Source of the DNA: Cyanobacteria bacterium FACHB-502
GTDB taxonomy: Bacteria > Cyanobacteriota > Cyanobacteriia > Elainellales > Elainellaceae
Direction: 5' to 3'
NCBI GenBank assembly: GCA_014695325.1
Contig: JACJNZ010000081.1
Coordinates: 1 to 58,152 of the forward strand
DNA: 58,152 nucleotides
A program made the position numbers and the translations under genes. Below are positions 1 to 58,152 of this stretch, piece by piece. The notes beneath the pieces were generated by a model. It saw nothing but the letters and a program-made list of their open reading frames with translations. It had not been told where the DNA came from and ran no database searches. Numbering within the stretch: the first letter of the stretch is position 1; each line of letters starts with the position of its first letter.

Positions 1-358
1 CAGGAGAGTGCCATCGAGATTCCACAGCCGCACAGTGCTGTCGCTACTGCCGCTAACAATCGTCTGTCCATCCCTACTCAGGGCTACATCATAAACAGCA
101 CCTGTATGACCTGTAAGGGTGCGCAGGAGAGTGCCATCGAGATTCCACAGCCGCACAGTGCTGTCGTCACTGCCACTAACAATCGTCTGTCCATCCCTAC
201 TCAGGGCTACTGCACGGACATAGCCTGTATGACCTGTAAGGGTGCGCAGGAGAGTGCCATCGAGACTCCACAGCCGCACAGTTTTGTCGCTACTGCCACT
301 AACAATCGTCTGTCCATCCCTACTCAGGGCTACTGCATAGACATCGCCTGTATGTCCC
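1..358 (-). repeat. WD40-coding tandem repeats, 123-bp unit (three copies)
   Basis: Three near-identical 123-bp units encode 41-residue WD40 repeats with the constant core ALSRDGQTIVSGS. They differ mainly at the residues after GHTG and after SGS. This is the same family as the 11 copies at the right end of the window, in the same phase. Confidence 0.95.
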
Positions 359-3042
359 TCAAAAGAGCGTATTTCTGGATGTGGAAAGATGGGGTCAACA
401 AATTTGAACAAACTCTGCTGCACAAGACCCAACATCTTATGAGACAAACGCTCTCGGTTTTGCCCTGCTGCTTGAATGGCGAGAGTTAGAGCCTCTAGCC
501 GGTTACCTTCGGCTAATTTATTATTAGAACTAGCAGCTTTAAACTGAACTTCTGCCTCCAGTAGTGCCTGCTGAAGTTTCAATTTGCTAGATTTTTCATA
601 CTGATCACTTAGGGTATAAAAGGTTTTGCTATCAGTCTCATTCTGAGTGTCCTCCTGAGAATCCAACAAGTAGGGTTGTAGCTTGTCACTGCGCCAGTAT
701 TCTTTTGCCTGGCTTAAGAGTGCTCCCATCATCAGATACTCAGTTTTCTTTTCTGGTGCAACCGCTTTCCACTTACGTCGAGCATCCTGCATTTGCTCTG
801 CAATCCGACGAACCTCGCGATCCTCTTGCAGCCATGTGGCAAATCGTCGCCAGCCACTAATCAGCGCTTCATGGGCTAAATCAACCATTTTGATGGCATC
901 AGGTTGTTTCCCAGCCACCTCTGAGGCATCAGGGTGTTGCTTCAGCACTGCCTGAATCACTGTTGGGTCGGCATCACCTCTGACTAGCAACCGACTATGC
1001 ACTAAATCGTCAATCAATGCCTTTAAGGCATCTCGCTGTTCGATCGAGTCTTTGACAATACCCAATAAATCGGCTTCTAATTGTCGTTGGCGAGTATCAG
1101 TACTACCTTCTCCAGTGCGTACCAGATTAACAAAGATTCGACGTATCCACTCCTGCTCCTCAAGGTTGCGAGTCCTAGAGGGGCAGGCTTCTTTCTCAAG
1201 AGTATTCTGATAGATCTCATCAGCATATACATTTAGAGCCCGCTTAAGCCCATTCGCTGCCGTTCTATTATCAGTGTTAGTCCCTGACTCGGAATCCTCC
1301 GCTCCCTTCACCCGACCAAGAGCGTTGTAAGCATCCCAAGTTAATTCATTTTCCTGATTACGGCTATCCCAGAGCTGCTCCAGCGCAAACTGCAACAATG
1401 GCAATGAGCCTGGCTCACTTACGGCATCGTTTAATAGTGCCGCCAACAATTTAGGTTCGATATTGCCTCCCTGTCGTCGAGCCGGTTCTACAATGGCTCG
1501 CTCGTACGCTGACAGCTTCATTGGTGGCATGAAAATCGCGGAATTTCCTTGAATTTGTCTATACAGAGCCTCATATCGCAAACAATCGCCAACAAAATCA
1601 GCTCGCATGGTCATTACAGCTGATACCGAGCTACCAGGCTCTAAAGCAGTTTGAGTAAGTAGTTCAATAAACAACGCCTGGTCTGCCTGAGGTAGCGAAT
1701 TGTCGTTTTGACCAATGTCTTTAGTGTGTTCTTTCGCAACCAGCGTAAATATTTCTTCAAATTGATCAACAAATAAGAGGAACCGTGGAGACGCCGGTAG
1801 ACTAGCTACAGCCGACACAAAAGCAGGCATCGCCGCAGCAACTTCATCAGTTGTACGACTGAACTCCAGTGACTCTAAGATGGAGCTACTAATATAGCCT
1901 TTAAGTCCCTGTGCCAATGATCTTGTCAGTTTCATTAAGGCATAACGGCCTGGTTTTATGGGCTCCAACACCCTCCAGTCATCTTCTTTTCTTAAAGCTG
2001 GAATTAATCCCGCTTTTACCACTGAAGACTTCCCACTGCCCGAAGCACCGATAATAGGTACAAAAGTCGGCCTCTCAAGCTTGTGTCGAATTAGGTCTAT
2101 CACATCCTCTCGACCAAAAAATAGTTCAGCGTGCTTTTCTTCAAAAGCATCTAATCCCGGATAGGGGTGCAGTAGCTGTCCAGTTACGGGATCTAGAACG
2201 GGGGGAAGTGGCGCAACGATCAATGAGCTTTCCTGAGGAAGCGGGGCGCACTCCTTCAAAATAATGGGAGCGTCTGCATAATTTGCATGAATAGGGCGCT
2301 GCTTGACTGTGCCACCAAAATCAGGATTTGTTAGTTTTCTGTATATAAATTCAAATAAGATTCCGCTCGTAATTTTGCCTTCTGGATTACGATACCCAGT
2401 CTCTTGAGACAGTCCCTCCACTAAATAGCGAGTAAAAATTCCCCCTCTCTGAGTAGCGATACCCTCTTTTTCCTGAGATTTGGCGGTTTCCCCATCCTGG
2501 CAAGCCGCGATAACGTGAAAATTTCTGAGCCTACCTCTAGTAAATGAACTTTGCAGCAAGCTAGCCTGCAATGCAGCGTGACCACTATGGCAGGCATCAA
2601 TCAGTAGCACGACACTCGATCGGTTAGATTGATGAATCAATTGATTCAACCAATTCAAACTTAATCCCGCCGGTCCTTCACGCAACACAGGGCTATTAGA
2701 GATAGAATTATCTTCCAATTTGACCCTACAGTCCGAGGTCGCTAAATAGCCATTGAGCTTGCGCTCCACAATTTCCTGATCAACTTCCTGATAACCATGT
2801 CCAGAAATATAAATCAGCACTTCTCCACTACGACCATCAGAAGCTAAAAAGGACTTTAAAGCACGTTTTAGAGCTTCAGTGGTAGTTTGATCTGGGTTTA
2901 AGATTCTTCCACTGATTTTGTATTTACTGTCCCTCAGAACCTCACTGACGTTACGAACATCTATGTTTGTGGACAAAGGAGAAAAGATGTCAGTCTGAGC
3001 ATATTTTTGAATTCCAATAAGGAGAGCTTCGCTATTATCCAT
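1..3042 (-). CDS. Caspase-like peptidase / STAND NTPase / WD40 protein, N-terminal part (runs off the left end)
   Basis: The frame is open from ATG at 3042 to the window edge (1,014 codons) with no stop. Residues 1 to about 250 form a caspase-like (C14) domain: His82 in ISGHGYQ and Cys151 in LLIDACHSG. A STAND-type NTPase follows (PYPGLDAF entry motif, Walker A GASGSGKSS at about 332-340, Walker B FLLFVDQFEE), then a helical stretch. WD40 repeats start near residue 893 and three are complete before the edge. In the family such proteins are sensors: the propeller detects a signal, the NTPase oligomerises and the protease cuts targets. It lies 51 bp downstream of the hydrolase gene, same strand. 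The 55628-58152 frame looks like its missing C-terminus; joined with an 8-bp overlap the protein is about 1,852 aa. The substrate is unknown. Confidence 0.9.
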   Translation of the reverse strand, partial: MDNSEALLIGIQKYAQTDIFSPLSTNIDVRNVSEVLRDSKYKISGRILNPDQTTTEALKRALKSFLASDGRSGEVLIYISGHGYQEVDQEIVERKLNGYLATSDCRVKLEDNSISNSPVLREGPAGLSLNWLNQLIHQSNRSSVVLLIDACHSGHAALQASLLQSSFTRGRLRNFHVIAACQDGETAKSQEKEGIATQRGGIFTRYLVEGLSQETGYRNPEGKITSGILFEFIYRKLTNPDFGGTVKQRPIHANYADAPIILKECAPLPQESSLIVAPLPPVLDPVTGQLLHPYPGLDAFEEKHAELFFGREDVIDLIRHKLERPTFVPIIGASGSGKSSVVKAGLIPALRKEDDWRVLEPIKPGRYALMKLTRSLAQGLKGYISSSILESLEFSRTTDEVAAAMPAFVSAVASLPASPRFLLFVDQFEEIFTLVAKEHTKDIGQNDNSLPQADQALFIELLTQTALEPGSSVSAVMTMRADFVGDCLRYEALYRQIQGNSAIFMPPMKLSAYERAIVEPARRQGGNIEPKLLAALLNDAVSEPGSLPLLQFALEQLWDSRNQENELTWDAYNALGRVKGAEDSESGTNTDNRTAANGLKRALNVYADEIYQNTLEKEACPSRTRNLEEQEWIRRIFVNLVRTGEGSTDTRQRQLEADLLGIVKDSIEQRDALKALIDDLVHSRLLVRGDADPTVIQAVLKQHPDASEVAGKQPDAIKMVDLAHEALISGWRRFATWLQEDREVRRIAEQMQDARRKWKAVAPEKKTEYLMMGALLSQAKEYWRSDKLQPYLLDSQEDTQNETDSKTFYTLSDQYEKSSKLKLQQALLEAEVQFKAASSNNKLAEGNRLEALTLAIQAAGQNRERLSHKMLGLVQQSLFKFVDPIFPHPEIRSFEGHTGDVYAVALSRDGQTIVSGSSDKTVRLWSLDGTLLRTLTGHTGYVRAVALSRDGQTIVSGSDDSTVRLWNLDGTLLRTLTGHTGAVYDVALSRDGQTIVSGSSDSTVRLWNLDGTLL

Positions 3043-3093
3043 TGAGCGTCCACCAATTAACCTGGCATATCTTTAACTGCACTCAAGCCACCC

Positions 3094-4440
3094 TTACTGC
3101 ACTAAGGATGCCGACCAAACAGCATGAGCTACCTCTGGCTCATCAATAGCACTATGTGCACCACCTAACCCTGCATCGGGAGGAATCTTACAAATGTATT
3201 TACTTGCCTCAAGGTTGTAAATCTTTCCAACCTCAAATGCATACGTCTGATCACACGGCAGCATTTTCAGAGACTCAGCTTCGATCCCTCCGCCCAATGC
3301 TCCATACGCACCAATCGCACCATACCTTGGCTGCTCATTCATGTCTGCGAAATTTGGATCGCTTCTAGCAATGCCAGAGGCTAATGGATACAGTCGCCCA
3401 ACAGCTGTGTCATATTCAGATCTCGTTGTAAGAATGGGACCATTCACTCGTCTATCAGCCAAAATAGAGTGAAAATAGCCAGGGCGTTTCTCACTAACCA
3501 CAGGGATCTCTGCACAATACGACCAGAGCGATACTGCTCCCTGGATTAAAGACAGAGAATTTACCGGGCGTACCAGTTGACCGTTGCCCTTAGCTCCAGC
3601 TAGCGAAGCCGACATCACAATACAACCGAAGCTATGACCCACTAGGTGAAATCTCACTGCTTCTGAGGTTGCACTTTGAAGTGACTGAAGTAACTGAGCA
3701 CCTCCTGTTTCACCAATTTGTCGTGCCCGTTCTTTCATCTTCCAATAGGACAGAGACCGTAATGGTGATAAGAGCCTATTGAGACTGAAGTGGCTAGGGC
3801 TATAGTCTTTGTCTTCAGTAGTTGTTTTTGTATAAATGGCTGCCGGATCAAACGGCTCTCTGTCCTCGCCCGGTGCCCCAGCTTCACCAGCACTTCCCAA
3901 GCCAGCTTCACCATTCAAATCTGCATACGCTTGGATGATCTCAGGAGGTAATTTCTCCGGATTATCCTCGTCTTCACCGGAATCAAAGATAATGCCAAGC
4001 GCTTTTTTGGCGATCGGTGTATCGGCGATGCGCTTGGCATATCGTTCGATCAAGCCTTCTCGGGAAAGGTTGGATTCAGCGTCATCAGCAGTTGATGCGC
4101 CATTATCTGCTAGATCTTCATTGCCCCAAGGCAAACTGGGCCAATGCAGTCCAATGAGTAATGGCTTAAAATTTGGTCTGACTTGCTTTAACGCCTCTAT
4201 GTCAGCAGTATTCGCTGCCATCGCTTGAATCCATTTGTTGTACTGGCGACGAGCTGCTGGAATATCTCCTAGCCAACCGTGGCTGATAATAAATACATCA
4301 CTGATGAGTTCCTGCGCTAACACTTCTAGCAGTGTCTGGCTCATTTTAGTGCCATCAGGCTCGTTGCGCTCTTGACCTGACGCATCAAAGTTGATCAGGT
4401 AATACTGTAACGGGGTATCAGGAACTTGTTCGAGAGGCAT
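3094..4440 (-). CDS. Alpha/beta-fold serine hydrolase (lipase/esterase-like)
   Basis: 448 aa. An oxyanion-type motif (ISHGWLGD, about 53-59) and a nucleophile elbow VGHSFG with Ser270 identify an alpha/beta hydrolase. A C-terminal AHSAIDEPE segment (near residue 430) could supply the catalytic His, which is inferred. There is no signal peptide or membrane segment, so it is probably cytoplasmic. It is the first gene of a minus-strand operon; the caspase-STAND-WD40 gene starts 51 bp downstream. Hydrolases beside STAND sensors usually act as effectors that cut lipids or small esters, but the substrate cannot be read from the sequence. The acidic, Gly-rich stretch at about 155-200 is an insertion relative to compact lipases. 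Confidence 0.8.
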   Translation of the reverse strand: MPLEQVPDTPLQYYLINFDASGQERNEPDGTKMSQTLLEVLAQELISDVFIISHGWLGDIPAARRQYNKWIQAMAANTADIEALKQVRPNFKPLLIGLHWPSLPWGNEDLADNGASTADDAESNLSREGLIERYAKRIADTPIAKKALGIIFDSGEDEDNPEKLPPEIIQAYADLNGEAGLGSAGEAGAPGEDREPFDPAAIYTKTTTEDKDYSPSHFSLNRLLSPLRSLSYWKMKERARQIGETGGAQLLQSLQSATSEAVRFHLVGHSFGCIVMSASLAGAKGNGQLVRPVNSLSLIQGAVSLWSYCAEIPVVSEKRPGYFHSILADRRVNGPILTTRSEYDTAVGRLYPLASGIARSDPNFADMNEQPRYGAIGAYGALGGGIEAESLKMLPCDQTYAFEVGKIYNLEASKYICKIPPDAGLGGAHSAIDEPEVAHAVWSASLVQ

Positions 4441-4856
4441 AAGAAACTCCTGAAATACGCTGAGCAGAGGTAAAGGTTAGCCCTATCGTGATCTGCAATT
4501 TCTTCCTGGAAGCTTACATATATTTTAAGTACGTCACTTAAATAAAATTGTAGAGCTTAATCTTTGCTTCCAGTAGAAGCAGCAACTCAACTTCAAATTC
4601 AGGAGAGCCATTCAAACAAGTTAATGTATCGACCTCAAATGCTGATTCTTCCGTCCATACAGATTCTTAAGTTGTCTTAACTAAAGGACAACTTATACAT
4701 GAGGGATGTTAGGGGAGAAAACTTGCAGTACTTTGTCAATTAAATCTCTGATTGACAAAATTACTCGAAAGCCAAAGACAGAATTGGCGATCGCCCAAGT
4801 GAGCCTGAATCTATACTTCTGTCGATTTGCAGTTGGAGCGGCAGAATGAAACGATC
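4441..4856. promoter_or_regulatory. Intergenic leader of the hydrolase/caspase operon, with a 7-bp inverted repeat
   Basis: This 416-bp gap precedes the hydrolase start. It contains an inverted repeat TTTAAGT-ACGTC-ACTTAAA at 4524-4542, about 85 bp upstream of the ATG, which is a plausible operator. No convincing gene is seen here. The IS4-family element bounds it on the far side. Confidence 0.35.
4848..4856. repeat. Left 9-bp target-site duplication of the IS4-family element
   Basis: GAAACGATC directly abuts the left terminal inverted repeat and is repeated exactly at 6129-6137. Nine bases is within the range usual for IS4-family elements. Confidence 0.85.
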
Positions 4857-6128
4857 CTTAAGGGGTGACAGCAAGGCTGGAACGTAAGTTGTGCAGCAGA
4901 AACCGTGTTGGAGAAACCTAAAAAATAGGGTGAATCCGAAGACTCAACCCTTGGTCTAAAAAATGTTGCCTTTATTCTACCAAGCTTGTCTACAAGCACA
5001 ACTGACATCGATTCAATTCATCACGTTGCAAATGCTGTTTGCCCTCTTGCAGCAGGAACGTCACGTTAGTATTGAGCGATTAGCCACGCTGTTTGCTCAA
5101 CCGATTCAGTTTGAAAGTCGTCGCCGCAACATCCAGCGTTTTTTGCAACTGCCGCAGTTGAATATCAAAGCCTTGTGGTTTCCGATTGTCAAACATTGGG
5201 TTAAACAGCAGTTTCATCGGGGACAACGGGTGTATCTGGTGATTGACCGTACAGCGTGGAAACATCATAATCTGCTGATGGTGAGCGTGGTTTACAAAAA
5301 GCGAGCTATTCCGGTGTTTTGGCATCACCTCGACCATTGCGGTTCGAGTTCGCTTTTAGAGCAACAAATCGTGCTGCGTCCTGTCTTTGCCTTGCTCGAA
5401 AGCTATGGCTGCATTGTGCTGGGAGATCGTGAGTTTCACAGCATTGCCCTTGCCGATTGGTTGCGCTCCCAACAGGTCGGATTCGTGCTGCGTCTGCCCA
5501 AAAGCACCACGGTCAAGTCCCACTCGGACACCCAGTTTGAACGCTTAGACGAGTTAGTGCAGTTTCCTGGCATCGCCTGCTTCGAGGTACAGGTGCAGGT
5601 GACCCAACAACAGGGCTTCGGTCGCTTCAATCTCGTCACCCGCTGGAGACGAAGCTACCGACAATCTAAAACGAATCAAGTCTGGTATTTGTTGACCAAC
5701 CTCGACTGCCTGGAAGTTGCACTCAACAGCTACGCCAAGCGGTTTTCAATTGAACCGATGTTCAAAGATTTCAAAACGGGCGGCTACAACCTGGAAAGTT
5801 GCCGCGCCACTGGGCAACGATTTCTCGCTTTAGTGCTGCTGGTGGCGATTGCCTACACCCTCACAACCGAGCAAGGCAAGCGGATGAGCCGCAAGCAAGT
5901 TCAGCACTACATTGGACGGGTGCAAGAACCGCATCGAGCGCAAAAACGACACAGCGATTTCTGGATTGGATTGTACGGACAGTTATGGATCAAATCCATG
6001 GATCTGTGGTCGAAGTGGGCAGAGCAGCTTATGTACCTCAAGCCCCAAAAACGCTACTTCTTCCAACGAGGGCTGAGGGCGATGAGCCTGATCCACTCTG
6101 CTCTCTAGCTTCTCTGTCACCCTGTAAG
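4857..6128 (+). mobile_element. Intact IS4-family insertion sequence, 1,272 bp
   Basis: The ends are imperfect inverted repeats: CTTAAGGGGTGACAG on the left, and on the right a sequence whose complement is CTTACAGGGTGACAG. The element contains one full transposase gene and is flanked by perfect 9-bp duplications. The intact duplication and gene suggest recent insertion, placed between the hydrolase operon and the GC-rich STAND operon. Confidence 0.88.
4963..6108 (+). CDS. IS4-family DDE transposase
   Basis: 381 aa. The DDE triad is visible as VIDRTAWK (first Asp), LGDREF (second Asp) and the Y-x2-R-x3-E-x6-K signature of the IS4 family in YAKRFSIEPMFKDFK (catalytic Glu). The gene fills the element between the terminal repeats and is unbroken, so the element may be active. 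The start ATG follows about 100 bp of left-end sequence. Confidence 0.93.
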   Translation: MLPLFYQACLQAQLTSIQFITLQMLFALLQQERHVSIERLATLFAQPIQFESRRRNIQRFLQLPQLNIKALWFPIVKHWVKQQFHRGQRVYLVIDRTAWKHHNLLMVSVVYKKRAIPVFWHHLDHCGSSSLLEQQIVLRPVFALLESYGCIVLGDREFHSIALADWLRSQQVGFVLRLPKSTTVKSHSDTQFERLDELVQFPGIACFEVQVQVTQQQGFGRFNLVTRWRRSYRQSKTNQVWYLLTNLDCLEVALNSYAKRFSIEPMFKDFKTGGYNLESCRATGQRFLALVLLVAIAYTLTTEQGKRMSRKQVQHYIGRVQEPHRAQKRHSDFWIGLYGQLWIKSMDLWSKWAEQLMYLKPQKRYFFQRGLRAMSLIHSAL

Positions 6129-6137
6129 GAAACGATC
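6129..6137. repeat. Right 9-bp target-site duplication of the IS4-family element
   Basis: Exact copy of GAAACGATC at 4848-4856, immediately outside the right inverted repeat. Confidence 0.85.
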
Positions 6138-6461
6138 AGCTCTTATGTGGAAGCAGAACGCCAACGACAGAGGTGTTAGCTTAACTTCTTCTGATAACTC
6201 CTCCTGCGCTGCTCAATACTGCAAAAATCTAGCTTTTTCGGCACCTCCTGCTGTTCCAGGGCGACGTTAGTGAAGTTATTTCTATCTAAATTTCGTGAAA
6301 CTTGAGAGGATTTGAGGGTCAGCTTAGGAAGGGAGCGATCGCCCCCCACAACCTCTCTCCGAGGGCTTCAGTCTTTGACCTCGTCCGGCTCAGAGGCTAT
6401 GTTAACCTGAGTTGGGGTTATGTTAGCGGCCATCTTGACAGTCCTCCGCCGGATGGCATGG
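6138..6461. other. Intergenic region between the IS element and the STAND operon
   Basis: No supported gene. A 12-bp imperfect inverted repeat (6396-6407 and 6416-6427) lies just beyond the stop of the large STAND gene and may be a transcription end or a mobile-element scar. Base composition shifts to GC-rich from about 6430. Confidence 0.3.
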
Positions 6462-9400
6462 TCACGACGTCTTCCCGCCCCGTTTCGCACTCTGCATGAG
6501 GTCTGACTCAGTCAGCACTTGGCACCACGCATTCGTTTGCTTGAGCTGAGCATCCAGCAGCCACTGCGGCGGCGACAGCGGATAGGGCCGTAATTCACGC
6601 TCGCCGACCGCGAACCACACGACGACGCGGTCGGCAACGTACTGCCGAAGCAGATCCTCTTTGATGTACAGCACGTCGCCGTCGAGTCCATCGACACCGC
6701 TGAGTGTGATGGTTGCCCGCGTGCCATCAGGTAGGCACTGATCGAACCCCTGCGGCACGCTTCGCAAGTCGAAGTGCGACGAGAAGAGTCGAGAAGGTAC
6801 GCGCGCTCTGCCCGCCTGGTTCATCTCGCTGTGGTAACTCTCCCACACATAGTCGTGCGCTAGAACCTCTACCTCGACGTCACCCTCGCCGGTACGAATG
6901 CTCTCTCGATAGGCGTGCTCGGGTCCAGACTCTCCGAGCGTCTCAGCGGCAAAGCCAGGGTGCCATGGAATCTCACCCGCAAACGTGTAGTAATCGCTGG
7001 GGATGTCGTTCGTCATCCATGGTCGCGCACCACTCTTGAGAGTCGCAACCAGGCCGGGCACACTCCCCTCAGCTGTAACTAACGCAGAAATGAATGCCCA
7101 AGCCTCGCGACCGAGCACTCTGTCCTCAGCCTTGACGAAGCCGTGAACGAGCAGCCAGGGCCCGTCGTGCTCGCCGATCTTGTCCCGCAGGATAAGATCG
7201 GCGAGCACGGGAGTGGAACTTTGGCAGAGCCAGGGCTCATGGCTTTCGACGGATGGCGACAGCCATGTGATAGAGGTGGCGGCTTCGCCGTCGACAGGCG
7301 GCTTGTCTGGGAAGGAAGGATCGATGTCGACGTCAGTGAACGGCCGGTCGTGGCGTGGGAAGCTGCCAGTCGCTTCGAGCAATCCAGCGTATGTGAAGAA
7401 ACCGATCCAGCAATACTTCTTCCCATAGCGCTCGGCGTGAGGTCGATGGCCACGTCCTCGATACGCACCTTCAGCGATTCCACGGTCCAGCGCATTGAAA
7501 CTCACCGACCTCCACCCGAGATCCCATACAATGCCTAGCACATGCGCCACGGCCGCTTTGTGTCCGGCGTGGTTCATGTCGTAATTGCTGCGACCCTCAC
7601 ACAGCCTACCGAGGGTGTAGTTCTCGAAATCCATCCCAAACGTGTGCTTCAGTTCGTCGGCTCGTGGATCGCTCTTGGCAATTGGCTGCACCGGCGCAGG
7701 ACCCGTGAAGGACCACCCTACAAGCAGCTCCGAAGGCAGGCTCCCAGGGTAGAACTTCGCCGTAAACTTGATGATGCCTCGCACGTAGAGGCGCGAAAGG
7801 TAGTGCGTCGTTGGGCTTGTTGCAGATGGACCAACCAGCGCACTCGCGATACCCGCAAGGAGGTGCCGGAGCGGTTCTCCGAACTCGGCTCCAGCCTGTT
7901 GGTGGCTCATGACCACGCCGTAGGCGGCTGCGAGCATCCGCTCGCTGACATAAGCGTCGTTCAATGGCAGCGAGTCGATGGTCAAGCCGAAAAGTCCTAC
8001 TGGATCGACTCGACCGAACCAATAGAGCGCACTCGTCGCCTGGTCCCGCAACTGTCGAACCGTACTCGTGAGTGTCCACATGAACCAGCGAGCGCGAAGC
8101 AGATCGCCTGGCCGCGCTACCCCGTTTCGCCAACATCGCGAGAGGTATTCCAGGTCTCGAAGTATCTCGTCTTGGTTCCTGCGCACCCACTCCGTCCAAC
8201 GCAGGTCTCGGTCTGCCACTCCCATCGGACGAAGTACTCCATCCAGTGCTTCGGCGTTCAGCGGGTGATTTACTGCTCCTCGCACTTCCCAGAGTTGCTC
8301 AAGCAACTCCGCGTCTCCTCCTCGGACGAGGTTAAGCAATTCATCGACCGTTACCGCGTCCAAATAGGCCACCTCGAGCCTCGCAGCGATCCGCAGGGCT
8401 CTAGAGCGGAGCGGTTCGTCAACCAGCTGCCACAGCTGCTTAGAGTAGAAACGTCGAGGGATTTGCCCGACCAGCGAATACAGGATGTCGTCGCCAAGCG
8501 GATGTCGTTGGTTGTAGTCGCCGGCTAACAGCGCTGTTGTGGACGCCTCACGAACCCAGGTATCGAAGCCTGACTGCCCGTGGCTTGCGAGCAGAGCGTT
8601 GGCGATGATGTGCCCTCCTAGGAGATCGTACACAGGCATGTACGCGCCGCCGCCGTCCGACGGCATGCGGAGCAAAACTCCTTCATGCTCTAAGGCACGC
8701 ACGAGGCTTTGATCCCAGGGCCGCCCCTCGTCTCCTAGAGCGTGGCGCAGTTGGGACAATTCGATAGAACGAGTGCGCGACGCCCACAGGGACTGCGCAA
8801 TGGTCGTAAGCGCCGCCCGAACGTCTTGCGCGTAGTATCGTTGTGTTCGAGGAGCGAGTTCTGCGACTCGATCGCCGACTTGATCAAGATAGCGATCGAA
8901 CAATGCGGTCAGCGATCCCGGCATCGCGTCGATGCCAACCACCTTATGACGCGTCGGGTTCGTCACCTCGCAGAAGAGCCTCAGGGTCAAGGGGTGGCTA
9001 AGGAAACCGGGCAGCGAGGTGTCGGTCGCGTCAATCTTCCAATGCTGAAAGTGAAGCCGAATCGCGTCCATTACATCCACACCGTAGTCGGCGATCTCTA
9101 CGCGCCGCGCTCCCGTGGGAATGGCTTCTTCTTGGAACTCTGGCCGAATGGTGCAGAGCAGTAGGACATAAGGATATTTCGCAAGGACCGTCTCCAGCCC
9201 AGCGAGCTGCGGCTTCCATTCCCGTGGATCTTCCGACTCGTTGAGCCCGTCGATGACCACCGGCAACCGGTGGCGAGCACGCTGACCAGCGGCATCTACA
9301 GCTGCGAACAGAAGCTCCATGGTCTGAACAGACTGAGCCGCAATCGTCACTCGCCGCGCAAGGTCGTCGAGCGTGTGCCTCGCGTGTAGGTCCCGGCCAT

Positions 9401-10463
9401 GCAGGAGTATCCCATCGGGGCGGCCGTCTGTGGCTGCTGTCAACTGGGCGGCAAGGTGCGTCTTGCCACAGCCTGCGGGGGCGATCAACGCGACGACGCG
9501 GGACGAGAACGCGTTATCAACTGCTGCGAACAGATCCAGGGTCTCATGGCATCCGGCGACCGCGTTCGTCACATAGAGCCCGACTTTATGGTTCCCTGAA
9601 CGCAGTCGCCGGGGGGCCGTGGCCACATCAGCAGCCAGTACGCGCGGCTGTGAGATGAGCTCATCTCGTAGCAGGTCAATGTCCCCATCGCGGATTGCGT
9701 CGGCTACACGCTCGAGTGCATCAGCAAAGAGCATCGCCGTCTCGACCACACACGACACACTGGGCGCGAGTGGGGCTGGTACCTGTGGTGCCAACTCCGC
9801 CGCCTTTGCATCTGAGCGCATGTTCGCGGCCAACACACGGAGCGAGTTCCACGCGTCGGACTCCCCAAGCATGCGGCGGAGGTCGCGTTCAGCATCAACG
9901 ACTTGATGAACCTCCGGTTGCCACCTCGCGCGTATCGGAGCGACTGACTGCTCGCGCCGTTCTCGCAACAGGTCCGGCGTCAGTACCAGATCACCAAAGT
10001 AGGTTCCGCGGAACACGCTTGCCTGGCCGACCAGGAGATTGTCGATCTCGTCTGCGGTCCAGAGGTGCAAAGTCATCTTTGACGACAGCCCAGCGAACCA
10101 CGTCTGATCGGCACTGGTCAACGGGCGACGAGTCCAGAGCACCCAGTCTGTGATTCCGGGAACATGGTCCTCCGTCTTGCGGATGCCTTCCTCGATCTTG
10201 GTTCGCCTCGTCGACCCCAACGCGCCGCTTGTCGGCAAGTCGTACCACTTGCACTGCCATCCCCACCAGCGTCCCGGTTCGCCCAGGGCATCAGAGTGCC
10301 GGTCTAGCTTCAGATGAAACTCGACCCCTGGCTGGTTCGCGAGGGCGCGAAGAACGCCGTAGCTACCAAAGTTGTGACGAACGAGACCTCTGCAGAGCAG
10401 CTCGAAGTTCTTCTCGGCGCTCCCTGGCAGACTTGCGAAGGCGTCCCAGTTCAATGCTGGCAT
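6462..10463 (-). CDS. Nuclease-STAND protein: restriction-endonuclease-like N-terminus, P-loop NTPase, long C-terminal sensor region
   Basis: 1,333 aa. Residues about 20-160 look like a PD-(D/E)XK nuclease: Glu48 in QPGVEF and Gln70-Cys-Lys72 in WQCKWYD match the E...QxK active-site pattern of Mrr-like enzymes. A P-loop NTPase follows, with Walker A APAGCGKTHL near 330 and Walker B RLPVVIDGLNES near 400, in the STAND/NACHT style. About 800 further residues lack an obvious repeat and are probably the sensor arm. The layout matches Avs-like defence proteins in which ligand binding activates a nuclease; that is inference. It is the last gene of a three-gene operon, 20 bp after the small protein. 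GC content is clearly higher than in its neighbours, which suggests transfer. Confidence 0.8.
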   Translation of the reverse strand: MPALNWDAFASLPGSAEKNFELLCRGLVRHNFGSYGVLRALANQPGVEFHLKLDRHSDALGEPGRWWGWQCKWYDLPTSGALGSTRRTKIEEGIRKTEDHVPGITDWVLWTRRPLTSADQTWFAGLSSKMTLHLWTADEIDNLLVGQASVFRGTYFGDLVLTPDLLRERREQSVAPIRARWQPEVHQVVDAERDLRRMLGESDAWNSLRVLAANMRSDAKAAELAPQVPAPLAPSVSCVVETAMLFADALERVADAIRDGDIDLLRDELISQPRVLAADVATAPRRLRSGNHKVGLYVTNAVAGCHETLDLFAAVDNAFSSRVVALIAPAGCGKTHLAAQLTAATDGRPDGILLHGRDLHARHTLDDLARRVTIAAQSVQTMELLFAAVDAAGQRARHRLPVVIDGLNESEDPREWKPQLAGLETVLAKYPYVLLLCTIRPEFQEEAIPTGARRVEIADYGVDVMDAIRLHFQHWKIDATDTSLPGFLSHPLTLRLFCEVTNPTRHKVVGIDAMPGSLTALFDRYLDQVGDRVAELAPRTQRYYAQDVRAALTTIAQSLWASRTRSIELSQLRHALGDEGRPWDQSLVRALEHEGVLLRMPSDGGGAYMPVYDLLGGHIIANALLASHGQSGFDTWVREASTTALLAGDYNQRHPLGDDILYSLVGQIPRRFYSKQLWQLVDEPLRSRALRIAARLEVAYLDAVTVDELLNLVRGGDAELLEQLWEVRGAVNHPLNAEALDGVLRPMGVADRDLRWTEWVRRNQDEILRDLEYLSRCWRNGVARPGDLLRARWFMWTLTSTVRQLRDQATSALYWFGRVDPVGLFGLTIDSLPLNDAYVSERMLAAAYGVVMSHQQAGAEFGEPLRHLLAGIASALVGPSATSPTTHYLSRLYVRGIIKFTAKFYPGSLPSELLVGWSFTGPAPVQPIAKSDPRADELKHTFGMDFENYTLGRLCEGRSNYDMNHAGHKAAVAHVLGIVWDLGWRSVSFNALDRGIAEGAYRGRGHRPHAERYGKKYCWIGFFTYAGLLEATGSFPRHDRPFTDVDIDPSFPDKPPVDGEAATSITWLSPSVESHEPWLCQSSTPVLADLILRDKIGEHDGPWLLVHGFVKAEDRVLGREAWAFISALVTAEGSVPGLVATLKSGARPWMTNDIPSDYYTFAGEIPWHPGFAAETLGESGPEHAYRESIRTGEGDVEVEVLAHDYVWESYHSEMNQAGRARVPSRLFSSHFDLRSVPQGFDQCLPDGTRATITLSGVDGLDGDVLYIKEDLLRQYVADRVVVWFAVGERELRPYPLSPPQWLLDAQLKQTNAWCQVLTESDLMQSAKRGGKTS

Positions 10464-10483
10464 GATGGAAACTCCAACACGGA

Positions 10484-10894
10484 CTACTTACCTCGACCGT
10501 GAGCAGTGCCTGGATGGTCATGCGCGGAGTAGACCTCAATGCGCGCACCGCGGAGGAACAGGACCTTGAGGAATGCGGCGATGTCGAGCTCCTCGGTGGT
10601 GACAACGACCGACTTGTCTTCCACTTTGACATTGACCTCGTACGCGAATTGCTCTAGCTCGGCCGGCCCGATCGATGCCACATTCAATCGACCGAGAAGG
10701 TCGAGCATCTCATCGCCATATCGATTCGAGGGGTTACCGAATAAGATCGTGCCACTCTCTTGATCCTTCGCGACCTGATCCATAAGTGCGTCGATGATCT
10801 CCTTCGCTTTCGTTGCCTCAGTTGCGTGCTCGAAGTGCCCGATCATTACGAGGTTCGCGGAATGCTCTGAGCCGTGTTGGTACCAGATCTTCAT
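10484..10894 (-). CDS. Small conserved protein resembling DUF6375
   Basis: 136 aa from ATG 10894, where GGAGAAGG supplies a ribosome site and the start overlaps the radical SAM stop by 4 nt (ATGA). The beginning MKIWYQHGSEHSANLVMIG and a following KAKEIIDAL helix recall the DUF6375 family from memory; this was not checked by search. The function is unknown. Tight coupling on both sides says it works with the radical SAM enzyme and the nuclease-STAND protein, possibly as the modified or activating partner. Confidence 0.72.
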   Translation of the reverse strand: MKIWYQHGSEHSANLVMIGHFEHATEATKAKEIIDALMDQVAKDQESGTILFGNPSNRYGDEMLDLLGRLNVASIGPAELEQFAYEVNVKVEDKSVVVTTEELDIAAFLKVLFLRGARIEVYSAHDHPGTAHGRGK

Positions 10895-11895
10895 GCGTCC
10901 TTCTCCGCGACATTGTTGGCAAGTTGGTCGAGCGCGTCGAGCACGCGGCCTGCACCGATCGGCACGCCGGTGGCGTGATACGAGGTGGGCTTGATGACGC
11001 CCGCTGCGTCGATATGCGCGTATGCACGAAGACCGCGCTCCTCGACCAAAGGATCGCAAGTCGGAAACCCGTCAGCGTGCGACTCGTTGATGCAGAGCTT
11101 CAAGGGTCCGCTGTACTCGTCCACCCACCGACGAAGAGCTTGCACGGTCGCATCGGTGACCGCTCTCACGCTGCGTACCGCCACCTGGGGGAGGAGCAGC
11201 AGCTCGGTGGCCCCAGAATCCGCAGCAACTGCAGCAGCTTTGTCGAGCTCGGGCATGGTCCGCTCGTTCACGACAATGTTGATGCCGAAGCCTGAGATGC
11301 CCCGGATGAGCTTCAACCGAGCTTGTAGGTCGGGGAAGGAGCGCTGACGGATAGATTCGTAGGTGTCACCGATCCCATCCATGCTCACGCGAATGAAGTG
11401 GACGCTGCCTCGAAGCCTGTCGGCCATGGCTTGGTCGATGTAGTGTCCATGTGTCGTGAACGTTACCGAGAGCTTCGTCTCAAGGGCGGCATACCGGCAG
11501 AGTTCAGAGAATCGAGGGTAGAGGGTGGGTTCGCCTCCACCGAAGCCGACACCAAGAGTGCCGTTGGTGTCAAGCTCAACGAGCCAACGCGTGACCGCGT
11601 CGTAGCAAAGCTCGTCACGAGACTTAGGTGCGAAGCAATGGGCGCACGCAAGGTCGCACCGATTGGTTAGCGCAATCGAGACTTGGCGGGGTGCACATGA
11701 CCATAGCACGGCAGGAACGGGGATCTCATCGCAAAGTATATTCATGCCAGTAGTGCGGTTAAATACATGGAGTCCCCCCGGACCACCGCGCAACTTCCAA
11801 TGATCAGCATGATGGTTGTTCAGAGAGGTTTTCACTACCGCACAATGTCTTTTGTCAGTTGGCGAGGCTTCCAAGGTTACGTTTCGTTGTTTCAC
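10891..11895 (-). CDS. Radical SAM enzyme
   Basis: 334 aa. The 4Fe-4S motif CDLACAHC (CxxxCxxC) follows SIALTNR, and GFGGGEPTLYP provides the GGEP SAM-binding element, so the core is a standard radical SAM barrel. The C-terminus is short and has no clear SPASM cysteine cluster. The longest frame starts at GTG 11895; ATG 11745 (MNILCDEIP) is an alternative that keeps the core. It is the first gene of the operon with the DUF6375-like and nuclease-STAND genes. Radical SAM enzymes in defence loci make modified nucleotides or modify peptides; which applies here cannot be told. Confidence 0.85.
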   Translation of the reverse strand: MKQRNVTLEASPTDKRHCAVVKTSLNNHHADHWKLRGGPGGLHVFNRTTGMNILCDEIPVPAVLWSCAPRQVSIALTNRCDLACAHCFAPKSRDELCYDAVTRWLVELDTNGTLGVGFGGGEPTLYPRFSELCRYAALETKLSVTFTTHGHYIDQAMADRLRGSVHFIRVSMDGIGDTYESIRQRSFPDLQARLKLIRGISGFGINIVVNERTMPELDKAAAVAADSGATELLLLPQVAVRSVRAVTDATVQALRRWVDEYSGPLKLCINESHADGFPTCDPLVEERGLRAYAHIDAAGVIKPTSYHATGVPIGAGRVLDALDQLANNVAEKDA

Positions 11896-11932
11896 ATTTC
11901 ATGCCCTAATGGTAACGCAGCAACCCCTGTGC

Positions 11933-12019
11933 CGCTAACGTTGCAAATACCCGCCGCAGATAACTTTTCTCACTTAACAAAGAGCCTTTTAGTGGTCGGG
12001 TGTTTGGGCATAGTTAGGC
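11933..12019. other. attC-like integron recombination site
   Basis: The site begins with GCTAAC and ends with GTTAGGC. The inner arms pair imperfectly (GCAAATACCCG with CGGGTGTTTGGGC) around a central loop. It lies just upstream of the GC-rich operon. The pairing is weaker than at the three sites near 39-42 kb. Confidence 0.5.
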
Positions 12020-12184
12020 TGCGGTCTGTACTCGTTGATGGTTTAGCTAAACCGCAACGTCTTTATTAATGAAAGTGTTGTGTAGCTATCAGGTAACTTT
12101 GTCGGTTCCAGCAACTCTATAGTTCTCAAATACGGGTATGTTTAGCAAACGCGAAAAAAACAACGCTTGTATATTAAGGAGTCT

Positions 12185-12224
12185 AGCCTTAGCGTTGTTT
12201 ATTGTTCCAATGCTACTTAAACCC
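12185..12224 (+). repeat. 40-bp direct repeat, left copy (candidate att site)
   Basis: Matches 17757-17796 at 30 of 40 positions, and most of the differences are transitions. The shared core is a TTTATT-TTCCA-TGCT-TTAAACC skeleton. The pair brackets a 5.5-kb segment containing a tyrosine recombinase. Confidence 0.5.
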
Positions 12225-12233
12225 GTTGCCGGA

Positions 12234-13094
12234 TTAATATTTTTTCTTTGTCGGCCGTCGTCGACTACGCAGATCCTCTGAAAGCTCAGTTCTGAGGATA
12301 CTGCTCAACCGTTGAAGAAACACAAAATCCCTGAATCTATAAGCCGGTGAATTTGACTCTGATCCAGTAATGCCGAAATTCCACATCTCGATCTTGTCAA
12401 GTTCATTTGGGTCGAGAGCCTTTCGATACTCATCAACTTTTTCTTTACTGATATCTTGAGCATCCTGTGTAAATGTTGGAACTCTAAGATCTCCAGCTAA
12501 CGATGCACGTGTAAGAGCCCTCGCTAGCTTGAAGTAGGCATCTTGCGCCTCCTTGCTCAGAAACAGTCCACCATCCTCAAAATACCATTTCGACATGGCT
12601 TGTCCCATCTCTCTACACTCTTTCGGTCCAATTGATGATGTGGATGAATGAGTACTGGGAAAATAAATAGCAAGTGGTGCGGTTGCCTTTACAAGCTTCG
12701 GGTATAATTCAATTCTTTTATCATGGACAGACTGATCCAATTCACCATACCGTGTTAGTCGAGCCACCCAAATAGAGGCAGCTGTACCCGTGAAGCCTGC
12801 CAGAAGCCCTACAATGCCTGTAAGCCAGCTTGACCATTCATTCCTAAGCTCTTTAACCTCAAGTTCCAGCTTGTCAACCTCAAGTTGAGCCTTGCGTTTC
12901 TGCAGATTATTTTGTAACTGCTGTGCTGTAGCTGTCTCCGACCATAGCAGCACGAGTCCTAAAATCATCACTGTGCAACTTACCACACGCAAACTTTTGC
13001 TAGGGAAATGATGCGTGTGTTCAATGCATACTAACGATCGCAAGCGAAACTGCTTCAATCCATTGTCTCTCCTCTGTCCAACAATCTGCTTCAT
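12234..13094 (-). CDS. Hypothetical two-membrane-segment protein with a coiled coil
   Basis: 286 aa with no recognised family. A hydrophobic segment at about 36-55 (VVSCTVMILGLVLLW) is followed by a charged coiled coil at about 60-88 and a second hydrophobic stretch at about 90-110 (LTGIVGLLAGFTGTAASIWV). The remaining 170 residues form a soluble helical domain ending in a basic tail. It lies 58 bp after the PLD-like membrane gene, same strand, so the two may be co-transcribed. A membrane effector or scaffold is possible, but nothing in the sequence proves it. Confidence 0.65.
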   Translation of the reverse strand: MKQIVGQRRDNGLKQFRLRSLVCIEHTHHFPSKSLRVVSCTVMILGLVLLWSETATAQQLQNNLQKRKAQLEVDKLELEVKELRNEWSSWLTGIVGLLAGFTGTAASIWVARLTRYGELDQSVHDKRIELYPKLVKATAPLAIYFPSTHSSTSSIGPKECREMGQAMSKWYFEDGGLFLSKEAQDAYFKLARALTRASLAGDLRVPTFTQDAQDISKEKVDEYRKALDPNELDKIEMWNFGITGSESNSPAYRFRDFVFLQRLSSILRTELSEDLRSRRRPTKKKY

Positions 13095-13152
13095 CCGCTG
13101 TTAGTATCCTTTCGACTCAACCACTTGATACAGTCGGCGTGCAAGCGGATGG

Positions 13153-13932
13153 TTATGTAGTGGTTCGATTAGACTTGCAGTGCCATTCCTGACCTGCATT
13201 CCAGAGATTTAGAATTTCAGTTTTATACACACCATACCAATACGGGTCTTTGCGCGAGGACACAACCACGCACGGTAAATCCCTGCCAGTTTTATAGGAG
13301 TAATATTCGACATAGATAGCACCATCACTTAGTTCCATGTTGGATGCAAAACAACCGAATGGAATGGGAAAGTCAATCGTTCTAATTTCAAGTCTATCTG
13401 GCGTCTTTGAATGCAAACTGCAAACAGTCAATAAAGTATCTAATATTTTATCACTAAGGCGTTGGCTAGTTATAGGTCTGTATATTCTTCTGGGCATCAA
13501 TTTAGCTGCTTCACCATTAGGAGTAACGACAAGAATCTTAATCTTTTGACCATCTCTTAAATTTTGTTCTAGCTCAGAATAGAACGTCATGATGGTGCGG
13601 TTCAGAGATATGCCAACAATAAGCAACTCTTTTGAGTTAGATATAGCAGCATCCCTTAAATCAAGTGGAAGCCCGTCATAAAGAAGATTACTTGTTCCGG
13701 TAAGCTTGCCATTTATGCTGTTCAAGCGATCTCGGATTCCAAGACTATAGGCTGCTAGTAACCCTAACAAAGCCAATGTAACTGACTCAACGAGAGTCCT
13801 AGAAGCTAAGCCTAACCCATTAAGAGCAGCTAGCGTAAGTGCCGCAAATGCAAAGAAATAAAGGTCAATATTTTCACCTTTACGTAGATCCGAGATAATG
13901 CGCTTAATGACTTCCATTGCAACTCTATCCAC
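13153..13932 (-). CDS. Membrane-anchored protein with a phospholipase-D-like sensory domain
   Basis: 259 aa. Two membrane helices lie at about 22-40 and 45-65. The soluble part starts with DAAISNSKELLIVGISLNRT and IKILVVTPNG, a pattern seen in catalytically inactive PLD-fold domains. No HKD catalytic motif is visible, so binding or signalling is more likely than lipase activity. ATG at 13932 is used; Met at about residue 6 is an alternative start. It is paired with the downstream gene at 12234 and is divergent from the NACHT gene at 14514. Confidence 0.65.
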   Translation of the reverse strand: MDRVAMEVIKRIISDLRKGENIDLYFFAFAALTLAALNGLGLASRTLVESVTLALLGLLAAYSLGIRDRLNSINGKLTGTSNLLYDGLPLDLRDAAISNSKELLIVGISLNRTIMTFYSELEQNLRDGQKIKILVVTPNGEAAKLMPRRIYRPITSQRLSDKILDTLLTVCSLHSKTPDRLEIRTIDFPIPFGCFASNMELSDGAIYVEYYSYKTGRDLPCVVVSSRKDPYWYGVYKTEILNLWNAGQEWHCKSNRTTT

Positions 13933-14513
13933 TACACTCGCATGGGGCGATGAATCGTAGATTTTTGCTGGCTGCAGATCTCCTCACTAACCGATCAAGC
14001 TGTATAACTCATAATTAGCCCGGATTAATTCTGCCTAATTCCCAAATTGGACATTAGCCCAACAAATTTTCCGTATAATACCCCCTATTTTGGGTATAGC
14101 CCGAATCCTTCAGCGTTTCTTCAGTCTGTTTTCACCTCCTATTCTGCCTAAGATCCCAGAAACAGGATTAGACGGAATCAAGGTGCTGGCATGGAGCCAC
14201 GACCTCGAAAATGATTAGACCAAGTTCGCGATGGCATTCGCATACAGCTTAACTTGTCGAAAATATTGCCGAATTGAGGTATTTTTGGCAAAGCTCTGTT
14301 TCATCTTTTATTGAGTCTCCCTTATATTGCTACTAAATCATCATTTGCAACAAGAAGGACTTCTTCTCAATAAGCAGCATTCTTGTCTGCACCTATTCCT
14401 CAGAAGAACGAAGTATCAGGGCTTTGACCCCTCTAGATGAACAAACTATAATTTCTTCATCTAAGGTTTTGCTTCTCCTATAATTATCCTCAAAGTAAAT
14501 TCCCCTTCTCCTC
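13933..14513. promoter_or_regulatory. Divergent intergenic region, including one copy of a 48-bp dyad repeat
   Basis: This 581-bp region separates the minus-strand membrane pair from the plus-strand NACHT gene and should hold both promoters. At about 14245-14292 it contains a copy of the repeat built on GTCGAAAA-TGCCGAA-TTTTCGGCA that also occurs near 43.99, 47.61 and 52.30 kb. No gene is supported. Confidence 0.4.
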
Positions 14514-16700
14514 ATGGCTCAATCCAGTCTCTGGTTGCAGTCCTTAGTGCTGGCAATCGTTGGTGTACTTGCTGCTTGGGCAGGTAACAACTTGCCATCC
14601 GTGCAGGATTTAAAGTTGCCGCTTTCCTGGGCTCAAATTCTGGCACTGGCTGTGGTTGCCTCGTTGATGCTTAACGTCTTGTCTTTGCAATGGGACGGAG
14701 CAGCGGATACAGGCCGGCAAGCCGTTTCTCGAAGTTGGAGGAGTTGTCTGTTTCCTTTAATCGCGAGTGGGAGCTTATTTTTCCTCGTGCGAGCTAGGTA
14801 CGTTCCCGCAGAGATAGTGACTCCTTGTCTCTATGTCTCGCTGTTTTTATTTTTCTGTGCTGCAATTCTTCCACCCCTATTAACCTGGAATGTTCAAAGG
14901 AGTTCTGGGGAAGCGACGCAGCTAGGGACACAACCTAATTCCCCTTCCAATGCGGATGCTCGTAATCGTCACGGCTTGTTGAAAGTAGTCAGGATCGAGG
15001 TGGAAGGTCGGCTTCAATCTGCCTTTCACAATCGAGTGCGACTGATTTTAGGGAAGGAATCTTTGCCAGCAGAGGTGCAACGTCCTTGGGATCAGGAGGT
15101 GAAAGACCGAAACGATACTCCCATCACAATCGAGGCAGGCACCAGTATTTCGAGCATTTTTGAGCAGCCTGCGATTGCAGGGGGAAAGCTTTTGATTCTG
15201 GGTAATCCTGGCGCTGGGAAAACAACGATGTTGCTAGAGCTCGCCAAGGAGTTGATTGATCAGGCGCATGACAATTCTGACAGTCTAATGCCTGTAGTTC
15301 TGGGGCTGTCCTCCTGGCAGGGGCCTAAACAGAAGTTTTCGGACTGGATCTTGTCCCAATTGAAGCTGAAATATAACGTGCGCGAGGCGATTGGGCAGCG
15401 ATGGCTGGAGACAGGACAGTTATTGCCATTGCTTGATGGATTAGATGAGGTAGCTCCCGAATCGCAAGTTGCTTGTATCAGAGCAATCAACCAGTTTCGA
15501 CAAGAATTTGAAGTTAACCAAGTCGTTGTTTGCAGTCGTATCCAGGAATATCGACAGTTACAAACCCAATTGCAATTGAATGCTGCTGTCTACTTACAAC
15601 CACTCAATCTACAGCAAATTCGAGAGTATTGTCTCCGCGCAGTGGGACCGGATTTGTGGAACATCGTTCAAGCTGATTCAAATCTATTGGACTTAGTTAA
15701 AACTCCCTTCTTTATAGGGGTTATGAGTGTTGTTTGGAGAACAGTTTTGCTATCTAATTGGCAACAAACTCAATCCACTAAGGAGCAACGACAACTGCTT
15801 CTAGATGCCTACATTAGACAAAGACTAGAACGAATTGATACTCAGCAACCGGAGAGGGCACGAAGATGGCTAGCCTGGTTAGCAACCAACTTACAGCTGC
15901 ATAATCAGGATGAATTCTTCATTGAGGAACTACATCCAAGCTGGTTGATGGAGCGACAGTTAGAAAAGACTTATCGAATTGTTGTTGGGCTGATCGTTGG
16001 CTTAACTTGCGGACTACTTTTTGGATTAGTAGTAGTGCCGCCTATTGGCTTGGTTACTGGGTTAATTCTTAGTGTAATTACTAGTTTGCTTCTTGGATTA
16101 TGCGCGGGAATGCTGGATTTTTCTGCTAACAGAGCAGCGATGAGATGGTCTTGGAAAAAAGCCAATCTTTTTGCTGTTTACACTCCAATTGCTGGCCAGG
16201 TTGGTTGGTGGATAGCTTGGTTAATTAATGGGACAAGCAATGGAGTAACCTATGGCCTGATTGGTAGTCTAATTGCTAGTCTAATTAGTTTGCTTGTTGG
16301 ACTAATAATTGGAATGACCACAACAGAAATAGAAAAAATAACAATACCCAATCAGGGTATTAGAGAATCTAAAATTAATACGTTGATTACCGTGCTGCTT
16401 TTTGGATTTCTCGGGTTATGTACTGGATTTCTTTCAGAAACGCTTTCGGGGTTGCTTAACGGTTTATTGTGTGGGGTGATTTTTGGGATGATTGGGGGAG
16501 GAATGGCACTAATTCAACATTTTGTCCTACGTCTCGTCCTTCTTCAAAAGGATTATGCTCCCTGGAATTACATTAGGTTTCTTAATCATGCGACAGACGA
16601 TTTCATTCTGCTGCAGCGTGTAGGAGGGAGCTATCGCTTCATCCATGCTTTACTACGCGCTCGATTTACTGAAATATGGGCTGCGGAGGAAATGGAATAA
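14514..16700 (+). CDS. Membrane NACHT-type STAND NTPase
   Basis: 728 aa. About four hydrophobic segments occupy residues 1-125. A NACHT domain follows, with Walker A LGNPGAGKTT near 230 and Walker B LLPLLDGLDE near 303, the typical LxDGLDE NACHT signature. After a helical region, residues about 490-660 are a second block of roughly six Gly-rich membrane helices. NACHT proteins with membrane modules are thought to be signal-gated effectors; membrane disruption is a reasonable but unproven guess. The stop overlaps the start of the recombinase gene by one base (TAATG), so translation is coupled. Confidence 0.88.
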   Translation: MAQSSLWLQSLVLAIVGVLAAWAGNNLPSVQDLKLPLSWAQILALAVVASLMLNVLSLQWDGAADTGRQAVSRSWRSCLFPLIASGSLFFLVRARYVPAEIVTPCLYVSLFLFFCAAILPPLLTWNVQRSSGEATQLGTQPNSPSNADARNRHGLLKVVRIEVEGRLQSAFHNRVRLILGKESLPAEVQRPWDQEVKDRNDTPITIEAGTSISSIFEQPAIAGGKLLILGNPGAGKTTMLLELAKELIDQAHDNSDSLMPVVLGLSSWQGPKQKFSDWILSQLKLKYNVREAIGQRWLETGQLLPLLDGLDEVAPESQVACIRAINQFRQEFEVNQVVVCSRIQEYRQLQTQLQLNAAVYLQPLNLQQIREYCLRAVGPDLWNIVQADSNLLDLVKTPFFIGVMSVVWRTVLLSNWQQTQSTKEQRQLLLDAYIRQRLERIDTQQPERARRWLAWLATNLQLHNQDEFFIEELHPSWLMERQLEKTYRIVVGLIVGLTCGLLFGLVVVPPIGLVTGLILSVITSLLLGLCAGMLDFSANRAAMRWSWKKANLFAVYTPIAGQVGWWIAWLINGTSNGVTYGLIGSLIASLISLLVGLIIGMTTTEIEKITIPNQGIRESKINTLITVLLFGFLGLCTGFLSETLSGLLNGLLCGVIFGMIGGGMALIQHFVLRLVLLQKDYAPWNYIRFLNHATDDFILLQRVGGSYRFIHALLRARFTEIWAAEEME

Positions 16701-17269
16701 TGAAAGTCAATCGCCATGGTCAAGCCAAAGTGTTATCGCCAGATGAAGCTAAGCAGCTATTTGATGCCCTCCCTGCCGATCGCGATCGGGCATTATTCGG
16801 AATCTGCCTGTTCACTGGCTGCCGAATTAACGAAGCCTGCACGATGCAGAGCAGCGATGTCTTCGACGCAGCCGGGGAAGTCAGGGCAAAGCTGACCATT
16901 CGACGGGCGAATACGAAGGGCAAAGCAGAGACGCGGCAAATCGTTACCCATCCCACGCTGCGAGGCTACCTGGAAGCCTACAGCTCCGATCGCGGCAAGG
17001 CTCACCTGTTCCCAGGTCGGCATGGTCGCGGGCACATCAACCCACGTTCAGCCGATGCGATTTTGCGGGAGACGTGCGATCGGTTAGAACTGGACGGAAT
17101 CTCGACGCACAGCTTCAGGCGAACGGCATTAACTCAAATGTCTAGTGCTGGCGTTCCCCTGCGAGTCATTCAGGAAATTAGTGGGCATCGATCGCTTGCC
17201 GCTTTGCAGCGGTATCTGGAAGTATCAGAGAAGCAGGTTGAGGCAGCGGTAGGGGCGATCGGCTTCTGA
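16700..17269 (+). CDS. Small tyrosine recombinase (XerC/D-like integrase)
   Basis: 189 aa from the ATG overlapping the preceding stop. Only the catalytic domain is present; the usual N-terminal SAM-like DNA-binding domain is absent. The catalytic residues are visible: Arg in TGCRINEA, His-x-x-Arg in HSFRRTAL, His in SGHRSL and the nucleophile Tyr in QRYLEVS. Compact single-domain enzymes of this kind occur on cyanobacterial plasmids. It lies next to an inverted-repeat site (17331-17377) and within the 40-bp direct repeats, so it is the likely recombinase of this island. Confidence 0.88.
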   Translation: MKVNRHGQAKVLSPDEAKQLFDALPADRDRALFGICLFTGCRINEACTMQSSDVFDAAGEVRAKLTIRRANTKGKAETRQIVTHPTLRGYLEAYSSDRGKAHLFPGRHGRGHINPRSADAILRETCDRLELDGISTHSFRRTALTQMSSAGVPLRVIQEISGHRSLAALQRYLEVSEKQVEAAVGAIGF

Positions 17270-17330
17270 TCTCCGCTTCCCCTCCGGCTCCGCCTAGTAC
17301 AACGTGGCGATCGTTCTGCCCATTCTTTTT

Positions 17331-17377
17331 TATTCGTGTTACATTTTGCTCATTTTTTATCAAATGTGACACGAATA
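17331..17377. promoter_or_regulatory. 16-bp inverted repeat upstream of a small gene (operator or recombination site)
   Basis: The arms at 17331-17346 and 17362-17377 match at 15 of 16 positions (TATTCGTGT-ACATTT) around a 15-bp spacer. The right arm ends 1 bp before the ATG of the small gene, covering the place of a ribosome site. Related CGTGTCA dyads bracket the paralogous small gene at 53.0-53.5 kb. Confidence 0.65.
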
Positions 17378-17378
17378 G

Positions 17379-17731
17379 ATGAATTTTTCGGAACTTGAAG
17401 CACGGCTGGCGGAACTGGAGCGGCAAGCTGCGGCAATCCGAGGATTGGGGGAATGCCTGCAAGGTGTGCGCCTAGAATTTGCGCCTGGTGGTGGGACTGC
17501 ATCGGTATCGGCGAAACTCGCGCCCGAATACGCACGGCTCCGAGCGGACGAGGCAAGCTGCTACCTAGTGGGAAACGATCGCAGTACGTTCCCCTTGGCG
17601 ATATCTCCCGCATTGAAGCGGCGATTGAACGGGGGAAAAGGCTCACGGCGATCGAGAAAGAGATTAGACGGGTTCAGACGGTGATTGATCAATTGACGGC
17701 TAAAGTCGCTGCTCTAGGCGGTAAAGCCTGA
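17379..17731 (+). pseudogene. Frameshifted small coiled-coil protein gene
   Basis: The N-terminal half is read in one frame (MNFSELEARLAELERQAAA to YARLRA). The C-terminal half is in the +2 frame (RGKLLPSGKRSQYVPLGD, IEAAIERGKRL). Adding one G in the GCGG run near 17551 restores a protein of about 117 aa. A paralogue with the same RLAELE start and AAIERGRRLN C-terminus is at 53076-53408. The intact family looks like a short DNA-associated protein with a leucine-rich helix followed by a basic beta region; its function is unknown. The break could be a real mutation or a sequencing error. Confidence 0.6.
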
Positions 17732-17756
17732 AAGTTTGAGGCAATTGCCGGAGCAA

Positions 17757-17796
17757 AACCTCGGCATTATTTATTATTCCAGTGCTGATTAAACCA
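17757..17796 (+). repeat. 40-bp direct repeat, right copy (candidate att site)
   Basis: Partner of 12185-12224, same orientation. It lies 26 bp after the frameshifted small gene. Confidence 0.5.
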
Positions 17797-18131
17797 GAAT
17801 TCTTTGTTTGCGAATTCCCCTTACCCTAACGCTCTACTCCCCAACCACTAAACGCATCCACTCAAATTTAGCAGGAAAATATTTATTATTAGCCTTAAAA
17901 TTATTTATTAAAGAGGGGTGATTTATTACATTCAAAACCCTTTTCAGGCAAAGCTTTTAGGCATTTTAACCGGTTTTAAAATAAATAGTGATACCCCTCA
18001 TTTACTATAACTTTCTGACTTTCTTGCTTTATTAATGCATATGTACTAAAATCGCGTAATCCAAAGAACGAAATAGATTGCTCCTTATCTAGCTACTGAT
18101 CGAGCCGTCTATGAGCGCAGGAGAATTTATT
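17797..18131. promoter_or_regulatory. AT-rich leader of the large recombinase operon
   Basis: AT-rich spacer with several TTTATTA tracts. The 7-bp arms GAGGGGT (17911-17917) and ACCCCTC (17993-17999) are inverted and widely spaced, each beside a TTTATT/AATAAA tract. This could bind the recombinase or its regulator. A ribosome site AGGAG is at 18119-18123. No gene is seen. Confidence 0.35.
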
Positions 18132-20243
18132 ATGGGCTATCCTCAAAATCTGTTGGAGGTCTGGAATCTCTATCAACTACACATTGACTCAAAGAATAAG
18201 CCTGCCCAGGCAACGCGAATTCTCAATGAGACCCGGTCAGCTATCATGCGAATTTTGCTAAGAGGGCTAGGCTACGAGCGACAATCCGTTGGCAGAAAGA
18301 TGACAAAAGCAGAGGTCATCGCAGCAGAAGCATTCATGAAAGTATTGAGCACAGAGCAACTAATTGATAGTCGTGCTGCGGTAGAACTAGGTTTTAGCAT
18401 CTTAAATCTCTCTCAAGCCAGCCGAAACACTTATGGAAGTCGGTTAGACCAGTTCTTAGATTGGGGTGAAGAACAACCTTGGTGGGGGAAATCAACCACA
18501 AGCGTGGTTCTCAGAACTACAGAGACCAAGAATGACTATTGCCCAAGTTTAAGACGAGGATATGGTAAAGCAACCGACAACCGACTAACCGATCGCCGAT
18601 CGGTTTATATAACCTATCAAGTTCAACCTAAGGATATTACTGCTGCATTAGATGCTGAGTTACAGGAGTTCTATCATTTCCTTACCGATCCTGAAAGATA
18701 TGACCGTCGGACAGAGGCAATTTCTCATTCCGCAGCTGAAACCTACTTGGAGCATATTCGCTTGATACTGGGTTGGTTTCGTCTACAAGGAACACCTAGG
18801 AAGCACCTCAGCCTTAACCTGTTAGTTCCCAAGCTTACAGAAGACGCATTAGAAGACTTAACTTCCGAACAGCGTGAAATGTGCTGGAAGGCTCGCAAAT
18901 CATATATTGACACTTGGATTTGCCGATACTTCGAATTTTTAAGAGAAGAATTAGGTTCTAAAAGTCCCAAAACAAAGCGGTTCAAAACTCATGCCCTTAC
19001 AGCATTAAGTAAATTTCAATACCGTACAGAAGTTGTTAGCGATAGTGGTTATCAGGAAATTCCTATCCTTAAAACCTTGAACAAATATAGCAACAATGTC
19101 CGTGAAGAGAGCGCTAAATGGGATCGTCTGAAGCACCGAGTTGTCCCAGTTGAAAAGAAGTGGCCCGACGTTGTAGAGGGTCAAACTGCTCTGACTACAG
19201 TACGAAGGCAAGTTGCAGAGGAACTGCGATCGCTTTGTAGACCAAAATACTCATCTAATGAGCACTTACGAAGTGGTAGTGCAATTACAACCAGCCTACG
19301 CGACTATCTAGCGTGGAGCACTATGACTGATACGCCTGCCAGGCGTCAAGAGGAGCCATGCAGCTGGAGAATTTCACTGACTTGTCCCGTTGAACGTCCT
19401 GAAGATATCCCCGATGGTGGCTTCTATCATCCTCTCCCTCCTAATCAAGTACGGGAGAGGGATCATGAAAACCGGATTGCAGATAACTACCTGTATAAAA
19501 CCTACAAACGAAAAGGAAAGTTGTATCCCGAAGGAATTTGGGTACTCGACATCCACAAGTACAAAACCCGGAAGAGGTATGGTCCACAATCAATTGTGGT
19601 GAAAAATCGTCAGTTTTCTGATGGAAATTGTCTTTATGACTACATCGAACGCTATTTATATGGTTGGTGGAAACCAGAAGAAGATGAAAACTTTCCAATC
19701 TACGATTGGTGGAGCTCTCCGTTTATGGCCCATCCAGGGCGATGGGTCAGTTCAGGGAGAGCGGAGTTTAATCCCGAACAATTTTCGTGTCTAACAGAGC
19801 AGGGTAGTTTGAAATCTTGGTTGTGGGGATTTTTCTTCGTGATGCCACGAGCAGGAAATCATTATGAAGACTCCAGCTTCAAGGCTTTCTTCAGTAATGC
19901 AGCCCATAAAATTACTGGTAAACGAATTACACCGCATACCATTCGCGACATGTGGGCAACTTGGGCTTATCAAGTTGGGCTAACTGATGCACAGCGAGAA
20001 TCCCTAGCTTACGCAATGGGTATGGATATTAAAACAATGGAAGAAATTTATGAGCGCTGCTCACCTAGTGAAAAACGTCGCCCAATTGAAGAAGTAATTG
20101 ATCATATTCTTTTTGGTGAGTTGGAGGCAGAGTACCAACAATCAACCTTCTACTTGGAAAAACTTGCTAAAGAACTTTTGGAGTTACCAGAGACAGAACG
20201 TTTGAATTACATGCAATTGCTATCAGTTAAACAGCCTGAGTGA
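18132..20243 (+). CDS. Large tyrosine recombinase-like protein, first of a tandem pair
   Basis: 703 aa. The start at ATG 18132 is chosen because AGGAG lies 9 bp upstream and MGYPQNLLEVW aligns with MERYPKHLLDVY of the paralogue. The N-terminal 450 residues are helical and DNA-binding-like. The catalytic core has Arg in PARRQEEP, His-x-x-Arg in TPHTIRDMW and Tyr in EEIYER. The usual GH(D) motif reads GMD here, so the second catalytic His is replaced by Met. It is about twice the length of XerC. Six bases separate it from the second gene, so they are probably co-expressed. Confidence 0.8.
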   Translation: MGYPQNLLEVWNLYQLHIDSKNKPAQATRILNETRSAIMRILLRGLGYERQSVGRKMTKAEVIAAEAFMKVLSTEQLIDSRAAVELGFSILNLSQASRNTYGSRLDQFLDWGEEQPWWGKSTTSVVLRTTETKNDYCPSLRRGYGKATDNRLTDRRSVYITYQVQPKDITAALDAELQEFYHFLTDPERYDRRTEAISHSAAETYLEHIRLILGWFRLQGTPRKHLSLNLLVPKLTEDALEDLTSEQREMCWKARKSYIDTWICRYFEFLREELGSKSPKTKRFKTHALTALSKFQYRTEVVSDSGYQEIPILKTLNKYSNNVREESAKWDRLKHRVVPVEKKWPDVVEGQTALTTVRRQVAEELRSLCRPKYSSNEHLRSGSAITTSLRDYLAWSTMTDTPARRQEEPCSWRISLTCPVERPEDIPDGGFYHPLPPNQVRERDHENRIADNYLYKTYKRKGKLYPEGIWVLDIHKYKTRKRYGPQSIVVKNRQFSDGNCLYDYIERYLYGWWKPEEDENFPIYDWWSSPFMAHPGRWVSSGRAEFNPEQFSCLTEQGSLKSWLWGFFFVMPRAGNHYEDSSFKAFFSNAAHKITGKRITPHTIRDMWATWAYQVGLTDAQRESLAYAMGMDIKTMEEIYERCSPSEKRRPIEEVIDHILFGELEAEYQQSTFYLEKLAKELLELPETERLNYMQLLSVKQPE

Positions 20244-20249
20244 ATACTT

Positions 20250-22358
20250 ATGGAAAGATATCCTAAACACTTACTTGATGTCTATGAGCTTTATCTCGAA
20301 TATCTCAAAGCGACTCACTCGGAACAGAGAGCCGCCAATTTTACTCGAGAGATTTGGTATACATTTACGAGTTGTCTACTGATTGGATTAGGTTACGACC
20401 ATATCCCTAGCGGCACCAAATTAACTCAGGTTGAAATTCAAGCTGCCAGAGCATTTATGAAGACGCAGAGACTTGGAACTTTGCTCGATGCACGCATAGC
20501 TCAACAACAGGGGTTCAAGCTTGTAGAGCGATCACCAAAAATGCGGGAAATTTATCAGCGTAGCTTGGATAAGTTCTTAGCTTGGTGTGGACAAAGACCC
20601 TGGTGGCCTGGAGAAAAACCTTTTCAATACTCCTCAAGTTCATTAGAGTTTTGCTGCCCTGATCTTCAAGGAAACTATGGTAGCAAAGCTGAGAAGAGGC
20701 TAACTCATCGTCGGAGCGCATATGTCACTTACACCCTACAACCTAAAGAGATATTCCCAAACTTGCAAGCAGAGTTAAGTGAGTTCTATCAGTTCTTAAC
20801 TAAGCCTGAGCATCCTGAACGTATTGGAAAATCAATTAAAGAAAAATCTGCTGACAAGTACCTGTCTGACCTTCTCCTATTCTTAGGATGGTTTCACCGC
20901 TTTGAAGGGGTACCACTTGATCAACTTAACCTTAATTTGCTGATTCCTACAGTTTGTAAAGAAGACTTGAAAAAGCTAACAGAGAAAGAACAGAAAAAAC
21001 TGTGGGCTAAGCATCGTAAGCACATAGAGGCATGGCTCAGCCGCTATCTTACGTTCTTACGAGAGTCAATGCAGTCTACTAGCCCTAGAACTAGAGGGAG
21101 GAAGTTCAGTAGCCTATCTGCATTAGGACGATTTCAATATAGAACAGCAGTTGAAGTCAGCCGTGACTATAGGCGAATTGAGGTTCTACAAGTTATAGAA
21201 AATCAGCACAAGCGCAATTCTCAAAAAGTTACAACTTGGAATCGTAATAAACAGTTTGTTGCAGATCAAGAACAAAAATGGCCAGACGTGGAAGATGGTC
21301 AAACTGCCTTATCGACTGTGCGCCAAAATGTTCTAGAATCTCTCCGTCTGGAGTGTTTTCCTAAGAGCAAAGATAATAAACTGCGTGAAGGTAGTGCGAT
21401 CGCTAAGAGTGAACAACAGTTCTTAGCTTGGTTCCTCTTGGCAGGAATGCCACCTAGACGGCAGGAGGAGTACCGAGACCTTAAGACGGCTCTTTCTTGC
21501 CCAATTCAACGCCCGTCAACTTCGGTCTTGCCAGAAAATGGTGTATATCATCCTCTACCACCGGCTGAAGTTCGCGATCAGCGTCATGATGGCACTGTTA
21601 AGGACAATTACATCTACAAAACTTACTTCTATAAAGGCAGAACTTACAAAAATGGTCTTTGGGTGTTAGACATTCAGGAATACAAAATGGTGGACAAGTA
21701 TGGTCCACAATCAATCGTGATCAAGAATCGTCAATTTAAGGATGGAACCTGTCTCTATGATTACTTTGATCATTATCTTTATGGTTGGTGGCTTCCTGGA
21801 GGACGTAAGAAGCAACAACTCTATGATTGGTGGCAACAGAACTTGAGGGGTCGCCGTGGGCGATGGGTCAGCGCTGGACGTGCTTCGTTTGAGCCAGGTG
21901 ATGCGTGTTACATTGATGCAATTACACAGGACAGTTTTTGGGTCTGGGGATACTTCTTTGTACAACCTCAGGTAGGAAAACGCATTAATGCCTCCCGGTT
22001 TGAGGAATTTGTTGAGACGGCTGCCCACCACTACACTGGGAAGCAAATTGCACCCCACATTATGCGTGCAGTGTGGGCAACATGGGCCTATCAAATAGGC
22101 TTAACAGATCAGCAAAAATCATCTTTAGCCTATGCCATGGGGCACGATCTTCGCACATTAAGAGAGTTGTACGACCGAAGTCCCTCGGAGGAAAAACGAC
22201 GACTGATCGAGGAGGTCATTGATCGGCTTTTCTTTGATGAGGAAGTTTTTAATCAGCCTGTACCTCAATCTGCCGAGCTAAGTTCTTTGGAGCAAAGACT
22301 GCGAAGTTTGACAAAAGTCCAACAACAGCAGTTAGCTGAGATTCTTGCTAGAAGCTAA
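20250..22358 (+). CDS. Large tyrosine recombinase-like protein, second of a tandem pair
   Basis: 702 aa, collinear with the upstream gene over its whole length. The catalytic residues look complete: Arg in PPRRQEEY, His-x-x-Arg in PHIMRAVW, His in AMGHD and Tyr in RELYDR. Tandem recombinases of this kind often act together on one element, as with the paired enzymes of Tn554-type transposons. With the upstream copy missing the GHD histidine, this one is the probable chemical partner. The element ends were not identified. Confidence 0.82.
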   Translation: MERYPKHLLDVYELYLEYLKATHSEQRAANFTREIWYTFTSCLLIGLGYDHIPSGTKLTQVEIQAARAFMKTQRLGTLLDARIAQQQGFKLVERSPKMREIYQRSLDKFLAWCGQRPWWPGEKPFQYSSSSLEFCCPDLQGNYGSKAEKRLTHRRSAYVTYTLQPKEIFPNLQAELSEFYQFLTKPEHPERIGKSIKEKSADKYLSDLLLFLGWFHRFEGVPLDQLNLNLLIPTVCKEDLKKLTEKEQKKLWAKHRKHIEAWLSRYLTFLRESMQSTSPRTRGRKFSSLSALGRFQYRTAVEVSRDYRRIEVLQVIENQHKRNSQKVTTWNRNKQFVADQEQKWPDVEDGQTALSTVRQNVLESLRLECFPKSKDNKLREGSAIAKSEQQFLAWFLLAGMPPRRQEEYRDLKTALSCPIQRPSTSVLPENGVYHPLPPAEVRDQRHDGTVKDNYIYKTYFYKGRTYKNGLWVLDIQEYKMVDKYGPQSIVIKNRQFKDGTCLYDYFDHYLYGWWLPGGRKKQQLYDWWQQNLRGRRGRWVSAGRASFEPGDACYIDAITQDSFWVWGYFFVQPQVGKRINASRFEEFVETAAHHYTGKQIAPHIMRAVWATWAYQIGLTDQQKSSLAYAMGHDLRTLRELYDRSPSEEKRRLIEEVIDRLFFDEEVFNQPVPQSAELSSLEQRLRSLTKVQQQQLAEILARS

Positions 22359-22447
22359 TCTGTAATGTTTGTACTGATTTGAATATATTTCCATCCTGCC
22401 GACAAATAAGCTAACGTCAAGTCAAACTACGCCAGAAAAGACCAGCT

Positions 22448-25438
22448 ATGAAGCTCTGGGCATTTTTGAGGAAAGACATTCGCGAGCTAAACCTGCAAAA
22501 AGCTGAGGAAGTGACCAAGACGGGATCAGACGCGGCAAAAGCAGTGCTGGATTTAGCAAAAGCGGTTAATGAGCAAGGGGGGAAGGTTGAAGTCTTACGA
22601 CCCTATATAGGCGAAATCTCCTCACTGCTGGATGTGTTGAACTCACCTCTAGCTCAGGTTATCAAGGATACAATTCCCTTTGCACCTCTTGCAATCACAG
22701 TCCTTAAACTTGTCGCTGAGTCAACCAAGAAGGAGCCAACTCTAGAGCAGTGCATAATGCTGGTGAGTCAAACAGCATACCTGGACAGCCTTCGATCGCT
22801 CCTGAAGCCCTACGCTCAACAACTGGGACAAAGGAAGCAGAAGCAAGCTTCAGAGACGATCGCTCGTCAACTTAAACAGCTAGGGGAAAAGGAGTTTAGC
22901 GACCAGGATACAAAAGATGCACTGCTGAATTTTCCCAATTCAAGGCTGGCACAAGAATTTAATAGGATTCTCAAAGCACGCTTGGAAGAGGCAGGATTCC
23001 TGAAGCATCGGGCAGCTAGCCTGACCAGCCGAATTGCTTGGAATACGCCCCGCTACATCAACGCAGCACTTGCACAAAATGCAGATACCCTTAAGCCTCT
23101 AGCTGAATTGCATCGAAATGGTGGGCGAGAAGTGCTGGAGCGCTACAGCAGTATCGATACCTACTTGGCTGAAAGAATTAAGCCTTGCCCCAACGAGAAG
23201 GTTTTTGCAGAACTGTTTACTTTTCGAGATATCTATGTCTCGTTAAAAGCACAAATCATCAAAAATGATGGAGGAGTAGATAAAAGTAAAGCTCCCGTTG
23301 ATCTGGAGGCTTGGGCAAGAACATTGCTAAACGATGACCAGCCAAAAGACAAAGTGCTTTTCATCCAGGGTGGTCCTGGACGCGGCAAGAGTGTCTTTTG
23401 CCGGATGTTTGCCGATCAGGTAAGACAGTTTGAATATCCCCGGTGGATCCCTATTTTGATTCGATTGCGCGATATTCGGGTTTTAGAAAAGGATTTTGAG
23501 GAAACGTTGAAAAAAGCTGTAGACCGGGATTTTGCCAAAAACGATCCGGGTTGGCTCACCGATCGCAATATTCGATTCCTGTTTTTGTTGGATGGCTTTG
23601 ATGAACTACTGATGGAGGGCAGAACCAGCGGGGGACTAGAGGAGTTTTTGAAGCAGGTCGGCAGATTTCAAGAGAGTTGCAAGGAAAACTCTGAGAAAGG
23701 GCACCGAGTTCTGATTACAGGCAGGACTTTGTCCTTGCAAAGTATTGAACGACAGATGCCGTCTAATTTAGAACGGGTCGAGATTCTCCCGATGAATCAA
23801 GACCTCCAGAAGAAGTGGTTCGAGAAGTGGCAGAATCTGGTTGGAATCCAAAAAGCTCAAGCCTTTCAAACCTTTCTACAAGACTCGCGTTGCCCGGAGC
23901 GTATTCGTGGTTCTGAGAATGAAGCTGGACTCGCTCAAGAACCTTTATTGCTGTATCTGTTAGCAGCAATGCACCGAGATGAAGAATTAACGCTTGAGAT
24001 GTTTGATGGGGCAGAGGGAGCCAAAGCGAAAATCTTAATTTATGAGCAGTCGTTGAATTGGGTGTTGACAAAACAGCGCCCAGAGTGGCTCAACTGGGAC
24101 TTAACCGAACTAGAAACGGAAAGCCTGCGCCGCATTTTGGCAGAAGCTGGATTGTGTGTGGTTCAGACAGGCAATGAGTGGGCGTCCATTACCATGATTG
24201 AGGAACGCTTGAGAGGGGATGATGGCGCAAAGAGTTTACTGGAAACTGCTCGAACTCGGCTCCAAGATAATCCATTGCGAAATGCCCTGGCAGCGTTTTA
24301 TCTACAACCAGGACGAGGTGGTAATGGGTCGGTAGAGTTTGCCCACAAGAGTTTTGGAGAGTTTTTGTGCGCGGAACGATTGAAAGAAGCATTAGAAGAC
24401 TGGACTCGTCCTGGTGTGAAACGGCAAGAGTTTTACATTTCTACGGAGAAATTGCACTGGGAAATCTATGACCTGTTGGGACAGCCTGTACTCACGTACG
24501 AAATTGTGGAATACTTGCGAGTTCTCCTGTTTGATAGCCCGGCCTTTCAACCTGTTACCCTATTCGAACGGCTACATGATTTCTATGAGCGTTGGTGCGA
24601 AGGAGAATTTATTGATGCACCTCCTGCAAAGAACCTACCCCAGGAGAAGCTGGGACAGCTGAAAGCATTATTGATTGACACTGGACTGCGTCAGGTAGAT
24701 GTATATACTGGGCTGAATGTGATCATCCTGCTGCTAGAACTGCATCGCTATGCTCAAACTACAGAGAAATTCAAAGACACGATTGTATTCTATCCCAGTG
24801 GACGACCCCGTGAAGAAGCTAACGGATATGAACTGACAGAACGTTTACTCAAGGTAGTTCATTATAGTGATGCCATTGCAGAGTCCACATTCACGCGCAC
24901 TATTGGAATGTTCCTTACCAGCGCCAACCTCGACAGCGCCAATCTCTCCAGAGCCGACCTCTCCAGAGCCGACTTCTCCAGAGCCGACCTCTCCAGAGCC
25001 GACTTCTCCAGAGCCGACCTCTCCAGAGCCACTCTCTCCAGAGCCGACTTCTCCAGAGCCGACCTCGTCAGAGCCACTCTCGACAGAGCCAACCTCTCCA
25101 GCGCTAACCTCTTCAGAGCCAACCTCGACAGCGCCTACCTCTCCAGAGCCAACCTCTCCAGAGCCGACCTCTCCAGAGCCAACCTCTCCAGAGCCGACCT
25201 CGACAGCGCCAACCTCTCCAGAGCCGACCTCGACAGCGCCAACCTCTCCAGAGCCGACCTCGACAGCGCCAACCTCTCCAGAGCCATGCTTTGGAATGCC
25301 ATTTTGACAAATGCGAATTTAACGGGTGTTGATCTGAAAGAAATTACCTGGAATAAGGAGACAAAATGGGATGGAGTCAAGGGTTTAGAAACGGCGAGGA
25401 ATGTGCCAGAGGCGTTGAAACAGCAGCTTGGGTTGTAG
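22448..25438 (+). CDS. NACHT NTPase with C-terminal pentapeptide repeats
   Basis: 996 aa. The N-terminal ~280 residues are helical and may carry an effector or adaptor domain that I cannot name. The NACHT domain has Walker A QGGPGRGKS near 305 and Walker B FLFLLDGFDEL near 378. A helical middle region follows, then about 25 pentapeptide repeats (A-D/N-L-S-R type) from about 815 to 950, which fold as a right-handed beta helix. Pentapeptide domains can mimic DNA or bind proteins, so here they may be the sensing surface. The gene is convergent with the protease gene, with 12 bp between stops. It may continue the recombinase operon (89-bp gap). Confidence 0.88.
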   Translation: MKLWAFLRKDIRELNLQKAEEVTKTGSDAAKAVLDLAKAVNEQGGKVEVLRPYIGEISSLLDVLNSPLAQVIKDTIPFAPLAITVLKLVAESTKKEPTLEQCIMLVSQTAYLDSLRSLLKPYAQQLGQRKQKQASETIARQLKQLGEKEFSDQDTKDALLNFPNSRLAQEFNRILKARLEEAGFLKHRAASLTSRIAWNTPRYINAALAQNADTLKPLAELHRNGGREVLERYSSIDTYLAERIKPCPNEKVFAELFTFRDIYVSLKAQIIKNDGGVDKSKAPVDLEAWARTLLNDDQPKDKVLFIQGGPGRGKSVFCRMFADQVRQFEYPRWIPILIRLRDIRVLEKDFEETLKKAVDRDFAKNDPGWLTDRNIRFLFLLDGFDELLMEGRTSGGLEEFLKQVGRFQESCKENSEKGHRVLITGRTLSLQSIERQMPSNLERVEILPMNQDLQKKWFEKWQNLVGIQKAQAFQTFLQDSRCPERIRGSENEAGLAQEPLLLYLLAAMHRDEELTLEMFDGAEGAKAKILIYEQSLNWVLTKQRPEWLNWDLTELETESLRRILAEAGLCVVQTGNEWASITMIEERLRGDDGAKSLLETARTRLQDNPLRNALAAFYLQPGRGGNGSVEFAHKSFGEFLCAERLKEALEDWTRPGVKRQEFYISTEKLHWEIYDLLGQPVLTYEIVEYLRVLLFDSPAFQPVTLFERLHDFYERWCEGEFIDAPPAKNLPQEKLGQLKALLIDTGLRQVDVYTGLNVIILLLELHRYAQTTEKFKDTIVFYPSGRPREEANGYELTERLLKVVHYSDAIAESTFTRTIGMFLTSANLDSANLSRADLSRADFSRADLSRADFSRADLSRATLSRADFSRADLVRATLDRANLSSANLFRANLDSAYLSRANLSRADLSRANLSRADLDSANLSRADLDSANLSRADLDSANLSRAMLWNAILTNANLTGVDLKEITWNKETKWDGVKGLETARNVPEALKQQLGL
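24900..25290 (+). repeat. Tandem 15-bp pentapeptide-coding repeats
   Basis: About 25 units based on CTCTCCAGAGCCGAC. Many units are identical at nucleotide level, including synonymous sites, which implies recent expansion or gene conversion. Confidence 0.95.
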
Positions 25439-25450
25439 TAAGAATGGCAA

Positions 25451-26431
25451 TTAGGAGACGTAGAAGATGTTCTTCAGTAAGCTTATCGTTCCACAATTCC
25501 GAACATAAAAAACCTTAGCTCTACGGCATTTTGAACTGCTGCCAGAAAACCTCATCGGAATACTCACACCCTCGCCGCTGCTCTCCTGAATTGCCCGGTT
25601 CACGCCAAAGACCTCACCCCGATCGTTTAAGAGCGGACCTCCAGAATTACCGGGATAAAGGAAACCGGACGGTGTTCTGATACATTTACCGTTCAAGGCT
25701 TGCAATCCGCAATCGCTGTTTATAACAATCACTGAGGCTTCAGTATGTTTCCAGTGGCTTCCCATGGGCGAGCCGATCGCCCTCACCGTATCCCCTACTT
25801 TCACATTGGCTGATTGTGCAAGCGCAGCAACAAGCAAGTTAGCGGCTCCGTCGAGTTGTACCAAGGCAAGGTCTAGGCTTTGATCGCTCGCGATCGTCCG
25901 TCCCTGGAACTGCCGCCCGTCTTTCAGTTTCACGTACAGTAGCCCGTTAGCAATAACGTGATGATTGGTGAGAATCAATCCATCTTCCCGAATAATAATG
26001 CCGCTGGCTGGAGCCGCGCCTGCATTAGTTTGAATCCATACTTCGGCAGTGAAGCAGTCGGGGTCATTCCTTGCGATCGTCTGGGGCTGTTGAACAAAGG
26101 AGAGAAAAGGCAACTGAATTTTAGGCAGATCCCACTGCGATTTTTCCTGGGAATCTGTGTCAGGCTTAACGTTGTTTTCTGCTCCATTGCTAAGTAGTGC
26201 GCTGCCAACCGATTTCAGGTAAGGCGTAGGGCCGATCGCCCTGGGCTGAAGCAAGGCTTTGACTTTGCTAGAGAAGGGGACACCCTCGTCGTCTGGCGGC
26301 TCGATCGCCTCGGCCGATCGCTCAAAGACTTGATTGCACTGGTTGAGGAGATGGAAAAGAGCAAAATTGGGCTGCAATCGCTTCAGGAGGACGTTAACAC
26401 AATCATTAGTGGCGGGAAGATCATCTTCCAC
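25451..26431 (-). CDS. Trypsin-like serine protease, 5' end altered by a resolvase remnant
   Basis: 326 aa frame. The catalytic triad is visible: His in LTNHHV, Asp in SLDLALVQL and Ser in PGNSGGPL, as in S1-type (HtrA/Deg-like) proteases without a PDZ domain. The first ~67 residues are antisense to a degraded serine-recombinase gene (26229-26431), so the original N-terminus, probably with a signal or membrane anchor, has been lost. The native part seems to begin near residue 70. The C-terminus after GVSIPMRF is unusual and basic and may also be shifted. Activity is uncertain. Confidence 0.7.
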   Translation of the reverse strand: MEDDLPATNDCVNVLLKRLQPNFALFHLLNQCNQVFERSAEAIEPPDDEGVPFSSKVKALLQPRAIGPTPYLKSVGSALLSNGAENNVKPDTDSQEKSQWDLPKIQLPFLSFVQQPQTIARNDPDCFTAEVWIQTNAGAAPASGIIIREDGLILTNHHVIANGLLYVKLKDGRQFQGRTIASDQSLDLALVQLDGAANLLVAALAQSANVKVGDTVRAIGSPMGSHWKHTEASVIVINSDCGLQALNGKCIRTPSGFLYPGNSGGPLLNDRGEVFGVNRAIQESSGEGVSIPMRFSGSSSKCRRAKVFYVRNCGTISLLKNIFYVS

Positions 26432-26660
26432 ATGTTTGGGGCACTGGCTGAGTTTGAGCGGAATCTAATTCGGGAACGAACTCAAGTAGGGCTACAAGCG
26501 GCAAGAGCCAGGGGCAGGAAAGGCGGATGACGGCAGAAGTTGACGGCATAGGAGATTGAGATTGGGAAGCCACTAGCAGCAGACCCGAATCGAAGTGTGA
26601 ACTCAATTTGTGAGCATCTGAAGATTAGTCGCCTAACCTACTAGCGTTACATTAATTTGG
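26229..26660 (+). pseudogene. Degraded serine recombinase (resolvase) remnant
   Basis: Matches the intact resolvase at 43357-43935 from its DRPGLKKAFDF segment to its TYYRYI end, but lacks the first ~35 codons and the catalytic Ser. At least three in-frame stops interrupt the C-terminal part. A short stretch (26330-26529) stays open: LVEEMEKSKIGLQSLQED, FHMFGALAEFERNLI. Confidence 0.85.
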
Positions 26661-26960
26661 AGGTGGAAGTTGAACTAGTGAAGGCTCAGACAGAGATCAA
26701 AACGACAAAAGTGTAGCTGTGGTTAAGGGTTGAGAATAATAAGTTCATTCGTTGAAGGAAGAAGGTGAGGGATCATATCGAACGCTTTTATCTGGCACAA
26801 TACTAGATGAAGAAAAAACATAAGAATAGCTATGAGTATGAATTGACGTTTACTCATAAAGATGATGCAGATTTAGATAAGCAAATCTACGCTCTGCTTT
26901 AGGAGATGAAGTTTTAAACGGATTTAGAATCCTGTTTTATTGAGGCAGATGTGAATAAAA
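26661..26960 (+). pseudogene. Degraded reading frame following the resolvase remnant
   Basis: Read in the plus frame with several stops, this gives fragments LWLRVENNKF, YEYELTFTHKDDADLDKQIY and DLESCFIEADVN. They look like a decayed protein of about 100 aa that accompanied the resolvase. I do not recognise the family. Confidence 0.4.
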
Positions 26961-26999
26961 TTGGAACAAATCGAAGTTGGTAGAATGCAAAAAAATTGA

Positions 27000-27014
27000 T
27001 CGCGCAAAGCGCGA
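27000..27014 (-). other. GC-rich hairpin downstream of caspase-FGE gene 1
   Basis: TCGCGC-TTT-GCGCGA on the coding strand: a 6-bp stem with a 3-nt loop, 52 bp after the stop, followed by a T-run. It could be a terminator. Its counterpart after caspase-FGE gene 2 (47849-47863) is at nearly the same distance, as expected for a hairpin downstream of a DGR variable repeat. Confidence 0.6.
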
Positions 27015-27066
27015 AAGAGAGAAAAAGAGAATAGTGTAGAGGGCAAAAGGGAAAAAGAGCAAAGTG

Positions 27067-28962
27067 CTATAGAGTCCACGCAGAACCGCAAACAACTCGG
27101 AAACCAAAACTGTTGCCCCGGCCGTCCGGGCTGTTTCTACCGCGACGGGCAGATCGGCAACGCCCAGGAAAGCTGAGCCACGAACCACCGCGCAGCAGCC
27201 GATAGGTAGAATCTCCACCTTTTAACCAAGCACTTCCGTCACTTGGCGCTCCTTCATAGTTCTCATACCAGTGGTCTAGACACCACTCCCACACATTTCC
27301 GTGCACCTCATACAAACCAAAACCATTCAGCGGAAAGCTACCTACTTCCGTGGTCTGTTCTCGATACACTCCTTTCGGTCCCGCTCCATAAGAACCAGAA
27401 TAAGTCTTTCCCTTATATTCCCGATTCGTTCCACGATAATTTGCCAGATCGGTGGTAATCGTTTCACCAAAATGGAATGGAGTGGTGGCTCCGGCACGAC
27501 AGGCATATTCCCACTCTGCTTCAGTGGGCAGACGATACTCATGTCCTGTTTCCCTGCACAAACGAGCACAAAACTCGATCGCATCATGCCAGGACACCCG
27601 CTCAACAGGGCGATTCTCTCCCTTAAAGTTAGATGGATCTGGATCGAGGTCATGGTTGATTTTGGGCAAACCTGCCACAATTCTCCACTGCGCTTGCGTC
27701 ACCGCATACTTGCCCATTAGAAACGGCTTAACGGTAACAGGATGTTGTGGTCGCTCGTCATCCTCTCCTTCTCCAGGAGGTGAACCCATTTGAAACGTAC
27801 CACCTGCAATGGAAACCATTTCCAACCGCACTCCATTGCCCAGATCCTCTGTGAAGTACTGAGCATGTCCTCGTTGCTTGTTAATTGGTCTTCCCTGAGC
27901 ATCAACAGTGATAACGTCAAATTCAAATGTCGGAATTGTGGGTGCTGCTACTGGCGGAGGAACAATCACCGGGCTCTCGGCTGAGGCAGCAACGGCTCGA
28001 CTGGAGGTAGGTGTAGTCGGAGGCTCTGCTTGAACGGCACGGGGCGGGATGGTCGCTGCTCGGATTGCAACGCGTTTGATCGCTTTGATGGCTTGCTGGT
28101 CTCCAGGCGAGACAATCAATACCCGTGTCCACAGCTGTTCAGCGAGTTCCCAGTCTTGCTCAGCTTCTGCTTCTAGCGCGTCGTTTTTGAGAATGGTTAC
28201 GTCTGCCAGCGTTGCCTGCTTGGGCAACAAAATGAGATGGAGTTTGGTGGCAGGTTCTGCAATTGTATAGGGGGTTTGCCTGGGTTTTTGATAGCGACGG
28301 TTCAGGTCTGGCACCTGATAACGCAGATGCTGGTAGAGGCGCTCGACCGTGGCACAGTTGCCTTCGCCTTGCATCCGTAAACCTTGCAGTAGGGTATGGG
28401 TGAAGGCTCCGTGCTGCAATTGGTCGATTTCATACGATCGCTCACTAGGGCTACAAGCAAACAGGGTGACAACGCCCTGTTGAGTTTCAATGCCAATCCC
28501 TTCCCCATCGCGATCGCCTTCGTTGCGGCAGGCATCCAGCAGCAAAATCACGTTATCGGCTCCGCAGCGACGTAAGCGTTCAGTCACGTAGTTAATCGGA
28601 ATCGCAGTTCCTTCAATGTTGCCAGGATCAACATCCATCGGCATCAGGTAATCGCGATCGCGGTGCCGTTTGCCATGCCCGGCAAAAAAGAACCAGAAGT
28701 TGTCGCCAGGATAAAGAAACGGTTGTTCAAATCGGGTTCGCAAAAAGCGGGACAGGGTGCCAAAGGTTGGCTGGGAACGCAAAGGTGGACCGGAGTCTGT
28801 TTCGATGGGTGGAGAGTTATCTGAGAAGTAGTAAACCTTTTCAAACCCTACTTCCTGTAAGCAGAAATCGCTTACAGCTTCGGCATCTCGCTTGGCATAG
28901 TGCAGCGGTGCAAGATTGTCGTATTGGTTAATGCCGATCGCGATCGCCCAGTTTCTCCCCAT
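27067..28962 (-). CDS. Caspase-like peptidase fused to an FGE-sulfatase (C-type lectin fold) domain, paralogue 1
   Basis: 631 aa. The start MGRNWAIAIGINQYD is the conserved family start. The caspase domain has His in FFFAGHGKRH (near 92) and Cys in LLLDACRNEG (near 144). A linker of about 100 residues rich in Pro and Ala leads to a formylglycine-generating-enzyme-like domain (MVSIAGGTFQMGS to GFRVVCGSAWTL). The enzymatic Cys pair of true FGE is not evident, so the fold probably binds ligands. The last 45 residues (LLRGGSW to GFRVVCG) have the layout of a DGR variable region. Known caspase-FGE proteins are proposed stress or conflict sensors. Two paralogues lie at 47919-49811 and 50386-52245. 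Confidence 0.88.
   Translation of the reverse strand: MGRNWAIAIGINQYDNLAPLHYAKRDAEAVSDFCLQEVGFEKVYYFSDNSPPIETDSGPPLRSQPTFGTLSRFLRTRFEQPFLYPGDNFWFFFAGHGKRHRDRDYLMPMDVDPGNIEGTAIPINYVTERLRRCGADNVILLLDACRNEGDRDGEGIGIETQQGVVTLFACSPSERSYEIDQLQHGAFTHTLLQGLRMQGEGNCATVERLYQHLRYQVPDLNRRYQKPRQTPYTIAEPATKLHLILLPKQATLADVTILKNDALEAEAEQDWELAEQLWTRVLIVSPGDQQAIKAIKRVAIRAATIPPRAVQAEPPTTPTSSRAVAASAESPVIVPPPVAAPTIPTFEFDVITVDAQGRPINKQRGHAQYFTEDLGNGVRLEMVSIAGGTFQMGSPPGEGEDDERPQHPVTVKPFLMGKYAVTQAQWRIVAGLPKINHDLDPDPSNFKGENRPVERVSWHDAIEFCARLCRETGHEYRLPTEAEWEYACRAGATTPFHFGETITTDLANYRGTNREYKGKTYSGSYGAGPKGVYREQTTEVGSFPLNGFGLYEVHGNVWEWCLDHWYENYEGAPSDGSAWLKGGDSTYRLLRGGSWLSFPGRCRSARRGRNSPDGRGNSFGFRVVCGSAWTL
27079..27200 (-). 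other. Candidate DGR variable region 1 (core 27109-27177)
   Basis: The core of 23 codons between TCGTGG and TTTGGTTTC differs from the two paralogues mostly at the first two bases of AAY-like codons, while the flanks and the internal TGCCGATCTGCC stay identical. Confidence 0.6.
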
Positions 28963-29272
28963 TTCAACTGTCTCAAGACTGCAATTTCAACTCCGACCTT
29001 AGCCTATATTCTCCAACAATTAACTTCGTTAGCAGCTTTCGTCTTTACGAATATTAGGTGGGGTGAGCGGACGAGGCGATCGTTTGAGAATGCAATTTAT
29101 CCCGATCGTTACATTGGCGGGTTAACCAGCAACAGGACGTTTAATTTAGCAGATTATGTAGAGTTGATTGAACGAGGAAACGCTGGGTGAGCCGAATTCG
29201 AGAGATTGAGAAAGCAGAAGCAAAGGATGACGTTGAAATGCAAGACAGCGAATAGGAAACATAACCCTACAA
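28963..29272. other. Upstream region of caspase-FGE gene 1
   Basis: The first ~70 bp resemble the upstream region of the paralogue at 50386-52245 (both contain CTTAGCCTATATTCTC-like text), so promoter and gene were duplicated together. No gene is supported in the rest. Confidence 0.4.
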
Positions 29273-29299
29273 CAAAAAAACCTCAGTGCCGAACTGAGG
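29273..29299 (-). terminator. Rho-independent terminator of the light-harvesting-like gene
   Basis: Perfect 7-bp stem CCTCAGT/ACTGAGG with a 5-nt loop, followed on the minus strand by seven T. It sits about 40 bp after the stop at 29339. Confidence 0.9.
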
Positions 29300-29338
29300 C
29301 TGATCAATAGGGAGAATCCAAACGAGATGAAACTTTGA

Positions 29339-29683
29339 TTAGCTCACTGCAAAGGCAGTTAAGAGGGTGAGAGTCACGAAGAGAACCGCAATCGCCCCTT
29401 GCAGCGCATATTGACGAGCCCGCTCTGGAGAGGGGAAGTGTGCATAGTAGAGGGTGGGTTCAACCGCGTAGTTGTTGGCTAACCCTTCTCGATCGATCGT
29501 TGCCCCATTCAATGCCGGACGACGGAGGAAGTTATGTCCTTCGCGGCGCATCCGGGAACGAACTTCAGTGGGGGTCAATTCAGTTCCATTGCTGACCCCT
29601 GCTTTGAGGGACAGCCCTTGGGTTGTTCCTAGTTCGCGAGCGATGGAGACGAAATCAAGGGCGGAGTCAGCGGTGTAAGTCAT
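29339..29683 (-). CDS. ssl1498-family light-harvesting-like protein with an N-terminal extension
   Basis: 114 aa from Met 29683 (MTYTADSALDF); an upstream ATG at 29713 adds 10 residues. The last ~48 residues, from LANNYAVEPTLYY through one membrane helix (ALQGAIAVLFVTLTLLTAFAV), match the short ssl1498-type proteins of cyanobacterial thylakoids. The N-terminal ~65 residues (TPTEVRSRMRREGHNFLRR) resemble linker-like basic segments and are longer than the usual family form. It is expected in the thylakoid membrane. It is monocistronic, with its own terminator, and is an unusual cargo for a plasmid full of conflict genes. Confidence 0.75.
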   Translation of the reverse strand: MTYTADSALDFVSIARELGTTQGLSLKAGVSNGTELTPTEVRSRMRREGHNFLRRPALNGATIDREGLANNYAVEPTLYYAHFPSPERARQYALQGAIAVLFVTLTLLTAFAVS

Positions 29684-29713
29684 GGCGATTTGTTTTGTAA
29701 ACTTGTGTAACAT

Positions 29714-30065
29714 TAAAGTAACACTTTGTTAAAATCATTTGCAAATACATTTTGCTTATGGTAATTAGTCTGCCTCTATAGGAAGAACTGTCCGATCGCA
29801 CTATTAATAGACAGCCAATCCCTCAACATGCTGGGGGCAGCTTCTTGCTGCGATACCTGGCGAAATGCCAGCGCAGTTCATCGAAGGTGTAGAACTGATG
29901 CTCTAGGGGGTGGCTTGAGTGTGAACCATTGTTGTGCGCTCTTCGTGCTGGGGCTATTGCGCGATCGTTTGTCAGTTTTCTGCTACTATGTTTGTAGTAC
30001 TATAAGTACTAGAAGTGCTATTACTGAATCAATTTCTTTTATTACTAGAAGTACTCAGAGGTAAC
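29714..30065. promoter_or_regulatory. Intergenic region with AGTACT direct and inverted repeats before an RHH-like gene
   Basis: Between 29996 and 30055 there are repeated AGTACT palindromes and two copies of ACTAGAAGTRCT (30007-30018 and 30044-30055), ending about 10 bp before the small RHH-like gene. They look like operator repeats for an autoregulated plasmid protein. The rest (29714-29990) shows no supported gene. Confidence 0.5.
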
Positions 30066-30248
30066 ATGAATTCAGCAGATGAGTACTGGACTGAAGAAAT
30101 GGCGCGATTGCAAGCCCAAGTGAAAGATGAAACTCAGACCTGGCTCAAGGTCGAGGCCATCAAGCAAAAAATAACGATAGGCGAATTAATCGATCAGCTA
30201 GTTGAACTGGCAAGGCAGGCTGAACTGTCCTCAGAGCAAAAGAACTAA
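30066..30248 (+). CDS. Small ribbon-helix-helix-like regulator
   Basis: 60 aa, with RBS GAGG 5-8 bp before the ATG. The segment DETQTWLKVEAIKQKITIGE followed by a LIDQLVELARQAEL helix has the strand-helix-helix pattern of CopG/Arc-type proteins. The AGTACT repeat cluster directly upstream is the likely binding site. On plasmids such proteins control copy number, partition or antitoxin genes; no toxin is seen next to it. A different small helical protein cannot be excluded. Confidence 0.6.
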   Translation: MNSADEYWTEEMARLQAQVKDETQTWLKVEAIKQKITIGELIDQLVELARQAELSSEQKN

Positions 30249-30316
30249 CGAGAAGTAAGGCACGCTCAAACTAATGCTGTAAGACCCTAAAAATTTGAGT
30301 ACCGAGGCAAACAGTA

Positions 30317-30661
30317 ATGGCTAGAGACGCAATTCAATCCCAGCTAGAAGCTACCGAGGTGAGGATTCACAATATGGATCAACGCATCACCGAATGGCTC
30401 GATCACATTACAGAAACCCTAGAGACGTTAGGCAACCGGGTTGATGGTTTAGCAGTGCAGGTGACGCAGTTTAACTCTGGCATGACTGAACTCAAGGGAC
30501 TGGCACGGCAAGTTCTTCAAGCGATCGATCGACAAACTGAGTCGATTCACGGCCATCTCCAGGTAGCTCAGCAACAGTCCGCCAACATCTCAGAACTAGC
30601 GAAACTAGTTGCGACGCAGGCAAGCACGGTTGACTTCATCATTCGCCGCACCAGTGCATAA
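30317..30661 (+). CDS. Hypothetical coiled-coil protein
   Basis: 114 aa, no recognised family. It is almost wholly helical with heptad-like spacing (VRIHNMDQRITEWLDHI, LEQ/LAxxV patterns), similar in style to small plasmid coiled-coil proteins. It lies between the RHH-like gene (68 bp upstream) and a Uma2 gene (12 bp downstream), all on the plus strand, so it is probably co-transcribed with both. Confidence 0.6.
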   Translation: MARDAIQSQLEATEVRIHNMDQRITEWLDHITETLETLGNRVDGLAVQVTQFNSGMTELKGLARQVLQAIDRQTESIHGHLQVAQQQSANISELAKLVATQASTVDFIIRRTSA

Positions 30662-30673
30662 GAGGTGCTCGCT

Positions 30674-31225
30674 ATGACCGTTGCTACCGCTAAATGGACA
30701 GTCCACGATTACCACCGCATGATCGACGCTGGCATTTTGGACGATCGCCATGTGGAACTGCTGAATGGAGAGATTGTGGAGATGCCGCCAGAGGGAACAC
30801 CTCATGCAAACCGCAGCACCAAAGCGGCTAACTATCTGAGACGGCTGCTGGGCGACCGGGTAGAAATTCGAGAGGGTAAGCCCATTACGCTGTCTGACCG
30901 GTCAGAGCCAGAGCCAGATATCGCGGTGGTCGAACTGCTGGAAGATGAATACGACGAACATCATCCCTATCCAGCGAATGTCTTCTGGCTGATCGAATTC
31001 TCTAACTCCAGCCTGGAGAAGGATTTAGAGGTTAAGCGCAGAACTTACGCCACCGATGGCATCCAGGAATATTGGGTCGTCAACCTGCGTGAAATGAAGC
31101 TAATTGTCTTTCGAGTACCCGACAGTGGCGACTATCAGGAAGCGTCAACGCTGGAGCAAGGCATCATTCATCCAGTTGCGTTTCCAGACGTATCCGTTGA
31201 TGCTTCCCGCTTTATCAAGAAGTGA
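30674..31225 (+). CDS. Uma2-family (DUF820) endonuclease-like protein 1
   Basis: 183 aa. ATG 30674 is chosen over GTG 30665 because GAGGTG lies 7-12 bp upstream. The PD-(D/E)XK core is visible as ELLNGEIVEM, EPEPDIAVV (catalytic Asp), WLIEFSNSSLEKD (Glu) and YATDGIQEYWVV. Uma2 proteins are extremely abundant in cyanobacteria; their substrate is unknown although the fold is nuclease-like. A second, divergent member is at 35115-35726. Confidence 0.9.
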   Translation: MTVATAKWTVHDYHRMIDAGILDDRHVELLNGEIVEMPPEGTPHANRSTKAANYLRRLLGDRVEIREGKPITLSDRSEPEPDIAVVELLEDEYDEHHPYPANVFWLIEFSNSSLEKDLEVKRRTYATDGIQEYWVVNLREMKLIVFRVPDSGDYQEASTLEQGIIHPVAFPDVSVDASRFIKK

Positions 31226-31473
31226 GGAACTAGGAAATGACCGATCAACAAGTCATGAGCCACCACAATCTGTGCGGTAGATATAGCCCCTAACCCTGTT
31301 GACTCAGAGATATCAATTTTCTCCCAAACGCCGATCGGATCTATACTTTGCACATTAGTCGCGACTCAACCCGATCGGTCGAGTGCCACTAGAGACCCAG
31401 TTTGTCCACTCAGCCAAGGAGGTGAAACGAGCGAACCAATGCTCAAACAAATAAAAACCAGTAGCAGAAAGGC
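31226..31473. other. Intergenic stretch upstream of the rep leader
   Basis: No gene, repeat or site that I can support. Confidence 0.3.
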
Positions 31474-31520
31474 AAAAACCACTGGTCAACGAGGGGCGAA
31501 TCTCTTTACCAGTGGTTTTT
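31474..31520 (+). terminator. Long hairpin with T-run (terminator or small-RNA end)
   Basis: 13-bp perfect stem AAAAACCACTGGT / ACCAGTGGTTTTT around a 21-nt loop. It is symmetric, so it could end transcription in either direction. Confidence 0.7.
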
Positions 31521-31553
31521 AGTTCTTAAACGGTCTATTTGGTTTTTCATAAG

Positions 31554-31610
31554 TCCCCCTGAGGGGTTGAATCGCTGAAAAAGTAAGTCTTTCAGCGGCG
31601 GGGATTTTTT
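31554..31610 (+). ncRNA. Attenuator-like structured leader upstream of the replication gene
   Basis: An inner stem CGCTGAAA/TTTCAGCG (31573-31580 and 31590-31597) is enclosed by TCCCC/GGGGA (31554-31558 and 31600-31604) and followed by six T. The same CCCC can instead pair locally with GGGG at 31562-31565, giving two exclusive folds. It lies about 175 bp before the Rep start, where plasmids often place copy-control RNA. Confidence 0.5.
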
Positions 31611-31783
31611 GTCCAAAAATCACCCAGACTTGAGACAAAGATAGCACACTGTCAGATCGGTGCGCCAATTGTTGTTGCAATTTTTCTCAAGCCTGCTGGG
31701 GAACCGCTTCAACACTCACCCCCGAAGTCACAGGAGAACCTGCAAATTAAGCAACACATTTACTAAGCACTAAGAACATCACT

Positions 31784-34700
31784 ATGAATATTTCATCGAT
31801 TGGGGCGAGGGCATCCTCGTCCCCACAGGGTTTTGCATCTCAAAATTTGTCATGGTCAGAAAGGAACGAAGAAAACGGCACAAAGCCACGACCTTCTATC
31901 TCACTAGAACAGTTCCATACAGCGATCGCACAAGAATTCATCCACGGCAGCGCGATCGACCCAGTTTTGTTTGCTGCCACGGTGCAAGTCGTTCCCGACC
32001 TCATCTACGAGCACGGGGAAGTACTGGAAACACCCATCCACGATGCGCTGAACTGGAAATACACCCGCTTCTGGGTCAATAAACCGATCACAACCGTCGC
32101 GGCACTGCTGCTGAATGAAGACCATTCCTGCTGGCAGGCAAAGCTTAGTCAGCCCAGAGTGGACCAAAAAGGGAAGGTCTGCAAGTATGAAACTCCGGTT
32201 GGCAACGGTTCAAGAGCCTTTCTGCCCGATCTTCCACTTGCAATCCGCCAAAGAATTGCCGATCGTTACGGTTTAGAAGTTCCCCTAGACGGCTCGTTCT
32301 GGGACTGGCTAACTGACCATCCTGAACTTCCGATCGTCTGGACGGAAGGTGGTAAGAAAGCACTAGCTCTCCTTAGCCTGGGATACGTTGCGATCGCGCT
32401 TTACGGTGTGAACGGCGGTTATTCCAAAGATGCGATCGGGAACCGATCTCTCACTGCTGATGCCCTGCGCTTCTGTCAGGTGGGCAGACTGCATGTGCTG
32501 GCGTTTGACCAGGATGCAGAGGACAAAACGCGGCAGCGGGTCAATGTTGCCTTATCTCGTTTTGGTGGACTACTGCACCAGGCTCAGGGGACAGTGGCGA
32601 TCGTCCAGTGGAGCGGCAAAGACGGCAAGGGAATTGATGACCTGATCGTGAACTGTGGGGCTGAAGCCTGGGAAAAAGCAAACGCTGAGGCACTTCCACT
32701 AGAACACTGGCGCATTTGGCAGCAGTTAGCCCAGCAGCTTACCTGGACGCCTGCCATCAGGCTACAGACCGCTGACCTGTCCACCCTGGATCTGCAACGC
32801 CTTCCCACCGAGGGCATGATCGCATTGTGCAGCCCCAAGGGAACGGGAAAGACCAAGTGGATTGCTCATCAGGTCGAGGGCTTGGAGAAAGTCCTCTCTG
32901 CTGGACATCGACGATCGCTGCAACGTTCCCTCAGTCAACGCTTGAAGCTCGACTATATTGGCGACCTGGACAAAGCGAATGGGGAATTCATCTCTGGCTC
33001 TGCTTACACCCTCCGCGTCAGCTTTGTCGTCGATTCCCTGCTGGCAATTGATCCTGAGAAGTTCAAGGGCTGCGACTTGGTGATTGACGAAGTGGTGCAG
33101 GTGATTCGTCACCTGCTGACCTCCAGCACCTGCGCGAAAGACGGTAAACGTCCTGCACTGCTGGCACGATTCCGGCAGTTGATTCGCGTTGCCCGCCGCG
33201 TCATTGTCGCTGATGCAGATTTGGATAACGCGACGCTGTACTATCTCAAAGCCTTGAGGGAAGATGCCCATCCTGTCTTCCTGATTCGCAACGATTACCA
33301 GCCGCAGGGGTATGCGGTTCGAATGCTTGACTGTCCAGATCGCACTGCAATCACGGCAGACTTGTTGGAAGACATCGACACGCTGGAAGCCGGAAAAGTT
33401 ATGTTTGTCGCGACGGACAGCCGGGCAACCTCTAAAGCACTGGCAAGGACGATCCAGCAGCAGTTTCCAGGGTTGCGCGTGCTAGTGATCAACTCCGATA
33501 CCTCTGGCGGAGAGTTGGAGCGAGCCTTCATTCAGAGTCCAGACTCCGTGCTGGAGCGGGGTGAGTTTGATGTCGTGATCTGCTCTCCCTCCCTGTCTAC
33601 CGGGGTCAGCATCGAAACGCAGGGCATTATTGACAGAGTCTATGGCATCTTCGGTGGCGTGAGTTCCACCGATGCCGATATGGCACAGGCATTAGGACGA
33701 GTCAGGGAGCCGGTGGAGCGGGTCGTTTGGTGTGCGAAACGAGGCAGCAACTACAGTAAAGCGTCCCGGTCTACCAATTCTCTAGAGCTAAAAGCCCATC
33801 TGCGAAGCCGCACCTCCGCCACCGTGAGCTTAATTCGCTCATCTCTGCGGGAAGATGTCCCAGACCTCAAAAATTATGACTGGCAGGCTGATCCCCACCT
33901 CGATCTTTACTGTCTCATTGCCGCCACTCAGAATCGATCGATGCTGCACCTGCGAGAGGCATTAATCGTGCGGCTCCGCTTTGAGGGGAACCAAGTGGCG
34001 ATCGAGAACCGAGAATCCAATGGGGGCATTGGAGAGCGGCTGAAGATTACCCGTGATGAGCTCCGGCAATTAGACGCGGAGAGTATTGTGGCAGCCGATG
34101 ACCTGACAATCAGCGAAGTGCTGCAACTGGAAGCTCAAGAGAGCATTTCCCCCGAGCAGCAGCGGGCGATCGCCAAGTTTTACCTGAAGGAGTTCTACTG
34201 CCTGGAGGAGCTAACGGTTGAGGATGTGTTGGCAGATAAAGAGGGGCGGCGGCGGGGGGAACTGCGGAGCCTGGAGGAATTGCTGTATCCGGGAGTGGCG
34301 ATCGATCGCACAGTGAAGGCACTGGAGAATCAGCTGAAGTGGAATCAATCGCTGTGCCCGTGGGATATCTCTAGTGCTGAGCTACGTCGAGCCTTACGAG
34401 AGCAGCTGGGATTAAGCGATTTTCTGAACCCGGACAAAGAATGGACGAAGTATGACCTCACCCCTTATGCAGACAGAGTAAGGGAATGGGCAGCCCAGAT
34501 TAAGCAAGCTCTGAGTCTCACGGTTACGGAAAAAATGAGCGATGTACAAATCGTTCATCAACTGTTGTCGCAATTAGGGGTAAAGGTTGAGTTTCGCTGG
34601 TCAAGATCGATGCCGGGGCATGAGGGCGAGAAATTAAGAGTTTACCGATTGCATCAACTTGCTTGGCAGGAGGCGATCGCTATTTTGGAGCAGAGAAAGG

Positions 34701-34939
34701 CAAAACGGGATCGGGCAACATGCTCTGGATCTTCCCTTCCTTTTCAAACAAAAGAAGGAACAGGAGATCCACTTTTATCTAGCTCCTGTCCTTCAAAAGA
34801 ATGGTTATCCCAAAAGGTGCTTGATGATGTGCGGCAATTGTGGCAGGAGGCTGACTCGATCGAAGCCCAGGAGGAGTTGAGGAAAGTTATTCCGATTGAT
34901 GTGTGGAGGAGGGCAATGACCCCAGTTCCTGTCCCTTAG
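31784..34939 (+). CDS. Plasmid replication protein of the CyRepA1 type (DUF3854 + P-loop ATPase)
   Basis: 1,051 aa. The N-terminal part carries a DUF3854-like TOPRIM-related region (VWTEGGKKALALLSLGYVA, ALYGVNGGYSK, LAFDQDAEDKT). The middle has Walker A CSPKGTGKTKW near 350 and Walker B DLVIDEVVQV near 430, with later helicase-like motifs (VICSPSLSTGVSIE, MAQALGRVREP). This matches the large replication initiators of cyanobacterial plasmids called CyRepA1. It should start plasmid replication at a nearby origin. The structured leader upstream and the parAB pair downstream fit a replicon backbone. Confidence 0.88.
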   Translation: MNISSIGARASSSPQGFASQNLSWSERNEENGTKPRPSISLEQFHTAIAQEFIHGSAIDPVLFAATVQVVPDLIYEHGEVLETPIHDALNWKYTRFWVNKPITTVAALLLNEDHSCWQAKLSQPRVDQKGKVCKYETPVGNGSRAFLPDLPLAIRQRIADRYGLEVPLDGSFWDWLTDHPELPIVWTEGGKKALALLSLGYVAIALYGVNGGYSKDAIGNRSLTADALRFCQVGRLHVLAFDQDAEDKTRQRVNVALSRFGGLLHQAQGTVAIVQWSGKDGKGIDDLIVNCGAEAWEKANAEALPLEHWRIWQQLAQQLTWTPAIRLQTADLSTLDLQRLPTEGMIALCSPKGTGKTKWIAHQVEGLEKVLSAGHRRSLQRSLSQRLKLDYIGDLDKANGEFISGSAYTLRVSFVVDSLLAIDPEKFKGCDLVIDEVVQVIRHLLTSSTCAKDGKRPALLARFRQLIRVARRVIVADADLDNATLYYLKALREDAHPVFLIRNDYQPQGYAVRMLDCPDRTAITADLLEDIDTLEAGKVMFVATDSRATSKALARTIQQQFPGLRVLVINSDTSGGELERAFIQSPDSVLERGEFDVVICSPSLSTGVSIETQGIIDRVYGIFGGVSSTDADMAQALGRVREPVERVVWCAKRGSNYSKASRSTNSLELKAHLRSRTSATVSLIRSSLREDVPDLKNYDWQADPHLDLYCLIAATQNRSMLHLREALIVRLRFEGNQVAIENRESNGGIGERLKITRDELRQLDAESIVAADDLTISEVLQLEAQESISPEQQRAIAKFYLKEFYCLEELTVEDVLADKEGRRRGELRSLEELLYPGVAIDRTVKALENQLKWNQSLCPWDISSAELRRALREQLGLSDFLNPDKEWTKYDLTPYADRVREWAAQIKQALSLTVTEKMSDVQIVHQLLSQLGVKVEFRWSRSMPGHEGEKLRVYRLHQLAWQEAIAILEQRKAKRDRATCSGSSLPFQTKEGTGDPLLSSSCPSKEWLSQKVLDDVRQLWQEADSIEAQEELRKVIPIDVWRRAMTPVPVP

Positions 34940-35114
34940 TGGTTTGGACAGTAGCTGAGAACTATTCCTGTGAATTCAGAGGTAGCAACAAACTCCCCTC
35001 AATTTGTGCAAACCTAAGCAAGGCAAACAATGACCAGCTAAACCTGCCGGGAGTAGGATAGGGCGATCGTTCTCTCACCTACAATCAAAATAGAGCGATA
35101 GCAGAGGTAGCAGG

Positions 35115-35726
35115 ATGATTGCCGACCCCAAAAGTCAGCTAATGGCTCCCGAAGCGTATTTAGAGTGGGAAGACCAACACCCCTTCCGACACGAATACCT
35201 TCGCGGTATTGCCTATGCCATGACGGGGGGCTCGGTTCCCCATAATGACATTGCCCTCAACTTGTACCGTATTCTCTATCCTCACCTGCGATCGAGAGGC
35301 TGTCGGGTCAACGTTGCTGACGTTAAAGTGCAAGTCTCCGATAATGGCCCCTACTTCTACCCCGATGTTGTCGTCAGTTGCGATGAGCGCGATCGACGCG
35401 CCTTCAAACTCATTCAATCGCCTTGCCTGATCGTTGAGATTCTTTCTCCTGGAACCGCAGGCTTCGATCGTGGAGATAAATTCCGAGCTTACCGCCGACT
35501 CACAACCCTACAAGAATACGTCCTGATCGACTCTGAAACCCGTAACGTTGACTGCTACCGTCGCAACGATCAAGGGAAATGGGAACTGACCGCTTACCCA
35601 CTCGATGAAGCACCAGAAGAAAGCGATCCCGAAGTTCACTTCACCAGCATCGATTTTCGTTGCCCACTGTCCGCAATATACGAGGACATCGACTTTCCCG
35701 AACCATCGCTCAACCTACCGCAATAG
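35115..35726 (+). CDS. Uma2-family (DUF820) endonuclease-like protein 2
   Basis: 203 aa. RBS AGAGGTAGCAGG precedes the ATG. Core motifs are EYLRGIAYAMTGG, FYPDVVVSCD (catalytic Asp), CLIVEILSPGTAGFDRGDK (Glu) and LQEYVLID. It is of the common cyanobacterial Uma2 type and diverges from the copy at 30674. It stands between rep and parB and is convergent with parB. Confidence 0.92.
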   Translation: MIADPKSQLMAPEAYLEWEDQHPFRHEYLRGIAYAMTGGSVPHNDIALNLYRILYPHLRSRGCRVNVADVKVQVSDNGPYFYPDVVVSCDERDRRAFKLIQSPCLIVEILSPGTAGFDRGDKFRAYRRLTTLQEYVLIDSETRNVDCYRRNDQGKWELTAYPLDEAPEESDPEVHFTSIDFRCPLSAIYEDIDFPEPSLNLPQ

Positions 35727-35762
35727 CTCAGACGAAAGGTTCGCTCCTAACCGACTGTTCCC

Positions 35763-36683
35763 CTAGCTCTCAGCAGTCAACCTATCTAACTCATCCAACA
35801 GCTTCGTAATCCGATCGCGTTTCTTGCGATCGCTCCAGATCTCACCCTTTTGCAACCGCTTACCAATCTCGCTCAACCGCTGGGCAGCAATTTTCTCAGG
35901 CGGCTGCTCTAACTCAGGCTTAATTTCTTTGACCCGTGCCTTGATCTCACTCAACGGCAAATTCTCACCGATCGCCTGCTCCAGCAAATCACGCCGCTGG
36001 TCTTCATCCTTGACCCGTGCGATCGCCCGTGCTTTCGTGAACTCAAGCTTCCCTTGCCTGAGAACATCCAGCACATCCTCTGGCAGATTGAGCAGGGGAA
36101 GTCGGTTGACCCGGAAGGATTCAGCACTAAACCCACCGACCGTAGAGAGCAATGATTCGATCGTTTCAAGCTGACGAATAACGTTATCCGTCAAATCCTG
36201 CCCTCGCTTTTTGGCATTAGCAGCCCGATTCAGAACTGCTACCACCTCATCGGTTGTAACGTCGAGGTCGATCGCCATCAGCTGCAACAGCCCCTCGGTT
36301 TCATCCACCGGGTTCAGGTCATCCCGTTGCAGGTTTTCGATCAGCGCGACCTGTAACGCCTGGCGATCGTTAAACTCCCGAACAACCACTGGAACTTCCT
36401 TCAGCCCCACTTCCTTAGCAGCCCGATACCGTCGCTCTCCAGCGATCAGTTCATAGCCGTCCTCCAGCGGACGAACCAGAAGCGGTTCCAGAATTCCATG
36501 CTCTTTCACAGACTGAGTTAACTGCGCCAGCTTCTCCGGGTCGAAATATCGCCGGGGCTGACGCTTCGGCAGCACAATTTTACGAATCGGAACGGTGCTG
36601 ACTGAAGACCCCTCTTCAACCTCAATGCTGAAGAGGTCGGTTACGCCCCGCATCTGGGGAACTTGAGGACGCTTGCTAGACAC
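35763..36683 (-). CDS. parB: ParB-type partition protein
   Basis: 306 aa, GTG start overlapping the parA stop by one base (TAGTG). The ParB N-terminal motifs are clear: PLLVRPLEDGYELIAGERRYRAAKEVG, VPVVVRE and ALIENLQRDDLNPVDETEG, the CTPase/parS-clamp region. A helix-turn-helix area and a basic C-terminus follow. It should bind plasmid centromere sites and stimulate ParA for segregation. The nearest dyad cluster that could serve as a centromere is at 38739-38857. Confidence 0.94.
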   Translation of the reverse strand: MSSKRPQVPQMRGVTDLFSIEVEEGSSVSTVPIRKIVLPKRQPRRYFDPEKLAQLTQSVKEHGILEPLLVRPLEDGYELIAGERRYRAAKEVGLKEVPVVVREFNDRQALQVALIENLQRDDLNPVDETEGLLQLMAIDLDVTTDEVVAVLNRAANAKKRGQDLTDNVIRQLETIESLLSTVGGFSAESFRVNRLPLLNLPEDVLDVLRQGKLEFTKARAIARVKDEDQRRDLLEQAIGENLPLSEIKARVKEIKPELEQPPEKIAAQRLSEIGKRLQKGEIWSDRKKRDRITKLLDELDRLTAES

Positions 36684-37435
36684 TACAGATCCTCCATGCC
36701 TTGGGCAATTTCATTCAGCACCTTCAGAGATGGGTGCTTGGGGGCATAAACTGCCAGCGGTTGCCGCGCCATTGCCGCATCTGCAAACGCCGTCGCACGA
36801 GGAATCGGAGAGAAAACAGGGGCAAGGTGCGATAGCTGTTCTCGCAACGCGTCCAGGATTGCTTTGTCCTGGCTGGCATTGTTATAGATCGTGGGGACAA
36901 TCCCTGCGATCGCCAGTTTCCGGTTCAGATGTTTTCTCACCTTCTTGATCGTATCCAGCAATAGTTCAGTCCCCTTAAATGCCTTAAAGTGGGTCTGAAT
37001 CGGAATTAAAACATGAGTAGACGCCGTTAAAGCCAGGATGCTCAAGACTCCTAAGCTGGGAGGGCAATCAATTAAGACAAAATCATAGTTTGCTAGTTCC
37101 GGCTCTAGAGCGTCTCTCAGCCGTAACTCCCTTGCCATTACAGACGCCAGTTGCAGTTCAGCCGCACTCAGCGTAATGTTGGCAGGGGCAAGGCCCATCT
37201 TATGCAAATCCTGCTGAATGGGCAGTCTGCCTTCCTCATCGAGAATTGCATTCGTAATGGTTTCCTCTAACTCATGTGGTTCCAGCCCCATGAAAGTCGT
37301 AAGCGATGCCTGGGGATCAACATCGACCAGCAGGACACGATGCCCGCGAAGTGCCAGGTGGTATCCCAGATTCATTGTCACCGTCGTTTTACAGACCCCA
37401 CCTGCTTGGTTAAAAATAGCAATGACTTTAGGCAC
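36683..37435 (-). CDS. parA: ParA-type partition ATPase
   Basis: 250 aa. The deviant Walker A reads NQAGGVCKTT in place of NQKGGVGKTT, so the signature lysine of the ParA/MinD family is Ala while the catalytic P-loop Lys-Thr-Thr is kept. Other motifs are LLVDVDPQASLT and DFVLIDCPPSLG. Like other ParA proteins without a long N-terminal domain (type Ib-like size) it should form ATP-dependent nucleoid-bound dimers. It is co-transcribed with parB. Confidence 0.95.
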   Translation of the reverse strand: MPKVIAIFNQAGGVCKTTVTMNLGYHLALRGHRVLLVDVDPQASLTTFMGLEPHELEETITNAILDEEGRLPIQQDLHKMGLAPANITLSAAELQLASVMARELRLRDALEPELANYDFVLIDCPPSLGVLSILALTASTHVLIPIQTHFKAFKGTELLLDTIKKVRKHLNRKLAIAGIVPTIYNNASQDKAILDALREQLSHLAPVFSPIPRATAFADAAMARQPLAVYAPKHPSLKVLNEIAQGMEDL

Positions 37436-37495
37436 GACTTAAGGTGTAGCGACAAGCTTAGTTTATCCGTTAGGTACGACTTCTGAACAAGTTTG

Positions 37496-37855
37496 ATGGA
37501 CGATTATCCCGATCATTTAGTGGATGAGGCACTGCGCCTTCTCGACCTCCTGCGTAACAATCCATTCGAGAATGACGCACCCCTGACCCGACAATTTAAG
37601 GAGCTCCCTGCTCGCCCTGGCATCTATGCCGTGAAACATCGCAGCTTAGGAATTTTGTACATCGGCAGAAGCACCAACATCCGGGCACGCCTCCGAGGAG
37701 GACACAAGGCACTAGGCTGGGCATTTATCGATCGCCTCGATCCTGATGATGTGCGGGTTGCCTGCACCACGCTTGCCTTCCAGTGGAATCGAGTATCATA
37801 TGAACTAGAGCAAATCATGATTAAGCGCGTCCAACCGCCCTACAGCGATCGTTAG
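37496..37855 (+). CDS. GIY-YIG nuclease-domain protein
   Basis: 119 aa from ATG 37496. The motif is complete: GIYAVKHRS, LYIGRSTNIRARLRGGHK with the catalytic Arg, and Glu in YELEQIMIK. No other domain is attached. It is divergent from parA (60 bp) and 18 bp upstream of the next gene. Stand-alone GIY-YIG proteins nick DNA; a plasmid maintenance or homing-like role is possible. Confidence 0.88.
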   Translation: MDDYPDHLVDEALRLLDLLRNNPFENDAPLTRQFKELPARPGIYAVKHRSLGILYIGRSTNIRARLRGGHKALGWAFIDRLDPDDVRVACTTLAFQWNRVSYELEQIMIKRVQPPYSDR

Positions 37856-37873
37856 CATCAGAGGACTAGGCAG

Positions 37874-38293
37874 ATGCAGACGGCAGACTCAACCCAAAAA
37901 GCAACGCTCCTCAGCTACTTCCCTGAGCGGATTCAAGCTGCGCTCAAAGCCTATGCTGTTGAAGTTGACCTGTCTCCTGAAGCTGTAGTTCAGTTGGCGA
38001 TCGGCTACTTCCTGGAGTCAGCCGACATCGACATTGACACCGATGACCAGGACACACCAGGTGTGCTTCCCCATCAAACCGTACTGGCTCAACTCCCCCT
38101 GGCTCTTCAGAAGGGCATTGAGCAATACGCAGCCGAAGTTGAGTTCCCCCCAGAATCTGTCGTCGAGCTAGCCGTTACCTTCCTGCTCGACCCCGATGCC
38201 ACCAGCTTTGAGGACTGCCAAATCGGTGTTCAGAGAGAACAGGTATACATGCTCCAGCAATATCGCAAAGCTCATCAAGCCGCAGCAGCATAG
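37874..38293 (+). CDS. Hypothetical protein made of two internal repeats
   Basis: 139 aa, no recognised family. Two copies of a ~45-residue unit are evident: YFPERIQAALKAYAVEVDLS with PEAVVQLAIGYFL, and QLPLALQKGIEQYAAEVEFP with PESVVELAVTFLL. Each looks like a strand-helix-helix, so an internally duplicated RHH-like fold is possible. It is probably co-transcribed with the GIY-YIG gene and stands beside parAB, which would suit a DNA-binding partner; this is inference. Confidence 0.7.
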   Translation: MQTADSTQKATLLSYFPERIQAALKAYAVEVDLSPEAVVQLAIGYFLESADIDIDTDDQDTPGVLPHQTVLAQLPLALQKGIEQYAAEVEFPPESVVELAVTFLLDPDATSFEDCQIGVQREQVYMLQQYRKAHQAAAA

Positions 38294-38738
38294 GTCTGTA
38301 GCTGCTAAATCGCTTAACTGGGCTGTAAAACAAATCCTGGTTTATTTTACTAGCGGCATGGGGATAATCGATAACTCTAGAAAACAAAGCTGGAAGGCGT
38401 TTTCGCTAAATTTTATATGTCTCATAATGACTCAGCTTGACGAGTTCTGAGACACGAGTTTTGCGACAGAATTTTTACATGGATGTGCTCAAATTCTTGG
38501 TTCAAAATCTCTCTATTTCGGCAATACCACTGCGTAGGTAGGTCCTGGAATTGCTAAGCCTAAATGGTTCCTCACAGGTTCAGTAGATCTCTTGCTCCTT
38601 GCCCCCTCGTAGCATCTCGCACTTGCTCCAACAGCTTCTTCGGAGATTACTGCATAAAAATGGGGAATAAGGAGGATTAAATTGTAGGAAATGATACTCG
38701 TCAGTCCATCAGTACCCTATATGAAGATATACGGAGAG
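38294..38738. other. Intergenic region downstream of the two-repeat gene
   Basis: No gene or strong site seen. Confidence 0.3.
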
Positions 38739-38857
38739 ATTCTGCCGATCCACTCCAAAAAGCCTATTATGCGGAAAAATTCCGTCGATCTATCTGATTT
38801 GGGTGGATCAGTAGAACGATTCTGCCGATCCATCCAGTACTGGAGGATCAGCAGAAT
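38739..38857. repeat. Cluster of ATTCTGCCGATCCA-type direct and inverted repeats
   Basis: Three related units: 38739-38756, a dyad at about 38779-38816 (ATTCCGTCGATC with TGGATCAGTAGAAC), and a 39-bp near-perfect palindrome at 38819-38857 centred on CCAGTACTGG. The spacing suggests protein-binding iterons, such as a centromere or origin element, or an operator for the next gene. Confidence 0.65.
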
Positions 38858-38896
38858 TATTCTCTCCAATAATAGTTATGCTTCTAGTGTTCGAGT

Positions 38897-39457
38897 ATGT
38901 GGAATGAACAGAAAAGGTTATTAGAATCTCAACTTGCCCCTAGCGAACGGCTTTTATGGTCGGGGATGCCGCGTCAAGGCCTAATTCTCCGGGCAGAAGA
39001 TGTCTATCTCATCCCCTTCAGTTTGCTATGGGGCGGCTTTGTGATCTTCTGGGAAGTCAGCGTGCTCTCTACCGACGCCCCCTTTTTCTTCAAGCTGTGG
39101 GGCGTTCCCTTCGTCCTAGTCGGCTTATACATCATGGTCGGGAGGTTCTTCGCCGACGCGAGGCAACGGGGCAAGACTTACTACGGTGTCACGAACGAGC
39201 GCGTCATAATTGTTTCGGGGTTACTTAGCCGGAAGGTGAAGTCGCTCAATCTCCGAACACTGATAGATATTTCTCTGGATGAGAAGTCGGACGGGAGCGG
39301 GACAATCACGTTCGGTGCTACAAATCCGATGTCATGGTGGTCTGGCGGCATGTCATTTCCCGGGTGGGGGCCACAACCTACGCCAAGCTTCGAGTTAATA
39401 CGGGAAGCTAGGAAGGTTTATGAGATTATAAGGAGTGCGCAGCGTCAACCAGCGTAG
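38897..39457 (+). CDS. PH-domain (YdbT/DUF304-like) membrane protein, cassette 1
   Basis: 186 aa. Two membrane helices (about 40-60 and 70-92) are followed by a bacterial PH-like domain (YYGVTNERVIIVSGLLSRKVKSLNL, DISLDEKSDGSGTITFG). The N-terminal PSERLLWSGMPRQG is typical of the family. The cellular role is unknown. It is followed 6 bp later by an attC-like site, and GC content is higher than in the flanks, so it looks like an integron gene cassette. Confidence 0.85.
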   Translation: MWNEQKRLLESQLAPSERLLWSGMPRQGLILRAEDVYLIPFSLLWGGFVIFWEVSVLSTDAPFFFKLWGVPFVLVGLYIMVGRFFADARQRGKTYYGVTNERVIIVSGLLSRKVKSLNLRTLIDISLDEKSDGSGTITFGATNPMSWWSGGMSFPGWGPQPTPSFELIREARKVYEIIRSAQRQPA

Positions 39458-39463
39458 GGCGAA

Positions 39464-39550
39464 GCATAACAATGGCATGCAGCGGACGCGCAAATGAGCA
39501 GCCTTCTCAAGATAAAGTTCTGTGCGCGCCGCTGATGCCTGGCGTTGTGC
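39464..39550 (+). other. attC-like site 1
   Basis: 87 bp from GCATAAC to GTTGTGC. The arm GGCATGCAGCGGACGCGC pairs with GCGCGCCGCTGATGCC, leaving one unpaired G and one unpaired A, like the extrahelical bases that orient attC sites. Confidence 0.8.
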
Positions 39551-39620
39551 CGCTAGGTTAAGATTTACCTGAAGCCATAGGGAAACTTTTAGGATTATTG
39601 CTAATTTTTTAAGCACCTCA

Positions 39621-40526
39621 ATGCCTTATAGCCAAATTCATCTGATTGACACGGCAACTGAACAACCGTTTCCTGCTGCACCTGAAGGTACGGTCATCAG
39701 TTCAAGTGCTCATTTAGGCTGGCGAGGAATTACCGTAGAACTGCATTCTCTGCCACCCGCTGAATACCCTGAACATTATGTACAAGGACATCGATTAGCG
39801 GTTGTGCATCGAGGGAAGCCTATTACTTATGAATGGAAAGAAGGCAACCGCTGGAATACGAGACAAATTCAGCCTGGATTTTTCTTTTTGCAGTCTCACG
39901 GTGATGTGAATGCCCCACGCTGGTTTGAGACATTTGAGACGATGGCGATCGCACTTGATCCAGCCTTCGTTGCCAAAAGTTTTCGAGACACAATCCAGCC
40001 TGAGCGAATTCAGTTACGAGAACGACGGGCTGAATTTGATCCAATTGTGGCGAAATTTGCTCACCAGTTTGGGTGTGAATTAGAACAAGGCTGCTATGGC
40101 GGTTCGCTGTATGGTGAGTCCTTAGCCTTAGCATTTTCGCTCCATTTGCTAGAACAACACAGCGATCAGACAACATCTTTACCTCGCCCACGCGGACAGC
40201 TTTCCTCATTACAATTGCGAGAAACAATCGACTATATTCATACTCACTCATCTGAAGAACTTAGCCTCGTGCAACTAGCAGACGATCTGAATCTCAGTGT
40301 CTTTCACTTTTCTCGTCTTTTCAAAACCACGATCGGCTTGTCTCCGTATCAATACGTCCTACAAAATCGAGTCGAACGAGCCAAAAAATTAATCATGATC
40401 TCCCCTCATCCGAGTTTGACAGAGATTGCGCTGCAAGTTGGCTTCTACGATCAAACTCATTTTGGCAAAGCCTTTAAGCGAGTAGTAGGCATTTCACCCA
40501 AGGCTTTTTCTAAGCAAGTGAGTTGA
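39621..40526 (+). CDS. AraC-family transcriptional regulator, cassette 2
   Basis: 301 aa. The C-terminal double helix-turn-helix is typical: LSLVQLADDLNLSVFHFSRL, then a second helix pair ending EIALQVGFYDQTHFGKAFKR. The N-terminal cupin-like half has no assigned ligand. The short-chain dehydrogenase gene starts 69 bp downstream on the same strand and is the obvious candidate target. Both lie between attC-like sites 1 and 2. Confidence 0.93.
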   Translation: MPYSQIHLIDTATEQPFPAAPEGTVISSSAHLGWRGITVELHSLPPAEYPEHYVQGHRLAVVHRGKPITYEWKEGNRWNTRQIQPGFFFLQSHGDVNAPRWFETFETMAIALDPAFVAKSFRDTIQPERIQLRERRAEFDPIVAKFAHQFGCELEQGCYGGSLYGESLALAFSLHLLEQHSDQTTSLPRPRGQLSSLQLRETIDYIHTHSSEELSLVQLADDLNLSVFHFSRLFKTTIGLSPYQYVLQNRVERAKKLIMISPHPSLTEIALQVGFYDQTHFGKAFKRVVGISPKAFSKQVS

Positions 40527-40595
40527 GCAAGAATTTACTATTTTCCGCAAAGCTGGCTTCGTTAAGCTATTTTCAACTTTTAGGAAGATATAGCG

Positions 40596-41573
40596 ATGAT
40601 GAACAGCCGCCGCAACATGATTAAAGGTGCTGCAATGACTGCTACTGGTGTCGTTGTAGGTGCGATGTCGCCGCTAAAATCACAGGAAGCAGTTGCCCAG
40701 CAGCCGACCCCACACTCTAGCGAGAGTGTTTCGACCCATCAGCTTTTGGTTGGAAGAGTTGCATTTGTGACAGGTGCAGCGCGTGGCATTGGACGGGCAA
40801 TCGCAGAACTCTTTGCTGAGAATGGCGCTAATGTTGCCATGATCGATATTGCCGATCCTTCACGGTTGAATTCCACGCAGGGTTATCGCGTTTCCAACAT
40901 GGCTGATTTTGATGCAGCGATTGCTACTGTGCAGCAACACGGCACGAAGGTTTTGAAAATTCAAGCAGATGTTCGAGATCTGGCAGCAATGCAGTCGGCG
41001 GCTGAACGCACAAACCGTGAACTGGGTGGAATCGATATTGTAATTGCCAATGCGGGCTATGTTGCTTGGCACAGTTTTGAGGATGGAACTCCCGAACACT
41101 GGAGAAATGTGATTGATGTCAATGTTCATGGAGTGTTCAATACAGCAAAAGCCACGATTCCGTTTCTCAAGCAGCAGGGGGGCGGACGGATTATCAACAT
41201 GGCATCTGTCGGCAGCCGAGCCGGGTTTGCTGGAAATGGGGCTTATACCTCCTCGAAATGGGCAGTACTGGGCATGACCAAGCAGGCTGCTTTAGAGTTA
41301 GGCAAATACAACATTACAGTCAATGCGATCGCGCCGGGTGCGGTGAATACTCCGATGTATCGCAGCGAAGGTCAGATGCGCTCAACGGGAGTCTCAACCG
41401 CAGCCGAACAAGATGAGCAAGTTAATGCGGTGAGTCCACTTGGCAATGCTGGAGCGATTGAGCCGGAAGATGTTGCTCAAACTGCGCTTTTTCTCGCAAG
41501 TGATGCAGCGAAAACAATTTCAGGAGCCACAATCGATAATGCACTGGGTTTCAACGCCAACTATACAGCTTGA
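40596..41573 (+). CDS. SDR-family oxidoreductase with a Tat-like signal peptide, cassette 2
   Basis: 325 aa. The N-terminus MNSRRNMIKGAAMTATGVVVGA resembles a twin-arginine-type or lipobox-free export signal. The Rossmann core has TGAARGIG for NAD(P) binding, NAGY and the catalytic Ser/Tyr-x-x-x-Lys set (ASVGS, YTSSK). An insertion around residues 85-105 lies where some SDRs recognise special cofactors. The substrate is unknown. It is probably controlled by the adjacent AraC regulator. A Tat-like leader on an SDR is uncommon but known. Confidence 0.9.
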   Translation: MMNSRRNMIKGAAMTATGVVVGAMSPLKSQEAVAQQPTPHSSESVSTHQLLVGRVAFVTGAARGIGRAIAELFAENGANVAMIDIADPSRLNSTQGYRVSNMADFDAAIATVQQHGTKVLKIQADVRDLAAMQSAAERTNRELGGIDIVIANAGYVAWHSFEDGTPEHWRNVIDVNVHGVFNTAKATIPFLKQQGGGRIINMASVGSRAGFAGNGAYTSSKWAVLGMTKQAALELGKYNITVNAIAPGAVNTPMYRSEGQMRSTGVSTAAEQDEQVNAVSPLGNAGAIEPEDVAQTALFLASDAAKTISGATIDNALGFNANYTA

Positions 41574-41593
41574 TCTCTCACACCACGCTTGCG

Positions 41594-41678
41594 GCACAAC
41601 AACGGCATGCAGCGGACACGCAAATCAGCAGGTCTTTCATCTTCAAAGGGCATGCGCCGCTGATGCTGGGCGTTAGGC
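41594..41678 (+). other. attC-like site 2
   Basis: 85 bp from GCACAAC to GTTAGGC, a consensus GTTRRRY end. The arm GCATGCAGCGGAC pairs with CCGCTGATGC with the same unpaired G and A as site 1, and the two sites are clearly homologous. Confidence 0.82.
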
Positions 41679-41727
41679 TGAAACCACAAACGCGAAAATC
41701 TAGGCAAAACTGCATGACAACATAAGC

Positions 41728-42126
41728 ATGAAAATCTTCAAACATATACGCACTTACAGTTTGCTGTGCTTATGGGTTATTGCAGTGGGGGTTATTATTT
41801 GTAACTACCAACCTGCCTCGTCGTCTCAGTCACCACACTATGCCAGCAACACAATTACGTCTGTTTTGGGGACACTAGGCGTTATGTTCGCTGAACTCGT
41901 TGGACTATATCTGCTTCTAGAGCCCTGGCAACGTCCTCGCTCTGTTGTGGGTTCCTTGATTGCGTTAGCCCTATTCACCCCCTGGACATTTCTGTCCACG
42001 GTAGCTGCAATGCACGCTAGTAACTCAGTGTTGCTACATGCAGTATGGTTATGGGTCGTTGAAGGCTTCTTGGTGGCATACACGTTGTTTGCCTTTGACT
42101 CGTCGCAGTCGAGTTCCTCTAACTAA
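41728..42126 (+). CDS. Hypothetical small membrane protein, cassette 3
   Basis: 132 aa with four hydrophobic segments (about 11-26, 43-65, 74-95 and 102-122) and a Ser-rich tail. No family recognised. It starts 50 bp after attC-like site 2 and is followed by site 3, the single-gene arrangement of an integron cassette. Confidence 0.7.
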   Translation: MKIFKHIRTYSLLCLWVIAVGVIICNYQPASSSQSPHYASNTITSVLGTLGVMFAELVGLYLLLEPWQRPRSVVGSLIALALFTPWTFLSTVAAMHASNSVLLHAVWLWVVEGFLVAYTLFAFDSSQSSSSN

Positions 42127-42191
42127 GCATTATCTCGTCGATCGAGTAACTTGCAAGGTTTAAGGTGTTTGCTGAGTCCTGTTACTCCTAC

Positions 42192-42278
42192 GCCTAACCA
42201 TCCGTCTGCACCCGATGGAGCAAAACTTGTGGATTAGAATTAAGAGTCGTTTGCCACGGGTGAGCCGGGACGTTAGAC
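42192..42278 (+). other. attC-like site 3
   Basis: 87 bp from GCCTAAC to GTTAGAC; both ends match the RYYYAAC...GTTRRRY consensus exactly. The arms CCGTCTGCACCCG and CGGGTGAGCCGG pair with bulges. Its sequence differs from sites 1 and 2. Confidence 0.82.
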
Positions 42279-42488
42279 CGCTGAAGTTAACAGTCTGGGG
42301 GTGGGTTGAAATTGCAGACCGAAAATTATACCGACCTAGAAAGGGCTAAGTGTAATACTCCGAATGTTAACTATGTTTATTGAAAGAAGACCGACCCATA
42401 GGTAGACTTCGAGTACTGCATAGTTAATAGTAGGTCGAAGAGTGTAACTAAAGCCAGATTTCAAACCTAAACTAAAACTCCAATTACT
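42279..42488. other. Intergenic region between attC-like site 3 and the secreted-protein gene
   Basis: No gene seen. It should contain the promoter of the 42489 gene. Confidence 0.3.
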
Positions 42489-43043
42489 ATGAAAAAACTT
42501 ATTGCTTCCCAACTTTCCCTAGCACTAGGCATACTGTTCCTTTCCAGCACACCCATCACCATTGCCCAAGTCCCTTCAACGCCATCTGCTCAACCTAGCC
42601 CGAGTGAGCAAATTTGGGGTTGCCGTGCAGAGAATGGAACACGCATATATGAAGTTGATCAACTGAAACGGAATGAAGACAGTTTTGACATGGCGATTTA
42701 TGAACGTCGCAGTGGAGTCGAAGATAGATATATCGGCACAGCCCAAGTCAATGTCAGTCAAATAGAACCCGAATTAATAGGTAGTGGTCAAACTTTCGCC
42801 AGCACCTTTACGGTTGCAGCGTTTGGTAGAACTGTTGCGTTTAATGTTCAAGATAGTGTCTCAGGTTCAGCAAGTGGTCGGTGCGCTGTGCAGTGGCGGA
42901 TGGCAGATCGGGAAACACGACGTCTGGTGAGGCAATGTCTAGCGCTTGCTGCCAGTAGAGATGGCAATGTCGTTAGTGTACAGGAATTCGGATGTACAAC
43001 CGATCCCGAATCCTACATTGAGGAACTGCAACGGCGGCAGTAG
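42489..43043 (+). CDS. Secreted hypothetical protein
   Basis: 184 aa. The N-terminus (KKL...LSLALGILFLSSTPITIAQV) is a Sec signal peptide with probable cleavage near AQV. The mature part has several Cys (GCRAENG, GRCAVQW, RQCLALA, FGCTTDP) that could form disulfides, so it is probably periplasmic. No family recognised. It follows attC-like site 3, but no attC follows it, so whether it is a cassette is open. Confidence 0.72.
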   Translation: MKKLIASQLSLALGILFLSSTPITIAQVPSTPSAQPSPSEQIWGCRAENGTRIYEVDQLKRNEDSFDMAIYERRSGVEDRYIGTAQVNVSQIEPELIGSGQTFASTFTVAAFGRTVAFNVQDSVSGSASGRCAVQWRMADRETRRLVRQCLALAASRDGNVVSVQEFGCTTDPESYIEELQRRQ

Positions 43044-43192
43044 CAGTGCGATCGGTTTAGGATAACGAGTTTCTGCCGCCGTTGAACTGTGCCGTTACCG
43101 GCGCATGACTAGGGGAGCTTCTCGATCGCAGTCAGGAGATTTTAGTATCTGTTTTTGGCAAAGTGACGATCTGTGGTGTGACAGTTGGATTT

Positions 43193-43220
43193 GTAAATAA
43201 AACGTCCGTTTTATTTACAG
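43193..43220. repeat. 28-bp perfect palindrome TGTAAATAAAACG-TC-CGTTTTATTTACA
   Basis: The arms are 13 bp with a 2-bp centre. The half-site TGTAAATAAA recurs at 43263-43272. It lies upstream of the resolvase and may be one of its accessory sites or an operator. Confidence 0.75.
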
Positions 43221-43230
43221 TCTGCTCAGA

Positions 43231-43250
43231 AAAAGGCGATCGCCTTTTTT
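43231..43250. terminator. HIP1-centred terminator-like palindrome
   Basis: Perfect 20-bp palindrome AAAAAGGCGATCGCCTTTTT. It contains the GCGATCGC octamer and a T-run on either strand, so it could end transcription from the secreted-protein gene. Confidence 0.6.
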
Positions 43251-43301
43251 GCGCCACTTGATGTGTAAATAAATCTCGTCAATAAATCTATGTTTCAAAA
43301 T

Positions 43302-43352
43302 GGAGCAGATCTAGTGAGTTCTGATACTGTATCAGTACATTAGATCCGCTCC
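43302..43352. promoter_or_regulatory. Nested inverted-repeat site upstream of the resolvase (candidate res site)
   Basis: Outer arms GGAGCAGATCTAGTG (43302-43316) and CATTAGATCCGCTCC (43338-43352) match at 13 of 15. An inner palindrome TGATACTGTATCA (43322-43334) is at the centre. It ends 4 bp before the ATG, where resolvases usually bind to recombine and to repress themselves. Confidence 0.65.
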
Positions 43353-43356
43353 TGCT

Positions 43357-43935
43357 ATGCTAATCGGCTACCAACGCGTTTCAACCGACGACCAAAATCT
43401 TGCTTTGCAACAAGACGCGCTTCAAACCGCAGGGTGCGAAAAGATTTTTTCGGACAAGATGAGCGGGTCCAAAGCCGATCGCCCTGGGCTGAAGAAAGCC
43501 TTTGACTTTGCCAGGGAAGGGGACACGTTAGTGGTGTGGCGGCTCGACCGGCTAGGGCGATCGCTCAAAGACTTGATTGCGCTGGTTGAGGAGATGGAAA
43601 AGCGCAAAATTGGACTGCGATCGCTTCAGGAGAACATTGACACGACCACAAGCGGTGGCAAACTCATCTTCCACATGTTTGGGGCGCTGGCAGAGTTTGA
43701 GCGGAATCTAATTCGGGAACGAACTCAAGCAGGGCTACAAGCGGCAAGAGCCAGAGGTAGGAAAGGGGGACGACAGCAGAAGTTGACTCCCCAGGAGATT
43801 GAGATTGGGCGAGCGCTGGCAGCAGACCCGAAGCGATCCGTCACGTCAATTTGTGAACACTTGGGAATTAGCCGTCCGACCTACTACCGCTACATCAGTC
43901 CTGAATTGAGCAACATTGCCGAAAACGGTCCTTGA
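43357..43935 (+). CDS. Serine recombinase (resolvase/invertase family)
   Basis: 192 aa, full length for the family. The catalytic Ser lies in GYQRVSTDDQNL; other core motifs are WRLDRLGRSLKDL, FHMFGALAEFERNLIRERT and ARGRKGG. The C-terminal helix-turn-helix (SVTSICEHLGISRPTYYRYI) binds DNA. Degraded copies lie at 26229-26660 and 47644-47790. It is probably the surviving recombinase of a former transposon whose repeats (TGCCGAA/TTCGGCA) follow the gene. Confidence 0.93.
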   Translation: MLIGYQRVSTDDQNLALQQDALQTAGCEKIFSDKMSGSKADRPGLKKAFDFAREGDTLVVWRLDRLGRSLKDLIALVEEMEKRKIGLRSLQENIDTTTSGGKLIFHMFGALAEFERNLIRERTQAGLQAARARGRKGGRQQKLTPQEIEIGRALAADPKRSVTSICEHLGISRPTYYRYISPELSNIAENGP

Positions 43936-43992
43936 GCGATCGGGTGTAGTACGCCTCAAATGCTTATTCCATAAAGGTTTGGGACGAGATAC

Positions 43993-44020
43993 AATGCCGA
44001 ATTTACTCATTTTCGGCAAT
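43993..44020. repeat. Dyad TGCCGAA...TTCGGCA, copy near the resolvase
   Basis: TGCCGAATTTACTCATTTTCGGCA, one of four related copies in the window (others about 14258, 47614 and 52310). This copy follows the intact resolvase. Confidence 0.6.
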
Positions 44021-44186
44021 CGTAGAGGTGGTAACGACTAAGCTCACCTGCTGGTGCCGCTCTAGCAGGCAAACAGTGGGGAAGCTTACACCCGCTCCGG
44101 ACAGGTACAGCGCCTGGTTCGGACTATCAGGACATTTTGCATAATCCCGATTTATGACGGGCGTGATAGAGTCCAATGTGGTGAAC

Positions 44187-45533
44187 TCACGAGAATGCCA
44201 TCGTGTAGCCGACCTCGAAGTACGACCACATCACCACCCGACTGCCGACCTGCGTGGCGGCCTTGACCCCGCCATCCTGGGACAGGATGAACGCGACCGC
44301 CGGGTGCATGCCCTCGACAAAACGGAAGGACGAGCGGTGGCGAGTTCCATAGCTAATGAATGGAGCAGCGGTCCCCTGGGTTCCAGCCTCGTTCGTCGCG
44401 TGGTAGATTGTGTCTGTTCCTGGCGCACTGACGCGCACCTCCCCGCCGAAGCCGATAATCCTAAGTTTGTCAGTCAAGATCACCGCTCCGTCTACGGCGG
44501 TCAATGACGCGATGAACCGTGCCGCGTCTCGTGCCGTGTCTTCATACTTGCGCTGGTTCCAGTCTAGCGCCTCCAGATCCTCAAGCTGCCCTCGACTTAC
44601 TCTACTCCGCTCGTGGAGCTGTTCGTAAAGGTCATTGTGTTCGAGCCGCACCGCCATCGCCGTGAGAAGGGCATCTCGCGGACGGGTACTCGGCAGCCGG
44701 TATTTCAGCGACACATTCTCCAACAGCCGCGAGTCGTTGTCCGCGATGTTCTCCGGGACAAATAGCAGTGCGCCTCCGTGGCGAAGTTCGGCGGTGCACA
44801 GCAGGATGTATTCGATAAAGTTTAGGTGGGCGAAGTCACGGCCATCGTCTTGCTCGTTGCGCCGAATTCTAGAGGTTGGAAGCCCGGAACGCTGAATAGC
44901 TTCTTCAATCAGTTGGTCGGTTGCATCTGCAAAGAACTGCGCGATGGGGCCTCTGTACAAGACGCTACGCAAAGGGCTGACGACATTACCGCCGCGCAGG
45001 CGAATGACCGGATGGTCTCCGCGGCAGATACTCAGCTCGCCGGGGCGCGTGGAAGCGACCACAAGAACTGACGGGGACGCAACGCCACTAATGCGTTCGT
45101 GGCGGCCCATCTCCCAGAGGGCCATTCCAACATCAATGAGGGCGTAGATATAGAGACGTTGTTGATTTCCTTCCTTTACCGCCTCTACAGCAATCATCAC
45201 TTGCCGGGGGTCAGCCACTGGCGCAAGTTGTCGCAGTTTCTCTACAGTAAAAGGGACCGGTTGCCCCAAGGGATACCGCATGATCGGCTCAAGTGGGATG
45301 GGGTACTGTCGTGGTGGGGATACCGATACACTCTGAGAGATGAACGCGACACGAAAGTTTGTTGGACGGCCCTCCTCAGTCATCAGGCTCGCGTGGTAAC
45401 AGACATCAAGGAGTTCATCCAGAACCGCTTTTTCCGGCAGGTCTGCCCGCGGCCAACCTTCCGATAGCGGCTCACCGCGCCACCGGCGTCTGAGGATTAA
45501 GTACAAGTCCCGTGGGTACTTATGCTTTACCAT
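44187..45533 (-). CDS. Protein with a DisA_N-like (diadenylate-cyclase-fold) C-terminal domain
   Basis: 448 aa; RBS GGAGAA precedes the ATG. The N-terminal ~330 residues are not recognised. The C-terminal 100 residues carry the two diadenylate cyclase hallmarks, DGAVILT (348-354) and GTRHRSSFRF (396-405), where true enzymes have DGA and GTRHRAA. This fits the DACNV-type sensor family as I remember it. It may make c-di-AMP or only bind a nucleotide. GC content is high. It lies 144 bp downstream of the CD-NTase gene on the same strand, so a link to the CBASS is possible but unproven. Confidence 0.72.
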   Translation of the reverse strand: MVKHKYPRDLYLILRRRWRGEPLSEGWPRADLPEKAVLDELLDVCYHASLMTEEGRPTNFRVAFISQSVSVSPPRQYPIPLEPIMRYPLGQPVPFTVEKLRQLAPVADPRQVMIAVEAVKEGNQQRLYIYALIDVGMALWEMGRHERISGVASPSVLVVASTRPGELSICRGDHPVIRLRGGNVVSPLRSVLYRGPIAQFFADATDQLIEEAIQRSGLPTSRIRRNEQDDGRDFAHLNFIEYILLCTAELRHGGALLFVPENIADNDSRLLENVSLKYRLPSTRPRDALLTAMAVRLEHNDLYEQLHERSRVSRGQLEDLEALDWNQRKYEDTARDAARFIASLTAVDGAVILTDKLRIIGFGGEVRVSAPGTDTIYHATNEAGTQGTAAPFISYGTRHRSSFRFVEGMHPAVAFILSQDGGVKAATQVGSRVVMWSYFEVGYTMAFS

Positions 45534-45677
45534 CCGTTCTCCAAAAACGACGTGTGGCTTAGCTGCTTTCTAGACCGAGCGAGACTGGTCAGCGATTGCC
45601 ACCTTTGTAACTCCATAAGCAACTTTGGTAGTCTACTGCACCAGAATTGTTCGATTGCACAACTACAAATAATCAAA

Positions 45678-46550
45678 TTACATATTCCAAAGGTCTATTA
45701 GCTTCCTTATATAATCACGAGCATCATCAATGTTCCATTGAACTGATGAATTTCCAAATAGATAGCTCATTTCATTTTGACATACAAATTTCTGCCAATT
45801 TCCATTACTTAACTCATTACTGAGCCAATTGATTGAACTTGTGAATGTTGATTGATAGCTAACACCAAATTTATTATTTGGAACATTGTATAGGAGACAC
45901 TCAATAAAGTAGGAAGGAATTTTTTTTGGAAAAAGAAGACCTGCACTTATACGGCTTCTAGCATTTTTAAAGACTCGAACTGTAGGTTTATACCATCCAC
46001 AAGTTTGCTGGTCGGAGTTCTTAAGCGCACCATTGTCATAATGGCGTTTTGGAAAGTTACAGATTTGTTGTCTTCCGGGGACTGTCCAAAATGTCATTCC
46101 TTCTACCAATTGCATCTTCTCATAATGCCTGTAGGTAGCCGCTACGACAACATCTGCTTTGAGCCTGCCACTGTTAGGCAATAACTTGACTGATTTTCCA
46201 CCTGACGTATCAACATATTGAGAACCATAGCATTGCGATAATGCAGCAATTACATCTTGTCGAAAAGCAGACCAGCTATACTCAGCGGGTATTAATCCTA
46301 ACTGCGACTTCTCTTCCACCGTCAAACTTGAGTAAAATACAGAAGTGAGTTCTACTACAAGATCAACATCACTATCACCACGAACATTAGTGAAGTTTCT
46401 GTATGAACCTTGCAAGTAACTGATATAGCTAACATTGGCAGGCCATTGATACCTTTCTAAGGCATTTCTTACAGAGTGATGAGTGTTTTGAGCGGATACA
46501 GTTGCTCCCTGATTAGACCAAGTTTTAAGCTGAGATTCAGAAATAGACAT
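45678..46550 (-). CDS. CD-NTase (cGAS/DncV-like nucleotidyltransferase) of a CBASS
   Basis: 290 aa. The nucleotidyltransferase core shows GSYRNFTNVRGDSDVDLVVE: Gly48-Ser49, then Asp61 and Asp63 as the metal pair, with Asp133 (LKADVVVA) as the third acidic residue. In CBASS such enzymes make cyclic oligonucleotides during phage infection. The Cap15-like effector gene lies 36 bp upstream on the same strand. No Cap2/Cap3 or HORMA/TRIP13 genes are present, so it is a minimal type I system. The nucleotide product cannot be predicted reliably. Confidence 0.9.
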   Translation of the reverse strand: MSISESQLKTWSNQGATVSAQNTHHSVRNALERYQWPANVSYISYLQGSYRNFTNVRGDSDVDLVVELTSVFYSSLTVEEKSQLGLIPAEYSWSAFRQDVIAALSQCYGSQYVDTSGGKSVKLLPNSGRLKADVVVAATYRHYEKMQLVEGMTFWTVPGRQQICNFPKRHYDNGALKNSDQQTCGWYKPTVRVFKNARSRISAGLLFPKKIPSYFIECLLYNVPNNKFGVSYQSTFTSSINWLSNELSNGNWQKFVCQNEMSYLFGNSSVQWNIDDARDYIRKLIDLWNM

Positions 46551-46586
46551 GAGATTTCGTATATTTGGGAAGAATAAGGACTTTTA

Positions 46587-47228
46587 TCAAGGCTTCTGAC
46601 TTGCTTTTCTTAAAGCATCTTCTCGTGTTAAATGCCCACGAGAAATGAGCTTAAATTCCATAGTTCCGATATTTTGTCTGCCACGACCAGTAAAATAATC
46701 TCCAATCAATTCATTACCATCTGGAGCTAGCCGTAAATTAGCTGTGCCTCGGTGGGCATTCATAGTGTCAACACTTAGAGCAGACGGTTCGTTCATGTAT
46801 TCATATTTCAAGCAAGGTTCTGACGACTCCTGTGTATTGACTGCTGCCATAATGGAATATGAACTTGAGTTTTGAGTTGTCAAACGCACATTTATACGTG
46901 TCCAAGTTTGACGAACATACAAAATCACATCTGGGACATCAGTTCCACCACCATAAGATGAGTGGATAACTCCTACCCAAGTTCCTTGGAGATTTGGAAT
47001 CGAAGAGAAGGAGATAAATTTGAACCTTTGATACCACAGGTATTTATCAAACCACTGATAAATTAGCCCATAGAATCCCATGACCGAAGGAGCGTCAACC
47101 CACCAAGGAACTTGCAGTTTTGTTAACTGCAAGCCAGAACTTAGAATTAAAGCACAAACTACAGCAATGAAAGCCAACCAAATTGGAGTGGATTCTCGTT
47201 CAGAAGCATTTGTTGCATAGGCGTGCAT
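46587..47228 (-). CDS. cap15: Cap15-like CBASS effector (two membrane helices plus beta-barrel)
   Basis: 213 aa. Two membrane helices (about 16-34 and 45-62) precede a beta-rich domain opening with IPNLQGTWVGVIHSSY, the characteristic start of the Cap15 cyclic-nucleotide-binding barrel. It continues with strands such as DVILYVRQTW and GTANLRLAPDG. Known Cap15 proteins bind the CD-NTase product and disrupt the inner membrane. It is directly upstream of the CD-NTase gene with no further genes, giving effector-enzyme order. Confidence 0.87.
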   Translation of the reverse strand: MHAYATNASERESTPIWLAFIAVVCALILSSGLQLTKLQVPWWVDAPSVMGFYGLIYQWFDKYLWYQRFKFISFSSIPNLQGTWVGVIHSSYGGGTDVPDVILYVRQTWTRINVRLTTQNSSSYSIMAAVNTQESSEPCLKYEYMNEPSALSVDTMNAHRGTANLRLAPDGNELIGDYFTGRGRQNIGTMEFKLISRGHLTREDALRKASQKP

Positions 47229-47608
47229 GAGAACTTAAGCCCAAGTAGCTAATCCTATGTGTAGTCTATTTTTAACTTTGTCAACAGTACACAGTAAATT
47301 ATCATACTATGTATACAATACAAAAGAACTATCAAGAGATAGGGTAACCGTACCTGGCCCAACCCAATCAGTTACAACACCGATTCAAGCTTCGACAGTT
47401 TACTTAAGCGTTGCTTCGTTGCTTCGTCCCGGTCTAGGGCTCAAGCAGTCGAACGATCTGAGCTAAATCGCCCTGCGTCACCTAGTCTCTCCAGTTCGCT
47501 TTGCGGGCTAGGCGGTCAGCACCAGTCACTTCTATTTGGTCGGTTCCAGCAAAGTTGTTCTACGGAACTGGCAATATGCATTATCGAATGTGAGCAAGCT
47601 TAGCTTGT
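47229..47608. promoter_or_regulatory. Intergenic region upstream of the CBASS pair
   Basis: It probably contains the CBASS promoter near 47230-47330 (AT-rich). No supported gene in the rest. Confidence 0.3.
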
Positions 47609-47643
47609 CGAAAACACTGCCAAATTTAGTCATTTTCGGCAAA
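47609..47643. repeat. 48-bp repeat copy next to a resolvase remnant
   Basis: AGCTTGTCGAAAAC-ACTGCCAAAT-TTTTCGGCAA type sequence, adjoining the degraded resolvase end, like the copies at about 14250 and 52301. Confidence 0.55.
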
Positions 47644-47790
47644 AAAGGGGCGACAGCAGAAACTGACAGCCCAGTAGATCGAAATTGGACGATCGCCAGC
47701 AGCAGTCTCGAAGCAACTGGTCACTTTTATTTGTGAGCACCTAGAGATTAGCCGTTCGGCCTTTTACTGTTGCGTTAGTTCAGAAGTGTG
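47644..47790 (+). pseudogene. Short 3' remnant of a serine recombinase
   Basis: Aligns with the last ~50 codons of the resolvase at 43357-43935 (RGRQQKL.., EIGR, ICEHLEISR..). Stops and substitutions break it. Confidence 0.65.
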
Positions 47791-47848
47791 GTCTGAACCG
47801 GCTAATAGACAACTCAAGTTGATTCAGGTTGAGCACGAGAATTTTTGA

Positions 47849-47863
47849 TCGCGCGAAGCGCGA
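47849..47863 (-). other. GC-rich hairpin downstream of caspase-FGE gene 2
   Basis: TCGCGC-TTC-GCGCGA on the coding strand, 55 bp after the stop. It is equivalent to the hairpin at 27000-27014 but without a T-run, so a terminator role is less likely here. Confidence 0.6.
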
Positions 47864-47918
47864 AGCAAAGATAAAAAAGAAAACAGGGTAGAGGGACAAA
47901 GAGCAAGAGGACATAGGG

Positions 47919-49811
47919 CTACAGAGTCCACGTAGAACCGCAAACAACACGAAACCCAAAATAGCTGCCCCGGTCGACCAGGTTGAACCAGTCGCGACTG
48001 GCAGATCGGCAACGCCTGGGATCGTCGTTCCACGAACCACCGCGCAGCAGCCGATAACTTGCATTTCCACCTGCGGTCCAAGCACTCCCATCATTTGGTG
48101 CACCCCGATAATTGTAATGCAAGTGATCCAGGCACCACTCCCACACATTCCCATGCATCTCATACAACCCAAACGCATTCGGCGGAAAATTGCCAACCTG
48201 GGTAGTCTGCTCTCGATATTGCCCTTTCGGTGCCGAAGCATAGGTAAAGTTGCCCTTGAAGTTCACCAGATCAGTCGTAATTGTCTCGCCAAAGTGGAAG
48301 GGCGTTGTAGTTCCAGCACGGCAAGCGTATTCCCACTCCGCTTCACTCGGCAAGCGGTACTCTCGTCCCGTTTTCTCCGATAGGCGTTTGCAGAATTCCA
48401 CTGCATCATGCCAGGACACCTGCTCAATCGGGCGCTTGCCGCCCTCGAACTTGGAGGGGTCTGGTTCAAGGTCTCGATCGACTCTGGGTAACGCTGCCAC
48501 TATTTTCCATTGCACCTGGGTCACGGCATACTTGCCCATTAAAAAAGGGGCAATTGTAACCCGATGTTGCGGACTTTCAGTCTCCTGACGTTCTGCTTCT
48601 GTATCAGGGGAACCCATCTGGAAGCTGCCTCCCGGAATCACAACTAGCTCCAGGCTGACTCCATCCCCTAAGTCTTCCACCCGATATTCTGCTCGTCCTG
48701 GGCGACGGTGCGTCAACAGTTCTACCTTCTGCCCCAACCCCAGTACTCCACCCGATCGCTTCACTTCTAGAGTGACGACTTCAAACTTAAAGGTTGGAAC
48801 GGATGGTTTTGTTGAAGTTTGTGAGGAGGTGTCCCGTTGCCCGGTTGTCGCAGTAGGGATATCCTCCTGCATTGTAGCAATGCTGATCGGCGTAGCAGAG
48901 ACAAGCGCAAGCCGTTCTATGCCCTCGACCGCATCGTGGTCAGCAGGGGATGCAGCTAAGACTCGAATCCATAATTGCTTTGCCAGTTTGAAGTCTTTTC
49001 TCAGTTCCGCTCGTTGAGCATCTAGCTTCAAGGTATCAATGTCAGCCAGGTTTGCTTTGCGGGGTAGGAGAATGAGATGGTACTTTGTAGGAGGTTCAAC
49101 AACTCCGTAGGGGGTCTGTTGGACGCGCTTATATTGCTGCGTTACCTGGGGAACGGTCTGTTGTAGGCGCTGATAGAGCCGTTCGACGGTGGCACAGTTC
49201 CCTTCTCCCTCTATTTGCAAACCTTGCAATAGGGCATGGGTAAAAGCTCCTTGCTGGAGTTCGTCAATCTCATAGGACGACTCCCAGGGGCTACAGGCAA
49301 ACAGGGTGATAACGCCTTGCTGTTTTTCCTGTCCAAAGCCAGAACTGTCTCGTCTCCCGGAACCACTGCGACAAGCATCAATCAACATCACTACGTTATC
49401 GGCTCCACTGCGGCGCAAACGATCGGTGATGTAATTCAAGGGAATCCAGGTACTTTTCTCGGCTTCATCTCCAGGATCAGCATCGATCGGCATCAGGTAA
49501 TCCCGGTCTTCGTGGCGCTTGCCATGCCCGGCAAAAAAGAACCACAGGTTATCACCGGGGCGCAAAAAAGGGTCTTCAAACCGGATACGGAAGAAGCGCC
49601 GCAGGGTGGCGTAGGTGGGAGACGAGTCTAGGGCAGGACCATAATCCTGGGGAATGGGTGGCGAGTCGTCGCTGAAGTGATAAACGATCTGGATGTTGAG
49701 TTCTTGCTGTAAAAACGACTGCATTGCTTCAGCATCCCGCTTAGCGTAGTTGAGCCGTTGCAGGTTGCGATAGCCATTGATGCCGATCGTAATTGCCCAG
49801 TTGCGTCCCAT
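47919..49811 (-). CDS. Caspase-like peptidase fused to an FGE-sulfatase domain, paralogue 2
   Basis: 630 aa from MGRNWAITIGINGYR at 49811; an upstream in-frame ATG (49865) would overlap the Pepco-like gene and is less likely. The caspase residues are His in FFFAGHGKRHED and Cys in LIDACRSGSG. The linker is followed by an FGE-like domain (LVVIPGGSFQMGS to GFRVVCGSTWTL) with an insert (SGGVLGLGQKVELLTHRR) lacking in paralogues 1 and 3. The start lies 7 bp after the Pepco-like stop. Variable C-terminal core at 47961-48029. Confidence 0.88.
   Translation of the reverse strand: MGRNWAITIGINGYRNLQRLNYAKRDAEAMQSFLQQELNIQIVYHFSDDSPPIPQDYGPALDSSPTYATLRRFFRIRFEDPFLRPGDNLWFFFAGHGKRHEDRDYLMPIDADPGDEAEKSTWIPLNYITDRLRRSGADNVVMLIDACRSGSGRRDSSGFGQEKQQGVITLFACSPWESSYEIDELQQGAFTHALLQGLQIEGEGNCATVERLYQRLQQTVPQVTQQYKRVQQTPYGVVEPPTKYHLILLPRKANLADIDTLKLDAQRAELRKDFKLAKQLWIRVLAASPADHDAVEGIERLALVSATPISIATMQEDIPTATTGQRDTSSQTSTKPSVPTFKFEVVTLEVKRSGGVLGLGQKVELLTHRRPGRAEYRVEDLGDGVSLELVVIPGGSFQMGSPDTEAERQETESPQHRVTIAPFLMGKYAVTQVQWKIVAALPRVDRDLEPDPSKFEGGKRPIEQVSWHDAVEFCKRLSEKTGREYRLPSEAEWEYACRAGTTTPFHFGETITTDLVNFKGNFTYASAPKGQYREQTTQVGNFPPNAFGLYEMHGNVWEWCLDHLHYNYRGAPNDGSAWTAGGNASYRLLRGGSWNDDPRRCRSASRDWFNLVDRGSYFGFRVVCGSTWTL
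47931..48052 (-). other. Candidate DGR variable region 2 (core 47961-48029)
   Basis: 23-codon core with AAC, GAC and GAT just after TCGTGG and AGC-TAT just before TTTGGGTTT. The flanks are identical to variable region 1 over long stretches. Confidence 0.6.
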
Positions 49812-49818
49812 TGTTTTG

Positions 49819-50193
49819 CTACGAGTTGGCTCGCTTGAACTTGAGTTTGATCGCTCCTTTATCACTCAGGGAACCGCCACTCCCCATAATGCTGACTTGC
49901 CCTTGAGCATTAATCTCAACGGAGAGTTCCACTTCATCGAGTTGCAATCCGGTCTGCTGATTTGCCTGGTCAAAGACATCGCTGACCACTTTCAACAAGC
50001 CATTCATCTGGCTTTTGAGGGCAATAGCATCTAGGGGCACACGTTGACGGACGACTGTCTTGACCTGTTCAGTGACGCGCGATCCAAATCCACCTCCCGT
50101 ATCACTGCCGTCCCGCGCTCCCTGAACAACTTCCGTTGTCTCAGTGGTCTCTACTTCTGTGGTCAACCACAACTGAGCCGTTTCGTCTGCCAC
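49819..50193 (-). CDS. Pepco-like (peptidase-colocalised) small protein
   Basis: 124 aa, GTG start with GGAGG 8-12 bp upstream. After a charged, Thr-rich N-terminus, the conserved half reads VPLDAIALKSQMNGLLKVVS, LDEVELSVEINAQGQVSIMG and GAIKLKFKR, a compact alpha/beta domain. This resembles the Pepco domain found next to proteases in predicted conflict systems (recalled, not searched). It sits between two caspase-FGE genes, 7 bp before the second, so it is probably their partner or regulator. Confidence 0.75.
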   Translation of the reverse strand: MADETAQLWLTTEVETTETTEVVQGARDGSDTGGGFGSRVTEQVKTVVRQRVPLDAIALKSQMNGLLKVVSDVFDQANQQTGLQLDEVELSVEINAQGQVSIMGSGGSLSDKGAIKLKFKRANS

Positions 50194-50318
50194 CTAGTAG
50201 CCTCCAGCTTTTTTCCCTATTTTCGTTCAATTTAGACAAAACAGAACTTGGAGAGTTGAGAATTGGGCAACCGTTCAGCATTGCTTACCAGGCTACTCAA
50301 TCTAGGTTGATTTTCGGA

Positions 50319-50333
50319 TGCCGTTACCCGGCA
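50319..50333 (-). other. Weak hairpin downstream of caspase-FGE gene 3
   Basis: TGCCG-GGTAA-CGGCA, a 5-bp stem 52 bp after the stop. The position is similar to the hairpins after genes 1 and 2 but the sequence is different. Confidence 0.35.
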
Positions 50334-50385
50334 TACCAGAGCAGGTCTGGACTCTTCTTCGACTCACCTGATGAATTCCCACCCA

Positions 50386-52245
50386 TCAGTTCTGGTACAG
50401 AAGAGCCCACGCGGAGCCGCACACAACACGAAACCCAACAAAGTAGTCCCCTTCAACTGGGCTGCGCCTAAGGCGATTGGCAGATCGGCAATTCCTGGGA
50501 ATCTTGCTCCACGAACCACCGCGCAGCAGACGGTAGCTCGAATCTCCTCCTGCTATCCACGCACTCCCATCGCTGGGCGCACCCTCATAATTCTCATGCC
50601 AGTGGTCTAAACACCACTCCCACACATTTCCATGCATGTCATACAACCCAAACGCGTTTGGGGTAAAGGTCCCTACGTCTGTGGTTTGTTTCCGGAACAC
50701 TCCTTCTGGGGCTGATGCGTAGGTATAGTCGCTGTTGTAGTTAGCCAGATCTGTGATGATTGTTTCGCCAAAATGGAATGGTGTTGTGGTCCCGGCACGG
50801 CAAGCATACTCCCACTCTGCTTCACTGGGTAACCGATACTCATGCTTAGTTGCTTTGGACAACCGAGCGCAGAACTCGAGCGCAGCATGCCAGGATACTT
50901 GCTCAACCGGGCGATTATCTCCCTTAAAGTGAGATGGGTCTAGCTCAAGGTCACGACTAACTTTTGGAAAACCTGCTACAACTCTCCATTGCGACTGTGT
51001 TACTGCATACTTACCCATTAAAAATGGCTTAACAGTAACAGGGTATTGTGGTCGCTCATCATCATCACCTTCGTCAGGAGGTGAACCTATCTGAAACGTG
51101 CCACCTGGAATCGATACCATTTCTAGCTGGACTCCATTACCCAAATCTTCAACTAAACACTGCGCCTCGCCAGAGCGACAACTCACCTCCTGCCCTCGAG
51201 CATCTACCGTAATCACCTTAAACCGAAAGGTAGGAATAATCGGAGTCGGAGGGGGTGGGGAAGATGCAACAGATGTAGGTTGAGCACTCCGACTAGGCGC
51301 AGGAGAAGGTTCCGTCTGAGGCAAGGAATTCTCCCCATCTGCCTGTCGTGCAATTCGCTTGATGGCTCTGATTGCCTGCTGGTCTGCTGGAGAAACCACC
51401 AACACTCTGACCCACAATTGTTCTGCCAGCTCCCAGTCTCGTTCCGCCTCGGCTTCCAGGGCATTATTCTTCAACATCATCACATCTGCCAAGGTTGCCT
51501 TTTGTGGTAGCAGAATTAGATGCCGTTTGGCGATCGGCTCTGCATTGGTATAGGGTGTTTGCTGGGGTTTGCGATAGCGACGGTTTAGTTCCGGCACCTG
51601 ATAGCGCAGATGCTGATCCAATCGTTCTACGGTAGCGCAGTTGCCTTCTCCCTGAATTCGTAACCCCTGCAGCAAAGCATGAGTAAAAGCTCCCTGCTGT
51701 AACTCGTCTATCTCATACGATCGCTCATTGGGACTACAGGAAAACAGAGTCACTACTCCCTTCTGTTTTTCCACTCCAATCCCTTCCCCATCGCGATCGC
51801 CCTCATTGCGGCAAGCATCAAGCAGCAAAATTACATTATCTGCCCCACATCGACGCAGTCGCTCGGTAATGTAATTAATTGGAATGGCAGTTCCTTCAAT
51901 ATTGCGGGGATTGACATCGCTGGGCAGCAGATAATCCCGCCCTTGGTGGCGCTTGCCATGTCCCGCAAAGAAGAACCAAAAGTTATCCCCAGCTCCTAGA
52001 AAGCTCTGTTCAAATCGAATATCGAGGAAGCGATCTAGCTTGGCAAAGGTGGGAAGGGGCTTAAAGGGTGGACCATAGTCCAGTTCAATATCAGGGGCAT
52101 TCTCCGCGAAATAGTAAACCTTCTCAAACCCAGCATCGTTGAAGAAGTAATCACGGATAGCAGCCGCATCCTGCTTGGCGTAGTTCAGCGGTTGCAGGTT
52201 GTCATAAGCATTAATGCCAATGGCGATTGCCCAGTTTCTTCCCAT
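50386..52245 (-). CDS. Caspase-like peptidase fused to an FGE-sulfatase domain, paralogue 3
   Basis: 619 aa, start MGRNWAIAIGINAYD. The caspase residues are His in FFFAGHGKRHQGRD and Cys in LLLDACRNEGDRDG, almost identical to paralogue 1. The FGE-like domain ends GFRVVCGSAWALLYQN, a few residues longer than the others. The upstream region and N-terminal half are closest to paralogue 1 (27067-28962), which suggests duplication of the whole transcription unit. Genes run paralogue 3, Pepco-like, paralogue 2 on the minus strand with a 192-bp gap to the Pepco-like gene. Variable core at 50440-50508. Confidence 0.88.
   Translation of the reverse strand: MGRNWAIAIGINAYDNLQPLNYAKQDAAAIRDYFFNDAGFEKVYYFAENAPDIELDYGPPFKPLPTFAKLDRFLDIRFEQSFLGAGDNFWFFFAGHGKRHQGRDYLLPSDVNPRNIEGTAIPINYITERLRRCGADNVILLLDACRNEGDRDGEGIGVEKQKGVVTLFSCSPNERSYEIDELQQGAFTHALLQGLRIQGEGNCATVERLDQHLRYQVPELNRRYRKPQQTPYTNAEPIAKRHLILLPQKATLADVMMLKNNALEAEAERDWELAEQLWVRVLVVSPADQQAIRAIKRIARQADGENSLPQTEPSPAPSRSAQPTSVASSPPPPTPIIPTFRFKVITVDARGQEVSCRSGEAQCLVEDLGNGVQLEMVSIPGGTFQIGSPPDEGDDDERPQYPVTVKPFLMGKYAVTQSQWRVVAGFPKVSRDLELDPSHFKGDNRPVEQVSWHAALEFCARLSKATKHEYRLPSEAEWEYACRAGTTTPFHFGETIITDLANYNSDYTYASAPEGVFRKQTTDVGTFTPNAFGLYDMHGNVWEWCLDHWHENYEGAPSDGSAWIAGGDSSYRLLRGGSWSKIPRNCRSANRLRRSPVEGDYFVGFRVVCGSAWALLYQN
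50410..50531 (-). other. Candidate DGR variable region 3 (core 50440-50508)
   Basis: Same layout as regions 1 and 2 (constant TGCCGATCTGCC inside). Here several AAY-like codons read AAT or AAG, so this copy may be nearest to an unmutated template. Confidence 0.6.
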
Positions 52246-52299
52246 GCAAACGGTCGTCAGGCTACGACTTTAATCCTGATCCTAGTTTATATTCTCTCC

Positions 52300-52348
52300 A
52301 AGCTAAGTTCGCCGAAAACCCTGCCGAAAAGAGGCATTTTCGGTAATC
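52300..52348. repeat. 48-bp repeat copy upstream of caspase-FGE gene 3
   Basis: AAGTTCGCCGAAAACCCTGCC, then GAAAAGAGGCATTTTCGGTA, aligned to the copies at about 14250 and 47609. Confidence 0.55.
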
Positions 52349-52405
52349 ATAAAAGTGGTAGCGTAGGGTCGATTGCCGTCCGGCTTGGTCTGGTGCGCTG
52401 GCGGG

Positions 52406-52792
52406 CTATGCGTCGCGGTTAGTCGCCCGACGCGGACCTCGAATCCCAACCAAGTTTCCGAACGGATCCTTGAACTGGCATATTGTCAGTCCGGCTTCGA
52501 TCTCCAACGGACCGCGATAAAGAATTGCCCCAATGGACTTTAGGTACTCCATGCGCTTGTCAAAGTCATCGGTGAACCAGTAAACCACCGTTCCCGCGCT
52601 ACCGCTTGGAACCTTTTCATCGGCTTGTACAACCTCAATCTGCACGCCGTCCACTTCGATACATTCCCACTCGCCGCCGTCTGGATTAACGGTCTTGCCC
52701 GACGGGAACGCACGGCGATACCACGCCAGTCCCGCTCGCCAATCGTCCACGTGTACGAGCACTGCACAAATGGGAGTCGCGGGAAGATGCAT
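52406..52792 (-). CDS. VOC-family (glyoxalase/bleomycin-resistance-like) protein
   Basis: 128 aa from MHLPATPICAVLVHVDD at 52792. The paired beta-alpha-beta units are visible: WRAGLAWYRRAF, EWECIEVDGVQIEVV, and the C-terminal GLTICQFKDPFGNLVGIRGP with the metal-ligand Glu replaced by neighbouring residues. Such proteins are small dioxygenases, lyases or antibiotic-binding proteins; no substrate can be chosen. GC content is higher than in its neighbours. It stands alone between repeats and recombination scars. Confidence 0.85.
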   Translation of the reverse strand: MHLPATPICAVLVHVDDWRAGLAWYRRAFPSGKTVNPDGGEWECIEVDGVQIEVVQADEKVPSGSAGTVVYWFTDDFDKRMEYLKSIGAILYRGPLEIEAGLTICQFKDPFGNLVGIRGPRRATNRDA

Positions 52793-53004
52793 AACGACAC
52801 AGCTCAACGGCAGCAGAATTGTCTCATAATAACCGATTGCCCTTTCTCCGCCCGTTGCAACGCCGTATTAGCTGGAATATGCACTATCACTTGAATATGT
52901 CTTAACCATCTCTCCTAGCCAACTGCTCTCATTTACACTACCATTACCGATCGCTCAATGAATGCTGCGGAATAGCCGATCGCTTGCTCAAGTCTGAGGA
53001 CAAT

Positions 53005-53052
53005 TTGATGCGTGTCAGTTTTGAAAGCAACTAGTCAAATTTTGACACGCAT
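53005..53052. promoter_or_regulatory. Inverted repeat ATGCGTGTCA...TGACACGCAT downstream of the small gene
   Basis: 10-bp perfect arms at 53008-53017 and 53043-53052, plus partial extension, around a 25-bp spacer. Same arm sequence as the pair at 53411-53460. Confidence 0.65.
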
Positions 53053-53075
53053 TAGAACAACGATGCAGACTCAGC

Positions 53076-53408
53076 TTAATCAGGTAGCTCTAACCCTAAC
53101 TCAGCTGCCTTCGCTATCACTTGCGCCAGCTTTGCGCTCAGTCTTTGCTGTTCCCGTTCCAGTTGATTGAGCCGCCTACCACGCTCGATCGCCGCTTGCA
53201 TTTCTGCCACCTGGGCAACTTTCAAGTAGCGCGCCTTCTGCCCCTGAACCCTCAAGCGATACTGAACCGAAGGTTGTCCTCGCGCTGTTGTTCCACCTGG
53301 AACTGAGGAGTCGATCCGAGCCTTCAGCAAGATCTCTCCCGCTGCTTGAAGGGCAGCGATCTCAGTTTCTAGTTCTGCGAGTCTGGCTTTTAGTTGAAGG
53401 TACTTCAG
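53076..53408 (-). CDS. Small coiled-coil/basic protein flanked by inverted repeats
   Basis: About 110 aa. The homologous N-terminus (LKARLAELETEIAALQAAGE) lies in frame from a CTG at 53408; the only near-standard start further in is TTG at 53330, so the start is uncertain or lost. The C-terminal part SVQYRLRVQGQKARYLKVAQ and AAIERGRRLNQLEREQQ matches the frameshifted gene at 17379-17731. The function is unknown. Fifteen-base inverted repeats (53411-53460) abut the start and similar ones follow the gene, suggesting it binds them. Confidence 0.6.
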   Translation of the reverse strand: MKYLQLKARLAELETEIAALQAAGEILLKARIDSSVPGGTTARGQPSVQYRLRVQGQKARYLKVAQVAEMQAAIERGRRLNQLEREQQRLSAKLAQVIAKAAELGLELPD

Positions 53409-53410
53409 TT

Positions 53411-53460
53411 TTGATGCGTGTCAAATCTGTAATGCTTGACCTTATTTTGACACGCATCAA
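53411..53460. promoter_or_regulatory. 15-bp perfect inverted repeat upstream of the small gene
   Basis: TTGATGCGTGTCAAA (53411-53425) and its exact complement (53446-53460), 20-bp spacer. It shares CGTGTCA with the site at 17331-17377. Confidence 0.75.
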
Positions 53461-53610
53461 GTTGAACTGAGGTTTAACAAGATCCCGATCGCCTTCAAAG
53501 GCTTGAATAGAGGGATTTTGAGAGGATTAGAAATGAAAGTTGTCTTAGAATTGTCAGGTAGAGATAAGTGATGTTATCTCTATCTAAAACTGAAATAACT
53601 TGACGATCGA

Positions 53611-53925
53611 TGATGACCGATTCTCCCAGTGACTCCGTTCTGCCAATCAGAATCGTGCCCCTTGAGGGTGGCAAGGAAAAGGAACCTCGGCGATCTGAAC
53701 CTCCGAACTTACACCACCGGCAGATCGAGGAGTTCCTGCGCTAGACCGGAAAGGCAGAGAACATCCAGCGCATTTATCAGGGGCAACTGATTTGGTTTGC
53801 TGCCTGGTCGATAAGTCTTGGCTCGATGTCACACTCAGCGACATTTGGAAATATCGGCGGAAGCTGAAGGGCAAGGGATTGAAATCAGCAAATGCTGCTT
53901 TGCAACAGATTATTCCCCTTTGTTC
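53611..53925 (+). pseudogene. N-terminal remnant of a tyrosine recombinase
   Basis: Broken frames give DSVLPIRIVPLEGG, HHRQIEEFLR (then a stop), then TGKAENIQRIYQGQL and, after a frameshift, DKSWLDVTLSDIWKYRRKLKGKGLKSA. This is the SAM-like core-binding domain of a phage-type integrase. The catalytic half is missing. Confidence 0.7.
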
Positions 53926-53939
53926 AATACCTGATGATT

Positions 53940-55625
53940 CTAATTTGGTGGTTGCTGTAAAATTTGTGCTCTCAGATTCTGATTTTCCTGTTGTAATTGC
54001 TGCACTTGCTGTTCCAACAAGGTCAAACGCTCTATGATTCGGGTAACAGTAGCCCTGAGATCATCGTCGGCAGTGGCTAAGGAGGTTGCAGCAGGCTGTG
54101 TTATCTGCTCACTAGGCAAAGAAATTGTAGATTGTTCCCTAACCGCTTTGGTAGCATCACCAGGAGCAAATCTTGACCCAAGCTGCACCGCTGGATCTCC
54201 CAGAATGATGTAGTTACGAGCATCGTTAGTATCGAGCCAGGTACTGGCTAGCAATTCACCGTCTGCCTCTTTCCTGTCTAATGCCTGATGTAAATCAGTT
54301 GCACAAACCCCGTAGCGCTGATTAAAGTATTCCATGGCGAGCCCGATTGGCTCGCCATCCAAGATGCTGCTCAGGGTACTCTGAAAAACTCCTAAGCGGG
54401 GTAACTCCAGTTCTGATTGAAAAGAACGAGTCCAGGTACGATCGATATGACCAATAACCGCCATTGCTCCACCATTGACATGGCTTAGAAGGGCTTGGGG
54501 CAGTTGAGCGACAAATTCACGATCGGCTAACTCGGCAGCAGCAGCATTAGACTGGCGGTAGAAGTTGTCGTACTTAGGCATACCCGCGCCGTAGCAGGCG
54601 AAGTGAAAAGCGATCAGTCCTTTAAGCTGTGTGTCATCTGAAATATCATCGACGGAGAAATAGTGATCTGTAGGAATCGGTTTTTCGCCCCATTCCTGCG
54701 GTCCTGGCCAGTCTTGGCACACTAAAGCACCTTGGTGTTTACGGTGCAGCTCATGGTCTTTGGGAAAGGCAATTCCATGACTAGCCGTAAAGAGAAAATC
54801 AGGGGTTGCTGCTCCACCCAAAAGGGTCTTGAGCTGCTTTTTGTCGGCGGACTCTCCTAACACGGCATCAATGTTCCAGCCTGGCTTACCGATTTCATTG
54901 AGGTGTTTGACCAGGGGCGGGATGAGATAGTCGGCACTGGATCGGGTGGCCTGATCATCCTGGTTACGCACACCGAAAAAGGTAGCTCGTCGGGAAGAAT
55001 TTTGCTTACCGGTTTCAACGGCTACGACTGTTTCAGCATATCTTCTGTACTGATCCCAGCTATCAAAGTAAAGCCGCCCAACAGCATACTCGACGTCCAG
55101 TTCGTATTGAAAGCTGAATGGGATAGTTTCGGGATCTCCCACAATCAACAGGTAGTAAGGCAAGTTATCTGGGTCAGCAACCCCAACGCTAGAGGCTATC
55201 TTGTTTTTGTACAGAAAGTGCTGCTTAGAGTCGTCAGGGTGAAAAGCTCGATCGGGTCCTCTTCTGCCGAAAAACTCTCTGTAGTACTTTTCGTTCTGTT
55301 GAGTAGCCTGTGCCTTACGGCGATTGAGTAGAGGGCTGAGAGCATCCTTGATTGCCTCGGCTGTTAAACCAGTAGCTTCTTCATCCTTGTACTTGGTCGC
55401 AAAGATAACTCCCCATCCCGATTCTTCCAGTTTCGTAGGATCTTTCCCTCGAGTAATTCCCTTATCGCTTTCCGCCCTATCTAACTTCATTTCCAAATCA
55501 AAGAGGTGATCGGGATCGAGATGAACTTCCCGTGCCACCTGTGATATCTGTTTAGCGCTGACCGTTGGAATCAGATAGCTTCCAGTCGCACCATTGAGTC
55601 CATTGGCGATATACTCAGTTCCCAT
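53940..55625 (-). CDS. Gingipain-like (C25/caspase-fold) cysteine protease with a C-terminal coiled coil
   Basis: 561 aa. A caspase-fold core with His283 in FTASHGIAF and Cys344 in FHFACYGAG gives the catalytic pair; YYLLIVGDPETIPF and YAVGRLYFDSW are typical C25 strands, and NYIILGDPAV closes the domain. There is no secretion signal, unlike secreted gingipains, so it probably acts in the cytoplasm. The last ~45 residues form a coiled coil (TLLEQQVQQLQQENQNLRAQ). The start lies 2 bp after the stop of the caspase-STAND-WD40 gene, so it is translationally coupled and probably activated by, or acting with, that protein. Confidence 0.86.
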   Translation of the reverse strand: MGTEYIANGLNGATGSYLIPTVSAKQISQVAREVHLDPDHLFDLEMKLDRAESDKGITRGKDPTKLEESGWGVIFATKYKDEEATGLTAEAIKDALSPLLNRRKAQATQQNEKYYREFFGRRGPDRAFHPDDSKQHFLYKNKIASSVGVADPDNLPYYLLIVGDPETIPFSFQYELDVEYAVGRLYFDSWDQYRRYAETVVAVETGKQNSSRRATFFGVRNQDDQATRSSADYLIPPLVKHLNEIGKPGWNIDAVLGESADKKQLKTLLGGAATPDFLFTASHGIAFPKDHELHRKHQGALVCQDWPGPQEWGEKPIPTDHYFSVDDISDDTQLKGLIAFHFACYGAGMPKYDNFYRQSNAAAAELADREFVAQLPQALLSHVNGGAMAVIGHIDRTWTRSFQSELELPRLGVFQSTLSSILDGEPIGLAMEYFNQRYGVCATDLHQALDRKEADGELLASTWLDTNDARNYIILGDPAVQLGSRFAPGDATKAVREQSTISLPSEQITQPAATSLATADDDLRATVTRIIERLTLLEQQVQQLQQENQNLRAQILQQPPN

Positions 55626-55627
55626 AA

Positions 55628-58152
55628 TTATTCGTTCAATAGTTGATTAATCGTTTCTTCCGTAAAGAGATTTTCATACTTCTTCCTGGAGGGGTCTTGA
55701 AGGGCAGCTTTGATGGCAGTAACAAACTGCTGGCGTAGTTCATTTTGCTTAAAGTCGTCAGTTGTGACACAAAACTCGAAGTCTTTAACAGCGCTCTCCC
55801 AACGTTCTTTACCTCCAGCCAGCACTCTAGCAACACCTAAGGTGTCTCGATACTCAACATCCGGCTCAGCTTTGAGGGCAGCTTCACTAATTACCAAAAT
55901 ATCTTTAACCAATTTGAGCTTATTCTGCCTTGCTCCATGCAGTGTGCCAAACCGACAGAGAGTGTTCCAATCTGCTGCTGAAACTTCCAAATTAGGGTCA
56001 AAGGTTTTGGCTGCCTCAAAAGCTCCAAGTGCGTCTTCGACCTGCCCTGATTGAACCCATTGCTTGCCGTGCTTCACTAAAGCTGATGCAGCAGCACTTT
56101 CAATCTCAGCCGTTAAATTTAGCTCTGTCAGGCAGGGATCGTATTGTTTGGCTCGTTCTAGTTTTGCTACAGCGGCTTCAACCCTGTCTTTTGCTTCCTT
56201 AAGCGACGGGGCTGCCAGGGTAGATACTACCCATCTAGCCTGATCGACTAGGGCAGAGGCGGCACTATGCTTAGCCTCTGCTTCAGACATAGACGGTAGA
56301 GTCGGTTCATAGGCTTGGGCTTCTTTGAGAGTTTCCAATCCTTCCGCTAGGTTTCCTTGAAGGACAAATAGGGTCGCAAGTCTTTTCAAACGCGATGCAA
56401 TTAGTTGTCTAGCTTTCGCTTCTGGTGCTAGTGATAGAGATGAATCAAATTCTCTTGCTTGCTCAAGCTTTGCTAGTACAAGCTCGTATCTCGCTTGAGT
56501 TGTTAGCCCATCCGCTTGAAGTGCCAAAGTTTCAGCTTGGCTTACCAGATAGGGAGCTACTTTCCTCTTGGCTAAGGTTTCTATACTGGTTGCAGGTGGG
56601 TGTACATCATCTTCATCCAATAAGAAATGACTACCGCAAGTCAGCGCCAGTCTAAAGTAGCGAACAGCTTGTTCGGTCTCACCTTCTTCCGCAGCAGAAT
56701 AACCCACTTCAAAAAGGCGGGCTCTTGCTGCAATACAGTCTGCATCATAAATCCACTGATGCGCTAAATGCTGTAGACAAGTTTTCAACCAAGAACGCCA
56801 TCCAAATTCTCCCCACAGCCGCACGGTTTTGTCGACACTGCCACTAACAATCGTTTGTCCGTCCCTACTCAGGGCTACCGCATAAACAGCACCCGTATGA
56901 CCTGTAAGGGTGTGCAGGAGAGTGCCATCAAGACTCCACAGCCGCACGGTTTTGTCGCTACTACCACTAACAATCGTCTGTCCATCCCTACTCAGGGCTA
57001 CTGCATTGACACCTCTTTCATGACCTGTAAGGGTGTGCAGGAGAGTGCCATCGAGATTCCACAGCCGCACAGTTTTGTCGTCACTGCCACTAACAATCGT
57101 TTGTCCGTCCCTACTCAGGGCTACCGCATAAACAGCACCTGTATGACCTGTAAGAGTGTGCAGGAGAGTGCCATCGAGATTCCACAGCCGCATAGTTTTG
57201 TCGACACTGCCGCTAACAATCGTCTGTCCGTCCCTACTCAGGGCTACTGCATAGATAGAGTCTGCATGACCTTTGAGGATGCGTAGGAGAGTGCCATCGA
57301 GACTCCACAGCCGCACGGTTTTGTCGACACTGCCACTAACAATCGTTTGTCCATCCCTACTCAGGGCTACTGCATAAACAGCGCCTGCATGACCTGTAAG
57401 GGTGCGCAGAAGAGTGCCATCGAGATTCCACAGCCGCACGGTTTTGTCGCTACTGCCACTAACAATCGTCTGTCCATCCCTACTCAGGGCTACTGCACGG
57501 ACAGCGCCTGTATGACCTGTAAAGGTGTGCAGGAGAGTGCCATCGAGATTCCACAGCCGCACAGTTTTGTCGTCACTGCCACTAACAATCGTCTGTCCGT
57601 CCCTACTCAGGGCTACATCATAAACAGCACCTGTATGACCTGTAAGGGTGTGCAGAAGAGTGCCATCAAGACTCCACAGCCGCACAGTGCTGTTGTCACT
57701 GCCACTAACAATCGTTTGTCCATCCCTACTCAGGGCTACTGCATTGACATAGCCTGTATGACCTGTAAGGGTGCGCAGGAGAGTGCCATCAAGACTCCAC
57801 AGCCGCACAGTTTTGTCGCTACTGCCGCTAACAATCGTCTGTCCATCCCTACTCAGGGCTACCGCATAGACATCGCCTGTATGACCTGTAAGGGTGTGCA
57901 GGAGAGTGCCATCAAGACTCCACAGCCGCACAGTTTTGTCGCTACTGCCGCTAACAATCGTCTGTCCGTCCCTACTCAGGGCTACTGCATAGACATAGCT
58001 TGTATGTCCTTCCAATGTGCGCAGGAGAGTGCCATCGAGATTCCACAGCCGCACGGTTTTGTCGACACTGCCACTAACAATCGTCTGTCCATCCCTACTC
58101 AGGGCTACATCATAAACAGCGCCTGCATGACCTGTAAGGGTGCGCAGGAGAG
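55628..58152 (-). CDS. C-terminal part of the caspase/STAND/WD40 protein: 11 WD40 repeats and TPR-like tail (runs off the right end)
   Basis: The frame is open to the window edge; the first Met-like codon inside (58054) is a GTG within a repeat, so the real start is outside. Eleven 41-residue WD40 repeats end in VRLWGEFGWRSWLKTCL. A helical tail of about 400 residues follows, with TPR-like pairs (AEEGETEQAVRYFRLALTCG, QGNLAEGLETLKEAQAYEP, AKLERAKQYDP, EDALGAFEAAKTFDP). The frame joins that of 1-3042 through the 8-bp overlap, giving 14 repeats in total. The tail may hold the downstream C25 protease, which starts 2 bp later. Confidence 0.9.
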   Translation of the reverse strand, partial: LLRTLTGHAGAVYDVALSRDGQTIVSGSVDKTVRLWNLDGTLLRTLEGHTSYVYAVALSRDGQTIVSGSSDKTVRLWSLDGTLLHTLTGHTGDVYAVALSRDGQTIVSGSSDKTVRLWSLDGTLLRTLTGHTGYVNAVALSRDGQTIVSGSDNSTVRLWSLDGTLLHTLTGHTGAVYDVALSRDGQTIVSGSDDKTVRLWNLDGTLLHTFTGHTGAVRAVALSRDGQTIVSGSSDKTVRLWNLDGTLLRTLTGHAGAVYAVALSRDGQTIVSGSVDKTVRLWSLDGTLLRILKGHADSIYAVALSRDGQTIVSGSVDKTMRLWNLDGTLLHTLTGHTGAVYAVALSRDGQTIVSGSDDKTVRLWNLDGTLLHTLTGHERGVNAVALSRDGQTIVSGSSDKTVRLWSLDGTLLHTLTGHTGAVYAVALSRDGQTIVSGSVDKTVRLWGEFGWRSWLKTCLQHLAHQWIYDADCIAARARLFEVGYSAAEEGETEQAVRYFRLALTCGSHFLLDEDDVHPPATSIETLAKRKVAPYLVSQAETLALQADGLTTQARYELVLAKLEQAREFDSSLSLAPEAKARQLIASRLKRLATLFVLQGNLAEGLETLKEAQAYEPTLPSMSEAEAKHSAASALVDQARWVVSTLAAPSLKEAKDRVEAAVAKLERAKQYDPCLTELNLTAEIESAAASALVKHGKQWVQSGQVEDALGAFEAAKTFDPNLEVSAADWNTLCRFGTLHGARQNKLKLVKDILVISEAALKAEPDVEYRDTLGVARVLAGGKERWESAVKDFEFCVTTDDFKQNELRQQFVTAIKAALQDPSRKKYENLFTEETINQLLNE
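56828..58152 (-). repeat. WD40-coding tandem repeats, 123-bp unit (11 copies)
   Basis: The TAACAATCG core recurs every 123 bp from 56846 to 58076. Units are nearly identical, including synonymous positions, so they have been homogenised recently. They would be hard to assemble from short reads, which explains why the window breaks here. Confidence 0.95.

Follow-up and report, generated by a model that had tools for sequence, protein, structure and literature searches.

A radical SAM enzyme and a DUF6375 protein in a conserved operon with an Avs2-type sensor-nuclease: a candidate layer of control

Three genes in the window (the whole stretch of DNA analysed, 58,152 nucleotides of a cyanobacterial contig) make up one conserved operon, whose clustering is beyond chance. 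ORF analysis of the window places them on the minus strand in the order radical SAM enzyme (rSAM), DUF6375 protein, nuclease-STAND protein. By sequence, the STAND protein is homologous to Avs2 (AVAST type 2) over its full length, across nuclease, STAND core and sensor; what is new is the presence of two accessory genes, rSAM and DUF6375. The account that we prefer, giving it slightly less than an even chance, is that rSAM modifies the N-terminus of DUF6375, and that the modified protein tunes the Avs2-type sensor-nuclease of a horizontally spread phage-defence unit. The features concerned are:

10891..11835, minus strand: radical SAM enzyme (rSAM), 314 aa with likely GTG start; Pfam PF04055; 61-row alignment
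10484..10894, minus strand: DUF6375 protein with a predicted ferredoxin-like domain, 136 aa; Pfam PF19902, E 3.3e-40
10853..10894, minus strand: conserved N-terminus of DUF6375, residues 1–14, proposed rSAM substrate; consensus MKIWxGYGSEHSMN; from entropy and pLDDT
6462..10463, minus strand: Avs2-like nuclease-STAND NTPase, 1333 aa; PADLOC Avs2, PDB 9o4e, hhalign
9984..10463, minus strand: putative PD-(D/E)xK-type nuclease region of STAND, approximately residues 1–160; E48, Q70, K72; limits and type by inspection
8604..9506, minus strand: putative STAND/NACHT-like NTPase core, approximately residues 320–620; weak Pfam NACHT match, conservation
6462..7751, minus strand: putative C-terminal sensor region of STAND, approximately residues 905–1333; motifs DFxNYTxGxL and ERYGKKYxW; conservation, profile matches

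The sequence-only reading had described three tightly coupled genes in a GC-rich block unlike its surroundings, and re-measurement agrees: rSAM and DUF6375 overlap by 4 nt (ATGA), 20 bp separate DUF6375 from STAND, and GC content is 0.600 across the trio compared with 0.472 and 0.454 in its flanks (positions 1–6108 and 12000–18000, respectively), that is 60% against 45–47%. For rSAM, the start at 11895 gives way to what is probably a GTG at 11835, yielding a protein of 314 aa, a length also found in six relatives (L011, L012, L015, L016, L018 and L023, with starts chosen by script).

A genome scan using two short patterns, one within the DUF6375 N-terminus and one at residues 117–125, retained 80 of 88 relatives. 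STAND lay downstream of DUF6375 in 77/80 loci (some contig-cut or broken), spanning many bacterial phyla, and rSAM lay upstream in 78/80; in this gene-neighbourhood check rSAM and STAND thus stay linked, as their earlier grouping had supposed. The overlap between rSAM and DUF6375 was exactly 4 nt in 59 of the 77 loci measured, these values including rSAM frames with breaks or truncations (L021, L044) and others that meet a contig end (L048, L088); gene starts outside the window were chosen by script, nearest the profile match, and gaps and overlaps depend on that choice. Pairwise distances of the three proteins were correlated (0.828, 0.897 and 0.913; Mantel test on 64 loci, with short, split and edge loci excluded), most tightly between STAND and rSAM (r 0.913), and the correlations were matched by 0/2000 permutations.

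Among the 80 loci, DUF6375 without rSAM was seen only as a truncated remnant (L020) and at a contig edge (L064), while the pair without STAND was seen in L079 and L084, both of which still have the DUF6375 N-terminus. On plasmids, matches to DUF6375 (E ≤ 0.01) and to rSAM (E ≤ 1e-10) fall in the same 16 records. The rSAM family gave three matches in 296 Actinomycetes genomes, two of them in trios and the third a partial frame (L121) with neither DUF6375 nor STAND in its 3.3-kb locus. DUF6375 was present in 4 of 292 genomes in a Cyanobacteria sample, and the trio is therefore rare. Phage records searched with the DUF6375 protein yielded no match; viral contigs held one trio (L091). Mobile and defence genes are present in trio neighbourhoods.

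We propose that the trio has spread horizontally as a unit. It is highly improbable that the pair has a separate function, for example in a peptide-product pathway, and merely travels with the Avs2 gene: both gene kinds do have mobile and defence genes around them, but the order is fixed in those 77 loci across many phyla, spacing is tight, distances are congruent, and there is no fourth conserved neighbour, no family recurring in more than three of the 117 neighbouring ORFs scanned.

The description of STAND as Avs-like, with an E...QxK nuclease in front, is borne out both by conservation of the residues named and by profile matches. E48 and Q70 are invariant in 71/71 aligned STANDs; at position 72, 58 of them have K and 13 have R, for which reason nuclease activity could be low in certain members. 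Within Walker A (G331-x-G333-K334-T335), G331, G333 and K334 are invariant in the same 71; Walker B lies around D405, and a Pfam NACHT match at residues 322–448 is weak and under its cut-off. The sequence-only reading had found no match to a named system; however, the PADLOC Avs2 profile (PDLC02164) matches residues 2–902 at E 1.1e-90, hhalign aligns STAND with five solo Avs2 relatives over 1237 columns at E 2.6e-81, and a profile built from five sequences matches the Avs2 structure PDB 9o4e at E 7.6e-61. In the sensor region, four solo Avs2 relatives match at profile positions ~977–1182 with 27–49 bits. Against NCBIfam Avs2 (NF041813) the score is 184.7 bits, far below the cut-off of 1000.

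In a tree of 84 STANDs, from which trio STANDs of ≤1250 aa, L040, L054, L100, L102, L111/L117 and unfetched plasmid matches were excluded, 75 trio and 9 solo proteins separate across one branch, whose support value is 1.0 or 0.8 depending on the rooting. The rSAM/DUF6375 pair was absent beside the solo Avs2 relatives examined outside the trio lineage, L111/L117 (G458), in which the STAND frame leaves the contig on the pair's side, and L102, a fragment near the record end, being uninformative in this respect. Since these solo relatives lack the pair, Avs2 function in itself does not require it.

From homology and context we infer that the trio has anti-phage activity. By analogy with Avs proteins, the C-terminal sensor of STAND would recognise a conserved phage protein of the terminase or portal class; STAND would then form oligomers with ATP and cleave DNA through its N-terminal nuclease, so that the infected cell would be killed or arrested. 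We consider it quite improbable that the unit regulates something other than phage defence, such as programmed death in response to stress, or plasmid conflict. Occurrence on plasmids would suit such a role, as would the two DUF6375-rSAM pairs that have no STAND; set against these are the homology of STAND to Avs2 over its full length, the defence genes nearby, and the report in PMC12931631 that Avs1–Avs4 kill infected cells upon sensing phage proteins.

Pfam PF04055 matches rSAM at E 4.3e-13, and the motif C80-x3-C84-x2-C87 is present in 61/61 aligned rows. As modelled (AlphaFold2, pLDDT 91.1, 334-aa version), the enzyme has a RiPP-maturase-like fold, in which a conserved three-stranded N-terminal sheet precedes the barrel. 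With regard to an RRE-like peptide-binding domain, the strands of this sheet (33–38, 41–46 and 51–55) line up with the N-terminal ends of SkfB and SuiB, but no helix of ≥4 residues comes after them and ahead of the barrel. SkfB (Z 26.6) and SuiB (Z 25.5) rank above viperin (Z up to 22.8) among fold matches, and the RiPP-maturase alignments run from model residue 27–31 to 334, N-terminal sheet included, whereas viperins match at Z 22–23 with lower rmsd over fewer residues. In Foldseek, target-normalised TM-scores are higher for viperins (~0.65–0.77) than for SuiB/SkfB (0.56–0.61), and model-normalised TM-scores are lower (0.56–0.62 and 0.69–0.72, respectively). No SPASM-type auxiliary-cluster cysteines were found in rSAM: beyond CxxxCxxC only C133 is invariant in the 61 rows, and C-terminal to it the commonest Cys column, residue 280, is occupied in 40/61 rows and the next in 10/61. 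C133 was rejected as a catalytic cysteine, since both Deinococcus loci have V at this position. The PADLOC pVip profile matches the rSAM core at E 4.4e-16; identity as a viperin was rejected, the score against NCBIfam NF038283 being 46.4 bits and the cut-off 180.

The small protein scores 138.2 bits against DUF6375 (gathering score 27.5). Its AlphaFold2 model (pLDDT 86.4) predicts a ferredoxin-like domain with an unstructured tail at residues 1–10, where mean pLDDT is 41, the other ten-residue blocks having 82–97 and the last 65. Solved structures gave no credible match to its sequence, and its structural matches are generic ferredoxin-like folds only (Z ≤ 6.1 among the matches listed). The signal proteins PII and PstA, which bind small ligands, are among these weak fold matches.

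Mean column entropy in DUF6375 is 0.67 bits over residues 1–14 and 0.78 over 1–10, compared with 1.92 over 15–136 (68 sequences, 67 of them drawn from the 81 scanned loci L011–L091 and one from the window, near-duplicates and L020 having been removed by hand). Invariant in all 68 rows are W4, E10, H11, S12, N14, G19 and F21, together with M1, which is so by construction, being the start. Because the scan used both patterns, their conservation among the 80 loci partly reflects how the loci were chosen. It is not only a search artefact at the N-terminus, however, because W4 and EHSxN are kept in 17/17 of the loci, out of 80, that are missing the N-terminal pattern; the 16 such loci in the alignment average 0.78 bits over residues 1–10 and 1.54 over 15–136. 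L113, a trio found via its STAND, differs at N14 and reads EHSMD. The most conserved ten-residue stretch is 10–19 (0.36 bits), where the tail enters the first strand, and residues 116–125 (0.60 bits) make up another conserved patch. These two features slightly lower the case for modification and raise that for a ligand site: E10–N14 and S123–H125 could together be a site of binding or catalysis rather than of modification.

A ligand site would fit an rSAM that, like viperin, produces a modified nucleotide or some other small molecule, with DUF6375 binding, sensing or processing the product and relaying to STAND, a course of events that we regard as rather unlikely. It would account for the pVip match to the rSAM core, the lower rmsd of viperin structures, the presence of ligand-binding PII and PstA among the fold matches, and the two conserved patches, which, judging from the usual strand order, could share one site. 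The viperin equivalog score is nevertheless far from its cut-off, RiPP maturases have higher Z scores than viperin and align across the N-terminal sheet as well, and a ligand site alone leaves the invariant W4 and the conserved K2, both in the predicted unstructured part, unexplained. Earlier guesses at the enzyme's role had been a signal nucleotide or modification of the small protein; the second is now somewhat better supported, by the RiPP-maturase Z scores and the conserved, predicted unstructured N-terminus.

A conserved, flexible tail would likewise be expected of a docking adaptor, and DUF6375 might use its N-terminus to hold enzyme or sensor while rSAM modifies STAND or an unlinked target. 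This is unlikely in our judgement: all three proteins co-vary, the STAND-rSAM correlation being the tightest, yet L079 and L084 keep the pair with an intact N-terminus and without STAND, and no such enzyme was found beside the solo Avs2 relatives examined.

If instead, as we prefer, DUF6375 is the substrate, rSAM would modify one or more residues of its N-terminus (MKxWxxYGSEHSxN), candidates including a cross-link or an oxidised residue at W4, E10, H11 or S12, and the modified protein would be the partner that licenses, tunes or restrains STAND; modification, site and direction of control are all putative. Tyramine excision at Y7–G8, a splicease-type chemistry, was discounted, because the window protein has H at position 7, as do 6 of the 67 other rows. 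The Lys–Trp cross-link characteristic of SuiB was retained at K2/W4 as a lead only, as position 2 is R in 5/68 rows and the auxiliary cysteines are missing.

Avs proteins have been likened to plant and animal NLR immune sensors, and accounts of them describe action either alone or together with effector partners; radical SAM enzymes are usually oxygen-sensitive. That a STAND lineage is rarely without rSAM and its small partner suggests an additional level of regulation, in which immunity would be conditional on a chemical mark and perhaps also tied to redox or SAM state. That the trio comprises an NLR-like sensor licensed or held in check by an rSAM-modified partner, its immune state depending on the modification, is possible, and we entertain it with considerable doubt. 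If true, radical SAM modification would control STAND/Avs defence and DUF6375 would be a new kind of protein substrate. The trio gives a first testable role to this Pfam family without assigned function, and does so in a compact system made up of an enzyme, a sensor and a small protein whose conserved N-terminus is short.

A check for an existing defence-database entry for the trio, which the sequence-only reading had been unable to name, returned none from PADLOC (2023) or NCBIfam, and no description was found in the literature searched. Avs2 is defined as a single-gene system, whereas the trio is present in 77/80 loci (broken and edge-cut ones counted); its STAND shares the architecture of Avs2/AVAST type 2 (NF041813, PDB 9o4e) but falls under the NCBIfam equivalog cut-off, is set apart by a branch from the nine solo proteins in the tree and comes with rSAM and DUF6375. 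Prokaryotic viperins (pVip) have in common with rSAM the radical SAM core and the defence setting, although rSAM is far under the viperin cut-off and its partners are DUF6375 and STAND. SkfB and SuiB are its best structural matches by Z, N-terminal sheet included, but rSAM has no auxiliary-cluster cysteines and a shorter region before the barrel, and its likely substrate is the N-terminus of a folded protein rather than a free precursor peptide. The nuclease-protease pairs of AVAST type 1 and Hachiman, as presented in PMC12799240, likewise join a STAND sensor to chemistry carried out by two added proteins, one of which is activated chemically, through proteolysis; there the added module is a nuclease and a trypsin-like protease, and in the trio it is a radical SAM enzyme and DUF6375. 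In the vWA-MoxR FtsH ternary systems, on the account in PMC7159879, a radical SAM enzyme is proposed to modify a separately encoded effector, as it may in the trio, although those conflict systems have another NTPase core and a peptide effector, where the trio would have a folded protein with a tail.

The radical SAM, DUF6375 (PF19902) and nuclease-STAND genes form a real unit. A scan with the DUF6375 alignment (84,980 species, one genome per species) gave 88 relatives, 80 of which were kept, spread by their record titles over many phyla, including Pseudomonadota, Planctomycetota, Actinomycetota, Nitrospirota, Bacteroidota, Chloroflexota, Bacillota, Verrucomicrobiota and Cyanobacteriota. The coupling that the sequence-only reading had seen in one contig recurred throughout: the radical SAM gene lay upstream of DUF6375 in 78/80 loci, and a STAND match lay downstream in 77/80, a count that includes broken copies and copies cut by a contig end. 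The three loci lacking STAND were L020, in which DUF6375 is itself truncated, and L079 and L084, in which the other two genes are present; radical SAM was absent from L020 and from L064, whose contig starts only a short way upstream. The radical SAM–DUF6375 overlap was exactly 4 nt in 59 of the 77 loci measured, and the DUF6375–STAND gap ranged from -8 to 59 nt (76 loci). On plasmids, the same 16 records contained both DUF6375 and radical SAM; STAND matches occurred in 57 plasmid records, 15 among these 16 and 42 outside them, and the sixteenth carries an IS3 element where STAND should follow. Protein distances across 64 loci were correlated (DUF6375–radical SAM 0.828, DUF6375–STAND 0.897, radical SAM–STAND 0.913), values reached by 0/2000 permutations.

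Both STAND-less pairs have neighbours of their own, as read by eye: the Ensifer pair (L079, 9984–15454) lies beside a transposase and what look like the ubiquitin-like, JAB and E1 genes of a conjugation set, and the divergent pair of an Uhrbacteria MAG (L084, 8066–16522), its DUF6375 N-terminus kept, is followed by an OLD-like ATPase and an integrase. A Halomonas locus (L050, 8048–9001) has an in-frame TAG in radical SAM, its DUF6375 and STAND frames being open, and split radical SAM frames also occur in loci L044 and L047; decay or assembly error is possible.

In the window the genes occupy the minus strand where they had been placed, with the 4-nt overlap (radical SAM/DUF6375) and 20-bp gap (DUF6375–STAND) as described, except that radical SAM more likely starts at a GTG at 11835 (314 aa). 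Features of the window are as follows.

106–489: ORF with an internal repeat, MTCKGAQESAIE..PQPHS..ATNNRLSIPTQGYC twice (read by eye); possibly a non-coding direct repeat
3094–4440, minus strand: ORF with a GHSFG motif, typical of alpha/beta hydrolases; no Pfam or PADLOC match at E 0.001
4963–6108: DDE transposase, beside the trio
6462–10463, minus strand: nuclease-STAND gene (1333 aa)
12234–13094, minus strand: ORF, no Pfam or PADLOC match at E 0.001
13153–13932, minus strand: ORF, no Pfam or PADLOC match at E 0.001
14514–16700, plus strand: second STAND/NACHT protein of 728 aa (Pfam NACHT, E 1e-8), whose C-terminal half contains hydrophobic stretches
16676–17269, plus strand: tyrosine recombinase (Phage_integrase E 7.7e-26), overlapping the preceding gene by 25 nt
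18111–20243, plus strand: ORF, no Pfam or PADLOC match at E 0.001

The four unmatched ORFs encode 259–710 aa. The trio does form a GC-rich block (60.0% GC, against 47.2% in 1–6108 and 45.4% in 12000–18000), and this contrast with both flanks, together with the DDE transposase, makes it look like an acquired cassette. Of the eight relatives compared, the alphaproteobacterium Pelagibius litoralis has the closest STAND (identity 79%; radical SAM 67%, DUF6375 83%), while the window genome's own relatives are cyanobacteria; from this we infer that the trio has probably spread horizontally.

Around the trio loci, 117 of 205 eligible neighbouring ORFs were scanned; no family matched more than three of the 117, so nothing points to a further gene conserved with the trio. 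Among the most frequent families (25 of 173 and 25 of 93) are MADS, Gabija-like, type I restriction, AbiE and Bil genes, integrases and transposases, counted simply as occurrences.

The Avs-like architecture proposed for the STAND protein was borne out, and the named system that this reading could not supply can be given: the protein is a relative of Avs2 (PADLOC Avs2 model, E 1.1e-90). In the PDB, the solved Avs2 structure 9o4e matched its profile far better (E 7.6e-61) than any other entry (next MsbA, 0.0015), and aligning the profile with that of five solo relatives of Avs2 covered 1237 columns (E 2.6e-81, 18% identity). Whole-genome searches with STAND, in agreement with this, matched 4/369 genomes of a Gammaproteobacteria sample (one trio genome, the search centre; two without the pair, L118 and L122; and L117, uninformative on the pair because its contig ends there) and 4/345 Actinomycetes (three trios, one of them the search centre, and a single STAND lacking the pair). 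Since one tree branch divides 75 trio STANDs from nine solo relatives, this lineage most likely gained the pair a single time and has kept it. Avs1–Avs4 reportedly detect terminase, portal or some other phage protein, and their nucleases are reported to cleave DNA (PMC12931631); by analogy, a conserved phage protein would be the target of the trio sensor. A pair-less Actinomycetes STAND (L116, 4141–7950, 1270-aa frame) shares its C-terminal half strongly (338 bits, profile positions 718–1340), with a weak core match (69 bits) and none in the nuclease region, so that the sensor half may be exchangeable. The nuclease lysine at position 72 is arginine in 13/71 trio sequences; E48 and Q70 never vary.

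The radical SAM model (AlphaFold2) was confident (pLDDT 91.1), and its top structural matches by Z were the RiPP maturases SkfB (26.6; 290 residues, model 31–334) and SuiB (25.5; 304 residues, model 27–334), followed by viperins (22.8; 235 residues, 2.2 A) and then BlsE, PqqE, MoaA and a sulfatase-maturing enzyme. Foldseek order by E-value agrees, whereas target-normalised TM-score favours viperins. The SkfB and SuiB alignments take in three N-terminal strands of the model, the helices that follow being absent; these strands sit where both maturases carry their peptide-binding domain, and in the model such a correspondence is only suggestive. By the NCBIfam cut-off the enzyme is not a viperin (46.4 versus 180), the best NCBIfam match, a mycofactocin maturase, also falls below cut-off (68.1 versus 265), and the enzyme was not classed with SPASM enzymes because it lacks their auxiliary-cluster cysteines.

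DUF6375 was predicted by AlphaFold2 from 68 sequences as a confident domain (mean pLDDT 86.4, pTM 0.81) of strand-helix-helix-helix-strand-strand-helix-strand order, a ferredoxin-like fold with only generic matches (Z at most 6.1). Its best-conserved region is the N-terminus: mean entropy is 0.67 bits over residues 1–14 versus 1.92 elsewhere, and 0.78 over residues 1–10, predicted to be unstructured (mean pLDDT 41). The lowest-entropy ten-residue window is 10–19 (0.36 bits), with a second at 116–125 (0.60). Six of eight invariant columns fall within 1–14 (the start M1, W4, E10, H11, S12 and N14), and position 2 is K in 63 rows and R in five. One scan pattern fell inside this N-terminus; W4 and EHSxN (residues 10–14) were kept in all 17 loci lacking it. 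A conserved segment that the modelled fold does not hold is expected of a modification site or docking peptide; one lying at the edge of the fold, and matched by a second patch towards the opposite end, could also be a binding or catalytic site. Thioether chemistry seems unlikely, as no alignment column has cysteine in five or more rows.

We favour a reading in which the radical SAM enzyme would modify the DUF6375 N-terminus and the modified protein would control the Avs2-like sensor, by activation or restraint. The sequence-only reading had offered a signal nucleotide or modification of the small protein; the latter is now preferred, and a signal-molecule function is possible, as is an adaptor function.

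Searches of 5.39 million papers, covering a minority of subscription papers and no bioRxiv preprints, returned no mention of DUF6375 and no publication combining Avs2 with radical SAM; nor, among the matches listed, did titles or abstract openings describe the trio in the literature on radical SAM with STAND, Avs, AVAST, defence, viperin or NACHT. PADLOC, in its 2023 version, had no entry for the trio. Two papers offer parallels that lend plausibility to a chemistry module next to a STAND protein or another conflict NTPase: AVAST and Hachiman have acquired nuclease-protease pairs (PMC12799240), and in another conflict system the role proposed for a radical SAM enzyme is to modify a peptide effector that has its own gene (PMC7159879). 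We rate the trio as an Avs2-type system, itself already known, with a new accessory chemistry module, radical SAM plus DUF6375. Its STAND protein is homologous to Avs2, but lies far below the NCBIfam Avs2 cut-off (184.7 versus 1000 bits) and comes with the pair.
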